Shown: one piece after another, positions 1 through 47,431 of the stretch
Layout: each line of letters opens with the position of its first letter
How positions within the stretch are numbered: position 1 is the first letter of the stretch
Source of the DNA: Prolixibacteraceae bacterium
Lineage (GTDB): Bacteria > Bacteroidota > Bacteroidia > Bacteroidales > Prolixibacteraceae
DNA length: 47,431 bases
Direction: 5' to 3'
NCBI GenBank assembly: GCA_019459485.1
Contig: JAIBEZ010000018.1
Span: 1 to 47,431, forward strand
Notes under the pieces: generated by a model
Database searches by the model: none
Seen by the model: only the letters and a program-made list of their open reading frames with translations
Told to the model about the DNA's origin: nothing
Made by a program: the position numbers and the translations under genes

Positions 1-151
1 GATTCGTTGATTTGATGCGACGATTAATCAATGTGAACAGGCAATTTGTTCGTTTAATGTGCCGATTAGCCAATGTTGAAGGTCGTTTAGACGATTTGAT
101 GTGTCGATTAGACAATGTTGGGAGGCAAGTAGGCAATATTGTGAGGCAAGT
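1..151 (+). repeat. 42-nt degenerate tandem repeat
   Basis: Three units can be aligned at 12-53, 54-95 and 96-137, with a decayed fourth from 138. Each unit contains a TTRATGYGNCGATTA-like start and an AATGTT-like middle. Translated in frame 3 they give a 14-residue period with the pattern LMCRLxNV. The array runs off the left edge, so the copy number is unknown. It could be a coiled-coil-coding repeat or a non-coding satellite read in an open frame. Confidence 0.6.
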
Positions 152-224
152 AAACGGTTTCGGATGTAAAGCAGTTAGTCAGCCAATCCGGTCGATGTTG
201 TTGGAAAGAAAATATAAAGCCTGA
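3..224 (+). CDS. partial repetitive ORF at window edge
   Basis: An open frame enters from the left edge and stops at 222-224. Its first about 50 residues are 14-residue repeats (LMCRLANV, LMCRLDNV) that would form a short amphipathic helix series. The last about 20 residues, ending in LLERKYKA, are not repetitive. No family is recognised. The stop overlaps the first arm of a long inverted repeat. It may be the 3' end of a coiled-coil protein cut by the window or a chance open frame in a DNA satellite; the upstream sequence would decide. Confidence 0.3.
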   Translation, partial: FVDLMRRLINVNRQFVRLMCRLANVEGRLDDLMCRLDNVGRQVGNIVRQVNGFGCKAVSQPIRSMLLERKYKA

Positions 225-310
225 AAAAAGTATTGGGTTCTAAAAGTTTCCTAAGCAGGTCGGTGGATTAGACTTTTAGCTACAATACCCGTTTTGCTTT
301 TTCAGGCTTT
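216..310. terminator. long inverted repeat, candidate bidirectional terminator
   Basis: The arms AAAGCCTGAAAAA (from 216) and CTTTTTCAGGCTTT (297-310) are complementary over about 13 bp. Inside them TAAAAGT (241-247) pairs with ACTTTTA (272-278). The element lies between a plus-strand frame ending at 224 and a minus-strand gene ending at 320, where a shared terminator would be expected. The loop is long for a simple terminator. Confidence 0.5.
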
Positions 311-319
311 AATTGTGAA

Positions 320-1018
320 CTAATTTGCAGCGGTTTCGGTTTCGGTTGTTTCAGCCTGTTTTGCTGTTTTTCCTTTACCGTAATTTACAATTATTCTTGC
401 TGCTTTGTACCGGGCAATCACATCTTCGTCTTCTATAAAACCTTCAATCATATCGTCAAGAATTGCAATCCGGTTGTTTAGTGACTTGACCAGATCCGAA
501 ATATCCTGAATTGAAACTGTTTTACTTGTTTTTACAGTCGAACGGCCTTCGATGTGCCCGTTGTAAACCCCGATAAGCTGGCGGATATTTACGAGTTCAT
601 CGGCTGTAATTTTAAACGGCGACAAAACGTCGAGCATCGATTCCGCTTTATTTATAATTGCATTACAGCGGCTGATCACATCTTTTTCCATGCCGGCAGA
701 GAGTGAGCTTTCCGAATGATCGGTAAGCTGCAGAAGTACATTGTCGTTGTTGCGGCGTGCATAAACACACATTTTACGGCAAAGCTTGAAGGTGGAGCGA
801 ATGGTAGTGTCGAGAGTGAAATTTTTCGAATGGGTATAACCTGTTGAGTCGAGGCCTGAAACAAGTCCCAGTCCTTCGGTCGCGAGGTTATATTCAGATT
901 CGATAGCTTCAACTTCCGAAACAATTTCCGGTTCTTCTGACCAGAATGCGTGGTCTTTCCTCAGATTGGCCAGCACTGCCTGCACCATTGTAAGGTAATT
1001 TGATTCTGACTGCTTCAT
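320..1018 (-). CDS. hypothetical helical protein, 232 aa
   Basis: I do not recognise this family. The ATG at 1018 follows a purine-rich leader. There is no signal peptide or membrane segment, so it is probably cytoplasmic. The sequence is predicted mostly helical, with many charged residues, a basic stretch around RKMCVYARRNNDN (about residues 81-93) and a low-complexity T/E-rich tail (TAKQAETTETETAAN). It is transcribed away from the RHS array and shares an inverted repeat with the repetitive frame on its 3' side. A structural or regulatory role is possible but nothing in the sequence fixes one. Confidence 0.7.
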   Translation of the reverse strand: MKQSESNYLTMVQAVLANLRKDHAFWSEEPEIVSEVEAIESEYNLATEGLGLVSGLDSTGYTHSKNFTLDTTIRSTFKLCRKMCVYARRNNDNVLLQLTDHSESSLSAGMEKDVISRCNAIINKAESMLDVLSPFKITADELVNIRQLIGVYNGHIEGRSTVKTSKTVSIQDISDLVKSLNNRIAILDDMIEGFIEDEDVIARYKAARIIVNYGKGKTAKQAETTETETAAN

Positions 1019-1158
1019 TGATTTTTTTTTTAAAGATTAATTGATTGACCTGCTTGGGTATCGTCAACCAAGTTACAATAATTAAATCAAATGTTCGGCA
1101 TGCTCAATGAATTATTTTTGAAATAAATCGAATTTATGTTGGGTAAAATAAGGTACAG

Positions 1159-2808
1159 TTGCAAAAAACAACATCTCCTGAAGTCGATACCAATTACAGC
1201 TATTATTCGAACGGCTTGGTTAATATTATCACCAATTACGAACAATACGAATATGCTTCAGTTAATTGTTATCTTCACCACATTCAATTTGTCTCATCAG
1301 GAATTACCACAACAGTTTGGCAGATGACGAATATAGACAATTACAAGCGCATCACCGGGCTAAGTTCCTCCACGGGTGTGATACCCGAAACCGGACAGGC
1401 GGCCACTTATACTTCTTTCGAGAAAGTAAACACACTGGCCGAAGGGGTTTATGCAGCCACGTTTGTTTATAACAGTGGGAACCAAAGGGCAAAGATGATG
1501 GTTACCCAAAGTGGTTCTACCATTCTTACCCGCTGGTATGCTGGCAACAGTTACACGAAAGAAACGGCAAGTGGGCTTACCAAAGAATATACTTACATTG
1601 GCGGGGATGCCTACTCGGCGCCGGTAGCAGCCATTACCCAAAGCGGAACGACTACTTATTACTACCTGTTGCGCGATCACCTGGGCAATATTACCCATCA
1701 GGTAAATACCTCGAACGTGGTAGTAGCCGAATATAACTTTGATGCCTGGGGCCGGAGAAGAAACCCAACTGATTGGGGTTACAATCTAAGCGGCCAGCCC
1801 GAACTGTTTGCAGGCCGTGGGTTTACCGGGCATGAGGATTTGCCTTGGTTCAATTTGGTGAACATGAACGGCAGGCTATACGACCCGCTGGTGGGTCGCT
1901 TCCTCAGTGTTGACCCCTACATACAGGATCCCGGCTTTACCCAGGAATATAACCGCTACAGCTATTGTTTGAACAATCCATTGAGATATATCGACCCGAG
2001 TGGATATAAAAAGGCACCTGTAAAGGAAGATGCATTCATAATGGATTATGCCAATTATTGGAACAGGAGGACGCTCTATGGAGGTGGGAGTGGCGGCAGC
2101 AGTGGAGGTGGGAGTGGAGGATCAGGTAGCTGGTTTTCTGCTTATACGGAAGCCAGTCGCAAAGGCTATCAAGGAGAGGCAGCTGGTTTCATGAATGATT
2201 ATTACAATCAGGTTTATTCTCCGGACTATAGTGAGACAATGAACTTTCATTATTTCACCAATCATAACAAGGAGGACCAAATTCTGGAGCCTGGTTGTAA
2301 CATACTCGGAGTTACTGCCTATAGCATTAGACATGATTTTACAATAAATATTAACTCAGGTGGGAGACTTGATGGAATGGATTATGCAAATTATCTGACT
2401 TCGTTTACTGGGACTATTGCCGGAGGAGCTCAATTTGCAGTTGGCGTAGCTAAAAACCAAAGCTTGTGGAACGCTTCACATAAAGCATTTAAGGCATTAA
2501 AATTTATTGGTGTTAATGTTCAGACAAGAGCAATTAAACACGGAGCAAAGATTGCTTTAGCTAAAGCAAGTCGAAATATTGCCATATTCGGTGCAGGATT
2601 GTCAGTTATAGATATCGCTATGGATGGCCAGATAAATGCTTCTCACTTGTTAAATCTGGGAATGGTAGGAGTTTCTGCAATACCTGTTGTTGGTTGGATT
2701 GCAGGAGGGACTTTTTTTGCTGCAGATATGATAACATTAGGTGTTTCCGGTCAATCAATAGGTCAGCATTTGGATAGTTATGTTGGCGGCCCCTTATATG
2801 ATTATTAA
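1159..2808 (+). CDS. RHS/YD-repeat C-terminal cassette 1 with variable tip
   Basis: This is the longest RHS piece here and lacks the N-terminal export and shell-forming region. About 90 unusual N-terminal residues precede YD-type strands (FVYNSGNQRAKMMV, about 111-124). The diagnostic RHS core follows, with [27 protein letters not shown] and NNPLRYIDPSGY (about residues 172-282). A Gly/Ser linker (GGGSGGSSGGGSGG) then leads to the tip. The tip ends in hydrophobic, glycine-rich helices such as LLNLGMVGVSAIPVVGWIAG, typical of a membrane-interacting effector. The TTG start is only the first possible codon. The gene just downstream (10-nt gap) is the likely immunity partner. It is probably a displaced, non-secreted remnant of a larger RHS gene. 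Confidence 0.8.
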   Translation: MQKTTSPEVDTNYSYYSNGLVNIITNYEQYEYASVNCYLHHIQFVSSGITTTVWQMTNIDNYKRITGLSSSTGVIPETGQAATYTSFEKVNTLAEGVYAATFVYNSGNQRAKMMVTQSGSTILTRWYAGNSYTKETASGLTKEYTYIGGDAYSAPVAAITQSGTTTYYYLLRDHLGNITHQVNTSNVVVAEYNFDAWGRRRNPTDWGYNLSGQPELFAGRGFTGHEDLPWFNLVNMNGRLYDPLVGRFLSVDPYIQDPGFTQEYNRYSYCLNNPLRYIDPSGYKKAPVKEDAFIMDYANYWNRRTLYGGGSGGSSGGGSGGSGSWFSAYTEASRKGYQGEAAGFMNDYYNQVYSPDYSETMNFHYFTNHNKEDQILEPGCNILGVTAYSIRHDFTININSGGRLDGMDYANYLTSFTGTIAGGAQFAVGVAKNQSLWNASHKAFKALKFIGVNVQTRAIKHGAKIALAKASRNIAIFGAGLSVIDIAMDGQINASHLLNLGMVGVSAIPVVGWIAGGTFFAADMITLGVSGQSIGQHLDSYVGGPLYDY

Positions 2809-2818
2809 ATAAATCAGT

Positions 2819-3220
2819 ATGAAGATTTTCGATTATATATTCTATAGACTTAATAATTTGTATGCTTCAAAAGAAAAGTATGGATCATCGGTTTTTACTG
2901 CGGCTCTATATGTAAGCTTTTTAGAATTTTTGACTTTATTCTCAATATTTGTAACTTTTCAAGTTGTAACAAATGATTCTTTTCAAACAAGAGAATTCTT
3001 ACAACAATATAAACCATATTCAAAATATGGAATATTATTAATTTTCTTTCTATTTGAAATATTCAATTATTTAAGATATCGTAAAAAGAACACTAGAGAA
3101 GCACTACAAAGAAGATTTAAGAATCATTTTATGAATAAAATCATAAAGCCTTGGATGTTTATAATACTGGGAGCATTTTTATTTGGATTACCAATGCTGG
3201 TAAATTGCTTTGTTAAGTAG
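2819..3220 (+). CDS. putative membrane immunity protein for RHS tip 1
   Basis: A 133-aa protein starting 10 nt after the stop of RHS cassette 1. It has three hydrophobic segments at about residues 27-48 (LYVSFLEFLTLFSIFVTF), 70-86 (YGILLIFFLFEIFNYL) and 113-130 (WMFIILGAFLFGLPMLVNCF), separated by charged loops. No named family is recognised. Tight spacing behind a toxin tip, small size and a much more A+T-rich sequence than the RHS core are characteristic of immunity genes. As the partner tip is hydrophobic, protection in the inner membrane is a reasonable inference. Confidence 0.65.
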   Translation: MKIFDYIFYRLNNLYASKEKYGSSVFTAALYVSFLEFLTLFSIFVTFQVVTNDSFQTREFLQQYKPYSKYGILLIFFLFEIFNYLRYRKKNTREALQRRFKNHFMNKIIKPWMFIILGAFLFGLPMLVNCFVK

Positions 3221-3277
3221 CATATTGTTGGCATCCTGGTTCTACCTGATTTGCATAAAAACTCGCACCCGCCAGTG

Positions 3278-3321
3278 CCAATTTGCAATTGGTATTTATC
3301 CGCCGGAGAATTGTAATCTCC
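3278..3321. repeat. REP-like pair of palindromes
   Basis: Two short palindromes built around an ATTTGCAAT/ATTGTAAT core: CCAATTTGCAATTGG (3278-3292) and GGAGAATTGTAATCTCC (3305-3321). The same arrangement, with changed arms but conserved cores, recurs at 6981-7021 and 8786-8831, each time just upstream of a cassette-separating hairpin. Confidence 0.6.
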
Positions 3322-3330
3322 AAATAACAG

Positions 3331-3400
3331 AAAGAAGCTGCCCGCAAGGGTGGCTTCTTTTAAACTTTTGCTACTTTAGCCATTGCGTTCTTTGAAAAGC
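3331..3400 (+). terminator. cassette-boundary hairpin plus conserved motif, copy 1
   Basis: AAAGAAGC and GCTTCTTT form an 8-bp stem (3331-3360) around a C/G-rich loop and are followed by T residues, a good intrinsic terminator for the immunity gene upstream. A conserved tail follows: TTTTGCTAnTTTAGC and then CGTTCTTTGAAAAGC (3364-3400). Related copies lie at 5606, 7034 and 8851, and the hairpin alone at 5237. Confidence 0.7.
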
Positions 3401-3481
3401 TAGAAAGCCAAGCTGACAGGCCTGCCTGAACTGTTTGCCGATAGAGGTTTTACAGGTCATGAACACCTGAAATGGTTTAAT

Positions 3482-4462
3482 TTGGTGAACATGAACGGCA
3501 GGTTGTACGACCCGCTGGTGGGCCGCTTCCTCAGTGTTGACCCCTACATACAGGATCCCGGCTTTACCCAGGAATATAACCGCTACAGCTACTGTTTGAA
3601 CAACCCATTGAGATATACCGACCCGAGTGGATATAAAAAGGCACCTGTAAAGGAAGATGCATTTATAATGGATTATGCCAATTATTGGAACAGGAGGATG
3701 CTCTGTGGAGGTGGGAGTGGAGGTAGTGGTGGCCCCGGGCAGGGACGGAATGGCACAGGTCTGGGCGGAGTTTATTATGACTGGGGGAGCAATAAACATA
3801 AATCAACCGCCCAGGGAAATGAAGAAGTAGGTTGGGATTATGCATATGGTAACAGTTCTCGATATGGCAGAGAAGTAAGTGCTATCATATACAGTGGAAG
3901 CAAAGGCAACCCATATCAAATCTTGCTTGGGTTTCATTATTCTGATGGATCTTCGTTTTATTATAGTGATGGAGATAACCTCGGTGAAACCCAAGGTGGA
4001 GGGGGTAATGCATGGGATTACATTTCAAATGGAGCAAGTGTTGCTTCAGGATACCCAACAATTAGTGGAACGTGGGCATATAATACTTCTGGAGATGTAG
4101 CCTGGACTGGGAAAAATACAAATTATTATAAGCTTTCACAAATAAAGAATAATGGCGGGTATGTGAAGAGCATGAATTATGCTAAAAATGCTTCACGGCT
4201 TACCCGAGGTCTTGGAAACGGATTGACCGGATTAAGTGTTTTTGCTTCTGGCGTTTCAACTTATATCGCTGTATCTAATGGCACAGATAATACTTCCACT
4301 TGGGTTAATTTAGGAATCGGAGTTGGAGGAGCAGCTTTAACTATATTTTGTGCTCCTGCTGTTGTTACAGGGGTAGCTATTGGAGGGGCTGTTTGGGGTA
4401 TAGGTCAACTCGTTGCAGGTGATGAAATCAACGGTTGGATAGATAATAACTTTGGATATTAA
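3482..4462 (+). CDS. RHS C-terminal cassette 2 with variable tip
   Basis: An orphan RHS fragment. The frame is open from 3404, right after the boundary element, but has no ATG. The homology to other cassettes begins at [14 protein letters not shown] (about 3424), so the piece starts inside the RHS core. The core ([29 protein letters not shown]) and the following ~40 residues are almost identical in DNA to cassettes 1 and 4. The tip then diverges: a Gly/Asn/Tyr-rich region followed by hydrophobic helices (about 240-320: [33 protein letters not shown]). A membrane-active toxin is inferred. The next gene is the likely immunity partner. TTG at 3482 is a nominal start; the cassette may be a silent recombination donor. 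Confidence 0.7.
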
Positions 4463-4467
4463 TAGTT

Positions 4468-5163
4468 ATGGATAAAAAATATAGAATTATACATTATTCA
4501 AAAATTAGGTTTGCTTGTGTTCTTATTCCTTCATGGCTATCAGCCTTCCCTTTATCAATGCTACTACTTCCTTTAGGTATAATTGGGCAGATAATTTTAG
4601 GAATTCTTGGAATTGTTATTGTTTTTGCCTCATTTTTTATTATACCTAAGTATCTTGCTAAAGCGATATTAGACATTTACGTTGATACGGAAGGTTTTCA
4701 ATTTGATTGGGTAAAATCATACTGGGGTAGCAAATCCAAACAAACACAACGTGTTAGTGTAGATGAGCTAAAATCCTATAAATATGAATCTTCATATAAT
4801 TTTAGTACATTAAAACTAAGATTGAAATCAGGCGGAAGAATAAAACTTCATCGGTGGTATAATGACAGCAATGATGATTTTGATAAATTCATGACCCAAT
4901 TTAAGCGAACTATTGAAAGCTACAATAAGAAGAAAAGCACGGCAACAGTTATCGAAAAAGAAAAGTCGATAATGGAAAATAGAAGTTTCCTGATAGTGAT
5001 AGGTCTTGTGATAGGAGTGATTTTTATTGCGACTATATTACTACTTATCTTTAAGGGAGTAAGCAACATGAAAGGAATTCTTCCTATTTTAATTGTTCTT
5101 GGCCCGTTAATTTGGGTTGTAATCCGAATTATAAAAGGACTAGAAAAAACGAAAATTGAATAG
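4468..5163 (+). CDS. putative membrane immunity protein for RHS tip 2
   Basis: A 231-aa protein starting 5 nt after the cassette 2 stop. Two adjacent N-terminal membrane segments (about residues 15-65, containing LSMLLLPLGIIGQIILGILG) are followed by a soluble middle of about 100 residues with a PH-like alternation (VDTEGFQFDW ... LKLRLKSGGRIKLHRW). Two C-terminal membrane segments complete it (FLIVIGLVIGVIFIATILLL and ILPILIVLGPLIWVVIRII). Placement behind a hydrophobic RHS tip supports an immunity role, but no database family is recognised. Confidence 0.6.
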   Translation: MDKKYRIIHYSKIRFACVLIPSWLSAFPLSMLLLPLGIIGQIILGILGIVIVFASFFIIPKYLAKAILDIYVDTEGFQFDWVKSYWGSKSKQTQRVSVDELKSYKYESSYNFSTLKLRLKSGGRIKLHRWYNDSNDDFDKFMTQFKRTIESYNKKKSTATVIEKEKSIMENRSFLIVIGLVIGVIFIATILLLIFKGVSNMKGILPILIVLGPLIWVVIRIIKGLEKTKIE

Positions 5164-5236
5164 TCCAAACGTTATTGCAACAAAGCTCGCTCTTCTGGAT
5201 ATATAAAAAGCTGGCAAGTTTGAAATAAGAAAGTAG

Positions 5237-5265
5237 AGAAGCTGCCCGCGAGGGTAGCTTCTTTT
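5237..5265 (+). terminator. cassette hairpin, copy 2
   Basis: AGAAGCTGCCC...GGGTAGCTTCTTTT forms the same stem as the other boundary hairpins and terminates the preceding immunity gene. The conserved CGTTCTTTGAAAA tail is missing here and no RHS core follows, so this copy appears partial. Confidence 0.65.
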
Positions 5266-5311
5266 GCTGTTTATCCGACTACGAACAGTAGGACTGTAAA
5301 ATGCAACTGAG

Positions 5312-5518
5312 ATGGAAAAATTTGATGAAAGAAAAGCAATATTGAAATTAATACTTTCAAGCAAAAAGGGAGTACCCAAAGAAAATATTATCGAATATCT
5401 GGATTATAATAATAAAGTTAAATACTCAGATAATGAAGTAGAAGTCTTTTTGGCAGATTTAAATGGACAGAACAAAGTGAAAAATATAGAAGGGTTCTGG
5501 TTTCTGTCCAAAGAGTAA
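5312..5518 (+). CDS. small orphan protein in RHS array, 68 aa
   Basis: An ATG-started frame of 68 residues (MEKFDERKAILKLI... GFWFLSKE), helical, charged and without membrane segments. The end, NKVKNIEGFWFLSKE, resembles the wing of a small winged-helix, but this is weak. It sits between two boundary hairpins in the position of an immunity gene, with no RHS core or tip in front of it. The most economical reading is an orphan immunity gene whose toxin tip has been lost. Confidence 0.5.
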   Translation: MEKFDERKAILKLILSSKKGVPKENIIEYLDYNNKVKYSDNEVEVFLADLNGQNKVKNIEGFWFLSKE

Positions 5519-5605
5519 TTTGCAGCTTCCAATCACCTACTATCCCCTCGTTTGAGCGATAGCGGCAATGAGGTGGTATTTGTATTGTGTTTATAACACT
5601 AAAAT

Positions 5606-5676
5606 AAAGAAGTTGCCCATAAGGGCGGCTTCTTTTAAACTTCTGCTAATTTAGCGCTTACGTTCTTTGAAAAGAT
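5606..5676 (+). terminator. cassette-boundary hairpin plus conserved motif, copy 3
   Basis: AAAGAAG / GGCTTCTTTT hairpin around TTGCCCATAAGGGC (5606-5635), followed by CTGCTAATTTAGCGCTTA and CGTTCTTTGAAAAG (5642-5676). It has the same order as copies 1, 4 and 5. Confidence 0.65.
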
Positions 5677-5759
5677 GAATTAAAGGCTTTCCCCATAGGA
5701 GGAACGGGAAGGAGGCTTTCCCCGGCTTTACCCAGGAATATAACCGCTACAGCTATTGT

Positions 5760-6542
5760 TTGAACAACCCGTTGAGATATACCGACCCGAGCGGATATAA
5801 AAAGGCACCTGTTAAGGAAGATGCATTCATAATGGATTATGCCAATTATTGGAACAGGAGGACACTCTATGGAGGTGGGAGTGGAGGCAGTTTGAATTCT
5901 TTTTTTAGTGGCGGATCCGGAGGGCCCGGCGGAAGGAATGGCACAGGTTTGAATGGAGCTTATTATGACCATAGTAGTAGTACTTACCGTTCTACTGGGA
6001 CGGGAAACCCGGAAGTAGGCTGGGACTATGCCTTAAGTGTAGCACAGAATTATGCTTCAGAAAGATGGTGGAGGCAGGATGCATATGCAGGCAGCAGCGG
6101 TGAGATGGCTTATAAAGGAAGTATCTGGAAGTACTCGTCGTCATTTACATCGGCAGAAAATATTGGCAGAAATCAAATTGGAGATGTAATCAATGGGGAA
6201 ACTATTACTGGTTTTTCTGGCGGAATGCCTTTGCGTGATTTGAGATCGGGAGAAGGTGATCCAATTACAGGAATGCCTTCATTTATTGGTGGTCCATTAA
6301 GAAAAGGACAGGCTGCTTTAAAAGTAGGCAAGTACCTGTTTAATCCCAGTGCTTTGCATAGTGTTAAAAAAGGCGTTTTAGCTTTTACGAAGCCCCAAAA
6401 CTTCGCTCACATTGTTGGAGATAATCCAGATATATTGTTTAAAGGAGGAAAAGTCTTTTTAACAGGGGCCAAGACTAGCAGTTTTTATGGTAAGTCATAT
6501 GAAACTAGTCTCAGCATTATTGATTTCTTAAAACTTTTTTAA
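5760..6542 (+). CDS. RHS C-terminal cassette 3 with variable tip
   Basis: This is the shortest core. Homology starts at [13 protein letters not shown], fused to a GGCTTTCCCC repeat, so only the last part of the RHS core remains ([16 protein letters not shown]). The frame is open to about 5678 but has no ATG; the TTG at 5760 is nominal. After the conserved NYWNRRTLYGGGSGG linker the tip is unrelated to those of the other cassettes. It contains YNIGRNQIGDVINGE-like and LRKGQAALKVGKYLFNP segments and ends in a soluble stretch rich in Lys, Phe and Gly rather than membrane helices. It ends in FLKLF and is followed after 10 nt by a soluble partner, so this toxin probably acts in the cytoplasm. The activity is not recognisable. 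Confidence 0.65.
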   Translation: MNNPLRYTDPSGYKKAPVKEDAFIMDYANYWNRRTLYGGGSGGSLNSFFSGGSGGPGGRNGTGLNGAYYDHSSSTYRSTGTGNPEVGWDYALSVAQNYASERWWRQDAYAGSSGEMAYKGSIWKYSSSFTSAENIGRNQIGDVINGETITGFSGGMPLRDLRSGEGDPITGMPSFIGGPLRKGQAALKVGKYLFNPSALHSVKKGVLAFTKPQNFAHIVGDNPDILFKGGKVFLTGAKTSSFYGKSYETSLSIIDFLKLF

Positions 6543-6552
6543 AAGCGAGTAT

Positions 6553-6900
6553 ATGGAGATTCTATCTTATGAATTAAGGATTGACGTGGATGAAAAATAT
6601 TATGACGAAGTTTCTTCTATCATTGGACTTTATCCTGATAGTTTCAAATTTGGTTGGTCGTATGAAATATTATTTGAAGAGAACAAGGAGAATTATAATG
6701 CAATGAATAAGTTCCTTGACTCACTAGAGGGTAAATACGATCATCTGAATGAGTTGGGTGTAGAAAGTCGGAATATCACGATTTGGATTGTTTACGGCTA
6801 TAACAATCAATGCAATATGGAGTTTGAACCTAGTTTATTATACAGATTGGGGAAATGTGGTGTAAAATTATGTATATCTTGCTATGAGGCTGGCTCTTAA
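6553..6900 (+). CDS. putative soluble immunity protein (DUF4279-like) for RHS tip 3
   Basis: 115 residues, starting 10 nt after cassette 3. The layout resembles DUF4279, a family found as immunity proteins: a strand (ELRIDVDEKYYDEVSSIIG), a P-G motif with aromatic strand (YPDSFKFGWSYEILF), a helix (NAMNKFLDSLEGKYDHLNEL) and a final pair of strands with a helix (TIWIVYGYNNQ ... SLLYRLGKCGVKLCISCY). The family assignment is by eye. It has no signal or membrane segment, which fits neutralising a cytoplasmic toxin. Confidence 0.6.
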   Translation: MEILSYELRIDVDEKYYDEVSSIIGLYPDSFKFGWSYEILFEENKENYNAMNKFLDSLEGKYDHLNELGVESRNITIWIVYGYNNQCNMEFEPSLLYRLGKCGVKLCISCYEAGS

Positions 6901-6980
6901 TAAAAGCAATCAAATTTGTTTTGTAAATAAAGCCTCTTCCTCTTTCATCCGGATATGCTTAAAAACTTGTAGCTGCTAGT

Positions 6981-7021
6981 GCAATTTGCAATTGGGATTT
7001 ATCCGCGGGGGATTTGCAATC
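6981..7021. repeat. REP-like pair of palindromes
   Basis: CAATTTGCAATTG (6981-6993) and GGATTTGCAATCC (7009-7021), separated by ATTTATCCGCGGG-type sequence that is also present in the 3278-3321 copy. It lies 12 nt upstream of a cassette-boundary hairpin. Confidence 0.6.
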
Positions 7022-7033
7022 CAGAAGAACACC

Positions 7034-7106
7034 AAAGAAGCTACCCTTGCGGGCAGCTTCTTTTAAACTATTGCTATTTTAGCACTTACGTTCTTTGAAA
7101 AGCGAA
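7034..7106 (+). terminator. cassette-boundary hairpin plus conserved motif, copy 4
   Basis: AAAGAAGC (7034) pairs with GCTTCTTT (7056-7063) around TACCCTTGCGGGCA, followed by TTTAAACTATTGCTATTTTAGC-like sequence and TACGTTCTTTGAAAAGC up to 7103. The tail contains a TAcgTTcTTTG sequence loosely like a Bacteroidota promoter. Confidence 0.7.
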
Positions 7107-7110
7107 CCAA

Positions 7111-7166
7111 GGCTTTCCCTTTCGGAGAATCCCGCCAGTTGCGGGACAGGCAGGGAAGGGGCTTCC
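7111..7166. repeat. GGCTTTCCC palindromic repeat, copy 1
   Basis: A GGCTTTCCC ... GGGAAGGGGCTT element with an inner CCCGCCAGTTGCGGG hairpin. A near-identical copy lies at 8930-8988 and a shortened one at 5681-5718. Each sits between the boundary element and the point where RHS homology begins. Confidence 0.6.
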
Positions 7167-7209
7167 TTACCCGGGCAACATTACCCACCAGGTAAATACC
7201 TCGAACAGC

Positions 7210-8325
7210 GTGGTGGCTGAGTTTAGTTTTGATGCCTGTTCAGTGAAACTTGGTTTTTGTGAGTGTAGCGAAACGAAAACCGTAGTTGAACTAATCCCGA
7301 TGAGCGAAGCGGGTCGGGAGGGAAGAAGGAGAAACCCGGTCAACTGGGGTTACAATCTAAGCGGCCAGCCCGAACTGTTTGCCGATAGAGGTTTTACAGG
7401 TCATGAACACCTGAAATGGTTCAATTTGGTGAACATGAACGGCAGGTTGTACGACCCGCTGGTGGGCCGCTTCCTCAGTGTTGACCCCTACATACAGGAT
7501 CCCGGCTTTACCCAGGAATATAACCGCTACAGCTATTGTTTGAACAACCCATTGAGATATACCGACCCGAGTGGATATAAAAAGGCACCTGTAAAGGAAG
7601 ATGCATTTATAATGGATTATGCCAATTATTGGAACAGGAGGATGCTCCATGGTGGTGGGAGTGGAGGCAGCAGCAGTGGAGGATCAGGTGGCTGGTTTTC
7701 TGCTTATACAGAAGCCAGCCGCAAAGGCTATCAAGGAGAGGCAACTGGTTTTATGAATGATTATTACAATCAGGTTTATGCTCCGGACTATAATGGAACA
7801 ATGAGTTTTCATTATTTTACTAATTATAGCAAGGATGACCAAGCCCTGGAGCCTGGTTGTAACGTACTTGGAGCTACTGCCTATAGCGTTAGGCATGACT
7901 TCACAATAAGAGGAGGGGGTGATTTGTCTGCAGGTAATGGATATTCAGCGGCATTGTATTGGGCTAATACAGTTAATTCACTGTATAACGAAAATGCAGC
8001 AAGAAATCTTAAAGCCTTGCGGCGAGAGGCCTCCGGTTGGATGAAAGTGGCCAGAAAAGTGCCTGGAAGGATTAATAGTGCTATAGATGCAAATAAGTTC
8101 ACTGGTGTAATTACTAAAAGCATTGGAAAGAAACTATTTGGTGTTGGATTAGTTTTTAGTGCTGTTGATGTGTATCAAGACCCATCGGCAAGTAATGTTG
8201 GATGGAATGTTGCCGACGGTTTAGTTGGATGGGCTGCTTTTGTTCCAGGATTACAAATTCCTGCATTAATTTATTTTTCTGCACGTATATCCTATGATAT
8301 TTATGATGCATATAACAAACCCTAA
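7210..8325 (+). CDS. RHS C-terminal cassette 4 with variable tip
   Basis: The homology starts near PGNITHQVNTSN (about 7171), but no ATG precedes it; GTG at 7210 is nominal. An in-frame insert of about 27 residues replaces WG after FDA. The RHS core follows ([29 protein letters not shown], about residues 76-122), then a Gly/Ser linker. The proximal tip (WFSAYTEASRKGYQGEA ... EPGCNVLGATAYSVRHDFT) closely matches cassette 1, but the distal tip differs. It ends in hydrophobic Gly-rich segments (GVGLVFSAVDVY, NVADGLVGWAAFVPGLQIPA). Tips 1 and 4 thus share a proximal module and differ in the terminal effector, which is itself evidence of modular exchange. Confidence 0.75.
   Translation: MVAEFSFDACSVKLGFCECSETKTVVELIPMSEAGREGRRRNPVNWGYNLSGQPELFADRGFTGHEHLKWFNLVNMNGRLYDPLVGRFLSVDPYIQDPGFTQEYNRYSYCLNNPLRYTDPSGYKKAPVKEDAFIMDYANYWNRRMLHGGGSGGSSSGGSGGWFSAYTEASRKGYQGEATGFMNDYYNQVYAPDYNGTMSFHYFTNYSKDDQALEPGCNVLGATAYSVRHDFTIRGGGDLSAGNGYSAALYWANTVNSLYNENAARNLKALRREASGWMKVARKVPGRINSAIDANKFTGVITKSIGKKLFGVGLVFSAVDVYQDPSASNVGWNVADGLVGWAAFVPGLQIPALIYFSARISYDIYDAYNKP
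7239..7320. repeat. in-frame REP-like insertion inside RHS cassette 4
   Basis: An insertion of about 81 nt relative to cassette 1. It contains two hairpins: GGTTTTTG...CGAAAACC, and CCCGA...GCGAAGCGGGTCGGG. It keeps the reading frame, adding Cys-rich sequence (CSVKLGFCECSETKT...). A nearly identical copy is at the same place in cassette 5 (9062-9142). Confidence 0.65.
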
Positions 8326-8335
8326 TATTTATAAA

Positions 8336-8728
8336 ATGAAATTTAGAAAAATCATATATGGTTGGTGGTATTTGTTCTATTCAGCTTATTGGACAGCCTT
8401 CAATTTAGGTGAGAAAGAAGAACCAGAAAATAATGCAATTTATTATTTTAATTTATTAATTGGATTCCATCTTTTTGGGATAATGCAACTGGTTAAGTTC
8501 TTCGGATACAATTTTTCGATAACAGTTTTAATTAGTGTCTGTGTATTACCGGCATTGATAATACCATATCTTTCATTTAAAAAAGGGGGGCGTTATAAAA
8601 CGCAGATAGAAAAATTTAAATTTTTAAAAGATGCAAACAATGCAAAAATGCGGCATACTTTATTGATAATATTATCGCTATGGTCTGTTTTATTTGTAGC
8701 AATAGGAGGTATAATTAGAATGAAATAA
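8336..8728 (+). CDS. putative membrane immunity protein for RHS tip 4
   Basis: I place the start at ATG 8336 (MKFRKIIYGWWYLFY), 10 nt after the RHS stop, matching the spacing of pairs 1 and 3. An upstream in-frame ATG at 8294 would overlap the tip. The 130-aa product has four hydrophobic segments, including YYFNLLIGFHLFGIMQLV, ITVLISVCVLPALIIPYL and TLLIILSLWSVLFVAIGGII. The size and topology echo the partner of tip 1. An immunity role against a membrane-acting tip is inferred; no named family is recognised. Confidence 0.6.
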   Translation: MKFRKIIYGWWYLFYSAYWTAFNLGEKEEPENNAIYYFNLLIGFHLFGIMQLVKFFGYNFSITVLISVCVLPALIIPYLSFKKGGRYKTQIEKFKFLKDANNAKMRHTLLIILSLWSVLFVAIGGIIRMK

Positions 8729-8785
8729 ACAAAAGTCTCGGAGCAATCTCGCTCATCCGGATTTGCCCTAAAGTTCGCAGCGGCT

Positions 8786-8831
8786 GGTGACGATTTGCAA
8801 TCGTCACCTTTTAGCTTTGGATTTGTAATCC
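8786..8831. repeat. REP-like pair of palindromes
   Basis: A perfect 23-nt palindrome (8786-8808) centred on GATTTGCAATC with GGTGAC/GTCACC ends, followed by GGATTTGTAATCC (8819-8831). It is the strongest of the three copies of this element in the RHS array. Confidence 0.65.
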
Positions 8832-8850
8832 TAATTTAAAAATTAAAACT

Positions 8851-8927
8851 AAAGACGCTGCCCGCAAAGGGTGGCTTCTTTAAAAAAAATTTGCTAAATC
8901 AGGCAACACGTTCTTTGAAACAGATAA
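8851..8927 (+). terminator. cassette-boundary hairpin plus conserved motif, copy 5
   Basis: AAAGACGCTGCCCGC...GGGTGGCTTCTTT hairpin (8851-8881), then a T/A-rich stretch, TTTGCTAAATCAGGC and ACACGTTCTTTGAAACAG (to about 8923). It follows immunity gene 4 and precedes the truncated cassette 5. Confidence 0.65.
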
Positions 8928-8929
8928 CC

Positions 8930-8988
8930 AAGGCTTTCCCCTTCGGAGGAATCCCGCCAGTTGCGGGACAGGCAGGGAAGGGGGCTTC
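8930..8988. repeat. GGCTTTCCC palindromic repeat, copy 2
   Basis: Nearly the same as 7111-7166: AAGGCTTTCCCC, an inner CCCGCCAGTTGCGGG hairpin and GGGAAGGGGGCTT. RHS homology resumes immediately after it. Confidence 0.6.
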
Positions 8989-9266
8989 CTTACCTGGGCA
9001 ATATTACCCATCAGGTAAATACCTCGAACGTGGTAGTGGCTGAGTATAACTTTGATGCCTGTTCAGTGAAACTTGGTTTTTGTGAGTGTAGCGAAACGAA
9101 AACCGTAGTTGAACTAATCCCAATGAGCGAAGCGGGTCGGGAGAGAAGAAGGCGCAGCGCCGATGACTGGAGCTATACGCTGGATGGCAACGACAAAGCT
9201 CTTTTATGCCGAGTGTGGTCACAGCTCTTCGGAATGTGCAAAATGGTTGGCATTCGCAGATGTTGA
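8961..9266 (+). pseudogene. RHS cassette 5 remnant, truncated
   Basis: The frame encodes LGNITHQVNTSNVVVAEYNFDA, the same Cys-rich insert as cassette 4 (CSVKLGFCECSETK), and RRRSADDWSYTLDGNDKAL. It then leaves the RHS pattern (LCRVWSQLFGMCKMVGIRRC) and stops. The [12 protein letters not shown] core, linker, tip and immunity gene are all missing. It appears to be the decayed right end of the array. A codon usable as start is present but biological translation is doubtful. Confidence 0.7.
9062..9142. repeat. REP-like insertion inside cassette 5
   Basis: Second copy of the insert at 7239-7320, at the homologous position after GATGCCT, differing at only a few bases. Its presence at the identical site in two cassettes means that the cassettes duplicated after the insertion. 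Confidence 0.65.
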
Positions 9267-9390
9267 TTTTAATCAGCGCTTTTTATTAAGGATGACAATC
9301 CCATTGATGCAAAGCGAATAAAAAGGAATTCATCTTCTGCAACAAACATTGATTACTTCTATATATTTGTGATGAATTTACATTGTTTTT

Positions 9391-9449
9391 TTTATAAACC
9401 CCCGCCGGAAAAATCACCTCACACCTTACCCGGCGGGTTTTTTATTGCC
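9391..9449. terminator. intrinsic terminator, left copy of 59-bp direct repeat
   Basis: AACCCCCGCCGG and CCGGCGGGTTTTTT form a G/C-rich stem with a U tract. The 59-bp sequence is repeated without a visible mismatch at 10135-10193. Together the copies flank the ParE-type toxin-antitoxin pair. On the plus strand it can stop transcription leaving the RHS array. Confidence 0.8.
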
Positions 9450-9465
9450 TTTAAAACAGAAAAGT

Positions 9466-9522
9466 GATGCGATGCAAATAGCAAAAGCTATTTTTTTGTG
9501 GCTTTCGTTGTTTTCCTTCTTT
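9466..9522. repeat. dispersed repeat, copy 1
   Basis: GATGCGATGCAAATAGCAAA ... GGCTTTCGTTGTTTTCCTTCTT. The copy at 15118-15173 keeps most of these bases. Both lie directly at the 3' end of a minus-strand gene, so they may be 3'-UTR elements or relics of one mobile repeat. Confidence 0.5.
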
Positions 9523-9856
9523 ATAGTTTAATGTTTCTTGAATTTTTTATTTTAGTGACACTTCGGTGGGAATGTACGATACGAAGCACCTGAATTTCCG
9601 TGGCCGTTATGCGGTAAATAATAAGGTGCGATTCGAGGATAATCCACCGGTACATTTTAGATTTAGTGGGCAGGTGGCGGCATTCCGAGAAGAACGGCCA
9701 ATTGAGCGATAACCCGTCAACAAGCTTCCATATTTCGTTTTCATAAAGTTCTGCCTGTCTGATGCCAAAAGTGTCTATCCCGTAAGTATAAACATTATCG
9801 AGGTCAAAGTTAAATTCCATTGAAACTCTTACAGGGAGTTTCTTTTCTTTCTCCAT
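9521..9856 (-). CDS. ParE/RelE-superfamily toxin
   Basis: 111 residues with the plasmid-stabilisation fold pattern: an N-terminal strand (VSMEFNFDLDNVYTYG), two helices (FGIRQAELYENEIWKLVDGL) and a C-terminal sheet (YRWIILESHLIIYRI, EIQVLRIVHSHRSV). The R-IVHSHR ending is typical of ParE toxins, which poison gyrase, although RelE-type ribosome-dependent RNase action cannot be excluded by eye. The start lies inside the 3' end of the antitoxin gene (28-nt overlap), indicating translational coupling. The pair is bracketed by identical terminator repeats. Confidence 0.8.
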   Translation of the reverse strand: MEKEKKLPVRVSMEFNFDLDNVYTYGIDTFGIRQAELYENEIWKLVDGLSLNWPFFSECRHLPTKSKMYRWIILESHLIIYRITATEIQVLRIVHSHRSVTKIKNSRNIKL

Positions 9857-10005
9857 CCGTCTATGATTTTTTTTGATTCCGCAATGGTATAGAAAGATCC
9901 TTTTTCGACTTCTTTAATGCCTGCTTTAAATTCGTCGAGGGTTATTGGATCACCTGGCAAAGCCCAATTGCCAGTTCCTTTGGTTTTTATTATTTTTGTC
10001 TTCAT
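9829..10005 (-). CDS. small type II antitoxin
   Basis: 58 residues from the ATG at 10005 to the TAA at 9829. The product begins MKTKIIKTKGTGNWALPGDP and ends GWRKKRNSL. The middle (ITLDEFKAGIKEVEKGSFYTI) is a helix often seen in the toxin-wrapping half of Bacteroidota ParE antitoxins. It is upstream of the toxin and overlaps it by 28 nt, the usual order in type II modules. A DNA-binding domain is not evident, so autoregulation, if any, would depend on the short N-terminal part. Confidence 0.7.
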   Translation of the reverse strand: MKTKIIKTKGTGNWALPGDPITLDEFKAGIKEVEKGSFYTIAESKKIIDGWRKKRNSL

Positions 10006-10134
10006 TCGAAAATAATTTGTTTCTAATTGTCAAGCGACAAGTCAAAAATACAAAACTAAAAGTTTGTATCAAAGCCTCGTTTCCCCAAATTGCGCTTGTT
10101 TGAATCGAGGTGTATCGGTAAATAGCGTGTTCTT

Positions 10135-10193
10135 TTTATAAACCCCCGCCGGAAAAATCACCTCACACCTTACCCGGCGGGTTTTTTATTGCC
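10135..10193. terminator. intrinsic terminator, right copy of 59-bp direct repeat
   Basis: Identical to 9391-9449. It lies between the 5' end of the antitoxin and the 3' end of the response regulator gene; on the minus strand its A-rich side gives a weaker U tract, so orientation-dependent function is uncertain. Confidence 0.8.
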
Positions 10194-10263
10194 GAATAAA
10201 CGGAAAAGGCGGCATTTCTGACCACCTTTATGGCAATCCGATTTCGGGCTTAACTTGGCACGA

Positions 10264-11016
10264 TTACTTTAGTGCGCTTTTTAACTGGCTAAGCGTAAAA
10301 TCTTTCCTTCGTCGCGAAATACAAACTGAATCGCCATTTGATAAGGTAAGAATGCCTCCATCGTTTTTTGTGAACGATGTAACATGTTGCAGATTGACCA
10401 GATGGGTTTTGTGTACCCGGATAAAGCCATATTCGGCAAGCAATTCTTCAAACTCAATAAGTGTTTTGGCAACCAGTAACGGTTTCTTATCCGTAAAATA
10501 AAGATGGGTGTAATTGCTTTCTCCCTGACAGCGAATAATTGATTTGACTTCGACAAACTCTACCTTGTCGAAGGTTGGAAGTCCAATTTTAGGGTTGCCC
10601 GGATGCAAGGTATTTTGGTAAAGTTGCCTGATTCGTTGGTTTTCGCTACGGCTGCGGATGCGTATACTTACCTTATCCACAGCGGCAATCAGCTCATTCA
10701 GGTTAATGGGTTTTAGAATGTAATCGCTGGCCGAAAAACGGATGGCACGTATGGCATAATTGTCGTAAGCCGTTACGAAAATCACCTCAAACGGAAATTC
10801 TTTAAAATATTCGAGCAATTGGAATCCGTTTCCTCCCGGCATTTCAATATCCAGAAAAATAAGTTGTGGCTGATGTTCCTGAATTCCGGCAATGGCCTGT
10901 TCAACCGATCTAGCTTCGCCCACAACTTTTATTTGCGGGCAATGCGTTCTGATCAGTCCGGCAAGGTTTTCCCGTCCGTTCTTTTCGTCGTCAACGATGA
11001 GTGCTGAAATGGGCAT
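10264..11016 (-). CDS. LytTR-family response regulator
   Basis: A 250-residue regulator. The receiver domain (about 1-120) has acidic pocket residues D9/D10, phospho-acceptor D56 (LIFLDIEMPGG), the FVTAYD switch and LKPI with the conserved lysine. A LytTR DNA-binding domain occupies about 145-248 (VKSIIRCQGESNYTHLYF, FIRVHKTHLVNLQHV). It should dimerise on phosphorylation by the LytS-type kinase encoded 0.9 kb upstream in the same run and bind imperfect direct repeats. Its ATG lies 3 nt after the stop of the RES toxin gene, so it is almost certainly cotranscribed with the toxin-antitoxin pair. Confidence 0.92.
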   Translation of the reverse strand: MPISALIVDDEKNGRENLAGLIRTHCPQIKVVGEARSVEQAIAGIQEHQPQLIFLDIEMPGGNGFQLLEYFKEFPFEVIFVTAYDNYAIRAIRFSASDYILKPINLNELIAAVDKVSIRIRSRSENQRIRQLYQNTLHPGNPKIGLPTFDKVEFVEVKSIIRCQGESNYTHLYFTDKKPLLVAKTLIEFEELLAEYGFIRVHKTHLVNLQHVTSFTKNDGGILTLSNGDSVCISRRRKDFTLSQLKSALK

Positions 11017-11019
11017 AGG

Positions 11020-11487
11020 CTATGAAAGATCTTTAAAGGCTCGTTTGTCGAAAATAAAAGGTTTTTTGCTGATAACTTTGCAAAAATGGATGTCCGGGTG
11101 AAGAGGGTTCAAGATGATATTGTACTCGGTTGGTATAATGACAGAAGGAACTTTGAGTGCAAGATGTTTTTTTTCTCGCAAAAAGGAAGTACCGTAATTA
11201 ACTGTTTCATTGGCAAAAGGAAAGCTGTCCCATCCATCCACCAGGACCGATTGCGGAACTGTTTGAATTTCTATTCCGTCAGGGATCTCAATTTCGACCA
11301 GCAAAAGATTTTTGGGGAGATTTTCAAAGCTTGCTACATGAACAATCTTTTCCCACGCGGCCAGTGAGGCATGTTCGGAGGCGTAGATAACCAGATTCCC
11401 TTTTTGATGCCACCTTCCCGGGCCATACAGTCCACCCATTCCATCAAGGGCAGAATGGTCTTCTTTGGTAATCCTGTAAACAATCAT
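11020..11487 (-). CDS. RES-domain toxin
   Basis: 155 residues with the RES fold signature: R5 in MIVYRI, GLYGPGRWHQKG, the YASEHASLAAWE block containing the second and third key residues (E and S), and the W-DS-PF region near residue 90. RES toxins of characterised RES-Xre modules degrade or phosphorolyse NAD+, using the Arg-Glu-Ser triad. The ATG shares one base with the antitoxin stop (TGATG), giving strict coupling. The gene sits 3 nt before the response regulator, an unusual position for a toxin. Confidence 0.88.
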   Translation of the reverse strand: MIVYRITKEDHSALDGMGGLYGPGRWHQKGNLVIYASEHASLAAWEKIVHVASFENLPKNLLLVEIEIPDGIEIQTVPQSVLVDGWDSFPFANETVNYGTSFLREKKHLALKVPSVIIPTEYNIILNPLHPDIHFCKVISKKPFIFDKRAFKDLS

Positions 11488-11873
11488 CAGGCTGAAAATC
11501 CGTATTCAATAGCGTTCAATTCGTCCAGAACAAGTTGTATTCCGGAAAATGTATCGAGGTAAGAAACAGGCTTTTCCCCACCCATTACCATATTAGTTGA
11601 ATTCAACCAACGGTGGAATCTTTCCTGGCTACCGAAAATGTCAATTCCTGATTTGAAGAGTTTTGCTATATATAAAGCTCGTTCAGAAGGGCCGGGTGCA
11701 ATAAGTTGTGTAGGTTCCTTATCCTGAATCGACCGCGTTGAAATCCTTAGATACGAACTAAGTTCCTTCAATGTTAACCCTGATTCACGGGCAATTGTCA
11801 AAAGCATCGATTTTTGGATGCCTTTTCTTGCTCCGATCAGGAAATCTTTTTCTGAAATTTCCAGTGCTTTCAT
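11487..11873 (-). CDS. Xre/MbcA/ParS-type antitoxin (DUF2384)
   Basis: 128 residues. The N-terminal half has a Xre-like helix-turn-helix (SMLLTIARESGLTLKELSSY, ISTRSIQDK, about 25-60). The C-terminal half has the DUF2384 toxin-binding part (IFGSQERFHRWLNSTN, GEKPVSYLDTFSGIQLVLDELNAIEYG). It neutralises the RES toxin by occluding its active site and probably represses its own promoter. The 90-nt gap to the kinase gene (11874-11963) could hold a TA promoter, which would also drive the regulator. Confidence 0.88.
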   Translation of the reverse strand: MKALEISEKDFLIGARKGIQKSMLLTIARESGLTLKELSSYLRISTRSIQDKEPTQLIAPGPSERALYIAKLFKSGIDIFGSQERFHRWLNSTNMVMGGEKPVSYLDTFSGIQLVLDELNAIEYGFSA

Positions 11874-11963
11874 ATTAAAAGTGAATTTATTCGCTCAAAG
11901 GTAAGAATAATTTCCGTTTGTGATTTGGCTGTAAAAGACTCCTTAAATGAACGCCTGTTCATT

Positions 11964-14900
11964 TTACTGTTCTTCCGGAATAACAATTTCGACTCGTGTG
12001 CCTTCCATTCCCTGCTCCGTAAGGTCTATCAGTTTGAACGAATAATTGCCGCCATATTTTTCTTTCATCATCCGGATGCGTTCTTCGTTCATTCGCAGGC
12101 CAACACCGTTTGAATTGGTCTTTAATTTTTTTGCAGCTTCAATCCCAACACCGTTGTCTTCAATGATAATTTGTATGGAACTCCCAATTTTCTGAATCTG
12201 AAACGATAGCTTTTTATCACCGGTTTTGTGCTGAAGTCCGTGCATCAGCGCATTCTCGGCCACGGGTTGTAAAATCATGGAAGGCAGCATAAACAGGTTT
12301 TGGTCGATTCCTTTATCCACCTCGATGGCGTATTCAAAATCGAAGCGCAGTTTTTCGAGGTGCAGGTATTGTTCCAAAGTTTCCAGTTCTTCGGCCAGCG
12401 AAACTTCTTCCTTATCCGAGTTACGAAGCACTTTCCGGATCAATCCGGCAAAGTCTGATAAATACAAATGGGCCTCCTGGGCCCTGTTTTGTTGAATGAG
12501 ATTCTGCACCGAATTCAAACTGTTGAAAAGGAAGTGCGGATTCATTTGTGCCCGGATGGCGGCCATCTGCAATTCGCGCAACCGCTTTTCCTGCATTTGT
12601 TTTTTCAGGCGCTGTTTCATACGGTATTTGTAGAGAAGGAAAAGGATTAGAAAAAATACCATTGAAACTAATAGAATGATAACAATTCCTTGTAATGTTG
12701 ATTGATTGATTTCTTTCTTTTTTGGTTTTAGACTTTCTTCTGCAATTGAGACAGCTTTCCCCAGATCCTTTTCAAACCCGATGCGTTCGCCAGAGGCATT
12801 GTATATGATATACGAATTGAGATTTTCAAGAAAAATATCTGTCAAACGGAGTGAATCGTTCAGCAGAAAAAGCTGGTGCGAAGTCGATTCTGCACGGTCG
12901 TTCCAGTCTTTCCACAAATCGAAATTGTTTCCTTCGTTGATCAAAATAAAGTTAAATTCAGGATGCTTTTTTACTTCATCGTCCATTTCATACCGGCCAA
13001 CAGACCAATTGGTTCCGGTAAAAACGATGGTGGGTTTTTTAGAAATAAGCGAACCAAGTCTGGATTCTTTTCTTTGAGAATCAAGAAATTTAGTATTGGG
13101 AACATATCTTGAATTTCTCCATTGTAACTGATTTGAAATCAGTGCTTCAATTTCCTGACAAAATGCTTCGTCGCTGCTTCGTTTTTGCATGAATTCAAGG
13201 GTTTCGAGCGCATAAGATTGCCATATATCTGCACTTTCATAGGCGTAAAAACTGCCATTTGCTATTAAGTTCATATTAAGCTGTTGCGCTATAGTCCGGT
13301 AAAGGGCCGATCCGCTTAGTACCATTTTGGTGAAATGCATTGTTCGCTCTAAGTCATTGCCTGATAATGGGCTTGTAAATCTGGGCATTATTGGATTTGC
13401 AGGAACAATCTGTCTGTATTTATACCAGACATATCGCATGGCAAGGTCTCGTGAGAAGATACCATAATCGTTGTAAATCCGCTGGATTTGTACTGTGTCA
13501 AGTCTGTTATTAACCATACTTTCCAAATGTTCCGGGATTAAATTGATACCCGGACGAACCCCTTGAGGAATTAGCCTTTCCGGCATTGCATCATACAATT
13601 TGCTGTAATATATTGCCTGAAGTTCATGTTCAATAAAGCTTGCCGACTCGGTGCTCATCCCTTTTTTATGATCCTGCAACATTTCGGTTAACTTGTCAAA
13701 TGAACTTAGGTAGGTCTCTACCCATTTACTTCCCTCTCCATTAGGAAGTCTAACGTTTGTTGAATTGAAAGGTGGAATTCCCCATTCCTGCTGATATTTC
13801 ATCAGGAATTCTGCCTCAGCTTTTCGATCACCCGAAAATTCAACCGATTCATAATTCAGGAAGGTTTTTGATTCATTATTCAACGTTAATTGGGTCTTGA
13901 TGTAGATTGAGTCACCGGGTTCTGCATAAAGCAAATAGGTTGCGGAACTGACGTTTTGTTTTTTGTTTGGCTGAACCAAAATAACCAAACCGCTGTGCAG
14001 TAATTTGGTTTCGATCCTGAAGTTTCCGGCTTTGTCAAGATAAACATCTTTACTGTCCAATTCGCTTCCGAAGGCTCTGTTTAGCGTATAAAGCACAATG
14101 TGGTCATTTACCGGGTTTTCAATGCGACCGCAAACAACGATGTTTTGCGATTTTTGGATTGACCGTTTTACCAGTTTTAATTCACTAACCTTTTTTAGTT
14201 TGAAATCGCCTTGTGCAAACATCAGGCTCGATCCTTTTTCTGTTCTTTTCAGTGCTTTTTCTTCTGAAAGATTTGTCAATAATCTGGTCTGCAGGTCGAT
14301 TTGACAACTCAGTTTTTTTATTGAATCAGGAGTCAAATTTGCCAATTCGACGATTTGATCATTGCGTTTCACAACAGAAAGATCGGCTCCAAGTTTTTCT
14401 GATTTTATAGTTGGTTGGTCCAAATCGCCATTCAGAAATATAAATGGCATTAGAAACACATCGCTTTGCAATTGCAGCGCCTTTTTATTGATCCTTTCAA
14501 TTACTGATGAACGAATTTGATCTGAATAACCTTTGTTTGACAAAATTCCGTGGCACTGTTCCAGGATTTCAACCCTGTTGGTGAGTTGAATTGAGTTCGT
14601 ATTTAAGTCCAACTCGTATTTGAACTGAACCTGGTAAAGAATTTCTTCCGGAAGATCACTATCTTGCATTTTCCAGAAAAATCTGTTCATTTGCGGAAAG
14701 GCATAATCTTTGGCATAAACTTCATCCGATTGCAGGAACCTTTCCGTTTTTTTTATAATCTGTGCAGTAAAGCTTAGCTTGTTGTCACTGATTTTGCCCA
14801 TCACAAGAGAGAACCTGTTTGTTAAATACCGATCGGTAACTGGCTTTTGGTTAGCAGGAAGGAATACTTCTTTTTCGGTCCATTCATAAATAAGTTCCTC

Positions 14901-14999
14901 ATTTTCGTTGAACTTGACCTGAACTTGTTTCGCATTTGAAGAAAGGGTAAGCAGAATAGAAACGAGAAGAAATGCCAGGTAAAAGATGATTGTTTTCAT
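11964..14999 (-). CDS. LytS-type sensor histidine kinase with TlpA-like periplasmic region
   Basis: 1011 residues. A signal peptide (about 1-24) leads to a large extracytoplasmic region. A beta-rich segment near 280-390 (VCGRIENPVNDHIVLYTL, YAEPGDSIYI) resembles the DUF4369-like N-terminal domain of Bacteroidota TlpA proteins. Residues about 645-760 look like a thioredoxin-like domain in which the WCxxC site reads NWSVGRYEM, with no cysteines. One membrane helix follows (about 771-792), then a short coiled coil and a His_kinase domain with the phospho-acceptor H822 in QMNPHFLFN, N box AENALMHGL and G box EDNGVGI. It presumably phosphorylates the LytTR regulator downstream. The ligand is unknown; a redox or peptide cue is speculation. 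Confidence 0.88.
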   Translation of the reverse strand: MKTIIFYLAFLLVSILLTLSSNAKQVQVKFNENEELIYEWTEKEVFLPANQKPVTDRYLTNRFSLVMGKISDNKLSFTAQIIKKTERFLQSDEVYAKDYAFPQMNRFFWKMQDSDLPEEILYQVQFKYELDLNTNSIQLTNRVEILEQCHGILSNKGYSDQIRSSVIERINKKALQLQSDVFLMPFIFLNGDLDQPTIKSEKLGADLSVVKRNDQIVELANLTPDSIKKLSCQIDLQTRLLTNLSEEKALKRTEKGSSLMFAQGDFKLKKVSELKLVKRSIQKSQNIVVCGRIENPVNDHIVLYTLNRAFGSELDSKDVYLDKAGNFRIETKLLHSGLVILVQPNKKQNVSSATYLLYAEPGDSIYIKTQLTLNNESKTFLNYESVEFSGDRKAEAEFLMKYQQEWGIPPFNSTNVRLPNGEGSKWVETYLSSFDKLTEMLQDHKKGMSTESASFIEHELQAIYYSKLYDAMPERLIPQGVRPGINLIPEHLESMVNNRLDTVQIQRIYNDYGIFSRDLAMRYVWYKYRQIVPANPIMPRFTSPLSGNDLERTMHFTKMVLSGSALYRTIAQQLNMNLIANGSFYAYESADIWQSYALETLEFMQKRSSDEAFCQEIEALISNQLQWRNSRYVPNTKFLDSQRKESRLGSLISKKPTIVFTGTNWSVGRYEMDDEVKKHPEFNFILINEGNNFDLWKDWNDRAESTSHQLFLLNDSLRLTDIFLENLNSYIIYNASGERIGFEKDLGKAVSIAEESLKPKKKEINQSTLQGIVIILLVSMVFFLILFLLYKYRMKQRLKKQMQEKRLRELQMAAIRAQMNPHFLFNSLNSVQNLIQQNRAQEAHLYLSDFAGLIRKVLRNSDKEEVSLAEELETLEQYLHLEKLRFDFEYAIEVDKGIDQNLFMLPSMILQPVAENALMHGLQHKTGDKKLSFQIQKIGSSIQIIIEDNGVGIEAAKKLKTNSNGVGLRMNEERIRMMKEKYGGNYSFKLIDLTEQGMEGTRVEIVIPEEQ

Positions 15000-15117
15000 T
15001 CGGATTTTTTATTTGTCTCTTCAAATGTGCGGGAAAAATTTAAAGATACAAATAAGCACTTATTGTACGGTAGAAATGAATGATTAAACGGTAAATTTAA
15101 TTATGGAATACAATTGC

Positions 15118-15173
15118 GATGCGATGAAAATAGCAAAAACCAGTTTTTAGTGGCCTTCGTTGTTTTCCTTCTT
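15118..15173. repeat. dispersed repeat, copy 2
   Basis: GATGCGATGAAAATAGCAAA ... TGGCCTTCGTTGTTTTCCTT, matching 9466-9522. It ends 17 nt before the stop of the minus-strand DoxX gene. Confidence 0.5.
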
Positions 15174-15189
15174 AAACGATTACGATCAA

Positions 15190-15663
15190 TCAGATTATCT
15201 TCGGATTTCGTTTGCGAACAGTTGCACCAAGCACTATGCCGGCGCTGATGATTACAAGGTTCTTAATGATATATTGCCCTTCGAGGGTTGGCGCGTATGG
15301 GATTTTTGTAAATACTTCAGCCGGAAAAAGGAAAATTGGTGTCAGGGTTCCCATCATTTGAAGAAAAAGCAGTAGGAGCGTGGTTCGCATGTAAACACCT
15401 GAAAGCAGGCCGATGCCAATAACTACTTCCCAGAATGCAAGGATATAAATGGATACATTTCCAGGGACCAGTCCGAAACTTAACAGATCAACAGTTCGAA
15501 TGGCAAGATCCTGCGCTGGACTTAAGCCGGGAATAAATTTCAGGAAACCAAACCAAAGGAATACAATTCCAACGCTCGCCCTTAGCATCAAAAGACCATT
15601 TTTTGACATCCATGAAGTGATGTTAAGGTCAGCACGATCAAACAGTTTTTTAGATATTTTCAT
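15190..15663 (-). CDS. DoxX-like membrane protein
   Basis: 157 residues with four membrane helices, including LLMLRASVGIVFLWFGFLKF (about 24-43) and LAFWEVVIGIGLLSGVYM. The GFLKFIPG and WEVVIGIGLL patterns fit the DoxX/DUF417 superfamily of quinone- or redox-associated membrane proteins. Family members are often annotated only broadly, and the specific substrate cannot be deduced. It is separate from the kinase operon by a short gap and a dispersed repeat, and is likely monocistronic. Confidence 0.8.
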   Translation of the reverse strand: MKISKKLFDRADLNITSWMSKNGLLMLRASVGIVFLWFGFLKFIPGLSPAQDLAIRTVDLLSFGLVPGNVSIYILAFWEVVIGIGLLSGVYMRTTLLLLFLQMMGTLTPIFLFPAEVFTKIPYAPTLEGQYIIKNLVIISAGIVLGATVRKRNPKII

Positions 15664-15751
15664 TGCGTATCACAGATTTGAAGTGATAACGCCTCGCTGG
15701 TACATTTTGTTCAGAAGAAAGTAAATGCCTCAGAAGTGACAATTAAAAGGT

Positions 15752-16708
15752 TTACACTTCTTTGCCTATCAAATAAATTGTGTAAATGACAAAAGTGGCC
15801 AGCAATACTCCCGCTTCCCATCTGTCCAGTTTTTTCTTTTTGCTTATAAACATTGCAGCAAAAAGGAATAAGGTTCCGCCTGCAAGCATGTAAACGTCTG
15901 TATTGAAAGCAAGATTATAAGTAACCGGTTTGATGAATGAACTGACAGAAAGAATCAGTAAAAGATTAAAAATATTGGAACCGATAATGTTTCCGATTGC
16001 AATGTCGCTGTTTTTCTTAAAAGCTGCCACTACTGAAGTTACCAATTCGGGCAGCGATGTTCCTGCTGCAATAATGGTTAATCCTATTATTTTTTCGCTT
16101 ACGCCCAAATTGGTAGCAATTTCAATCGCATTGTTTACGACCAATCTGCCTCCAAATATCAGTCCGGCTAATCCGATTGTGATTAATCCCCATATCTTCC
16201 AGTTGGAGAGTTCTAATGTTGCTATTTCAAACTCTGTCTTTTCTGTTTTCATCTGCTTATAAACGTAAAACAGGAAGAGTATAAACAGTATAAGCAATAA
16301 TGCTCCGTCAATTCGTGAAAGAACATTGTTCTCCTGTAAAAAGAAACTGTTTGAGAGGATAAACACGATAACTACTGCGAAAAACGAAATGGGGATTTCT
16401 TTCCAGACAGTGCTCGACTGAACAGTAATTGGCATAATCAACCCAACAATACCGAGTATTAAAAACAGGTTAAAATTATTACTTCCAATTACGTTGCCGA
16501 ATATAATGTCGGAATGATCCTGAAACGAAGCGATTGAATTTACTACCAGTTCAGGAGCCGACGTGCCAAATGCCACAATCGTCAATCCAATTGCCAGATC
16601 GGAAATGTGGTGTTTTTTTGCCAGTGATGAAGCGCCGCTGACTAACCAGTCAGCACCTTTTATAAGTAAGACAAACCCCAAAACTATAAGTACAACTGAA
16701 ATTGCCAT
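15752..16708 (-). CDS. calcium/sodium antiporter, CaCA family (YrbG-type)
   Basis: 318 residues with about ten membrane helices and the two inverted alpha-repeats that define the family: VAFGTSAPELVVNS with IIFGNVIGSNNFNL, and IAAGTSLPELVTSV with IAIGNIIGSNIFNL. The paired Glu residues in the PEL motifs coordinate Ca2+ and Na+. It exports calcium in exchange for sodium or protons across the inner membrane. Length and order are normal for prokaryotic YrbG proteins. It stands alone on the minus strand. Confidence 0.92.
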   Translation of the reverse strand: MAISVVLIVLGFVLLIKGADWLVSGASSLAKKHHISDLAIGLTIVAFGTSAPELVVNSIASFQDHSDIIFGNVIGSNNFNLFLILGIVGLIMPITVQSSTVWKEIPISFFAVVIVFILSNSFFLQENNVLSRIDGALLLILFILFLFYVYKQMKTEKTEFEIATLELSNWKIWGLITIGLAGLIFGGRLVVNNAIEIATNLGVSEKIIGLTIIAAGTSLPELVTSVVAAFKKNSDIAIGNIIGSNIFNLLLILSVSSFIKPVTYNLAFNTDVYMLAGGTLFLFAAMFISKKKKLDRWEAGVLLATFVIYTIYLIGKEV

Positions 16709-16839
16709 TTATGTTCGCTGTTGGTTAATAAAGACCAAAATGTTTGTACTTCAGGTAAGGTAGAATTTTGAAAACAAAACTGACCCGCCTGAAACAAACT
16801 TGCCGCGAAGATAAAATATAAAGCTTAAATTTTACAGTT

Positions 16840-17838
16840 CTAGCCAATAGTTGCCACCATCACTGCCTTTATGGTGTGCATCCGGTTTTCTGCCTGATCG
16901 AAAACAATGGAAGCATCGCTTTCAAAAACTTCTTCGGAAACTTCAAGTCCGTCGAGCCCGAATTTCAGGTACAATTCTTCTCCAACTTTGGTGTCGCGGT
17001 TGTGAAACGCCGGTAAACAATGCAGAAATTTCACGTTTGGATTTCCGGTGAGTTCCATCGCTTTTTTATTTACCTGATAGGGTAGGAGCAGTTGGATTCT
17101 TTCTGCCCAGACCGATTCCGGTTCGCCCATCGAAACCCAGATGTCGGTATATAAAAAGTCGCAATCCTTTACTGCCGTAGCCAGATCATCTGTAATCAAT
17201 AGTTTGGCGCCACTTTCAGCAGCAAGTTTGCGGCAGGTTTGTTGCAATTCGGCTGTTGGCTGGCAACTTACCGGAGCAGCAGCCCTGAAGTCCATGCCGA
17301 GAATCGCCGCGCCCACCATCAGCGAATTTCCCATGTTGTTGCGGGCATCGCCCAAATAGCAAAATTTTATTTCTGAAAGTGGTTTTTCAGAATGTTCCAG
17401 CATGGTTAGAAAATCGGCCAGTATCTGTGTCGGGTGAAATTCATCCGTCAAGCCGTTCCATACCGGAACACCGGCATATTTGCCCAATTCTTCCACAATG
17501 CTTTGGCCGTAACCGCGGTATTCGATGCCATCGTACATCCGGCCCAAAACCCTTGCGGTATCTTTGATCGATTCCTTGTGCCCGATTTGCGATCCGGTTG
17601 GTCCCAGATAAGTGGCATGTGCGCCCTGATCGAAAGCGGCTACTTCGAATGCACACCGTGTTCGCGTGGAGGTTTTTTCGAAGATCAAAGCCACGTTTTT
17701 TCCACTTAACATTTGTTCTTCAAGTCCCGATGCTTTTGATCTCTTTAATTTTGCAGCAAGTTGCAGCAAGTAATGAATTTCTTCAGCATTAAAATCCAGC
17801 AATTTCAGGAAGTTTCTGTTTTTAAGGTTGTTTTTCAT
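16840..17838 (-). CDS. ornithine carbamoyltransferase
   Basis: I place the start at ATG 17838 ([16 protein letters not shown]), giving 332 residues. A longer frame to 17895 runs through an intergenic hairpin and is rejected. Carbamoyl-phosphate binding motif STRTR, HPTQ, and the ornithine-binding/catalytic FLHCLPA are present. The enzyme interconverts ornithine plus carbamoyl phosphate with citrulline. Carbamate kinase lies directly upstream in the same direction (116 nt), as in arginine/citrulline catabolic operons (arcBC), where the pair makes ATP from citrulline. No arginine deiminase gene is in the window, so anabolic use (argF) is also possible. Confidence 0.93.
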
Positions 17839-17853
17839 CTGTATGTATTTATT

Positions 17854-17889
17854 AAAAGCCTCCCCAACCCCTCCACAGGAGGGGCTTTT
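17854..17889. repeat. intergenic hairpin between carbamate kinase and OTC genes
   Basis: AAAAGCC (17854) pairs with GGCTTTT (17883) and inside them CCCCTCC pairs with GGAGGGG around ACA. It resembles the GGAGGGG-type intergenic repeats frequent in Bacteroidota drafts. It could act as a processing site or attenuator between the two genes. Confidence 0.6.
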
Positions 17890-17954
17890 GGCCATTCGTT
17901 AATAATTAATATGTGTCATTTAATTTTCCGTTTTTCACAGCCAACTGCGACTGA

Positions 17955-18920
17955 TTACTGACCACTGGCTTCGTACTCCATTGTAATCTTCGATCCGTAC
18001 GATTTGTCTTCCAATTTTTTAGCTTCCGTAATCACACTTTTTCCACCGCCATTTTTAATAAAGTACAAACATGCTCTGATTTTTGGCGCCATTGTTCCTT
18101 CGGCAAAAGTTCCGGCGTCCAAATATTTAAGCGTGTCGGCATAATTCAGGAATTCAAGTTTTTCCTGGGTTGGCAGGCCAAAATCTTTGTAAATGAATGA
18201 AACATCGGTCAGGATGTAAAACTCGTTTGCCTTTATTTTCGAAGCCAGCAATGCCGAAGCCAGGTCTTTGTCGATTACGGCATCCAGTGTGCGAAGGTCG
18301 TTGTTTTCGTCGTAATAAACCGGAATTCCGCCACCGCCAACTGCAATCACAATATTTCCGGCCCTTGCAAGCGTTTCAATTATTTCCTGATTAATAATGT
18401 CCAATGGTTGCGGAGACGATACCATTCGCCGCCAGCCACCCTTGGTTTTTGCCGAGGGCTTAAAAATCCAGTCTTTTTCTTCCTGAAGTTTTTTTGCTTC
18501 CGGTTCCGAATAGATTTTTCCGATTCCTTTGGTTGGATTCGTGAAAGCCGGATCGTTTGGATCGACAGTTGCCATGGTTACCAGGGTGATTACATTTTTC
18601 TGAATGCCGTGTTTCTTCAACACATTTCGTATCATTCGTTCAATCATGTAACCAATTCCGCCTTGCGAATCGGCCACACAAACGTCCAGCGGCATTGGCG
18701 CGATGTTATAGACTTGCAGTCCTGCCTCGTTCCGCATCAGAATATTGCCTACCTGCGGACCGTTCCCGTGGGTTATTACCAATTCGAAACCTTCGTTGAG
18801 CAGAAAAATCAGATTTTCAAGCGTTTCGGTCGTATTTGATTCCTGTTGTTCAATGGTGCCGGATTCATTTTCCCTGAGAAGGGCATTTCCGCCAAGCGCC
18901 ACAACTGCAATTTTTTTCAT
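17955..18920 (-). CDS. arcC: carbamate kinase
   Basis: 321 residues of the amino-acid kinase fold. Motifs include VALGGNALL, THGNGPQVGN, the DSQGGIGYMI insert, VGGGGIPVY and EGTMAPKI. It transfers phosphate between carbamoyl phosphate and ADP, releasing ATP, CO2 and ammonia in the catabolic direction. It is followed by the ornithine carbamoyltransferase gene, giving an arcCB order; a hairpin lies in the 116-nt gap. The start at 18920 gives the canonical MKKIAVVALGGNA N-terminus. Confidence 0.94.
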   Translation of the reverse strand: MKKIAVVALGGNALLRENESGTIEQQESNTTETLENLIFLLNEGFELVITHGNGPQVGNILMRNEAGLQVYNIAPMPLDVCVADSQGGIGYMIERMIRNVLKKHGIQKNVITLVTMATVDPNDPAFTNPTKGIGKIYSEPEAKKLQEEKDWIFKPSAKTKGGWRRMVSSPQPLDIINQEIIETLARAGNIVIAVGGGGIPVYYDENNDLRTLDAVIDKDLASALLASKIKANEFYILTDVSFIYKDFGLPTQEKLEFLNYADTLKYLDAGTFAEGTMAPKIRACLYFIKNGGGKSVITEAKKLEDKSYGSKITMEYEASGQ

Positions 18921-19133
18921 TTACCAGTATTGTTAAGTCTTTGTGTTTGTCGGTTTTACAGACATTATGGGCATAATCGTCGCTGACAAACTTATAAAAA
19001 GGAACCAATTATAATCATGATGAACGATTGTTGTGTATTCGGAAAAGGATGCTATTAAACAGATGGTAGAATTTTCAGGAAATTAAAGTGTGGATTGAAT
19101 CGACAGATAAAATATATGATAGTCAAAAATCGT

Positions 19134-19141
19134 TAACTTTG
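19134..19141 (+). promoter_or_regulatory. putative promoter -7 box of ftsK
   Basis: TAACTTTG matches the Bacteroidota sigma-ABfr -7 consensus TAnnTTTG, 22 nt before the chosen ftsK ATG (19163). A clear -33 TTTG is not obvious. The box lies inside an upstream open frame from 19088, supporting the later start. Confidence 0.5.
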
Positions 19142-19162
19142 CGCACGAATTTTATAACCCGA

Positions 19163-21643
19163 ATGGCAAAACAAACAAAGAAACCGGCAAAGGCTCCCAC
19201 ACCTAAAAAACCTTGGGGAGTTGTACTTTTTTTCAGGAGCAACCAATTCAGATATACCTTAGGACTTTTTCTGATGATCATCAGCGGATACATGGCAGTC
19301 GCCTTTGTTTCCTATGTTATTTCGGGCGGGGTCGATCAAAGCAAACTGGATCTTCCCTGGCGCGATTTCCTTTTTGATCCTTCGGTGAAGGTTCAGAATA
19401 TTGCCGGAAAAGGAGGCGCTTTTTTGAGCGAAAAGTTTATCAACATGGGTTTTGGGTTTCCATCCTTCTTTTTTATCCTGATATTTTTTGTGGCTGCACT
19501 CAATTTGTTCGGGTACCGAAAAATCAAGTTTTTCAAGACCCTGGTTTTTTCAATTGTTTGGATGCTTTGGGCTTCCATCGCACTTGGACTTTTGACCAAT
19601 TCAGTAGATAGTCAGTTTTTAAATATCGGCGGAATGTATGGTTTTATACTTTCGAATTTAGTTTCTTCAATTTTGGGTACACTGGGTGCCACTTTAATCC
19701 TGATATTCATTTTATTTATCTTGCTGATAGTAACCTTCCAGCAGTTTATTCCCTGGTTAACCGGCGTCTTTGCAAAAATGTCAAAAGAGCCTAAACTTAC
19801 CGATCAACCAATTGAGGGACAATCTCCGGAATTGGTTTTGGAAACAGCAACTTTGGCGGAAACTGAAGTTGTTTCGATTTCGAAAGTAATCACTGAAGAC
19901 GATAAAATTGAGGCCATTTTTAATCCTGATGCTCCTGAGGAAGATGAAATAATTATTGACGACGATGACGATTTTGAGATTGAAAATACCTTGTCGCAAA
20001 AAGACGTTGAAACGAGTATCGAGGATTTGATATTCAGTAATACTACCAGACCAGAAAAATCAAAATATGTGGAACCGGAACTTCAGGTTACCAAAATAGT
20101 TGAACCTGAAGTGGATGACCACGGTGTTCCGGTTATGGAGGATTATGACCCTACTTTGGATTTGTCAAATTACAAATATCCAACTCCTGATTTGCTTGAC
20201 GATCATGCATCGGGTAACGCCGAAGTAAGCAACGAGGAACTGATTTCAAACAAGAACAAAATCGTAGAAACGCTGCGTCATTATAAAATTGAGATTACAA
20301 AAATCAGGGCCACCATTGGACCTACAATTACTTTGTACGAGATTGTACCCGCTCCCGGAATCCGAATTGCAAAAATCAAGAATTTGGAAGACGATATTGC
20401 GCTGAGTTTATCTGCATTGGGTATTCGTATTATTGCGCCTATTCCGGGAAGGGGAACCATCGGTATTGAAGTGCCGAACCAAAAACCTGAAATTGTTTCG
20501 ATGCGTTCGATCATCGGATCCAAGAAATTTCAGGAATCGAACTTTGAACTTCCGATCGCTTTGGGAAAAACCATTTCGAACGAAACATTCATGGTTGATC
20601 TGACCAAAATGCCGCATATTCTGGTGGCGGGAGCTACCGGTCAGGGAAAATCGGTTGGTTTGAACGCGATCATTACTTCGCTTTTGTACAAAAAACATCC
20701 TTCGCAACTGAAATTTGTTCTGATCGATCCTAAAAAGGTGGAGCTTAATCTTTATTCTTCGCTGGAAAAGCACTTTCTGGCAAAAATGCCTGATGAAGAA
20801 GATGCAATTATCACTGACATTCAGAAAGTTAAAAATACATTGAATTCAGTAAATATTGAGATGGACGGGCGCTACGATTTGCTGAAAAAAGCACACGTGC
20901 GCAACATTATCGAATACAATACAAAATTTATAGGCCGTCGTTTGAATCCGGAGAAAGGTCACAGGTTCTTACCTTATATAGTAGTGATCATTGACGAGTT
21001 TGCCGATTTGATCATGACTGCCGGAAAAGAAGTTGAATTGCCGATTGCTCGTATTGCCCAGTTGGCGCGTGCTGTGGGTATTCACATGGTAATTGCAACC
21101 CAGCGTCCGTCTATTAATATTATCACAGGTGTAATTAAGGCGAACTTTCCGACCCGAATTGCCTTTAAGGTAGCTTCGATGATCGACTCCCGTACGATTC
21201 TGGATACACCAGGCGCCAATCAGTTGATTGGTAAAGGCGACATGCTTGTTTCGAGTGGAAGTACAATGACCCGCGTGCAGTGTGCATTTGTAGATACTCC
21301 TGAAGTTGAGCGTATTTGCGAATTTATCGCCGATCAGAGAGGTTACACCACTGCTTTTCTTCTTCCTGATTATGTGGGAGATACCGAAGGTGGAAATGGC
21401 GCAGCTGACCTGACCAACCGCGATGAAATGTTTGACGATGCGGCTCGGTTGGTAGTGGCAAATCAGCAGGGATCAACATCGATGATACAGCGGAAATTCT
21501 CTATCGGTTACAATAGGGCAGGCCGTATTATGGATCAGTTGGAAGCTGCTGGAATTGTTGGTCAGAGCGAAGGAAGTAAAGCCAGGCAGGTGTTACTTCA
21601 GGATGAATACAGTTTGGAACAATTATTGAAAGGCTTTAAATAG
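19163..21643 (+). CDS. ftsK: DNA translocase FtsK/SpoIIIE
   Basis: 826 residues from ATG 19163 (MAKQTKKPAKAP); a GTG at 19088 is upstream of the promoter box. Four membrane helices fill the first about 200 residues (LGLFLMIISGYMAVAFVSYV, FFFILIFFVAALNLF, LVFSIVWMLWASIALGLL, LGATLILIFILFILLIV). An acidic linker (DDDDDFEIEN) follows. The RecA-like motor has Walker A GATGQGKS (about 485-492) and Walker B IVVIIDEFADL. The C-terminal gamma winged helix (SMIQRKFSIGYNRAGRIMDQ) reads polar sequences and activates XerCD recombination. It pumps DNA at the septum during chromosome segregation. The lolA-like gene follows 23 nt downstream, a common Bacteroidota pairing. Confidence 0.96.
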   Translation: MAKQTKKPAKAPTPKKPWGVVLFFRSNQFRYTLGLFLMIISGYMAVAFVSYVISGGVDQSKLDLPWRDFLFDPSVKVQNIAGKGGAFLSEKFINMGFGFPSFFFILIFFVAALNLFGYRKIKFFKTLVFSIVWMLWASIALGLLTNSVDSQFLNIGGMYGFILSNLVSSILGTLGATLILIFILFILLIVTFQQFIPWLTGVFAKMSKEPKLTDQPIEGQSPELVLETATLAETEVVSISKVITEDDKIEAIFNPDAPEEDEIIIDDDDDFEIENTLSQKDVETSIEDLIFSNTTRPEKSKYVEPELQVTKIVEPEVDDHGVPVMEDYDPTLDLSNYKYPTPDLLDDHASGNAEVSNEELISNKNKIVETLRHYKIEITKIRATIGPTITLYEIVPAPGIRIAKIKNLEDDIALSLSALGIRIIAPIPGRGTIGIEVPNQKPEIVSMRSIIGSKKFQESNFELPIALGKTISNETFMVDLTKMPHILVAGATGQGKSVGLNAIITSLLYKKHPSQLKFVLIDPKKVELNLYSSLEKHFLAKMPDEEDAIITDIQKVKNTLNSVNIEMDGRYDLLKKAHVRNIIEYNTKFIGRRLNPEKGHRFLPYIVVIIDEFADLIMTAGKEVELPIARIAQLARAVGIHMVIATQRPSINIITGVIKANFPTRIAFKVASMIDSRTILDTPGANQLIGKGDMLVSSGSTMTRVQCAFVDTPEVERICEFIADQRGYTTAFLLPDYVGDTEGGNGAADLTNRDEMFDDAARLVVANQQGSTSMIQRKFSIGYNRAGRIMDQLEAAGIVGQSEGSKARQVLLQDEYSLEQLLKGFK

Positions 21644-21666
21644 AACCCTATTTTTAATATATCAAA

Positions 21667-22317
21667 ATGAGAAAAATATTTATAATGACGATTCTTTCCC
21701 TTTGTGTAATTGCCGGATATAGCCAGCAAGATGCAAAAGCGAAAGAAATACTTGAAAAAGTTACCAAAACGACCCAATCGCTGGCTTCCATGGAAGCAAA
21801 GTTCACCTTCGAAATGAATAACAAAGCTGAGAACATTCAGGAGAAAAGTAGCGGAACCATTGTTCTGAAAGGCAAAAAATACAAGTTGAATATTCCGATG
21901 ATGGGATTGCAGGTGACATGTGACGGAAAATCAATCTGGACATACATGGTTCACGCAAACGAAGTAAGCATTTCGAATATGGATGAAGAAACCGACGATT
22001 TAATGGATCCCACGCGTATTTTTACCATTTACGAAAGAGGCTTCAACTATAAATTTGCGGGCGAATCGACCGACGCAGGAGTTCCGGTTTACAACATCAA
22101 CCTGACACCACAAAAGGCCACAGGCGATGTCAGCAACATCAAACTAATGATTGATAAACAAAAAATGCTGATTCGGGGAGCAAACATTCTGGGGAAAGAC
22201 GGGAACAATTACAAGGTTTCCATCAGCCAGTTAAAAACCGATGGCGTTTTCAAAGATTCGGATTTTGTTTTTGATCCATCGAAATACAAGGACGTTGAAA
22301 TTGTTGATATGAGATAA
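21667..22317 (+). CDS. LolA-like periplasmic lipoprotein carrier
   Basis: 216 residues with a cleavable signal peptide (MRKIFIMTILSLCVIAGYSQ). The mature part has the incomplete beta-barrel pattern of LolA: SMEAKFTFEMN, SGTIVLKGKKYKLNIP, GKSIWTYMVHANEVSI and the C-terminal strand TDGVFKDSDFVFDPSKY. It probably escorts lipoproteins across the periplasm to the outer membrane. It lies 23 nt after ftsK and is closed by a strong terminator, so it is likely cotranscribed with ftsK. Confidence 0.88.
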   Translation: MRKIFIMTILSLCVIAGYSQQDAKAKEILEKVTKTTQSLASMEAKFTFEMNNKAENIQEKSSGTIVLKGKKYKLNIPMMGLQVTCDGKSIWTYMVHANEVSISNMDEETDDLMDPTRIFTIYERGFNYKFAGESTDAGVPVYNINLTPQKATGDVSNIKLMIDKQKMLIRGANILGKDGNNYKVSISQLKTDGVFKDSDFVFDPSKYKDVEIVDMR

Positions 22318-22348
22318 AAAAAAGGAGCCAATCGGCTCCTTTTTTTTT
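22318..22348 (+). terminator. intrinsic terminator after lolA-like gene
   Basis: AAAGGAGCC / GGCTCCTTT stem (9 bp) with an AATC loop and a run of T residues (22340-22348). The matching A run makes it usable for the converging pyruvate kinase gene as well. Confidence 0.9.
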
Positions 22349-22363
22349 ATGGTAATTTTTTAA

Positions 22364-23782
22364 TTACTTCTTCATTTTTGAATGGGCCATTTGTTCAACT
22401 GAGGCAATTTCGATAAATGAAGTACCCCCGCCAACACCGAAGTTTCCGCCAACATAAACCACCGTATCTTTTTCAGTAATCAGTTTTCTTTCAACTAAAT
22501 CCAATAAAGAAGTTTCAATCAGTTTGTGCTTATTTTTCTTCGATATAATTTCGCTTGGGAAAACACCGTATGAAAGTGCAAGTTCGCGTTTTACCCGTCC
22601 GTTATGACATTTGGCAAATACCGGCAATGTTCCTCTGAAAGCTGCAATATATCTGGCAATTTTTCCGGTAAGTGTGTCTGTAACAATTGCACTGACTTTT
22701 AATTCTTTTGAGGCCAGCACTGCGGCTTCAGCAAGAAAAGCAGAGGTTTCATTGTCAAGGCGCGGAACGGGCAAATCATTGCGTCGGTCTTTGCTTGCTT
22801 CAACTTCAAGCGCAATTTTTGTCATAACATTTACAGACTCAATCGGATAATTTCCGTATGCTGTTTCTCCTGAAAGCATAATTGCATCAGTCCGATCGTA
22901 TATTGCAGTAGCAACATCTCCGACTTCCGCACGCGTCGGCCTCGGATTATCGATCATGGAATGCAACATTTGAGTTGCAACAATTACAGGTTTTTTCTTC
23001 TGAACGGCTTTCTTTATTAGTTTCCGCTGGATACTTGGAATCTTTTCAGCGGGTATTTCTATTCCAAGGTCACCGCGGGCAACCATAATGCCATAAGCAT
23101 ATTGGAGAATTTCATCTATATTATTTACTCCGTCAAGATTCTCAATTTTAGCAATGATTTTTATTTTGCTGTCGAACTTGTTTAAAATTTCCTGAACAGC
23201 TAAAACATCTTGTTTATTCCGGACAAATGAATGGGCAATGAAATCGACATCATTTTTTGCCGAAAATTCAATAAACTCAACATCTTTTTCACTTATTGAT
23301 GGCAGGTCAACGCTAATCCCCGGAGTATTGATGCTCTTTTTGTTTTTAATTTGTCCGCTGTTTCCAACCCTGCATGTTAAATATTCATCCGATTGCTCAA
23401 TCACATCAAGCGAAAGATCGCCGTCGTCGATCAGTATTTGGTAACCAACAGGTACTTCCTTCTGAATTTTTTCGTAGCTGACAAAAAACATTTCATTATC
23501 TGATTGCCCCGGACCTCCTTTTACTTTGATAATATCGCCCTTTTCGACATTAATTGGTTCCGAAATCCCGGAAGTTCTGATTTCAGGACCTTTTGTATCA
23601 ACAAGAATTCCGATATCTTCAGATACGCTCCTTACGTTTTTTATCATTTCAATAGCGCTCTCTGTCGAAATATGTGCTGTATTCAATCTGACAACATTCA
23701 TCCCGGCTTCGTAAAGCTGACGGATAAATTCGGGGTCGCAGCGTTTATCTGAGATGGTGGCTACTATTTTTGTGTATTTCAT
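22364..23782 (-). CDS. pyk: pyruvate kinase
   Basis: 472 residues from ATG 23782 (MKYTKIVATISDKRC); a nine-residue longer frame to 23809 is unlikely. The barrel holds MNVVRLNTAHIS, DTKGPEIRT and the signature IIAKIENLDGVNNIDEIL, with catalytic lysine in KIEN. The MVARGDLGIEIP and ATQMLHSMIDNPRPTRAEV motifs follow. It makes pyruvate and ATP from PEP, the last step of glycolysis. The HTAH-type first motif and short C domain are usual for Bacteroidota. It is convergent with the lolA-like gene and appears monocistronic. Confidence 0.96.
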   Translation of the reverse strand: MKYTKIVATISDKRCDPEFIRQLYEAGMNVVRLNTAHISTESAIEMIKNVRSVSEDIGILVDTKGPEIRTSGISEPINVEKGDIIKVKGGPGQSDNEMFFVSYEKIQKEVPVGYQILIDDGDLSLDVIEQSDEYLTCRVGNSGQIKNKKSINTPGISVDLPSISEKDVEFIEFSAKNDVDFIAHSFVRNKQDVLAVQEILNKFDSKIKIIAKIENLDGVNNIDEILQYAYGIMVARGDLGIEIPAEKIPSIQRKLIKKAVQKKKPVIVATQMLHSMIDNPRPTRAEVGDVATAIYDRTDAIMLSGETAYGNYPIESVNVMTKIALEVEASKDRRNDLPVPRLDNETSAFLAEAAVLASKELKVSAIVTDTLTGKIARYIAAFRGTLPVFAKCHNGRVKRELALSYGVFPSEIISKKNKHKLIETSLLDLVERKLITEKDTVVYVGGNFGVGGGTSFIEIASVEQMAHSKMKK

Positions 23783-23867
23783 AGTTCTTATTTTTAGTGA
23801 GGGCGACAAAAGTATTCAAATTTTTAAATTCAGATCAAACGATCCGCCAGAGAGAGTGTAAATGTCA

Positions 23868-24296
23868 TTAAGATTTAATGTATTCAGTAATTGCTTCAAT
23901 TCCAAGCCTGTATGAATCAAGTCCAAATCCCATAATACTTCCGATGCAAACCGGACCAATCAATGATTCGTGTCTGAAACTTTCTCTGGTTAAAATATTT
24001 GAGATATGAACTTCAACAACCGGAGCTTTTATTCCTGAAATGGCATCACGAATAGCCACCGAAGTATGCGTATAAGCGCCTGCATTGATAACTATGCCAT
24101 CGTAACTGAATCCTGTTTCATGGATTTTATTAATCAATTCGCCTTCGATATTTGATTGATAATACTCAAGGCTTATGGCATTGTATTTTTCCCGAAGAGT
24201 CTCGAAATAGCTTTCAAATGTGGAATTTCCGTAGATGCTTTTCTCCCGAATGCCCAATAAATTCAAATTTGGACCATTTATTAACAAAACTTTCAT
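23868..24296 (-). CDS. aroQ: type II 3-dehydroquinate dehydratase
   Basis: 142 residues, normal for the type II dodecameric enzyme. Key motifs are NGPNLNLLG (2-loop), the catalytic tyrosine in SIYGN, IVINAGAYTHTS and VVEVHISN with the catalytic histidine, and RHESL. It converts 3-dehydroquinate to 3-dehydroshikimate in the shikimate pathway. It lies between pyruvate kinase and a recombinase gene without other aro genes nearby. In many Bacteroidota aroQ is adjacent to a divergent xerD, as here. Confidence 0.95.
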   Translation of the reverse strand: MKVLLINGPNLNLLGIREKSIYGNSTFESYFETLREKYNAISLEYYQSNIEGELINKIHETGFSYDGIVINAGAYTHTSVAIRDAISGIKAPVVEVHISNILTRESFRHESLIGPVCIGSIMGFGLDSYRLGIEAITEYIKS

Positions 24297-24459
24297 ATTT
24301 TGATTTTTTATTTTAATAATAATAGTAACTTAACCGAATGTAAATTCGTATTAAAAAATTATGTAATCTGGGTGGATGACCATATTTTAATAACATCAGG
24401 ATTTACAAACCAAAATTATCAATAAATGTTATAGAATTAAAAATTTAAAGCTTTTAATT

Positions 24460-25359
24460 ATGAAATGGGAAGATAGCAAAAAAGGATTTGAGTCTTTCTT
24501 ACGCTTGGAAAAGGGTTTATCTGCGAACTCAATTGCTGCTTATATCAATGATATAAACAAGCTGATGACCTTTTCTGACGAAGAAGTTAAGAAACTGGCT
24601 CCTGAAAAAGTGAAACTGAATCATTTGAAGAAATTCGTAGAATGGATCAATGACAAAGGCGTTTCACCAAGAACACAAGCCCGTACAATTTCCGGTATTA
24701 AATCGTTCTATAAGTACATGCTTATGGAAGGTAAAATTACCAGTGATCCGACAACTTTGTTGGAATCTCCAAAAATTGGACGTAAACTTCCTGATGTTCT
24801 AACCATTGAAGAGATCGATCTGATGATCGATACGGTTGAGTTGGCCAAACCTGAAGGCCAGAGAAACAAAGCAATGCTCGAAACTTTGTATAGTTGCGGG
24901 TTACGCGTTTCTGAACTTGTAAACCTTAAAATATCCAATCTGTTCTTCGATCAGGGATATATTAAAGTTGAAGGGAAAGCCGATAAAGAAAGATTGGTTC
25001 CGGTAAGCGAAAAGGCAATTGAGGAAATCAATAAATACCTTGATGTTTACAGAAAATCATTGAAAGTATCAAAAGAAAGTGAAAACGTTCTTTTCCTGAA
25101 CCGCAGGGGCAAAAAATTAAGCCGTGTAATGATCTTTACCATTATTAAAAATCTGGCCATTAAAGCCGGATTCGAAAAGAAGATCAGTCCTCACACTTTC
25201 AGGCACTCATTTGCAACCCACCTCATTAATGGTGGAGCCGATTTACGTGCTGTACAGGAAATGCTTGGGCACGAATCAATATTAACTACGGAGATATACA
25301 CCCATCTTGACAGAGATTATTTAAAGACAACTTTAAACCAATTTCATCCAAGATCGTAG
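24460..25359 (+). CDS. xerD: site-specific tyrosine recombinase XerD-like
   Basis: 299 residues, the usual Xer length. The N-terminal SAM-like core-binding domain (about 1-90) has the pattern FLRLEKGLSANSIAAYINDI. The catalytic domain holds SCGLRVSEL (first Arg), VEGKADKERLVPV (Lys), SPHTFRHSFATHLINGGADL (His-x-x-Arg), LGHES (His) and the nucleophile Tyr in TEIYTH. With a XerC partner it resolves chromosome dimers at dif, activated by FtsK, which is encoded about 3 kb upstream. It is divergent from aroQ and not flanked by integron or phage genes, so it is the housekeeping enzyme. Confidence 0.93.
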   Translation: MKWEDSKKGFESFLRLEKGLSANSIAAYINDINKLMTFSDEEVKKLAPEKVKLNHLKKFVEWINDKGVSPRTQARTISGIKSFYKYMLMEGKITSDPTTLLESPKIGRKLPDVLTIEEIDLMIDTVELAKPEGQRNKAMLETLYSCGLRVSELVNLKISNLFFDQGYIKVEGKADKERLVPVSEKAIEEINKYLDVYRKSLKVSKESENVLFLNRRGKKLSRVMIFTIIKNLAIKAGFEKKISPHTFRHSFATHLINGGADLRAVQEMLGHESILTTEIYTHLDRDYLKTTLNQFHPRS

Positions 25360-25551
25360 TCTTCTAAGCTAAGTTGCTTTATAAAAGAATGTTTTGAAAT
25401 TAATAATTTCTTAACATTCTTTTTTTTGTGATATAATTTATTCAATATTGATATTCAGCTTGTTGTGTGGGTAATTTGTCGTAGTGTGACGGTTGGGTAT
25501 GAATTGATCTTAATTTAATATTTGCCATTCTGACAAGGGGGCAAAAAAAGG

Positions 25552-25559
25552 TATTTTTG
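25552..25559 (+). promoter_or_regulatory. putative promoter -7 box of pckA
   Basis: TATTTTTG fits TAnnTTTG and lies 53 nt before the pckA ATG. A TTTG at 25521 is about 27 nt away, a little far for a -33 box. Confidence 0.4.
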
Positions 25560-25611
25560 TTTCCGAGAAAATTTTGAATTGTTGAAACTTGTTAAATTTT
25601 AATTACTTATC

Positions 25612-27207
25612 ATGAAAAACACAGATCTTTTAAAGTATGGTATTAATACCAACGTAGAAATTATTCACAATCCAACTTATGAGGAACTTTTTCAGGCTGA
25701 AATTGATCCAGCCAACGAAGGTTTTGAAAAAGGCATATTAACTGATACAGGAGCTATTTCGGTTGATACAGGTAAATTTACCGGACGTTCTCCAAAAGAT
25801 AAATTCTTCGTAAAAGATGCAGTAACCGATGAGCACCTTTGGTGGGATGGTACGATCAACCGCCCAACAACCCCTGAAGTATTTGAACATTGTAAAGATT
25901 TAGTGACAAAACAACTTTCTTCAGCAAAAAAATTATATGTAGTAGATACATTCTGCGGAACAAACGAAGATACCCGTTTGAAAGTACGTTTTATCATGGA
26001 AGTTGCATGGCAGGCTCACTTCGTTACCAACATGTTTATCCGTCCTTCTCACTTCGAATTGGATAACTACGGCGAACCTGATTTCGTTTGCTTGAATGGT
26101 TCAAAAACTACCAACCCTAATTGGAAAGAACAAGGTTTGAACTCTGAAGTATTTACTTTGTTCAACCTGACTACCAAAATGCAGGTTATTGGTGGAACAT
26201 GGTACGGTGGTGAAATGAAGAAAGGTATTTTTGCCTTGATGAACTACTACTTGCCATTGAGAGGCATGGCTTCGATGCACTGCTCGGCCAACGTTGGTAA
26301 AGATGGTGATGTTGCTATTTTCTTTGGTCTTTCAGGAACAGGTAAAACTACTTTGTCTGCTGACCCAAAACGCTACTTAATTGGTGACGACGAACACGGC
26401 TGGGATGACAATGGTGTATTTAACTACGAAGGTGGTTGCTATGCTAAAGTTATCGATTTGGAAATGGATAAAGAACCTGATATCTGGAGAGCTATCCGTC
26501 GTGATGCTTTGTTGGAAAATGTAACAGTACTGGAAGATGGAACTCCTGATTACACTGCTGCTGCATCGAAAACAGAAAATACCCGTGTTTCTTATCCAAT
26601 CTACCATATCAGCAAAATTGTTGCTCCTTCACGCGCTGGACACGCAAAAAAAATTATTTACCTGTCGGCTGATGCATTTGGTGTATTGCCTCCGGTATCT
26701 ATTTTGGACGAAAAATCAGCTCAATATCACTTCCTTTCAGGATTTACTTCAAAATTAGCCGGAACAGAACGTGGAATTACAGAACCTGTTCCTTCTTTCT
26801 CTCCTGCATTTGGTGAAGCATTCTTAACTTTACACCCAACCATGTATGCAAAAACATTGATAGGGAAAGCAAAAGAACACAATGCTAAAGTGTATCTGGT
26901 GAACACAGGATGGAACGGAACCGGAAAACGTATTTCGTTGAAAAATACACGTGCTATTATCGATGCTATTATCGATGGTTCAATCGAAAATGCTCCAACA
27001 ATTCAAATTCCTATTTTGAACTTGGTTGCTCCTACAAAATTGAACAATGTTGATACTGAAATTCTTGATCCACGTAGCACTTATGCTGATGTTACGGAAT
27101 GGGAAACCAAAGCAAAATCGCTTGCTGCTAAATACATCAAAAATTTCGAACAATATCTCGATAATGATGATGCAAAAGCTTTAGTTGCTTCAGGACCACA
27201 ATTGTAG
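25612..27207 (+). CDS. pckA: ATP-dependent phosphoenolpyruvate carboxykinase
   Basis: 531 residues. Signature motifs are TGRSPKDKF (substrate), MHCSANVG, the kinase 1a P-loop [12 protein letters not shown] and the metal-binding LIGDDEHGW. The [12 protein letters not shown] adenine site follows. The enzyme interconverts oxaloacetate plus ATP with PEP plus CO2. In fermentative Bacteroidota it usually runs in the carboxylating direction to make oxaloacetate for succinate and propionate production. The gene is alone, with its own promoter box and terminator. Its frequent use of AAC, GGT and other preferred codons suggests high expression. Confidence 0.97.
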
Positions 27208-27231
27208 TCAAATCATTCTTTTGATTATATA

Positions 27232-27265
27232 AAAAGAGGCTAACTCAATCGGGTTTAGCCTCTTT
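27232..27265. terminator. bidirectional terminator between pckA and peroxiredoxin gene
   Basis: AAAAGAGGCTAA and TTAGCCTCTTTT form a 12-bp stem; A and T runs on both sides allow use by both converging genes. Confidence 0.9.
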
Positions 27266-27285
27266 TCTTTTTATGCAGTGATTGC

Positions 27286-28002
27286 TTATTTTACTTTAAT
27301 TGCATTCATTACTTTTTCCTCTGATAATTCTTTGGTGCAGAAGAACCAGTCGTAGCATTTCATGCCCTCTTCTTTAGCCTCCATGCGATCTTTGGCAACT
27401 CCGCAAGATCCGGCTGGAGGTACAATTACAGCATCGCCGGGACGCCAGTCAGCCGGCATGGCAACACTGAAGGCATCAGCCGCCTGAAGAGCGATAACAA
27501 CGCGCATCAGTTCGTCGAAATTACGGCCAAGCGATAGCGGATAATAAATCATGGCGCGGATAATTCCTTTCGGATCGATAAAGAACACTGCACGAACTGC
27601 TTTGGTATTGCTTTCTCCAGGTTGAATCATGCCATATTTTTTGGCAACTTCCATGGTAATGTCTTCAATCAGTGGAAAATTAACTTCCACATTTTTCATT
27701 CCTTTGTATTCAATCTTTTCTTTGATGGTGCGCAGCCATGCAATGTGGCTGTAAAGACCATCAACTGATAAACCAACGAGTTCGCAATTGAATGCACGGA
27801 ACTCTGCTTCCATCGATGCGAAAGTCATAAATTCGGAGGTACAAACAGGGGTGAAATCAGCAGGGTGGCTGAACAGAATTACCCATTTCCCTGAATAATC
27901 AGATGGGAAGTTGATTGGCCCCTGCGTTGTTACTGCTTTAAACTCTGGTGCAGCTTCGCCAATTCTTGGCAATACCATCGTTACTTGATTTGTTGTTTCC
28001 AT
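27286..28002 (-). CDS. Prx6-type peroxiredoxin
   Basis: 238 residues of the long 1-Cys/archaeal type. The peroxidatic cysteine C54 is in SHPADFTPVCTSEF. The Prx6 C-terminal domain has the paired cysteines of MKCYDWFFCTKE, as in hyperthermophilic archaeal enzymes where they resolve the sulfenic acid. It reduces H2O2 and organic peroxides in the cytoplasm. The ferritin-like gene 24 nt upstream on the same strand makes a two-gene peroxide-defence operon. Confidence 0.93.
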   Translation of the reverse strand: METTNQVTMVLPRIGEAAPEFKAVTTQGPINFPSDYSGKWVILFSHPADFTPVCTSEFMTFASMEAEFRAFNCELVGLSVDGLYSHIAWLRTIKEKIEYKGMKNVEVNFPLIEDITMEVAKKYGMIQPGESNTKAVRAVFFIDPKGIIRAMIYYPLSLGRNFDELMRVVIALQAADAFSVAMPADWRPGDAVIVPPAGSCGVAKDRMEAKEEGMKCYDWFFCTKELSEEKVMNAIKVK

Positions 28003-28026
28003 AATTTTAAAATTTAAGGTATTTGT

Positions 28027-28539
28027 TTACATTCTCATTTTCGTAAATTCTTCTTTCATTCTTCTGATATCGGTAAGCCAGTCTTCAATGTCGTTCTCGT
28101 GTTCGAGTTCTTCATTCAGGATTGTGGTAGCCATAGCATGTGTGGTATGGTCTGCTCCACTGGTAAAGTCTGCAATTTCTTTGTACCGTTGAATCGCACA
28201 TCGTTCACCTTTTAAGTTTTGTTCGAGAATAACTTCAACGTAAGGATCAGTTGGAGCATCATAAGAGCAGCGGCTAAGTTTGGGCCACTCTACCGGATTC
28301 AAAACTGGAGTACCACCCAATTGAATGATTCGGTTTACGACCAATACAGCATGTCCCAATTCCTGGTCAGCATGAATTAACAGCTCAGGTTCAACTTCAC
28401 TGCGCATCGGGCCTTCCATTAGTCTTGCGCCAATCCAGTATTGATAATAGGCGAGCCACTCTTCTGCAAGTGCGGCATTTAGCATGTCAATTAATTTCGG
28501 TACATCTAACGACAAAATGTTTACTGCTTGTTTTCCCAT
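28027..28539 (-). CDS. ferritin-like protein resembling Dps-like thioferritin (DPSL)
   Basis: 170 residues forming a four-helix ferritin core. Likely di-iron ligands are E27 (AALAEEWLAYYQ), E60 and H63 (HADQELGHA), E112 (LKGERCAIQ) and the E/H pair in ILNEELEHE near 144-149. Two cysteines, C91 and C114, lie near this centre in sequence; a cysteine pair next to a bacterioferritin-like site is the hallmark of Dps-like thioferritins, which include a Bacteroides fragilis protein. These oxidise Fe2+ with H2O2 and store iron in a 12-mer cage. The neighbour is a peroxiredoxin in the same operon, supporting this role over plain bacterioferritin. Confidence 0.78.
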   Translation of the reverse strand: MGKQAVNILSLDVPKLIDMLNAALAEEWLAYYQYWIGARLMEGPMRSEVEPELLIHADQELGHAVLVVNRIIQLGGTPVLNPVEWPKLSRCSYDAPTDPYVEVILEQNLKGERCAIQRYKEIADFTSGADHTTHAMATTILNEELEHENDIEDWLTDIRRMKEEFTKMRM

Positions 28540-28602
28540 AATTGATAGTTTTTGATTATTGATTGAATCGAAAATTTTTGACCTTTTTTACTAAAGGTGA
28601 AA

Positions 28603-28610
28603 CAAATATA
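28603..28610 (-). promoter_or_regulatory. putative promoter -7 box of thioferritin-peroxiredoxin operon
   Basis: On the minus strand TATATTTG fits TAnnTTTG, 64 nt before the ATG at 28539. It is back-to-back with the DUF134 promoter, so the two divergent operons share about 120 bp. Confidence 0.45.
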
Positions 28611-28641
28611 ACAAAAATAATCACTGTAAGCAAAAGTTCAT

Positions 28642-28649
28642 TATATTTG
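28642..28649 (+). promoter_or_regulatory. putative promoter -7 box of DUF134 operon
   Basis: TATATTTG fits TAnnTTTG. Overlapping it, TTTGTAACGAACAAA (28646-28660) is an imperfect palindrome that could be an operator for the DUF134 protein. A transcript start near 28655 leaves almost no leader for an ATG at 28660 and favours GTG 28675. Confidence 0.45.
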
Positions 28650-28674
28650 TAACGAACAAATGCTCATAATTGTG

Positions 28675-29247
28675 GCGCGACCAAAACGAATACGAAAGAT
28701 GACAAATCCCCCGCATTTCAAGGGATTCAGGCCTATTGGCCTTCCGGCGGAAAACAATCCGGTAGTTTTAGATTACGAAGAATATGAAGCCATTCGTTTA
28801 AGCGACTTTGAATTGAATGGTCATCTGGAGGCTTCACGGATAATGGAGGTTTCGCGTCCAACCTATACACGTATTTATGAAAGCGCCAGACGAAAAGTTG
28901 CACAGGCGTTCGTATTGGGTAAAGCAATCGTTTTTGAGGGAGGTAAAGTGTATTTTGACAGTGAATGGTATTCGTGCAATAGTTGTAGATGTTATTTCAA
29001 TCACCCGGCAAAAGACGAAGAAATCAGAAATTGTACCCTTTGTGGTTCGGCTGACATTGATCAATACATCAAAAATACAACATTTAGTCATTTAGAAGAT
29101 GTTTGCGTTTGTCCAAAGTGTGGATTTGAAAAGGATCATTTATTCGGAACGCCATGTCGGGAGGATGTTTGCCCTAATTGCAATTGTGCTATGATAAGAA
29201 AAGGGACACCGCACCAGCATCAAATGAAAAACAGAAACTGTAATTAA
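28675..29247 (+). CDS. DUF134 DNA-binding regulator with zinc-ribbon tail
   Basis: 190 residues from GTG 28675, giving the family-typical start MARPKRIRKM; ATG 28660 would add five residues. The N-terminal DUF134 domain holds a sigma70-r4-like helix-turn-helix (LDYEEYEAIRLSDF ... ASRIMEVSRPTYTRIYESAR, about 35-75). The C-terminal half carries three cysteine pairs: CNSC (about 104), CTLC and CPKCGF, with CPNCNC at the end. These may bind zinc or an Fe-S cluster. DUF134 genes commonly sit next to NifX-type genes, as here. It probably senses metal or redox state and regulates the following operon, and perhaps the divergent peroxide operon. Confidence 0.85.
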   Translation, partial: ARPKRIRKMTNPPHFKGFRPIGLPAENNPVVLDYEEYEAIRLSDFELNGHLEASRIMEVSRPTYTRIYESARRKVAQAFVLGKAIVFEGGKVYFDSEWYSCNSCRCYFNHPAKDEEIRNCTLCGSADIDQYIKNTTFSHLEDVCVCPKCGFEKDHLFGTPCREDVCPNCNCAMIRKGTPHQHQMKNRNCN

Positions 29248-29257
29248 AAACTAAAAT

Positions 29258-29575
29258 ATGAAAGTAGCAATCACATCAACAGGAAATAGCCCGGAAGCTA
29301 AAATTGACAGCCGTTTTGGTCGTTGTTCGTATTTTGTAATATACGATACTGAAACTCGTTCCACGGAATATATTCCAAACCCAAACAAAGAAAATGTAGA
29401 AGGTGCAGGACCGGCATCAGTTCAGGTTATTGCTTCAAGAGGTGCAGCAAAAGTTGTGTCCGGTGAGTTCGGAGCTAAAGTAAAAGTGCTTTTCGATAGT
29501 CTTCAAATTCAGCTTGTTGTAATAAACGATCCTGAAAAAAAGATAAGTGAAATTATAGAAATGTTGAACCATTAA
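29258..29575 (+). CDS. NifX/NifB-type metallocluster-binding protein (ORP-like)
   Basis: 105 residues, a single dinitrogenase iron-molybdenum cofactor-binding domain (PF02579-like). It shows KVAITSTG start, AKIDSRFGRCSYFVIYD, the GAGPASVQVIASRGAAKVVSG segment and a helix-strand ending. In Desulfovibrio a homologue of this size, the orange protein, binds a Mo-Cu sulfide cluster. The position in front of DUF5320-like and MinD-ferredoxin genes matches that context. Which metal is bound here cannot be told from sequence. Confidence 0.88.
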   Translation: MKVAITSTGNSPEAKIDSRFGRCSYFVIYDTETRSTEYIPNPNKENVEGAGPASVQVIASRGAAKVVSGEFGAKVKVLFDSLQIQLVVINDPEKKISEIIEMLNH

Positions 29576-29586
29576 GAATAGACATC

Positions 29587-29769
29587 ATGCCACAACTAGA
29601 TGGAACCGGTCCCGAAAAGAAAGGTGCACAAACCGGCCGGGGATTAGGAAAATGTAAAAGTGTGCCTTTTGATGAAGCCCTCGAAAAACTTGGGAAAGGT
29701 CTGGGTTTACGTCGCAAAACCGGCGGCGGACAGGGGGAAGGTAAACGCTTGAAAAGCGGGTTGAAATAG
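29587..29769 (+). CDS. small DUF5320-like protein 1
   Basis: 60 residues, starting MPQLDGTGPEKKGAQTGRG with GKCKS near residue 22. The MPxLxxTGPxxxGxxTGRxxGxC head is shared with the next two genes, but this copy is the most diverged. It ends with a Gly/Arg-rich tail (GLGLRRKTGGGQGEGKRLK). These small cysteine-containing proteins accompany NifX and MinD-ferredoxin genes in anaerobes; their function is not established. Confidence 0.75.
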   Translation: MPQLDGTGPEKKGAQTGRGLGKCKSVPFDEALEKLGKGLGLRRKTGGGQGEGKRLKSGLK

Positions 29770-29785
29770 TGTTAACCACAATAAA

Positions 29786-29793
29786 AGGAGGTT
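29786..29793 (+). promoter_or_regulatory. strong Shine-Dalgarno site of DUF5320-like gene 2
   Basis: AGGAGGTT ends a few bases before ATG 29797. Such a full match to the 16S rRNA anti-SD is rare in Bacteroidota and decides this start. Confidence 0.8.
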
Positions 29794-29796
29794 ATT

Positions 29797-30003
29797 ATGC
29801 CAGGATTAAATCAAACTGGCCCGATGGGACAAGGTCCTATGACTGGTAGAAGAGCAGGCCGGTGCAATCCTTCTGTTAAAGAAAATAATAACGATGAAAT
29901 TAAAAATGCAGTAGCTGGTTTGGTTGCTGTTGTTATCATCGGCTTAACAGAACGGGTTTGGAATTGGATAAAAGAAAAGCGACTGAAAAGCGCTTCAAAA
30001 TAG
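29797..30003 (+). CDS. small DUF5320-like protein 2 with membrane segment
   Basis: 68 residues. The head (MPGLNQTGPMGQGPMTGRRA, then GRC) is the DUF5320-like signature. A hydrophobic helix (VAGLVAVVIIGLTERVW, about 38-54) suggests membrane or partner contact. Its 5' end and SD region are almost duplicated in the next gene, so the pair arose by recent tandem duplication followed by tail replacement. Function unknown; a scaffold or chaperone for the metallocluster proteins is speculative. Confidence 0.75.
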   Translation: MPGLNQTGPMGQGPMTGRRAGRCNPSVKENNNDEIKNAVAGLVAVVIIGLTERVWNWIKEKRLKSASK

Positions 30004-30019
30004 TATTAATTATTATAAA

Positions 30020-30027
30020 AGGAGGTT
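30020..30027 (+). promoter_or_regulatory. strong Shine-Dalgarno site of DUF5320-like gene 3
   Basis: AGGAGGTT before ATG 30031, in the same spacing and flanks as the copy at 29786. Confidence 0.8.
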
Positions 30028-30030
30028 ATT

Positions 30031-30264
30031 ATGCCAGGATTAAATCAAACAGGTCCGATGGGGCAAGGCCCTAAGACAGGCCGTCGTATGGGACGATGTA
30101 CCAATTTTGGTGCAAAATTGAATCTTCAACCAGCAACTGACAACGAAAATCCAGAAGTGAAGATTCCTGAAAATATTTTGGGAAGAGGTCTGGGTTTAGG
30201 ACGCGGAAGAGGTGGACGCGGTCAGGGAATGGGACGGCAAAACCGTTTCAGAGGTGGAAATTAA
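30031..30264 (+). CDS. small DUF5320-like protein 3, Gly/Arg-rich
   Basis: 77 residues. The first 20 are almost identical to gene 2 (MPGLNQTGPMGQGPKTGRRM, then GRC). A spacer rich in Asn and Pro leads to a Gly/Arg tail (GRGLGLGRGRGGRGQGMGRQ) that is typical of the family and could bind nucleic acid or acidic partners. The one cysteine of the head, conserved in all three paralogues, is a candidate metal or cluster ligand. Confidence 0.75.
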   Translation: MPGLNQTGPMGQGPKTGRRMGRCTNFGAKLNLQPATDNENPEVKIPENILGRGLGLGRGRGGRGQGMGRQNRFRGGN

Positions 30265-30271
30265 AAAAATC

Positions 30272-30295
30272 AGGAGGGGTCATCAAGCCCCTTCT
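30272..30295 (+). terminator. weak intercistronic hairpin
   Basis: AGGAGGGG pairs with CCCCTTCT around TCATCAAG. The following sequence is not a strong U tract, so it may be a partial terminator or an RNA-stability element that sets the upstream genes at higher expression than those downstream. Confidence 0.4.
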
Positions 30296-30326
30296 CTTTA
30301 TAAATATTAAACTAAAAAATAAACAG

Positions 30327-30689
30327 ATGAACAAACGAATTGCTATTCCGATGGAAAACGGGGTTTTGTGTGCCCATTTTGGGCATTGCCAACAATTTGC
30401 AATTGTTGAAGTGGTAAATGGAGTAATTACTGATTATAAAGAAGAAACACCTCCCGAACATGTACCGGGTTTGTATCCGCGTTGGGTTGCCGGATTCGGC
30501 GTGACTGATGTAATTGGCGGAGGCATGGGCCAAAAAGCGATTGATTTGTTTAATCAGCAAAATATCAATGCTTTTGTAGGCGCTCCAATAAAATCGGCCA
30601 GAGAATTGGTCAGTGATTTTATTGAGAACAAACTTACTCTGACTGCAAATTATTGTAATCACGATGGAAACCACGAGTGTAATCATTAG
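30327..30689 (+). CDS. NifX-type metallocluster-binding protein with His/Cys tail
   Basis: 120 residues. PF02579-like fold: RIAIPMENGVLCAHFGHCQQ, FAIVEV, GGGMGQKAIDLF and NINAFVGAP. It ends in a His/Cys-rich tail (NYCNHDGNHECNH) able to bind metal, plus C14/C21 in the CAHFGHC motif. It is a second, different NifX-type protein next to the first, as in ORP loci. It probably works with the two MinD-ferredoxin ATPases immediately downstream. Confidence 0.88.
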   Translation: MNKRIAIPMENGVLCAHFGHCQQFAIVEVVNGVITDYKEETPPEHVPGLYPRWVAGFGVTDVIGGGMGQKAIDLFNQQNINAFVGAPIKSARELVSDFIENKLTLTANYCNHDGNHECNH

Positions 30690-30714
30690 ATTGAATGAGC
30701 AATCCGCTTAAATT

Positions 30715-31590
30715 ATGACTGAAAATCCGCCGATGAAAATAGCTGTGGCAAGTGGTAAAGGAGGTACAGGTAAAACGCTTGTTTCAACCAATCTGTTTTG
30801 GGCGATTCAAAATGCCGGAATCTCTGCAACATTGGTTGACTGCGATGCGGAAGAACCCAATGTTGCAGAATTCATATCCGGTGAATTATTGAACAGTTTT
30901 TCAGTCACTCAGAAAATACCGGTTATTGATCCAGAACTTTGTAAATTTTGTGGCAAATGCTTCAATTACTGTAATTATAACGCGATTGTATATCTGCCAG
31001 CCAATCATTTTATTCAGGTGGTCGAAGATTTGTGCCACGATTGTGGTGCCTGTATCGTAGCTTGTAAGTTTGACGCAATTACTGAAAAAGAGAAAGATTT
31101 GGGTGTAGTTCAAACCATGTTCATAAACAGTAATGCCGAAATTATTGAAGCAAGGGCCAATGTGGGAGTTTATTCGCCTGTGCCGGTTATCAAAAAGGCA
31201 ATTAATTCATTAAACGACCGGTCTCTGGCAATTTTTGATTCGCCTCCAGGAATTTCCTGTCCGTTTATTGCTACAGTTGGAGACGCCGATTTTGTGGTTT
31301 TGGTTACCGAGCCAACCCCTTTTGGCCTGAACGACCTGAAACTTTCAGTAGAAACATTGCAGCAACTTAAAAAGCCTTGCGGAGTAATCGTAAACCGTGC
31401 CGGATTAGGCAACCGCGATGTTTATAATTGGTTGAATGATAAAAACATTCCTTTATTGCTCGAAATCCCTTTCGATAGGGAAATCGCCCGCATATATTCC
31501 GAAGGTCATTTGCTGGTGGAGGAAAAGCCTGCTTATCAGTTTCAGTTTATAGAATTATTAAAAACGATCGAAAGGATAGTCAAAATATGA
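30715..31590 (+). CDS. MinD/Mrp-type ATPase with inserted 2x[4Fe-4S] ferredoxin domain, 1
   Basis: 291 residues. A deviant Walker A, SGKGGTGKT (about 13-21), marks the MinD/ParA/Mrp clan. Two tetracysteine motifs follow, CKFCGKCFNYC and CHDCGACIVAC (about 78-88 and 105-115), the inserted bacterial-ferredoxin domain. The rest is P-loop (DSPPGISCP, VTEPTPFGLNDL). In the Desulfovibrio ORP complex two ATPases of this design associate with the orange protein. ATG 30733 (MKIAVASG) is an alternative start. It overlaps its paralogue by 4 nt (ATGA). Confidence 0.92.
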   Translation: MTENPPMKIAVASGKGGTGKTLVSTNLFWAIQNAGISATLVDCDAEEPNVAEFISGELLNSFSVTQKIPVIDPELCKFCGKCFNYCNYNAIVYLPANHFIQVVEDLCHDCGACIVACKFDAITEKEKDLGVVQTMFINSNAEIIEARANVGVYSPVPVIKKAINSLNDRSLAIFDSPPGISCPFIATVGDADFVVLVTEPTPFGLNDLKLSVETLQQLKKPCGVIVNRAGLGNRDVYNWLNDKNIPLLLEIPFDREIARIYSEGHLLVEEKPAYQFQFIELLKTIERIVKI

Positions 31591-32453
31591 ACGAAATAGT
31601 AATTCTTAGCGGTAAAGGTGGAACGGGTAAAACAAGCTTAAGTGCAGCATTTGCAACTTTACATAAGAATACGATTGTTGCCGATTGTGACGTAGATGCG
31701 GCAGACCTCCATTTGATTTTGCAACCTGTAAACTATTACGATCGGAATTTTACTACCGGACATAAAGCGGTAATCAATTATCAAACCTGCACCAACTGCG
31801 GACAGTGTATTGATTATTGCCGCTTCGATGCGATCTCATTCCGGGGTGAAAAAGTTATAATCTCCGAAATATCGTGCGATGGCTGCAAATTGTGCTCTCG
31901 AATTTGCCCATCCCATTCTATTCAAATGATTCCAAGCGATAAAAGTCGTTGGTATGCCGGTAATTACCGCAGTGGAAAAATGGTTCATGCACGGCTTGCT
32001 CCAGGTGAAGAAAATTCGGGCAAACTCGTCAATGTAGTACGCGAACATGCCCGAAAAACTGCACAGGAAACAGGCTGGGATAATATTATCATTGATGGGC
32101 CTCCCGGAACAGGGTGTCCGGTCATTTCATCGGTTACCGGAACAAACAAAGCAATTATTGTTACCGAGCCAACCAATTCCGGTTTTCATGACATGAAACG
32201 TGTACTCGAAATCACGGCTAACTTCAAAGTGAAAACGTATGTCGTGATCAACAAATACGACCTCAATGAGTCAATTTCCAACAAGATAGAAAATTGGTGT
32301 GTGGAAAATGGTATTCCGGTTATCGGAAAGATTGCCTTTGATCCTGAAATCGTAATGGCAATGATCAACTGCCAAAGCATTAACGAATGGCGGCCTGAAT
32401 CAGAAACGAGTAGGGAAATATGTAAAATTTACAACCAAATATACAATGAATGA
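31587..32453 (+). CDS. MinD/Mrp-type ATPase with inserted 2x[4Fe-4S] ferredoxin domain, 2
   Basis: 288 residues, paralogue of the preceding gene and coupled to it by ATGA. Walker A LSGKGGTGKTS (about 7-17), ferredoxin motifs CTNCGQCIDYC and CDGCKLCSRIC, then DGPPGTGCPV and VTEPTNSGFHDM. The two proteins probably form a heterodimer in which ATP binding gates electron or cluster transfer to a NifX-type acceptor. It ends in a second ATGA overlap with the next gene. Confidence 0.92.
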   Translation: MNEIVILSGKGGTGKTSLSAAFATLHKNTIVADCDVDAADLHLILQPVNYYDRNFTTGHKAVINYQTCTNCGQCIDYCRFDAISFRGEKVIISEISCDGCKLCSRICPSHSIQMIPSDKSRWYAGNYRSGKMVHARLAPGEENSGKLVNVVREHARKTAQETGWDNIIIDGPPGTGCPVISSVTGTNKAIIVTEPTNSGFHDMKRVLEITANFKVKTYVVINKYDLNESISNKIENWCVENGIPVIGKIAFDPEIVMAMINCQSINEWRPESETSREICKIYNQIYNE

Positions 32454-32839
32454 CTAATACATTAATTCATATTGCATTATATATAAACAAAAAGGATGTT
32501 GATTCATTTTATTTGGATGTTCTTCATGGGGAAATTACCAGAACATTTGAACTTTCAAAAGATGTTTCGTCAGACATTTTTAATATTGATAAAAATGTGA
32601 AAGTGGTTCAGGTTTCTTGCAATGGAATTGATTTTGAGTTGTTTATTGATGATGATCCTCAGTTGCCAACTTTTGCCCATGTTTGTTTTTATTCTGAGCA
32701 GGCACAAAAAATTAAGGAAAGAGCAAATCAGAAAGGTTATCGTACCCATTCACACAAAAATAACTCAGCGGAAACATATTTCATTCGAGATGGAAACTAT
32801 AATCTGTTTGAGATTAAACAAGAAAGGAATACTCCATGA
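32450..32839 (+). CDS. VOC-fold (glyoxalase/dioxygenase-like) protein
   Basis: 129 residues with paired beta-alpha-beta-beta-beta patterns: IHIALYINKKDVDSFYLDVL and TFAHVCFYSEQAQKI, and a final IRDGNYNLFEIKQ strand. This is the layout of vicinal-oxygen-chelate proteins. Metal ligands are plausible at H7, H77 and a C-terminal Glu but are not fully certain. Both flanking junctions are 4-nt overlaps, so it is an integral part of the operon. Reaction unknown. Confidence 0.7.
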   Translation: MTNTLIHIALYINKKDVDSFYLDVLHGEITRTFELSKDVSSDIFNIDKNVKVVQVSCNGIDFELFIDDDPQLPTFAHVCFYSEQAQKIKERANQKGYRTHSHKNNSAETYFIRDGNYNLFEIKQERNTP

Positions 32840-33774
32840 TCAGTTTTGGACCAATACCATCACGCCGGTTAGGTAAAAGCCTGGGAATAAATAATATCAG
32901 TTCTCAAAAAGTTTGTACTTATTCCTGCATTTATTGCCAGGTTGGAATAACGAATAAGTATAGCGCCGACCGCACTTCGTTTTTTGAACCTTCGGTGATT
33001 TATGATGAGGTTAAAAAACATTTGCAAAAACTTGATGCGATTGATATGCCAGATTATTTGACTTTTGTATCAAATGGTGAGCCTACCCTGGATATTAACC
33101 TTGGAAAGTCGATTGAAATTCTAAAGACATTTAACATCCCGATTGCTGTAATCACCAATGGTTCGATGTTAAACGACTCATTGGTTCGCGAAGAATTAAG
33201 TCATGCAGATTGGGTTTCGGTAAAGATTGACACTGCCGATAAAGAAACCTGGAAAACATTAAACAGGCCTTTGGCAAAGCTTGATTTCGACCATTATAAA
33301 AATGGGTTGCTTAAATTCTCGCAAGAATTTAAAGGAAAATTAGTAAGCGAAACAATGCTGGTAAAAGGCGTAAATGATTCTCCTGAAATTTTACATCAAA
33401 CCGCTGAATTGGTTTTATCAATAAATTCATCCACTGCCTATTTGTCAATTCCAACGCGGCCACCTGCAATTGCCACGGTAACTGCTCCCGGTGAAAGTGA
33501 GATCAATGCAGCCTATCAAATTTATACTGAAATGGGATTAAATACCGAGCTTATGCTTGGTTTTGAAGGAACGAATACAGGATTTACAGGCAATGCGATT
33601 GATGACATTATAAATATCTGCACCGTTCACCCCATTCGGGAAGATACCATGCAGGAGCTTTTAAGAAAGGACAATGCTGATCCCATGATATTGAAATCGT
33701 TGATTCATGGCAAGCATATTCAGCAGGTGAAATATGGGTCAAACACATTTTATATTCGCAAATTTCATAGTTAA
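32836..33774 (+). CDS. radical SAM protein (wyosine-type family)
   Basis: 312 residues. The start SFGPIPSRRLGKSLG and the cluster motif C27-x3-C31-x2-C34 (CTYSCIYC) match the radical SAM group related to TYW1-like wyosine proteins. GEPTL (the SAM-contacting GGE-like motif) and VITNGSM follow. The catalytic barrel runs to about residue 220, and a C-terminal segment (TVHPIREDTMQELL) looks like a winged-helix. It generates a 5'-deoxyadenosyl radical, with unknown substrate. Its place between ferredoxin-type ATPases and an Mrp scaffold suggests a role in cofactor or cluster modification. Confidence 0.88.
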   Translation: MISFGPIPSRRLGKSLGINNISSQKVCTYSCIYCQVGITNKYSADRTSFFEPSVIYDEVKKHLQKLDAIDMPDYLTFVSNGEPTLDINLGKSIEILKTFNIPIAVITNGSMLNDSLVREELSHADWVSVKIDTADKETWKTLNRPLAKLDFDHYKNGLLKFSQEFKGKLVSETMLVKGVNDSPEILHQTAELVLSINSSTAYLSIPTRPPAIATVTAPGESEINAAYQIYTEMGLNTELMLGFEGTNTGFTGNAIDDIINICTVHPIREDTMQELLRKDNADPMILKSLIHGKHIQQVKYGSNTFYIRKFHS

Positions 33775-33777
33775 ATT

Positions 33778-34293
33778 ATGATCGTACCTATTATACTATA
33801 TGGCTCATCCATACTCCGCAAACATTCGTTCGAGGTAACAGGAGATGATAATCCCGTAAAATTGGCTGAAGATTTATTTGATACCCTCAAAAAGGCCGCG
33901 GGTATTGGTTTGGCCGCACCACAGGCTGGAATATTGAAAAGAGCCTTTGTAATAGATACCTCGCCTTTTTCAGATGATGATAATTTGGTTCCGAAATACG
34001 AACAAGCTTTTATAAACCCTGAAATAATTGGACTAAGCGCTAATAAAACTTACTATGAAGAAGGTTGCCTTAGTATTCCGGGAATATTTGAAGAAGTTTT
34101 TCGCCCAAAAAAAATCACTGTCAGGTATTTCGATATAAACTTTAATCTTATTGAAGAAGATCTTGATGGGTTGAAAGCCCGCATTTTTCAACATGAATAC
34201 GATCATTTGGAAGGTATTCTTTTCATCGATAAACTAAGCCCTTTGAAAAGGAAAATGCTGGCAGGTAGATTAAATAAAGTTATGAATTCATAA
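33778..34293 (+). CDS. def: peptide deformylase
   Basis: 171 residues with the three deformylase motifs: GIGLAAPQAG, EEGCLSIPG (metal Cys) and HEYDHLEG (HEXXH, both His metal ligands). It removes the formyl group from nascent proteins with Fe2+ at the active site. It starts 3 nt after the radical SAM gene and is embedded in an iron-sulfur operon, not next to fmt or the other usual partners. It may be a second def copy specialised for this locus or the sole housekeeping one. Confidence 0.93.
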   Translation: MIVPIILYGSSILRKHSFEVTGDDNPVKLAEDLFDTLKKAAGIGLAAPQAGILKRAFVIDTSPFSDDDNLVPKYEQAFINPEIIGLSANKTYYEEGCLSIPGIFEEVFRPKKITVRYFDINFNLIEEDLDGLKARIFQHEYDHLEGILFIDKLSPLKRKMLAGRLNKVMNS

Positions 34294-34301
34294 AACCAAC
34301 C

Positions 34302-35126
34302 ATGGAAAAGAAACTCCCAATTGAAAAAACAGTAATGTCCGGCATTAAAAACATGATCATGATTGTATCGGGCAAAGGTGGGGTGGGGAAATCGACAGTT
34401 GCAGCAGGAATAGCTATGTCGCTGGCAGAAGAAGGTTATTCTGTCGGTTTGCTTGATGCTGATATTTTTGGTCCTTCAGTGCCAACTTTAATGAACCTGC
34501 ACGATGTGGAACGTCCGTTTTTGGTAGAAAAAGACGGAAAGCAAGTTATGGAACCTTATGTGCGTTTCGGGATCAAAGTGATGTCCATCGGATTCTTTTT
34601 CAACCCTGAACAGGCTGTTATCTGGCGGGGACCAATGGTATCAAATGTGCTGAAACAACTCATCACTGAAACGAACTGGGGAGAGTTGGATTATTTGATT
34701 ATTGATACTCCACCCGGAACAGGAGATATTCACATCACACTCCTTCAGCAGTTTTGCATAACCGGGGCGGTGGTGGTTACCACGCCGCAATTGGTTGCTA
34801 TTGCCGATGTTCAGAGAGCAATCAGCATGTTGCACGATCAAACGATTGGGGTTCCGGTATTGGGAATAGTTGAAAATATGGCATGGTTTAGTCCATCCAA
34901 ACATCCTGATGAAAAATATTTTTTATTTGGACAAGGAGGAGGGGAGTTGTTGTCGAAAACTTTCAACGTTCCATTAATTGCGCAAATTCCAATGAATGAA
35001 AACATTTGTGCAAGCTGCGACGGGGGAAAACTCAATGAACTGTTTAATGACAGCGAAATCAGAGCAGGATTTGACAGTTTAACCGATCGTTTACTCAGTT
35101 TAACTGAAACAATAACAGAATGTTAG
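34302..35126 (+). CDS. Mrp/ApbC-family Fe-S carrier ATPase
   Basis: 274 residues. Walker A SGKGGVGKST, switch DADIFGPSVPT, WRGPMVSNVLKQL and DTPPGTGDIHIT are Mrp/NBP35 hallmarks. The usual CPxC-type bridge is not evident; a CASC pair is present near the end (ENICASCDGGK). Such proteins hold and transfer [4Fe-4S] clusters between ATP-dependent dimer states. It lacks the ferredoxin insert of the two upstream MinD-type proteins, so the cluster encodes three distinct ATPases of this clan. It is directly abutted by the next gene. Confidence 0.92.
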   Translation: MEKKLPIEKTVMSGIKNMIMIVSGKGGVGKSTVAAGIAMSLAEEGYSVGLLDADIFGPSVPTLMNLHDVERPFLVEKDGKQVMEPYVRFGIKVMSIGFFFNPEQAVIWRGPMVSNVLKQLITETNWGELDYLIIDTPPGTGDIHITLLQQFCITGAVVVTTPQLVAIADVQRAISMLHDQTIGVPVLGIVENMAWFSPSKHPDEKYFLFGQGGGELLSKTFNVPLIAQIPMNENICASCDGGKLNELFNDSEIRAGFDSLTDRLLSLTETITEC

Positions 35127-35576
35127 ATGGATAAGATTACAAAACAAGAGGCGAAAGATAAAGCAGTAGCTTTATTTGACGAAGGTTATGCCTGTTCTCA
35201 ATCGGTTTTACTGACTTTTGCCAGTCAGTTTGATCTTGATGAAAAAACTGCAAAACTCATTTCTTCAACCTTTGGTGGAGGTATGGGACGCTTGCGTGAA
35301 AAATGTGGCGCTGTAACTGGCGGATTCATGGTTCTGGGTCTTAAATTTGGCAATGAAAACCCAAAGGATATGGAAACAAAATTAGCAGCTTACCGGAAAG
35401 TGAGGAATTTAAATCATCTGGTAGAAGAAATTCATGGTACCAGTAGTTGTGGCGGGATACTTAAAAAAATTGCCACTGAGGCTGACGTTGCCGAGCGAAA
35501 GCATCATAAAATCATTTGCAGAAGAGTAGTTGGCAACGTAACGGAACAATTGTATGACTTGATAAATACCAAATAA
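35127..35576 (+). CDS. C_GCAxxG_C_C family protein
   Basis: 149 residues with the pattern that names the family: C23 (YACSQSV), C60 in the KCGAVTGG block, C108 (SCGGIL) and a C-terminal cysteine in HKIICRRVVG. It has a FGGGMGRLREKCGAVTGG segment. The four cysteines are candidates for binding a metal or Fe-S cluster. Family members are frequent in anaerobes near redox genes; the function is not known. The start abuts the Mrp stop with no gap, indicating coupling. Confidence 0.88.
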   Translation: MDKITKQEAKDKAVALFDEGYACSQSVLLTFASQFDLDEKTAKLISSTFGGGMGRLREKCGAVTGGFMVLGLKFGNENPKDMETKLAAYRKVRNLNHLVEEIHGTSSCGGILKKIATEADVAERKHHKIICRRVVGNVTEQLYDLINTK

Positions 35577-35582
35577 AAATAA

Positions 35583-36242
35583 ATGAGAATTCATAAAGAA
35601 GGTCGGACGATTGTATTTGGAGTAGTGATTTTCTGTTTGGCCATTATTTTAATAATAGCTTGGTTAACGGCTTTTGATAAATTATCTTCCAAACTAGCCG
35701 GAACGTTTATTGTTTTGGTTACATGCTTTGTTACTTATTTTTTCAGGAATCCGTACCGGCCAATTCAACCTGACCAATCAATAATTTATGCCCCTGCCGA
35801 TGGTCGGATTGTGGATATTGACACTGTTTTCGAAAAAGAATTTCTGATGCAGGACTGCCTGAAAGTTTCCATATTCATGTCGATCTGGAATGTGCATGTG
35901 AACCGATATCCGGTAACTGGTAATATCATTTACACGAAATACCATCCGGGTAATTATTTCATTGCAAGTCACCCCAAATCTTCGGAGCTAAACGAGCATC
36001 AATCAGTGGTAATAGAAACATCCGGAGGTATTTCTATATTGGTTAAACAAATTGCAGGAACTCTTGCGCGCAGGATAATTTGTTATGCAAAAGTGGGTGT
36101 CCAGGCCTTACAAGGCGATGATCTTGGATTTATCCGGTTTGGTTCACGGGTTGATATTTTCATGCCCATAAATACTGAAATACAGGTTAAAATGAATGAA
36201 ACGGTAAAAGGAAACCAAACAATAATTGCCAGATTAAAATAA
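35583..36242 (+). CDS. psd: phosphatidylserine decarboxylase (short form)
   Basis: 219 residues of the short, membrane-associated type. Two N-terminal hydrophobic helices (about 10-50) precede FFRNPYRPI, PADGRIVDID, WNVHVNRYPVTG and RFGSRVDIF. The Gly-Ser in FGSR is the self-cleavage site that forms the pyruvoyl cofactor. It converts phosphatidylserine to phosphatidylethanolamine at the inner membrane. A phospholipid gene in this Fe-S operon is unexpected; the 6-nt gap to the C_GCAxxG gene indicates cotranscription. Confidence 0.92.
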   Translation: MRIHKEGRTIVFGVVIFCLAIILIIAWLTAFDKLSSKLAGTFIVLVTCFVTYFFRNPYRPIQPDQSIIYAPADGRIVDIDTVFEKEFLMQDCLKVSIFMSIWNVHVNRYPVTGNIIYTKYHPGNYFIASHPKSSELNEHQSVVIETSGGISILVKQIAGTLARRIICYAKVGVQALQGDDLGFIRFGSRVDIFMPINTEIQVKMNETVKGNQTIIARLK

Positions 36243-36285
36243 TATTGAAAACTAACTTGAATTATAAAATTAAAAACAAAAAACC

Positions 36286-37641
36286 ATGAAAAGTACAGAT
36301 GTATTGGTTATTGGAGGAAGTGCAGCCGGAATGGTTGCAGCGGTAACCGGAAAAAATTTCTGGAATGAGAAAAGTTTTATCCTAGTGAAAAAGCAAAAAA
36401 ATGTGATGGTTCCCTGCGGAATTCCTTACATTTTTGGCACACTCGACAGCAGCCAGCTCAATATTATGCCCGTTGATAACATGCTGGCAAAAGCCGGAAT
36501 CGAATCGTTGATGAATGAAGTTGTTTCTATTGACAAGGAAGCTAAAATTGCAACCCTGGATGATGGGGAACAAATTAAATACGACAAGCTGGTTATTGCT
36601 ACCGGCTCAAAACCCATAAAACCCAAATGGCTGAAAGGGAATGATTTAGACAATGTGTTTGTGATCCCGAAAAATACGATCTACCTCGATCAAATGAAAG
36701 AGAAAATTCATGGATTAAAGAAAGTCGTGGTTATTGGCGCCGGATTTATTGGTGTCGAATTTTCAGATGAATTGAAAAAGCATGGGCACGAAGTTTTCCT
36801 GGTTGAAAAAGAAAAAGAAATTCTGAGTGCGGCTTTTGATGAAGAAATCGCGTCAAGGATATCCGAAATCCTGAAAAGCAGGGGAGTTAATATTATTACC
36901 GGAAATGGGATCAGCGAAGTGGTCGGGACTACGAAAGTGGAAGGTGTCAGACTTGAGGATGGCGAATTTATTGAAGCTGATGCGGTTATTCTTTCAATGG
37001 GTTATAAACCCAATTCCGAACTGTCCGGAAAATCAGGAATATATGTTGACGAAAGTGGTTTTATTGCTGTTGACGAATACATGCGCACACATGAAAAAGA
37101 TGTATTTGCCATTGGCGATTGTGCACAAAAACGTGATTTTATCACCCGCAAACGGGTTCCAACCATGCTGGCTTCAACCGCTTGTGCTGAAGCACGGGTA
37201 GCAGGGATGAATTTGTTTAACATCCATGTGGTCAAAACTTTTAGCGGTACCATCGGAATCTATTCAACTGCCATTGGCGAATATGCTTTTGGAACGGCAG
37301 GGATTACTGAAAAACGGGCAGCCGAAGAAGATATTTCTGTGACTACCGGATTTTTCGAAGGGGTTGACCATCATCCCGGAAACTTGCCTAAAACGCACAA
37401 ACAGATGGTTAAACTAATTGTGGCCACCTACTCGGGCGTAATTATTGGCGGCGAAGTGATTGGTGGAATAAGTGCCGGTGAATTGACCAATGTCATCGGA
37501 ATTGCGATTCAAAACCGGATGTCAATCAATTCGCTGCTTATCTCGCAGATTGGCACTCATCCCTGTTTAACCGCATCGCCAGCAGCTTATCCGTTAATTA
37601 AAGCTGCCGAAATTATTGCATCTAAACTTCGGAATTTATAA
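36286..37641 (+). CDS. FAD-dependent CoA-disulfide reductase/NADH oxidase-like protein
   Basis: 451 residues. FAD site VIGGSAAGM (about 8-16), redox-active C44 in VMVPCGIPYI, second Rossmann site VVIGAGFIGVE for NAD(P)H, and FAIGDCA. The single active-site cysteine at this position is typical of CoA-disulfide reductases, NADH oxidases and related polysulfide reductases rather than CxxxxC disulfide reductases. A C-terminal dimerisation domain follows. In an operon with metal-sulfide proteins, a sulfur- or polysulfide-reducing role is attractive but inferred. Confidence 0.9.
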   Translation: MKSTDVLVIGGSAAGMVAAVTGKNFWNEKSFILVKKQKNVMVPCGIPYIFGTLDSSQLNIMPVDNMLAKAGIESLMNEVVSIDKEAKIATLDDGEQIKYDKLVIATGSKPIKPKWLKGNDLDNVFVIPKNTIYLDQMKEKIHGLKKVVVIGAGFIGVEFSDELKKHGHEVFLVEKEKEILSAAFDEEIASRISEILKSRGVNIITGNGISEVVGTTKVEGVRLEDGEFIEADAVILSMGYKPNSELSGKSGIYVDESGFIAVDEYMRTHEKDVFAIGDCAQKRDFITRKRVPTMLASTACAEARVAGMNLFNIHVVKTFSGTIGIYSTAIGEYAFGTAGITEKRAAEEDISVTTGFFEGVDHHPGNLPKTHKQMVKLIVATYSGVIIGGEVIGGISAGELTNVIGIAIQNRMSINSLLISQIGTHPCLTASPAAYPLIKAAEIIASKLRNL

Positions 37642-37656
37642 AACAAAACTATAAGT

Positions 37657-38511
37657 ATGCTGGCAGATTACCGTTGTTTCTTTTGTTTCGTTCGTTCGAT
37701 GGAAAAGATGCTCGAAAAGGAGAATTTTGATCCCGACAAAAAGCGTCGTTTTACGTTCGAAATGACCCGTCTTTATCAACAAACTGAAGATGGAACCATC
37801 ATGACCAGCTTTTCGAGGGAACTTTATGCCAGCTTGCGAAGGTATTCCGGTAATCCAGATCCATACAGGGAGATTAAAAAAACGAGCAACGAATTTGTTT
37901 TGGGCTTGTATCCCGAAATGAAAAAACTGGTTCAGGATTCAGTCAATCCTTTTGAAACGGCACTCCGATTGGCCATTTCAGGAAATATTATCGACTACGC
38001 CATCAACGATCAATTCGACCTGAAGGCCACCATCAGTAAAGTTTTGAACTCCGATTTTGCCATCAATCATTCGGAAGCCCTGAGAAAAGCAATCAGTAAA
38101 GCCGAAACGGTTTTGTATCTGGGGGATAACTGCGGTGAAATTGTTTTCGACAAGTTGTTCATTGAAACTCTTGCCCATCCGAACCTGATTTACGCGGTGC
38201 GCGGAGCTCCGGTGATTAACGATGCCACAATGGAAGATGCAGAATTTGTTGGCATGACCAACGTTGCCCGGGTTGTTTCGAACGGATACGATGCGCCTTC
38301 AACTTTGGTTGAACATTGCTCCGAAGAGTTTCTCGAAATTTACAACAAAGCCGATGTGATTATCTCCAAAGGGCAGGGCAATCTGGAAGGATTGTTTGAA
38401 AGCCCGAACCAGCATATTTTCTTTTTACTGATGGTGAAATGTAATGTGGTGGCCGAACGCCTTGGCGTAAAAAAAGATAGTTTTGTGGTAAGACAAAATA
38501 AAGGTAATTAA
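37657..38511 (+). CDS. DUF89/ARMT1-like damage-control phosphatase-like protein
   Basis: 284 residues. An N-terminal Cys pair (YRCFFCFVRSM, C7/C10) precedes the DUF89 core: YLGDNCGEIVFD, VRGAPVINDATMEDA and KGQGNLEGLFE. Family members are metal-dependent phosphatases that remove damaged or side-product phosphometabolites such as sugar phosphates or phosphopantetheine. This bacterial/archaeal AF1104-like type with N-terminal cysteines is often next to MBL-fold and Mrp-type genes. The specific substrate is unknown. It lies 15 nt after the flavoprotein. Confidence 0.85.
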   Translation: MLADYRCFFCFVRSMEKMLEKENFDPDKKRRFTFEMTRLYQQTEDGTIMTSFSRELYASLRRYSGNPDPYREIKKTSNEFVLGLYPEMKKLVQDSVNPFETALRLAISGNIIDYAINDQFDLKATISKVLNSDFAINHSEALRKAISKAETVLYLGDNCGEIVFDKLFIETLAHPNLIYAVRGAPVINDATMEDAEFVGMTNVARVVSNGYDAPSTLVEHCSEEFLEIYNKADVIISKGQGNLEGLFESPNQHIFFLLMVKCNVVAERLGVKKDSFVVRQNKGN

Positions 38512-38512
38512 G

Positions 38513-38932
38513 ATGATTCAAAACACAATGATCCTTCGTCCGCGATACGGAGAGGTTGACCAGATGGGCTATGTTTACCATGCCAATTATGTGAGTTATT
38601 GCCATCAGGCACGCACCGAACTGATGCGAAATCTGGGCATTAACGATCAGGTGCTCGAAGAAAATCAGATCATGATACCCGTTATCAGCATCAACCTGAG
38701 GTATTTGAAAGCCGCCAGATACGATGAATTACTGACCATCCGAACCACACTTCGCGAGATGCCGAAGATTCGCTGTCAGTTCGAATTTGAAATCAGGAAT
38801 GAAACTAATGAAAAAATCTGCACCGCCGTATCCGAGATTGTTTTTGTGGACAGCATTTCCCGAAAACCAATGAGGGTGCCGGAAATTGTTAAAAATGCGA
38901 TGATTGATTATTTCAAACCGGAGGTTTTATGA
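38513..38932 (+). CDS. YbgC-like acyl-CoA thioesterase
   Basis: 139 residues with the 4HBT hot-dog fold. Diagnostic part VDQMGYVYHANYVSYCHQAR holds the catalytic aspartate-equivalent and conserved YHANYV. Strands YDELLTIRTTLREM and KICTAVSEIVFVD follow. It hydrolyses short or aromatic acyl-CoA thioesters. It is separated by only 1 nt from the DUF89 gene and overlaps the MBL gene by 4 nt (ATGA), so it belongs to the same transcription unit. Confidence 0.88.
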   Translation: MIQNTMILRPRYGEVDQMGYVYHANYVSYCHQARTELMRNLGINDQVLEENQIMIPVISINLRYLKAARYDELLTIRTTLREMPKIRCQFEFEIRNETNEKICTAVSEIVFVDSISRKPMRVPEIVKNAMIDYFKPEVL

Positions 38933-39711
38933 AACTGACAGTACTTACAGAAAATATAGCAGGTGGAAAATATTTGGCCGAACATGGCTTGTCGTACCTG
39001 ATTGAACACGAGGATAAAACCATTTTGTTCGATACCGGGCACAGCGATGTTTTTATGCAAAATGCCCGACAAATGGGAATCGAACTGCAAGATGTGGTTG
39101 ATTTGATTGTGTTAAGTCACGGTCATTGGGACCATGGGGATGGTTTGCAATACATCGAAAACAAAACTTTGATTACTCACCCAAATGCTTTTATCAGGCG
39201 AACCCGAAAGAATGGATCGCTCAATATCGGCTTGGCTCTTGATAAAGAAACGCTCGGAAAAAGGTTCAATCTGATCGCTTCAGCAAAGCCATACCAAATT
39301 TCTGAAAGTATTCTATTTCTGGGAGAGATTCCGCGTACCAATAATTTTGAGGCGCAATCCACCAATTTTGCTGATGAAAATGGAGTTGCTGATTTTGTGC
39401 AGGATGATTCGGCTTTGGCAATTGTTCAGGATAAAAGCCTGGTGATTGTTTCAGGATGCGCCCATTCAGGAATTTGCAATATTTGTGAGTATGCCAAAAA
39501 GGTGACAGGTATCTCTAAAATTTCGACGGTAATTGGAGGTTTCCATCTAAAAAACATTGATGAACAAACCCGGCAAACCATTGCATATTTAAAAACCGAG
39601 CAAATCGCAGATATTATTCCGTCGCATTGCACCGAGCTTCCGGCCCTTTCTGCCTTTTATACTGAATTTAAAATTGACCAGCTAAAAACCGGACAAGTTC
39701 TAAGTTTTTGA
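38929..39711 (+). CDS. MBL-fold metallohydrolase
   Basis: 260 residues. Metal motif LSHGHWDHGDGL (HxHxDH, about 63-74), further ligands in SGCAHSGICNI and HC near the end (IPSHCTELPAL). The layout resembles the group annotated as 7,8-dihydropterin-6-methyl-4-(beta-D-ribofuranosyl)aminobenzene-5'-phosphate synthase-like hydrolases, a family name from methanopterin synthesis that need not apply here. It is the last gene of the long run and is closed by a strong terminator. Confidence 0.88.
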   Translation: MKLTVLTENIAGGKYLAEHGLSYLIEHEDKTILFDTGHSDVFMQNARQMGIELQDVVDLIVLSHGHWDHGDGLQYIENKTLITHPNAFIRRTRKNGSLNIGLALDKETLGKRFNLIASAKPYQISESILFLGEIPRTNNFEAQSTNFADENGVADFVQDDSALAIVQDKSLVIVSGCAHSGICNICEYAKKVTGISKISTVIGGFHLKNIDEQTRQTIAYLKTEQIADIIPSHCTELPALSAFYTEFKIDQLKTGQVLSF

Positions 39712-39723
39712 CTACTCATAAAA

Positions 39724-39761
39724 AAAGAGACCGTCTCTTTCTGTTTTGAGACGGTCTCTTT
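39724..39761. terminator. bidirectional terminator between MBL gene and trpB
   Basis: Perfect 14-bp stem AAAGAGACCGTCTC / GAGACGGTCTCTTT with a 10-nt loop and T/A runs on both sides, between converging genes. Confidence 0.93.
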
Positions 39762-39771
39762 CGTAATTTTA

Positions 39772-40986
39772 TCAATCTTTGCGATTTTCCGGAAGTCCGT
39801 ATTTTTCGAGTACAAAGTCAATGTCTTTATCACCACGTCCGCTAAGGTTGATAAGTATTGATTTTTGAGGCTCTTTCTGAGCAAGTTTTAATGCATAAGC
39901 AACAGCATGTGCACTTTCCAATGCAGGGATAATTCCCTCCAACCGGCTCAATTCATAAAAAGCATCAATACATTCTTCGTCTGAAACTACATCGTAATTT
40001 ACTTTTTTCAAATCCTTGAGCATACAATGTTCAGGGCCAACTCCGGGATAGTCCAATCCGCTTGCAACCGAGTAAACAGGCGATGGTTCTCCTTTTTCAT
40101 CTTGCAGAAGATAACACTTAAACCCATGAATTATTCCGGGTGTTCCCTTCGTCATTGTTGCTGCATGTTCTCCAAGATTAAGTGAGTGACCACCAGGCTC
40201 AACACCATACAATTCGCATTCGTCATCTTCGAGAAAAGCGGTAAAAATCCCCATGGCATTGCTACCGCCACCAACGCAGGCCACAACACTGTCAGGCAGT
40301 TCTCCGGTCATTTCAAAGAACTGTTCTTTGGCTTCTATTCCAACTACCCGCTGAAAATCACGAACCATCATTGGAAATGGATGTGGTCCAACCACAGAGC
40401 CAATACAGTAAATTGAGTTAATTGGATCTTCCAGATAAGCTAAAAATGCAGAGTCAACTGCTTCTTTAAGTGTTTTCAACCCATGAGAAACAGGCACAAC
40501 CGTTGCACCCAGGATTTGCATCCGTACAACATTTGGATGTTCTTTGATAATATCAACTTCACCCATGTGGATTTCGCACTCAAGGCCGAAATAAGCAGCA
40601 GCAGTTGCAAGGGCGACTCCATGTTGTCCGGCTCCGGTTTCTGCAATCAGTTTTTTCTTTCCCATGAATTTGGCCAGAAGGGCTTCTCCCATGCAGTGGT
40701 TGAGCTTGTGAGCACCGGTATGGTTCAAATCTTCACGTTTTAGATAGATTCTTGCTCCATATTTATCCGACAGACGGTTGCAATAATAGACAGGAGTTGG
40801 GCGTCCCTGGTAATGTTTACGAATACTTCTAAGTTCTGAAATGAAGTTATGCGACTTACTGATAGCGTAATACGCATCATTAATCTTCTTCATTTCAGCT
40901 TCAAGAACCGGAGGTATAAATGCTCCTCCATACTCATTAAAATATCCTTCTTTGGTAGGGTATTTCTTAAAATAATTTTCCGGCAT
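39772..40986 (-). CDS. trpB: tryptophan synthase beta chain
   Basis: 404 residues. PLP lysine is K94 in [11 protein letters not shown]; substrate site GAGQHG and the phosphate-binding GGGSNAMG follow. The length and motifs fit the TrpB1 form, which makes tryptophan from indole and serine and normally pairs with TrpA. No other trp gene is in the window, so it is separated from the biosynthetic operon or works on salvaged indole. It is convergent with the metal-cluster operon. Confidence 0.95.
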
Positions 40987-41110
40987 ACTGTATCTGTTAA
41001 GTTAATTATGTGTTTTTCTACAAAAAACAAAATTAAAATTTTATCAGTCAATCGTATTATATTCCGGATTTTTTCACGGAAAATAGTACAATTCTTTATT
41101 CACAGGCTTT

Positions 41111-41980
41111 TTACTTATTTCTTGATTTTACAACTTCTGCAAGACACGATTTTATCTCAGGAAAAAGAAACACAAAACCCTCGTTTAACAATCGTTTTGG
41201 AACAACCTGCGGGCTTTGAAGAAGCAATGAAGATGCTTCGCCCAGAGCTAATTTCAGCATAAATTCAGGAACAGTGAAAAAAGCCGGTCTTTTTACTGAT
41301 TGTGCCAAAACCTTTGTAAATGTTTTATTGTCAATATTATCAGGCGCAACCAGATTGTATGTTCCCCGTGCCTGTTCATGTTCAATGCCCCAAATAATTG
41401 CATTTACCACATCGAAAATATGCACAAAAGGGAAGGACTGACTTCCTGATCCAATTTTTCCACCAAGTCCAAGTTTAAACAATGGCAACAAATTTTGAAT
41501 GGTTTTCGCCTCTTTTCCCAAAATCAGTCCAATCCTGAAAATCACCTTCCGAACTTTTGGCGATAAATCAGATGATGCGTTTTCCCAGGCTTGCACAACT
41601 TCACCGACAAAATCGTTTGAAAAAGAAGTGCTTCTTTCGGTATGAACTTTTCCGGGAGAATAGATGCCTATTGCCGAAGCCGATATGAAAATCCGGGGCT
41701 TTTTGTTGTCGGGCAAACCGTTGATGGTTTTGACGATATTTTGAGTGGTTTCAACCCTGCTTTTCACGATTTCCTTTTTGTTGGCCGCATTCCACCTTTG
41801 CAGGATTGGAGCACCTGCAAGGTTTATTACCACCTCCATATCCGAAAGTATTTCAGATAGTTTTTTAACATTGTAAAGCGTACTTCTTTCAATGGAAACT
41901 ATCTTATGATTGGCCGCTTCAAGCTCGCGAATCAAATTTTTTGCGATGTACCCATTGGCTCCGGAAACTGCAATTTTCAT
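41111..41980 (-). CDS. TIGR01777-family epimerase (YfcH/SulA-like)
   Basis: 289 residues with an SDR-type NAD(P) site, VSGANGYIAKNL, and family motifs NLAGAPI, RWNAANKKEIVKSRV and FRIGLILG. The C-terminal DUF1731-like part (VPEFMLKLALGEASSLLL, QVVPKRLLNEGF) is diagnostic of TIGR01777. These are presumed NADP-dependent nucleotide-sugar epimerases, but no substrate is established. It is transcribed in the same direction as trpB with a 124-nt gap. Confidence 0.9.
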   Translation of the reverse strand: MKIAVSGANGYIAKNLIRELEAANHKIVSIERSTLYNVKKLSEILSDMEVVINLAGAPILQRWNAANKKEIVKSRVETTQNIVKTINGLPDNKKPRIFISASAIGIYSPGKVHTERSTSFSNDFVGEVVQAWENASSDLSPKVRKVIFRIGLILGKEAKTIQNLLPLFKLGLGGKIGSGSQSFPFVHIFDVVNAIIWGIEHEQARGTYNLVAPDNIDNKTFTKVLAQSVKRPAFFTVPEFMLKLALGEASSLLLQSPQVVPKRLLNEGFVFLFPEIKSCLAEVVKSRNK

Positions 41981-42122
41981 TTTCTATAAATTTAAGTTCA
42001 TAAGGATGAGTTGCAATATTGTAACACTATATTTCTCATTACTTCTACAGTTTAAAAATACAATCAAGTTGAAATTAAGTTTAACTTTTCCCGTTTAAAA
42101 CTGATGTAAACTCATTTTAGAT

Positions 42123-42130
42123 TAATTTTG
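42123..42130 (+). promoter_or_regulatory. putative promoter -7 box of PBP1 gene
   Basis: TAATTTTG fits TAnnTTTG, 93 nt before GTG 42223. It lies in the 242-nt gap to the divergent epimerase gene. Confidence 0.4.
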
Positions 42131-42222
42131 CCCAACCGAAACCTGCTAAGCCAAACTTATATACTGAATGCTGATTATTTGAATTAAGTTTGTTGTCAGT
42201 CTATCAAATACAAAATTTTCGT

Positions 42223-44658
42223 GTGAAAAAGAAAACACCCATATCTGCTGTTAAAACAAAATCATCTACCCGGTCAGTAAAGAAAAGTTCCGGTTCGTCA
42301 AAAAGTTTCGGTCGAAAGGTATTCATATTTCTGCTAAAAGCAGGAGTTGCCCTTGTACTGCTGGCATTTCTGCTATTTCTGATTGTTTATGTTGGTTTTA
42401 CCGGTCCGGTTCCTTCGAAAGAAGAATTGCAAAAAGTGAAAAATCCGGTGGCCTCAGAAGTATTTTCCAATGATGGACGCTTGCTGGGAAGATATTACAT
42501 CGAAAACCGCAGCAATGTGAGTTTCGGCGAAATCTCCCCAAATTTGATCAATGCATTGATTGCCACAGAAGATTCAAGGTTTTATCATCATCGAGGAATT
42601 GATGAAGTTGCCCTGCTGCGTGTTTTTGTAAAATCTGTTTTGTTGCAGGACCGAAGTTCCGGAGGAGGAAGTACACTTAGCCAGCAAATAGTAAAGAATT
42701 TGTATCCGCGCAAATCGTTTGGTGCATTCTCAATGCCAATCAATAAGTTACGCGAATCGATTGTGGCCTATCGGCTTGAAAGATTATATACCAAAGATGA
42801 AATTTTAACACTCTACCTCAATACCGTGCCGTTCGCTGAAAATACTTTTGGGGTTGAAGTTGCATCGGAGCGGTTTTTCAACAAGCCACCATCCAAACTA
42901 GATGTTCATGAAGCTGCCACCCTGGTAGGAATGTTGAAAGCCAACAACAGTTACAATCCGCGTAAAAATCCGGAGCGATCGCTCGAAAGGCGCAATGTGG
43001 TGATTGAACAGATGCAAAAACACAGCTATGTTTCGAAGGCTGAGGCTGAAATGTACAAAGCGGAACCGCTCGATCTGGCATATAACCTGATAACCTACAA
43101 TGAAGGTCCGGCTCCGTACCTGATGGAAAAAATCCGTCCGATAGTGCAGGCCTGGTGCGATGATCATCTGAAAGAAGATCAAACCATCTATAACTTATAC
43201 ACCGACGGATTAAAAATTCAGACCACCATCGATTTCGATATGCAACTGGCTGCGGAAAAAGCCGTAACCGATCAGATGAAAAATCTTCAGGCTTTGTTCG
43301 ACATACATTGGGGAAAAGGCAAGCCATGGGGAAACGACCAATCGGTTGTAACCCGTGCCATGAAACGTTCAGATCGATACCGGAGTCTTAAAAAAAGAGG
43401 TGTTCCTGAAGAAGACATCAAAAAAATATTCAATACGCCAACTTCTGTTTCGTTGTTTACATGGGATGGTAACAAACAGGAGGAAATGACACCGATGGAC
43501 TCCATTCAGTTTTATCTGAAGATCTTAAATACAGGATTTATGGCGATGGATCCCAATTCAGGAGAACTTAAAGCATACATTGGTGGTAATGATTTTCAAT
43601 ATTTTAAATACGACCATACCCTTGCAAAACGCCAGGTAGGTTCAACATTTAAACCAATCGTTTATTTGGCTGCTCTTGAAGCCGGGATTCCGCCGGATAC
43701 CTATTTCGCGAATGAAAAAAAGGTTTACACAGATTACAGCAACTGGTCGCCATCGAACTCGCACGACGATTATACCGGTTTTTATTCGATGGAAGGCGCG
43801 CTTGCAAAATCCATCAATACCATTGCGGTTGATGTGATGATGCAAACCGGAATTTCAAATGTGACAGATCTGGCCAACCGGATGGGAATTGAATCGGAAT
43901 TGCCTGAATATCCATCGCTTGCGCTCGGTACACCATCTGTTTCGCTGGAAGAAATGATTTGTGTTTATTCTGAAATTGTAAATGGCGGACGAAAAGTGAA
44001 ACCGTATTATTTAAAGTCAATTGAATCCAGTTCAGGGCAGGTTCTTGAAGAGTATCAGAATATTCAACCCGATGAACAACTAGCCCAAACTGAAAACTGC
44101 CGTATTATTACCAACATGCTGCAATCGGTTATCGATGGTGGCACCGGAAGCGCGATCCGCACAAAATGGGGAATTGACGGTGATTTCGCCGGAAAAACCG
44201 GAACAACACAGGATCAGGCCGATGGCTGGTTTATTGGAATGACACCGAAACTGGTGGCTGGCGCGTGGGTTGGGGGAGAAGATCAATCAGTTCATTTCAG
44301 AACCTTGGGTGCCGGAGCTGGCGGACATACTGCGCTGCCAATTGTGGGGCAGTTTTACAGCCAGATATTTCGTAACAGTAAGTTTCAGAATATAAGATCC
44401 AGCAGGTTTGATCAGCCTTCAGGAGAAACCCTGGCATTGCTTGATGTACCGCCATACCTCGAGGTTCTTCCATTGACAGTAAAAGGATTTTTTCAGGATT
44501 TGTTCGGAAGAAAAGATAATAATGAGAACCGTGACTTGAGAATTCAGGAACGAACAGATAGGAAAGAAGCCCGAGAGGAAGCCAAACAGGATGCCCAGAC
44601 AGAAAAAAAACCATTCTGGAAAAGCATGAAGGAGGCCTTTAAAAAGAAGAACAAATAA
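42223..44658 (+). CDS. class A penicillin-binding protein (PBP1A-type)
   Basis: 811 residues from GTG 42223 (MKKKTPISAVK); an upstream TTG frame is less likely. A basic cytoplasmic tail and one membrane helix (about 35-60) precede the GT51 glycosyltransferase domain with ATEDSRFYHHRGID, GGGSTLSQQIVKN and KDEILTLYLN. The transpeptidase has the nucleophile SxxK in GSTFKPIVY, SIN in LAKSINTIA and KTGTT. It polymerises and crosslinks peptidoglycan in the periplasm. A charged Lys/Glu tail ends the protein. The ClC gene follows 14 nt later. Confidence 0.95.
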   Translation: MKKKTPISAVKTKSSTRSVKKSSGSSKSFGRKVFIFLLKAGVALVLLAFLLFLIVYVGFTGPVPSKEELQKVKNPVASEVFSNDGRLLGRYYIENRSNVSFGEISPNLINALIATEDSRFYHHRGIDEVALLRVFVKSVLLQDRSSGGGSTLSQQIVKNLYPRKSFGAFSMPINKLRESIVAYRLERLYTKDEILTLYLNTVPFAENTFGVEVASERFFNKPPSKLDVHEAATLVGMLKANNSYNPRKNPERSLERRNVVIEQMQKHSYVSKAEAEMYKAEPLDLAYNLITYNEGPAPYLMEKIRPIVQAWCDDHLKEDQTIYNLYTDGLKIQTTIDFDMQLAAEKAVTDQMKNLQALFDIHWGKGKPWGNDQSVVTRAMKRSDRYRSLKKRGVPEEDIKKIFNTPTSVSLFTWDGNKQEEMTPMDSIQFYLKILNTGFMAMDPNSGELKAYIGGNDFQYFKYDHTLAKRQVGSTFKPIVYLAALEAGIPPDTYFANEKKVYTDYSNWSPSNSHDDYTGFYSMEGALAKSINTIAVDVMMQTGISNVTDLANRMGIESELPEYPSLALGTPSVSLEEMICVYSEIVNGGRKVKPYYLKSIESSSGQVLEEYQNIQPDEQLAQTENCRIITNMLQSVIDGGTGSAIRTKWGIDGDFAGKTGTTQDQADGWFIGMTPKLVAGAWVGGEDQSVHFRTLGAGAGGHTALPIVGQFYSQIFRNSKFQNIRSSRFDQPSGETLALLDVPPYLEVLPLTVKGFFQDLFGRKDNNENRDLRIQERTDRKEAREEAKQDAQTEKKPFWKSMKEAFKKKNK

Positions 44659-44672
44659 TAATTGAAGATTTG

Positions 44673-46430
44673 ATGAATAGACGATTAGAGAAATGGCTGG
44701 CTGAAATTTCAGAAAAGAACTTAATATATATCCTAAGTTTATTTGTGGGTCTCCTCAGCGGAACAGCCGCTTTTATGCTCAAAAATTTCATCCATTACGT
44801 CAGCCGTTTTTTAACGCAGTATTTCAAAGATTCTGAAGAAAGTTTCTTCTATCTGGCATACCCGATGATTGGTATTCTGATTAGTGTATTGATAGTGAAA
44901 TACGTGATCAAAGACGATATCAGTCATGGTGTTTCTAAAATATTATCAGTCATTTCCAAAAAGGGAAGCCAGATAAAAGCGCATAATACGTTTTCTTCGA
45001 TGGTTACGAGCGGTTTTACGATTGGATTTGGCGGTTCAGTAGGAGCTGAAGCACCGATTGTTTACACCGGTGCAGCAATTGGTTCAAATATTTCACGGTT
45101 GTTTAAGCTGGATCCGAACCAGGTACGTTTGCTGATAGGTTGCGGTGCAACCGGCGCTATTGCAGGGATTTTCAAAGCTCCGGTGGCCGGCATCATGTTC
45201 ACACTTGAAGTGCTGATGCTCGATTTGACAATGGCTTCAATTATCCCATTGCTAATTTCAGGAATTACCGCTGCCACGTTGGCCTATTTCTTTATGGGCA
45301 ATTCGGTGATGTTTCATTTCTCTCTTGAAAATCAATTTGACTACGCAAACATTCCTTATTATATTTTACTTGGCATTTTCAGCGGATTTATTTCATTTTA
45401 TTTTACCCGCACCGGAATGCATGTCGAAAAATTGATCAAAAAAATAAGGAACAGTTATTCCAGACTTATCTTTGGTGGTCTCACTCTGGGTATTCTGGTG
45501 TTTATTTTTCCATCATTATGGGGCGAAGGTTATGACTCGATCAATAAAATATTTACAGGGCATGGAGCTGATTTATTGAATAATTCAATATTTTTTAATT
45601 GGAAATCGGACCCGTATGTGTTGCTGTTTATCCTTTTCCTTATCCTGATATTTAAAGTTTTCGCAATGGCGATTACCACAGCAAGCGGAGGGGTGGGAGG
45701 AATTTTTGCGCCTACCTTGTTTATGGGGGCAATCGGCGGTTATATTGTATCGCTTTCAATGAATACGTTTTTCGGACTGAACTTGTCGCCTGCCAATTTT
45801 GCACTTGTTGGAATGGGTTCCCTTATGGCAGGTGTGATGCACGCTCCTTTGCTTGGCATTTTCCTGATTGCTGAAATTACAGGAGGATATCAGTTGCTGG
45901 CTCCATTAATTATCTCTTCAACAGTTGCTTATGTAACCGCTACCCGTTTTGAGCCACATTCAATTTATACGAAACGGCTGGCAGAACTGGGCGAATTGGT
46001 CACCCATCACAAGGACAAGGCTGCGATGCATTTTATGAACGTGAAAGAATTGATCGAGACCGATTTTGAAATTTTATCGCCTGATATGAATTTAGGACAG
46101 ATGACTTATTCTATTGCCCGTTCAAAGCGTGATTTGTTCCCTGTTGTGGACGAAAACGGGATGATGCAGGGAATGATCAAGTTGAATGATATACGAAACC
46201 TGATGTTCGAGCAGGATTTGTACGAAAAGATCAGTGTAAGCGATCTGATGTACATGCCAGAATTTTTCATTTCGCCAAACGATTCGGTAGAGGTGGTTGC
46301 AGAAAAATTCAAATCGTGCAAACGTTACAATCTGGCTGTTATTGACGATGGTAAATACGTTGGTTTCATCTCAAGAGCCAGGGTTTTCTCGGTGTATCGC
46401 GATACAATGGCTGATTTGTCGTTTGATTAG
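44673..46430 (+). CDS. ClC-type chloride channel/antiporter with CBS domains
   Basis: 585 residues from ATG 44673. The membrane part (about 1-430) has GFGGSVGAEAPIVY, with the gating glutamate in GAEAP, GIFKAPVAGIMFTLE and GGVGGIFAPTLF. Two CBS motifs occupy about 455-580 (DLFPVVDENGMMQGMIKLND and YNLAVIDDGKYVGFISRARV) and may bind adenine nucleotides. It moves Cl- in exchange for protons or as a channel. The 14-nt gap to the PBP gene and 21-nt gap to the next gene suggest one transcript. Confidence 0.94.
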   Translation: MNRRLEKWLAEISEKNLIYILSLFVGLLSGTAAFMLKNFIHYVSRFLTQYFKDSEESFFYLAYPMIGILISVLIVKYVIKDDISHGVSKILSVISKKGSQIKAHNTFSSMVTSGFTIGFGGSVGAEAPIVYTGAAIGSNISRLFKLDPNQVRLLIGCGATGAIAGIFKAPVAGIMFTLEVLMLDLTMASIIPLLISGITAATLAYFFMGNSVMFHFSLENQFDYANIPYYILLGIFSGFISFYFTRTGMHVEKLIKKIRNSYSRLIFGGLTLGILVFIFPSLWGEGYDSINKIFTGHGADLLNNSIFFNWKSDPYVLLFILFLILIFKVFAMAITTASGGVGGIFAPTLFMGAIGGYIVSLSMNTFFGLNLSPANFALVGMGSLMAGVMHAPLLGIFLIAEITGGYQLLAPLIISSTVAYVTATRFEPHSIYTKRLAELGELVTHHKDKAAMHFMNVKELIETDFEILSPDMNLGQMTYSIARSKRDLFPVVDENGMMQGMIKLNDIRNLMFEQDLYEKISVSDLMYMPEFFISPNDSVEVVAEKFKSCKRYNLAVIDDGKYVGFISRARVFSVYRDTMADLSFD

Positions 46431-46451
46431 ATTCTCAATAAATCTCCAATT

Positions 46452-47348
46452 ATGGCATTCTACAAAGAACATGATGTCATCCAATTGTGTATCGAACGAC
46501 TGGCAACCATTTATGGTCAGTCAGTTCGCCTGATAAATTCACGTTCGGTTGGGGGAGGCTGTATCAATCATTCAGTTAAAGTCAACACCTCTGTTGGCGA
46601 TTTTTTCCTGAAGTGGAATGCTGAATGTCCACCTGATTTATTCCTGAAAGAAGCTGCTGGGCTGGAAGAAATGCAGTCGGTTGACAATCCGTATTTAATG
46701 ATTCCAAAGGTTATCTGGAGCAGGGAAGCGGATGAATTGCCGGGATTATTGCTCCTGGAATATTTGCAGCCTGCAGCCACAATTTCTGGATTTGACGAGC
46801 GGCTGGGAAGGGGAATCGCCCGTCTCCACAGCAAAACTGCCTCAAACTATGGTTTTCATCATTCAAATTATTGCGGCACCACCATTCAGGATAATACATG
46901 GACCAACAGCTGGCCTGAATTTTATGCACAACGAAGAATTTGGAATTTGGTCCAGCAAATCAACAGTTCGCGCGGCTTGTCATCCGGAGAATTAAAGGTT
47001 TACGAAAGGTTGGTTGAAAAAATGCCGCAACTGCTTTTCCATCCGACAATTCCATCGCTTATTCATGGCGATTTATGGTCGGGTAATTACATGTACACCT
47101 CGAATGGCCCGGCTTTGATCGATCCGGCCTGTTATTATGCCGATCGTGAAATGGAACTGGGGATGATGCAATTGTTCGGAGGTTTTTCACCAGCGGTTTG
47201 GAAAGCATATCAGGAAGAATACCCACTTCCGGAGGGTTGGCAGAAACGAATTCCATTGTACCAGTTGTACCACATTCTAAACCATCATTTATTGTTCGGA
47301 GGTTCGTATGGGCGGCAGGCGCTGGAAATTGCGAAGGCGTTTGTGTGA
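46452..47348 (+). CDS. fructosamine kinase-like protein
   Basis: 298 residues of the fructosamine/ketosamine-3-kinase fold. Start region has GGGCINHSVKVNT and FFLKWNAE (Lys of the ATP site); the catalytic loop is SLIHGDLWSGNYMY and the metal aspartate is in LIDPACYYADREMELGMM. It phosphorylates glycated amines so that they can be repaired. It ends 84 nt before the window edge; nothing else is seen in that tail. Confidence 0.92.
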   Translation: MAFYKEHDVIQLCIERLATIYGQSVRLINSRSVGGGCINHSVKVNTSVGDFFLKWNAECPPDLFLKEAAGLEEMQSVDNPYLMIPKVIWSREADELPGLLLLEYLQPAATISGFDERLGRGIARLHSKTASNYGFHHSNYCGTTIQDNTWTNSWPEFYAQRRIWNLVQQINSSRGLSSGELKVYERLVEKMPQLLFHPTIPSLIHGDLWSGNYMYTSNGPALIDPACYYADREMELGMMQLFGGFSPAVWKAYQEEYPLPEGWQKRIPLYQLYHILNHHLLFGGSYGRQALEIAKAFV

Positions 47349-47431
47349 TGTTGTGTCCGTGTAAAGACACCGGCATGGGCAGTGACTAGAAATAAAACCA
47401 CCGGGTTATTTTATAGAATAACACCAAATTT

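Follow-up and report, generated by a model that had tools for sequence, protein, structure and literature searches.

An 18-gene operon of a Prolixibacteraceae bacterium that may be an enlarged form of a modular NifX-MinD cluster of the ORP type

What the ORP complex does in anaerobes has, to our knowledge, yet to be settled, and an operon in which an ORP-type core is continued by a long run of further genes raises the question of what such a gene set handles and whether it forms one fixed unit. This operon lies within a 47,431-nucleotide stretch of DNA from a Prolixibacteraceae bacterium (contig JAIBEZ010000018.1), the whole of which is referred to here as the window. ORF mapping placed 18 co-directional genes in one operon on the forward strand (28672-39711), with gaps of at most 62 nt; the first-pass annotation had counted 17 genes, and its own gene list sums to 18. 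The 17 junctions measure, in gene order, 10, 11, 27, 27, 62, 25, -4, -4, -4, 3, 8, 0, 6, 43, 15, 1 and -4 nt, whereby the 4-nt overlaps previously described as many are present and amount to four. The first eight genes make up the ORP-type core (DUF134, two NifX-type, three DUF5320 and two ferredoxin-MinD genes), and the ten genes 3' of it encode VOC, radical SAM, deformylase, Mrp, C_GCAxxG_C_C, phosphatidylserine decarboxylase (PSD), flavoprotein, DUF89, thioesterase and metallo-beta-lactamase proteins. All families named at first reading were recovered on this strand, with Pfam or NCBIfam matches for all but VOC, the identity of which was borne out by its predicted structure and glyoxalase/VOC fold matches in the PDB. 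The promoter scan gave 28 promoter-like sites versus 31.2 expected; sigma54-like patterns with up to two mismatches were no more frequent than by chance (29 versus 24.65), with none between 27931 and 29446, and Bacteroidota-type promoter patterns showed no excess (3 versus 2.83 expected). Terminator-like sites exceeded those in shuffled sequences (18 versus 10.3, sd 3.6), the seven on the forward strand all being intragenic. Peroxiredoxin and ferritin/Dps-like genes adjoin the operon divergently in the window genome and in genomes G002 and G017.

All coordinates below refer to the forward strand. The DUF134 gene (28672-29247; PF02001, 70.8 bits, cut-off 27) most likely starts with the GTG at 28672, and not at 28675 as assigned before, because its homologues open with MARPK, MPRPK or MSPRPK. 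Its product combines an N-terminal DUF134 domain with a C-terminal part holding four CxxC motifs and is the probable regulator of the locus. NifX1 (29258-29575; PF02579, 52.5 bits) is an ORP-like NifX-type protein of 105 residues with one cysteine, whose best match among solved structures is the Desulfovibrio ORP 2wfb (E 1.1e-9). Three DUF5320 proteins matching PF17253 follow, namely a (29587-29769; 60 residues, pI 10.2, 37.6 bits), b (29797-30003; 68 residues, pI 10.3, 46.4 bits) and c (30031-30264; 77 residues, pI 11.8, 39.8 bits, with a Gly/Arg-rich tail), each with 1-2 aromatic residues, and a 109-nt direct repeat (82%) is common to b and the start of c. NifX2 (30327-30689; 120 residues) matches positions 265-365 of NF041136 with 107.7 bits and possesses a CAHFGHCQ motif and a Cys/His-rich C-terminus. 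MinD1 (30715-31590; CbiA and Fer4) and MinD2 (31587-32453; CbiA/ParA and Fer4) are Orp3/Orp4-like ATPases with an inserted ferredoxin domain, each carrying two CX2CX2CX3C motifs and a deviant Walker A.

The comparison system for this core is provided by the orp operons of Desulfovibrio vulgaris (Orp3, Orp4, Orp5, Orp8 and Orp9/MrpORP), and the likeness to Desulfovibrio loci suggested at first reading holds for the MinD ferredoxin motifs, the NifX1 match to 2wfb and the CxHFGHC motif of NifX2. Common to both are two paralogous MinD ATPases with two [4Fe-4S] ferredoxin motifs each (Orp3/Orp4), a single-domain Di-Nase protein (NifX1, likened to Orp8 by homology alone) and, at the same locus, a second NifX domain with CxHFGHC plus an Mrp ATPase. 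The Desulfovibrio genes, however, form two divergent operons with a gene for a sigma54-dependent activator, whereas the window holds one 18-gene operon with ten extra genes and no such activator; the Desulfovibrio complex also features a small Orp5-type [2Fe-2S] protein and, in its ORP protein, a Mo-Cu sulfide cluster. According to PMC6345978, the Orp3-Orp4-Orp8 complex receives Fe-S from MrpORP in vitro. Both halves of MrpORP (NF041136) have homologues in the window, Mrp with 264.7 bits and NifX2 with 107.7 bits, each, unfused, below the whole-model cut-off of 450 bits; unlike Orp9, Mrp (34302-35126; 274 residues; PF10609 of the Mrp/NUBPL ATPases, 290.6 bits) and NifX2 are separate, and no fused MrpORP occurs in the locus. 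In MrpORP the CXXC of the P-loop domain holds a bridging [4Fe-4S], whereas the window Mrp is devoid of CXXC, as is each of the 34 Mrps of Bacteroidota type in the alignment (24 locus-type, 10 housekeeping), the motif being kept in 11 rows from other phyla. The window proteins thus fall outside MrpORP, because the two halves are encoded apart and Mrp has no CXXC; a plain split MrpORP was rejected on account of the missing CXXC, and the carrier role of the window Mrp may therefore differ from that of MrpORP. The Di-Nase domain of MrpORP has CxHFGHC at its start and CDH at its end; NifX2 contains CAHFGHCQ, and its end reads CNHDGNHECNH. An ORP locus extended by genes such as those in the window was not found in the open-licence PMC literature, as far as titles and abstract starts cover it.

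The first of the additional genes, VOC (32450-32839), went unmatched in Pfam and NCBIfam at E 0.001. Its AF2 model (mean pLDDT 85, from a four-sequence alignment) matched glyoxalase-family structures in the PDB by Foldseek (best E 4e-7, TM 0.65), and the product is hence predicted to have the paired beta-alpha-beta-beta-beta fold of the VOC superfamily, with H7, E63, H77 and E121 invariant among the four sequences. It is followed by a radical SAM protein with a CX3CX2C motif (32836-33774; PF04055, 62.5 bits) and a peptide deformylase (33778-34293; PF01327, 163.1 bits; TIGR00079 above cut-off). Peptide deformylases have the catalytic motifs GxGxAAxQ, EGCxS and HExDH, and those of the operon enzyme are intact (GIGLAAPQ, EGCLS, HEYDH). 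Beyond Mrp lie a C_GCAxxG_C_C redox-type protein (35127-35576; TIGR01909, 63.0 bits, cut-off 47.4) and PSD (35583-36242; NF003678, 261.8 bits, cut-off 225). Deformylase, PSD and Mrp are each second copies in the genome, the others residing on contigs C87, C80 and C5, respectively, and the other Mrp having an in-frame TAG. In tree reconstruction four operon PSDs formed one group apart from housekeeping PSDs (support 100/98), and so did nine Bacteroidota operon-type deformylases with a support of 92/94, which is below the starred level of the tree tool; all ten operon deformylase rows, that from Omnitrophota included, came together in just 12% of bootstrap trees. The FAD/NAD(P)H oxidoreductase (36286-37641; Pyr_redox) is of the CoA-disulfide/CoA-persulfide reductase kind, with the PDB relatives 6pfz, 8a56 and 3cgb, of which 8a56 and 3cgb are CoA-persulfide/CoA-disulfide reductases, and has the CGIPY cysteine (Cys44); with 245.9 bits it lies below the NCBIfam cut-off of 458 for CoA-disulfide reductase. 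The DUF89/ARMT1-type phosphatase (37657-38511; PF01937, 222.2 bits) is matched over most of its length by the structures 2g8l and 2ffj, with its motifs intact (GDNCGE, NDATMED, KGQGNLE), and reaches 208.7 bits against NF040824 (cut-off 440). The operon ends with a YbgC/FadM-type thioesterase (38513-38932; TIGR00051, 103.2 bits, cut-off 68.7) and a metallo-beta-lactamase-fold hydrolase with HGHWDH (38929-39711; Lactamase_B; relatives 2p4z and 3h3e).

Recurrence of these ten families around the core was counted in 99 core loci, window excluded, comprising 20 related loci and 79 named ones, the latter being the best 80 of at least 546 relatives minus L071, which shares its contig with L039; a second MinD2 match of G030 (contig C12) lies outside the counted loci. 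Many named loci are short contigs, and the gene runs, drawn for 96 loci with the window left out, rest on longest-ORF gene picking, which misses genes. On the same strand, as listed for the 99 loci and with profiles drawn partly from the counted loci, Mrp was found in 33, metallo-beta-lactamase in 29, DUF89 in 24, flavoprotein in 19 and radical SAM in 18, while each of the ten families was found in 0 of 40 control windows, taken from eleven of 61 genomes, nine of which carry MinD2. An either-strand recount without such profiles used phmmer with the window protein alone as query, up to 10 kb from MinD2 and, for Mrp, with MinD-type matches filtered out. For the 20 related plus the 79 named loci (best 80 of at least 546), it gave Mrp 4+29, metallo-beta-lactamase 9+23, DUF89 8+16, flavoprotein 8+13, radical SAM 3+15, thioesterase 8+7, VOC 2+9, deformylase 1+5, C_GCAxxG_C_C 4+2 and PSD 2+1, with each family again in 0 of 40 control windows; among the matches listed, PSD (3/99) and C_GCAxxG (6/99) are hence rare around the core. 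One Bacteroidales contig (L068) unites nine of the ten families in one run, in an order different from the window and together with Cys/Met lyase, CobA, CGGC and DUF169 genes; some CobA-, TrmO-, DUF4405-, Hdr- and NifX-like labels (L138, L141, L151, L068) were assigned by eye. In L036 a flavoprotein relative is fused to rhodanese, and a family whose single scanned member is NifU_N-like is present in 12 loci among the matches listed. Apart from a Bacteroidota group of 37 loci, assigned by hand from record titles, 23 of the 42 named loci outside that group, some of them short contigs, show no member of the ten families in the stretch covered, among the matches listed and with profiles likewise drawn partly from the counted loci. 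Accessory gene order is shuffled even within the genus, DUF89 is often located inside the core in Bacteroidota, G009 possesses the core without VOC-radical SAM-deformylase-Mrp and without PSD, flavoprotein and most of DUF89, and G031 has accessory genes at sites apart from the core too. The initial idea of the extended operon as one set hence stands as far as accessory enrichment around the core is concerned, and falls as to a fixed unit of 17-18 genes, the shuffled order and missing parts ruling this out; the outcome lies between a joint set and the alternative that the first eight genes alone are conserved together while the rest vary freely. What is conserved is a pool of gene types and not a gene order.

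Strong relatives of MinD2 occur in 21 of the 61 genomes, that of the window included. The co-occurrence of radical SAM, VOC and DUF89 with the NifX-MinD core, put forward for testing at first reading, is seen in this set, in that MinD2 is present in 6/7 genomes with a close radical SAM, 5/5 with VOC and 15/20 with DUF89, and likewise in 5/5 with the second deformylase. The genomes are related, and the identity thresholds (radical SAM 48%; deformylase and metallo-beta-lactamase 55%) were picked after viewing the match lists. When genera were the units counted, one-sided tests gave p values of 0.046 (48%) or 0.0026 (E<1e-30) for radical SAM, 0.004 for DUF89, 0.029 each for VOC and deformylase, and 0.00011 (55%) or 0.00007 (E<1e-50) for metallo-beta-lactamase. 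A link to sulfur respiration was not supported, with MinD2 in 8/17 genomes with a close PhsA versus 13/44 others (p 0.16). A conserved link of the DUF134-NifX1 pair to a PhsA-type reductase was not supported either, the pair adjoining PhsA in 2 of 30 PhsA loci examined, those of the window genome and G014, between which PhsA identity is 95%.

Since order varies, families come and go and accessory genes occur elsewhere, the operon is better read as a modular ORP-type cluster than as a fixed pathway: with roughly even confidence, it is suggested to be a large version of the NifX plus ferredoxin-MinD clusters found in anaerobes, to which a pool of recurring accessory genes is attached. It most likely handles a metal-sulfide cluster, and synthesis or repair of a metal-sulfur cofactor may reasonably be inferred from homology. 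The two NifX proteins would hold this cluster, perhaps aided by the cationic DUF5320 products; both MinD ATPases would be Fe-S-bearing partners or carriers, as Orp3 and Orp4 are thought to be, and Mrp may serve as ATP-dependent scaffold or carrier. The CoA-persulfide-reductase-like flavoprotein could supply the cluster with sulfide made from persulfide sulfur, DUF134 would regulate the gene set, and DUF89, VOC, thioesterase, metallo-beta-lactamase, deformylase and PSD may serve repair or maintenance under the same anaerobic and sulfide-rich condition. It counts against this explanation that cluster assembly offers no obvious role for deformylase or PSD. A bolder proposal regards the operon as a complete, previously undescribed metal-sulfur cofactor pathway of anaerobic Bacteroidota, in which radical SAM, the dedicated deformylase, VOC, DUF89 and thioesterase would make or repair a cluster ligand of small organic or peptide nature, NifX would act as scaffold and MinD and Mrp would insert the cluster; this is considered rather unlikely.

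The foremost competing view, possible though held with clearly less confidence, is that unrelated anaerobic maintenance and stress genes were collected beside a shared regulator, DUF134, with NifX-MinD as one customer and no common pathway. In G028, a genome without MinD2, accessory genes cluster on contig C17 with DUF134 and DUF5320, and they may therefore serve such a regulon rather than the NifX-MinD complex; the same combination occurs without MinD on contig C15 of G043, whose MinD2 lies apart on C51, and G025 has DUF134, CobA-like, NifX, VOC, radical SAM and deformylase genes on C42 and MinD2 on C44. The shuffled gene order and the divergent peroxiredoxin and ferritin/Dps-like neighbours fit the regulon too, but a loose regulon need not pick the same few families repeatedly, and VOC and the second deformylase were found only in MinD2 genomes (5/5 each), small as these counts are.

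The ferritin-like neighbour would also suit an iron-sulfide store of the kind of IssA from Pyrococcus furiosus, in which NifX and the cationic, Gly-rich DUF5320 proteins (pI 10.2-11.8) bind thioferrate as iron and sulfur reserve. IssA belongs to the same small domain family, and its thioferrate binding is tied, in PMC5524996, to a cationic Gly-rich tail on this kind of domain. In the window, however, NifX1 and NifX2 both lack a tail, the cationic part resides on adjoining separate proteins with 1-2 aromatics as against 14/70 in the IssA tail (PMC5524996), and a store needs neither two ferredoxin-ATPases nor radical SAM or deformylase, rendering this reading improbable. Still less probable is a complex for cell division or polar positioning, as proposed for the ORP complex of Desulfovibrio, in which some cargo would be positioned by the MinD-like ATPases, with the remaining genes as passengers: ORP proteins were putatively placed in cell division and MrpORP at the pole, according to PMC3897727 and PMC6345978, but each window ATPase has two ferredoxin motifs, NifX and Mrp are encoded alongside, and 0/10 accessory families are annotated as division genes. 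A side branch of nitrogenase FeMo-cofactor synthesis, suggested by the NifX/NifB-like small proteins, is favoured by the Pfam name Nitro_FeMo-Co alone and is exceedingly unlikely; a PF00148 search of the window genome at E 1e-10 gave no match, on which ground a nitrogenase link was rejected, and such matches occur in 4/21 genomes with MinD2 versus 9/40 without.

For the ORP-type clusters of anaerobes, the locus and its relatives replace vague neighbours by a short list of recurrent partners. This list, comprising DUF89, Mrp, radical SAM, the persulfide-reductase-like flavoprotein and second-copy deformylase and PSD, is open to testing, and it suggests that a metal-sulfur locus can recruit duplicates of enzymes that serve translation and lipid metabolism.

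The operon comprises 18 genes on the plus strand, running from a probable GTG start at 28672 to 39711. The operon described in the first-pass annotation stands, and its count of 17 genes falls one short; the 17 junctions range from 4-nt overlaps, of which there are four, to a 62-nt gap. The gene families named there were borne out by profile searches, in which the VOC gene gave no match; its predicted model (mean pLDDT 85) matches glyoxalase-family structures (E 4e-7). The motifs expected of these families are intact: MinD1 and MinD2 each carry CX2CX2CX3C twice, the radical SAM protein CX3CX2C, the deformylase all three deformylase motifs, the DUF89 protein GDNCGE, NDATMED and KGQGNLE, the metallo-beta-lactamase (MBL) protein HGHWDH and the flavoprotein CGIPY. 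A 109-nt direct repeat (29738-29846 and 29972-30080, 82% identical) suggests that the DUF5320 genes arose by tandem duplication. Divergent peroxiredoxin and ferritin/Dps-like genes (27286-28539) adjoin the operon, and the same pair occurs in two related genomes (G002, from the window's genus, and G017). From its kin and gene content we infer that the organism is anaerobic.

By homology, the core belongs with the Desulfovibrio ORP set: the top PDB match of NifX1 is Desulfovibrio ORP (2wfb), and NifX2 scores 107.7 bits against the Di-Nase half of MrpORP and retains CxHFGHC. In Desulfovibrio, Orp3 and Orp4 are described as having two [4Fe-4S] ferredoxin motifs apiece, Orp8 as a homologue of proteins carrying a Mo-Cu-sulfide cluster and MrpORP as giving Fe-S to the Orp3/Orp4/Orp8 complex in vitro (PMC6345978). 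Whereas the two halves are fused in MrpORP, Mrp and NifX2 are distinct genes in the window, and the CXXC of the MrpORP Mrp part is absent from the window Mrp; it is likewise missing from 34/34 aligned Bacteroidota-type Mrps (24 locus-type, 10 housekeeping) and kept in 11/11 aligned rows of other phyla.

Outside the operon, the window genome holds a further copy each of Mrp, deformylase and PSD. The other Mrp (G000:C5:53501-54247, locus L223), a housekeeping one, has an in-frame TAG and shows as two ORFs, which may reflect either a sequencing error or a pseudogene. A second PSD was found in two of 13 genomes searched (the window genome and G059), both of which hold PSD at the locus, and in G002 (76% complete) the operon PSD is the sole PSD found. 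Within the 13 genomes, extra deformylases were found in the window genome, G002 and G031 and also in G025, which has three deformylases altogether; the 61-genome search added G030. In trees, the four operon PSDs group apart from eleven housekeeping PSDs (support 100/98). The nine deformylases of the operon type from Bacteroidota likewise cluster together (92/94), although those of G025, G030 and G031 sit on contigs without the MinD genes; the Omnitrophota copy falls outside that group on a very long branch.

Strong relatives of MinD2 were found in 21 of 61 genomes, the window genome counted, giving 20 related loci (one per other MinD2 genome), and a further 79 named loci were taken from the best 80 of at least 546 relatives in named genomes, minus L071, which shares a contig with L039. 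Accessory families were counted with the window protein as sole query within 10 kb of MinD2 on either strand, and each was found in 0/40 control windows of 20 kb drawn from eleven of the 61 genomes. Among the 20 related loci and the 79 named loci from the best 80 of at least 546, the respective counts were 9 and 23 for MBL, 8 and 16 for DUF89, 8 and 13 for the flavoprotein, 8 and 7 for the thioesterase, 4 and 29 for Mrp, 4 and 2 for C_GCAxxG, 3 and 15 for radical SAM, 2 and 9 for VOC, 2 and 1 for PSD, and 1 and 5 for the deformylase. At least one accessory family lies on the MinD2 strand in 31/37 Bacteroidota and 19/42 other named loci (same best 80 of at least 546). The largest relative of the operon, L068 on a Bacteroidales contig, holds nine of the ten families in a single co-directional run lacking C_GCAxxG and also carrying CGGC, DUF169, CobA, DUF4405 and a Cys/Met lyase; FAD/ferredoxin-type genes, HdrA/HdrC-like by eye (Fer4, FAD domains), stand on either flank (1310-5768 and 20197-20847). 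In G002, eight of ten families are present up to the contig end. Mangrovibacterium marinum DSM 28823 (L039/L071) carries the core along with DUF89, Mrp, the thioesterase, MBL and a flavoprotein.

Co-occurrence of the radical SAM, VOC and DUF89 genes with the core, a check proposed at first pass, was seen across the 61 genomes as MinD2 in 6/7, 5/5 and 15/20 of those with, respectively, a close radical SAM, a VOC and a DUF89 gene (two of the 20 DUF89 being relics), next to 5/5 for a second deformylase and 10/13 for a close MBL. Counted by genus, these associations give one-sided p values between 0.046 and 0.00007, which are no more than indications because thresholds were chosen once the hits had been inspected. 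In G031, radical SAM, deformylase, VOC and DUF89 are all present but spread over three contigs other than that of the core, the deformylase and VOC sharing one.

The idea of the whole operon as a conserved set holds for the recurrence of its families as against the controls but not for gene order, which is not kept, and blocks are absent in some relatives. Among the ten window accessory junctions (MinD2-VOC to TE-MBL, TE being the thioesterase), four occur in no other locus run and one was seen once, and the window DUF89 lies downstream of the core, unlike the frequent Bacteroidota arrangement between NifX2 and MinD1 (NifX2-DUF89 16 times, DUF89-MinD1 14 times). Reduced or relic forms are L034 (G009), L134 (G014) and L135 (G007). 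G009 has the core without the equivalents of 32421-35132 (VOC-rSAM-PDF-Mrp) and 35568-38336 (PSD, flavoprotein and most of DUF89), loss of the latter being likelier than insertion since a DUF89 piece is left behind; G014 is without 27773-35477, 35577-38335 and 39118-39654, and G007 without 27274-38498 and 39712-41118. G009 and G014 share a near-identical junction from the C_GCAxxG end to the DUF89 end. G028, devoid of MinD2, carries DUF134-DUF89-DUF5320-Mrp-NifX-like-rSAM-CobA-like-flavoprotein on one strand. These four cases speak as much for a pool of genes sharing one regulator as for one pathway. The main rival explanation, in which DUF134 controls a regulon made up of anaerobic maintenance genes, is possible but less likely than metal-sulfide cluster handling.

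In locus L234 of the window genome (G000:C3:36000-50000; 5567-6472 and 192-5233), a second DUF134-NifX1 pair and a molybdopterin oxidoreductase gene of the PhsA type, accompanied by Fe-S and NrfD genes, are divergently oriented, and a Sulf_transp gene lies further along; such a pair stands beside PhsA in 2/30 loci (G000, G014). Two runs, VOC-DUF169 in G031 (L143:7561-9485) and flavoprotein-TrmO-like-DUF4405-like in G030 (L151:7420-11051), end in a ZnuA-type metal-binding protein gene, hinting at a link to metal uptake. A nitrogenase role was not supported, nor was a link to sulfur respiration when tested.

In their chemistry, the accessory proteins incline to the handling of sulfur and of clusters. 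The flavoprotein is CoA-persulfide-reductase-like (8a56 is second among its PDB matches), a rhodanese-fused relative lies downstream of C_GCAxxG in L036, the cluster of the L068 Cys/Met lyase is present in 10 loci, and another protein cluster, whose scanned member is NifU_N-like, is found in 12. Therefore, metal-sulfide cluster handling is, at about even chances, the most likely function of the operon.
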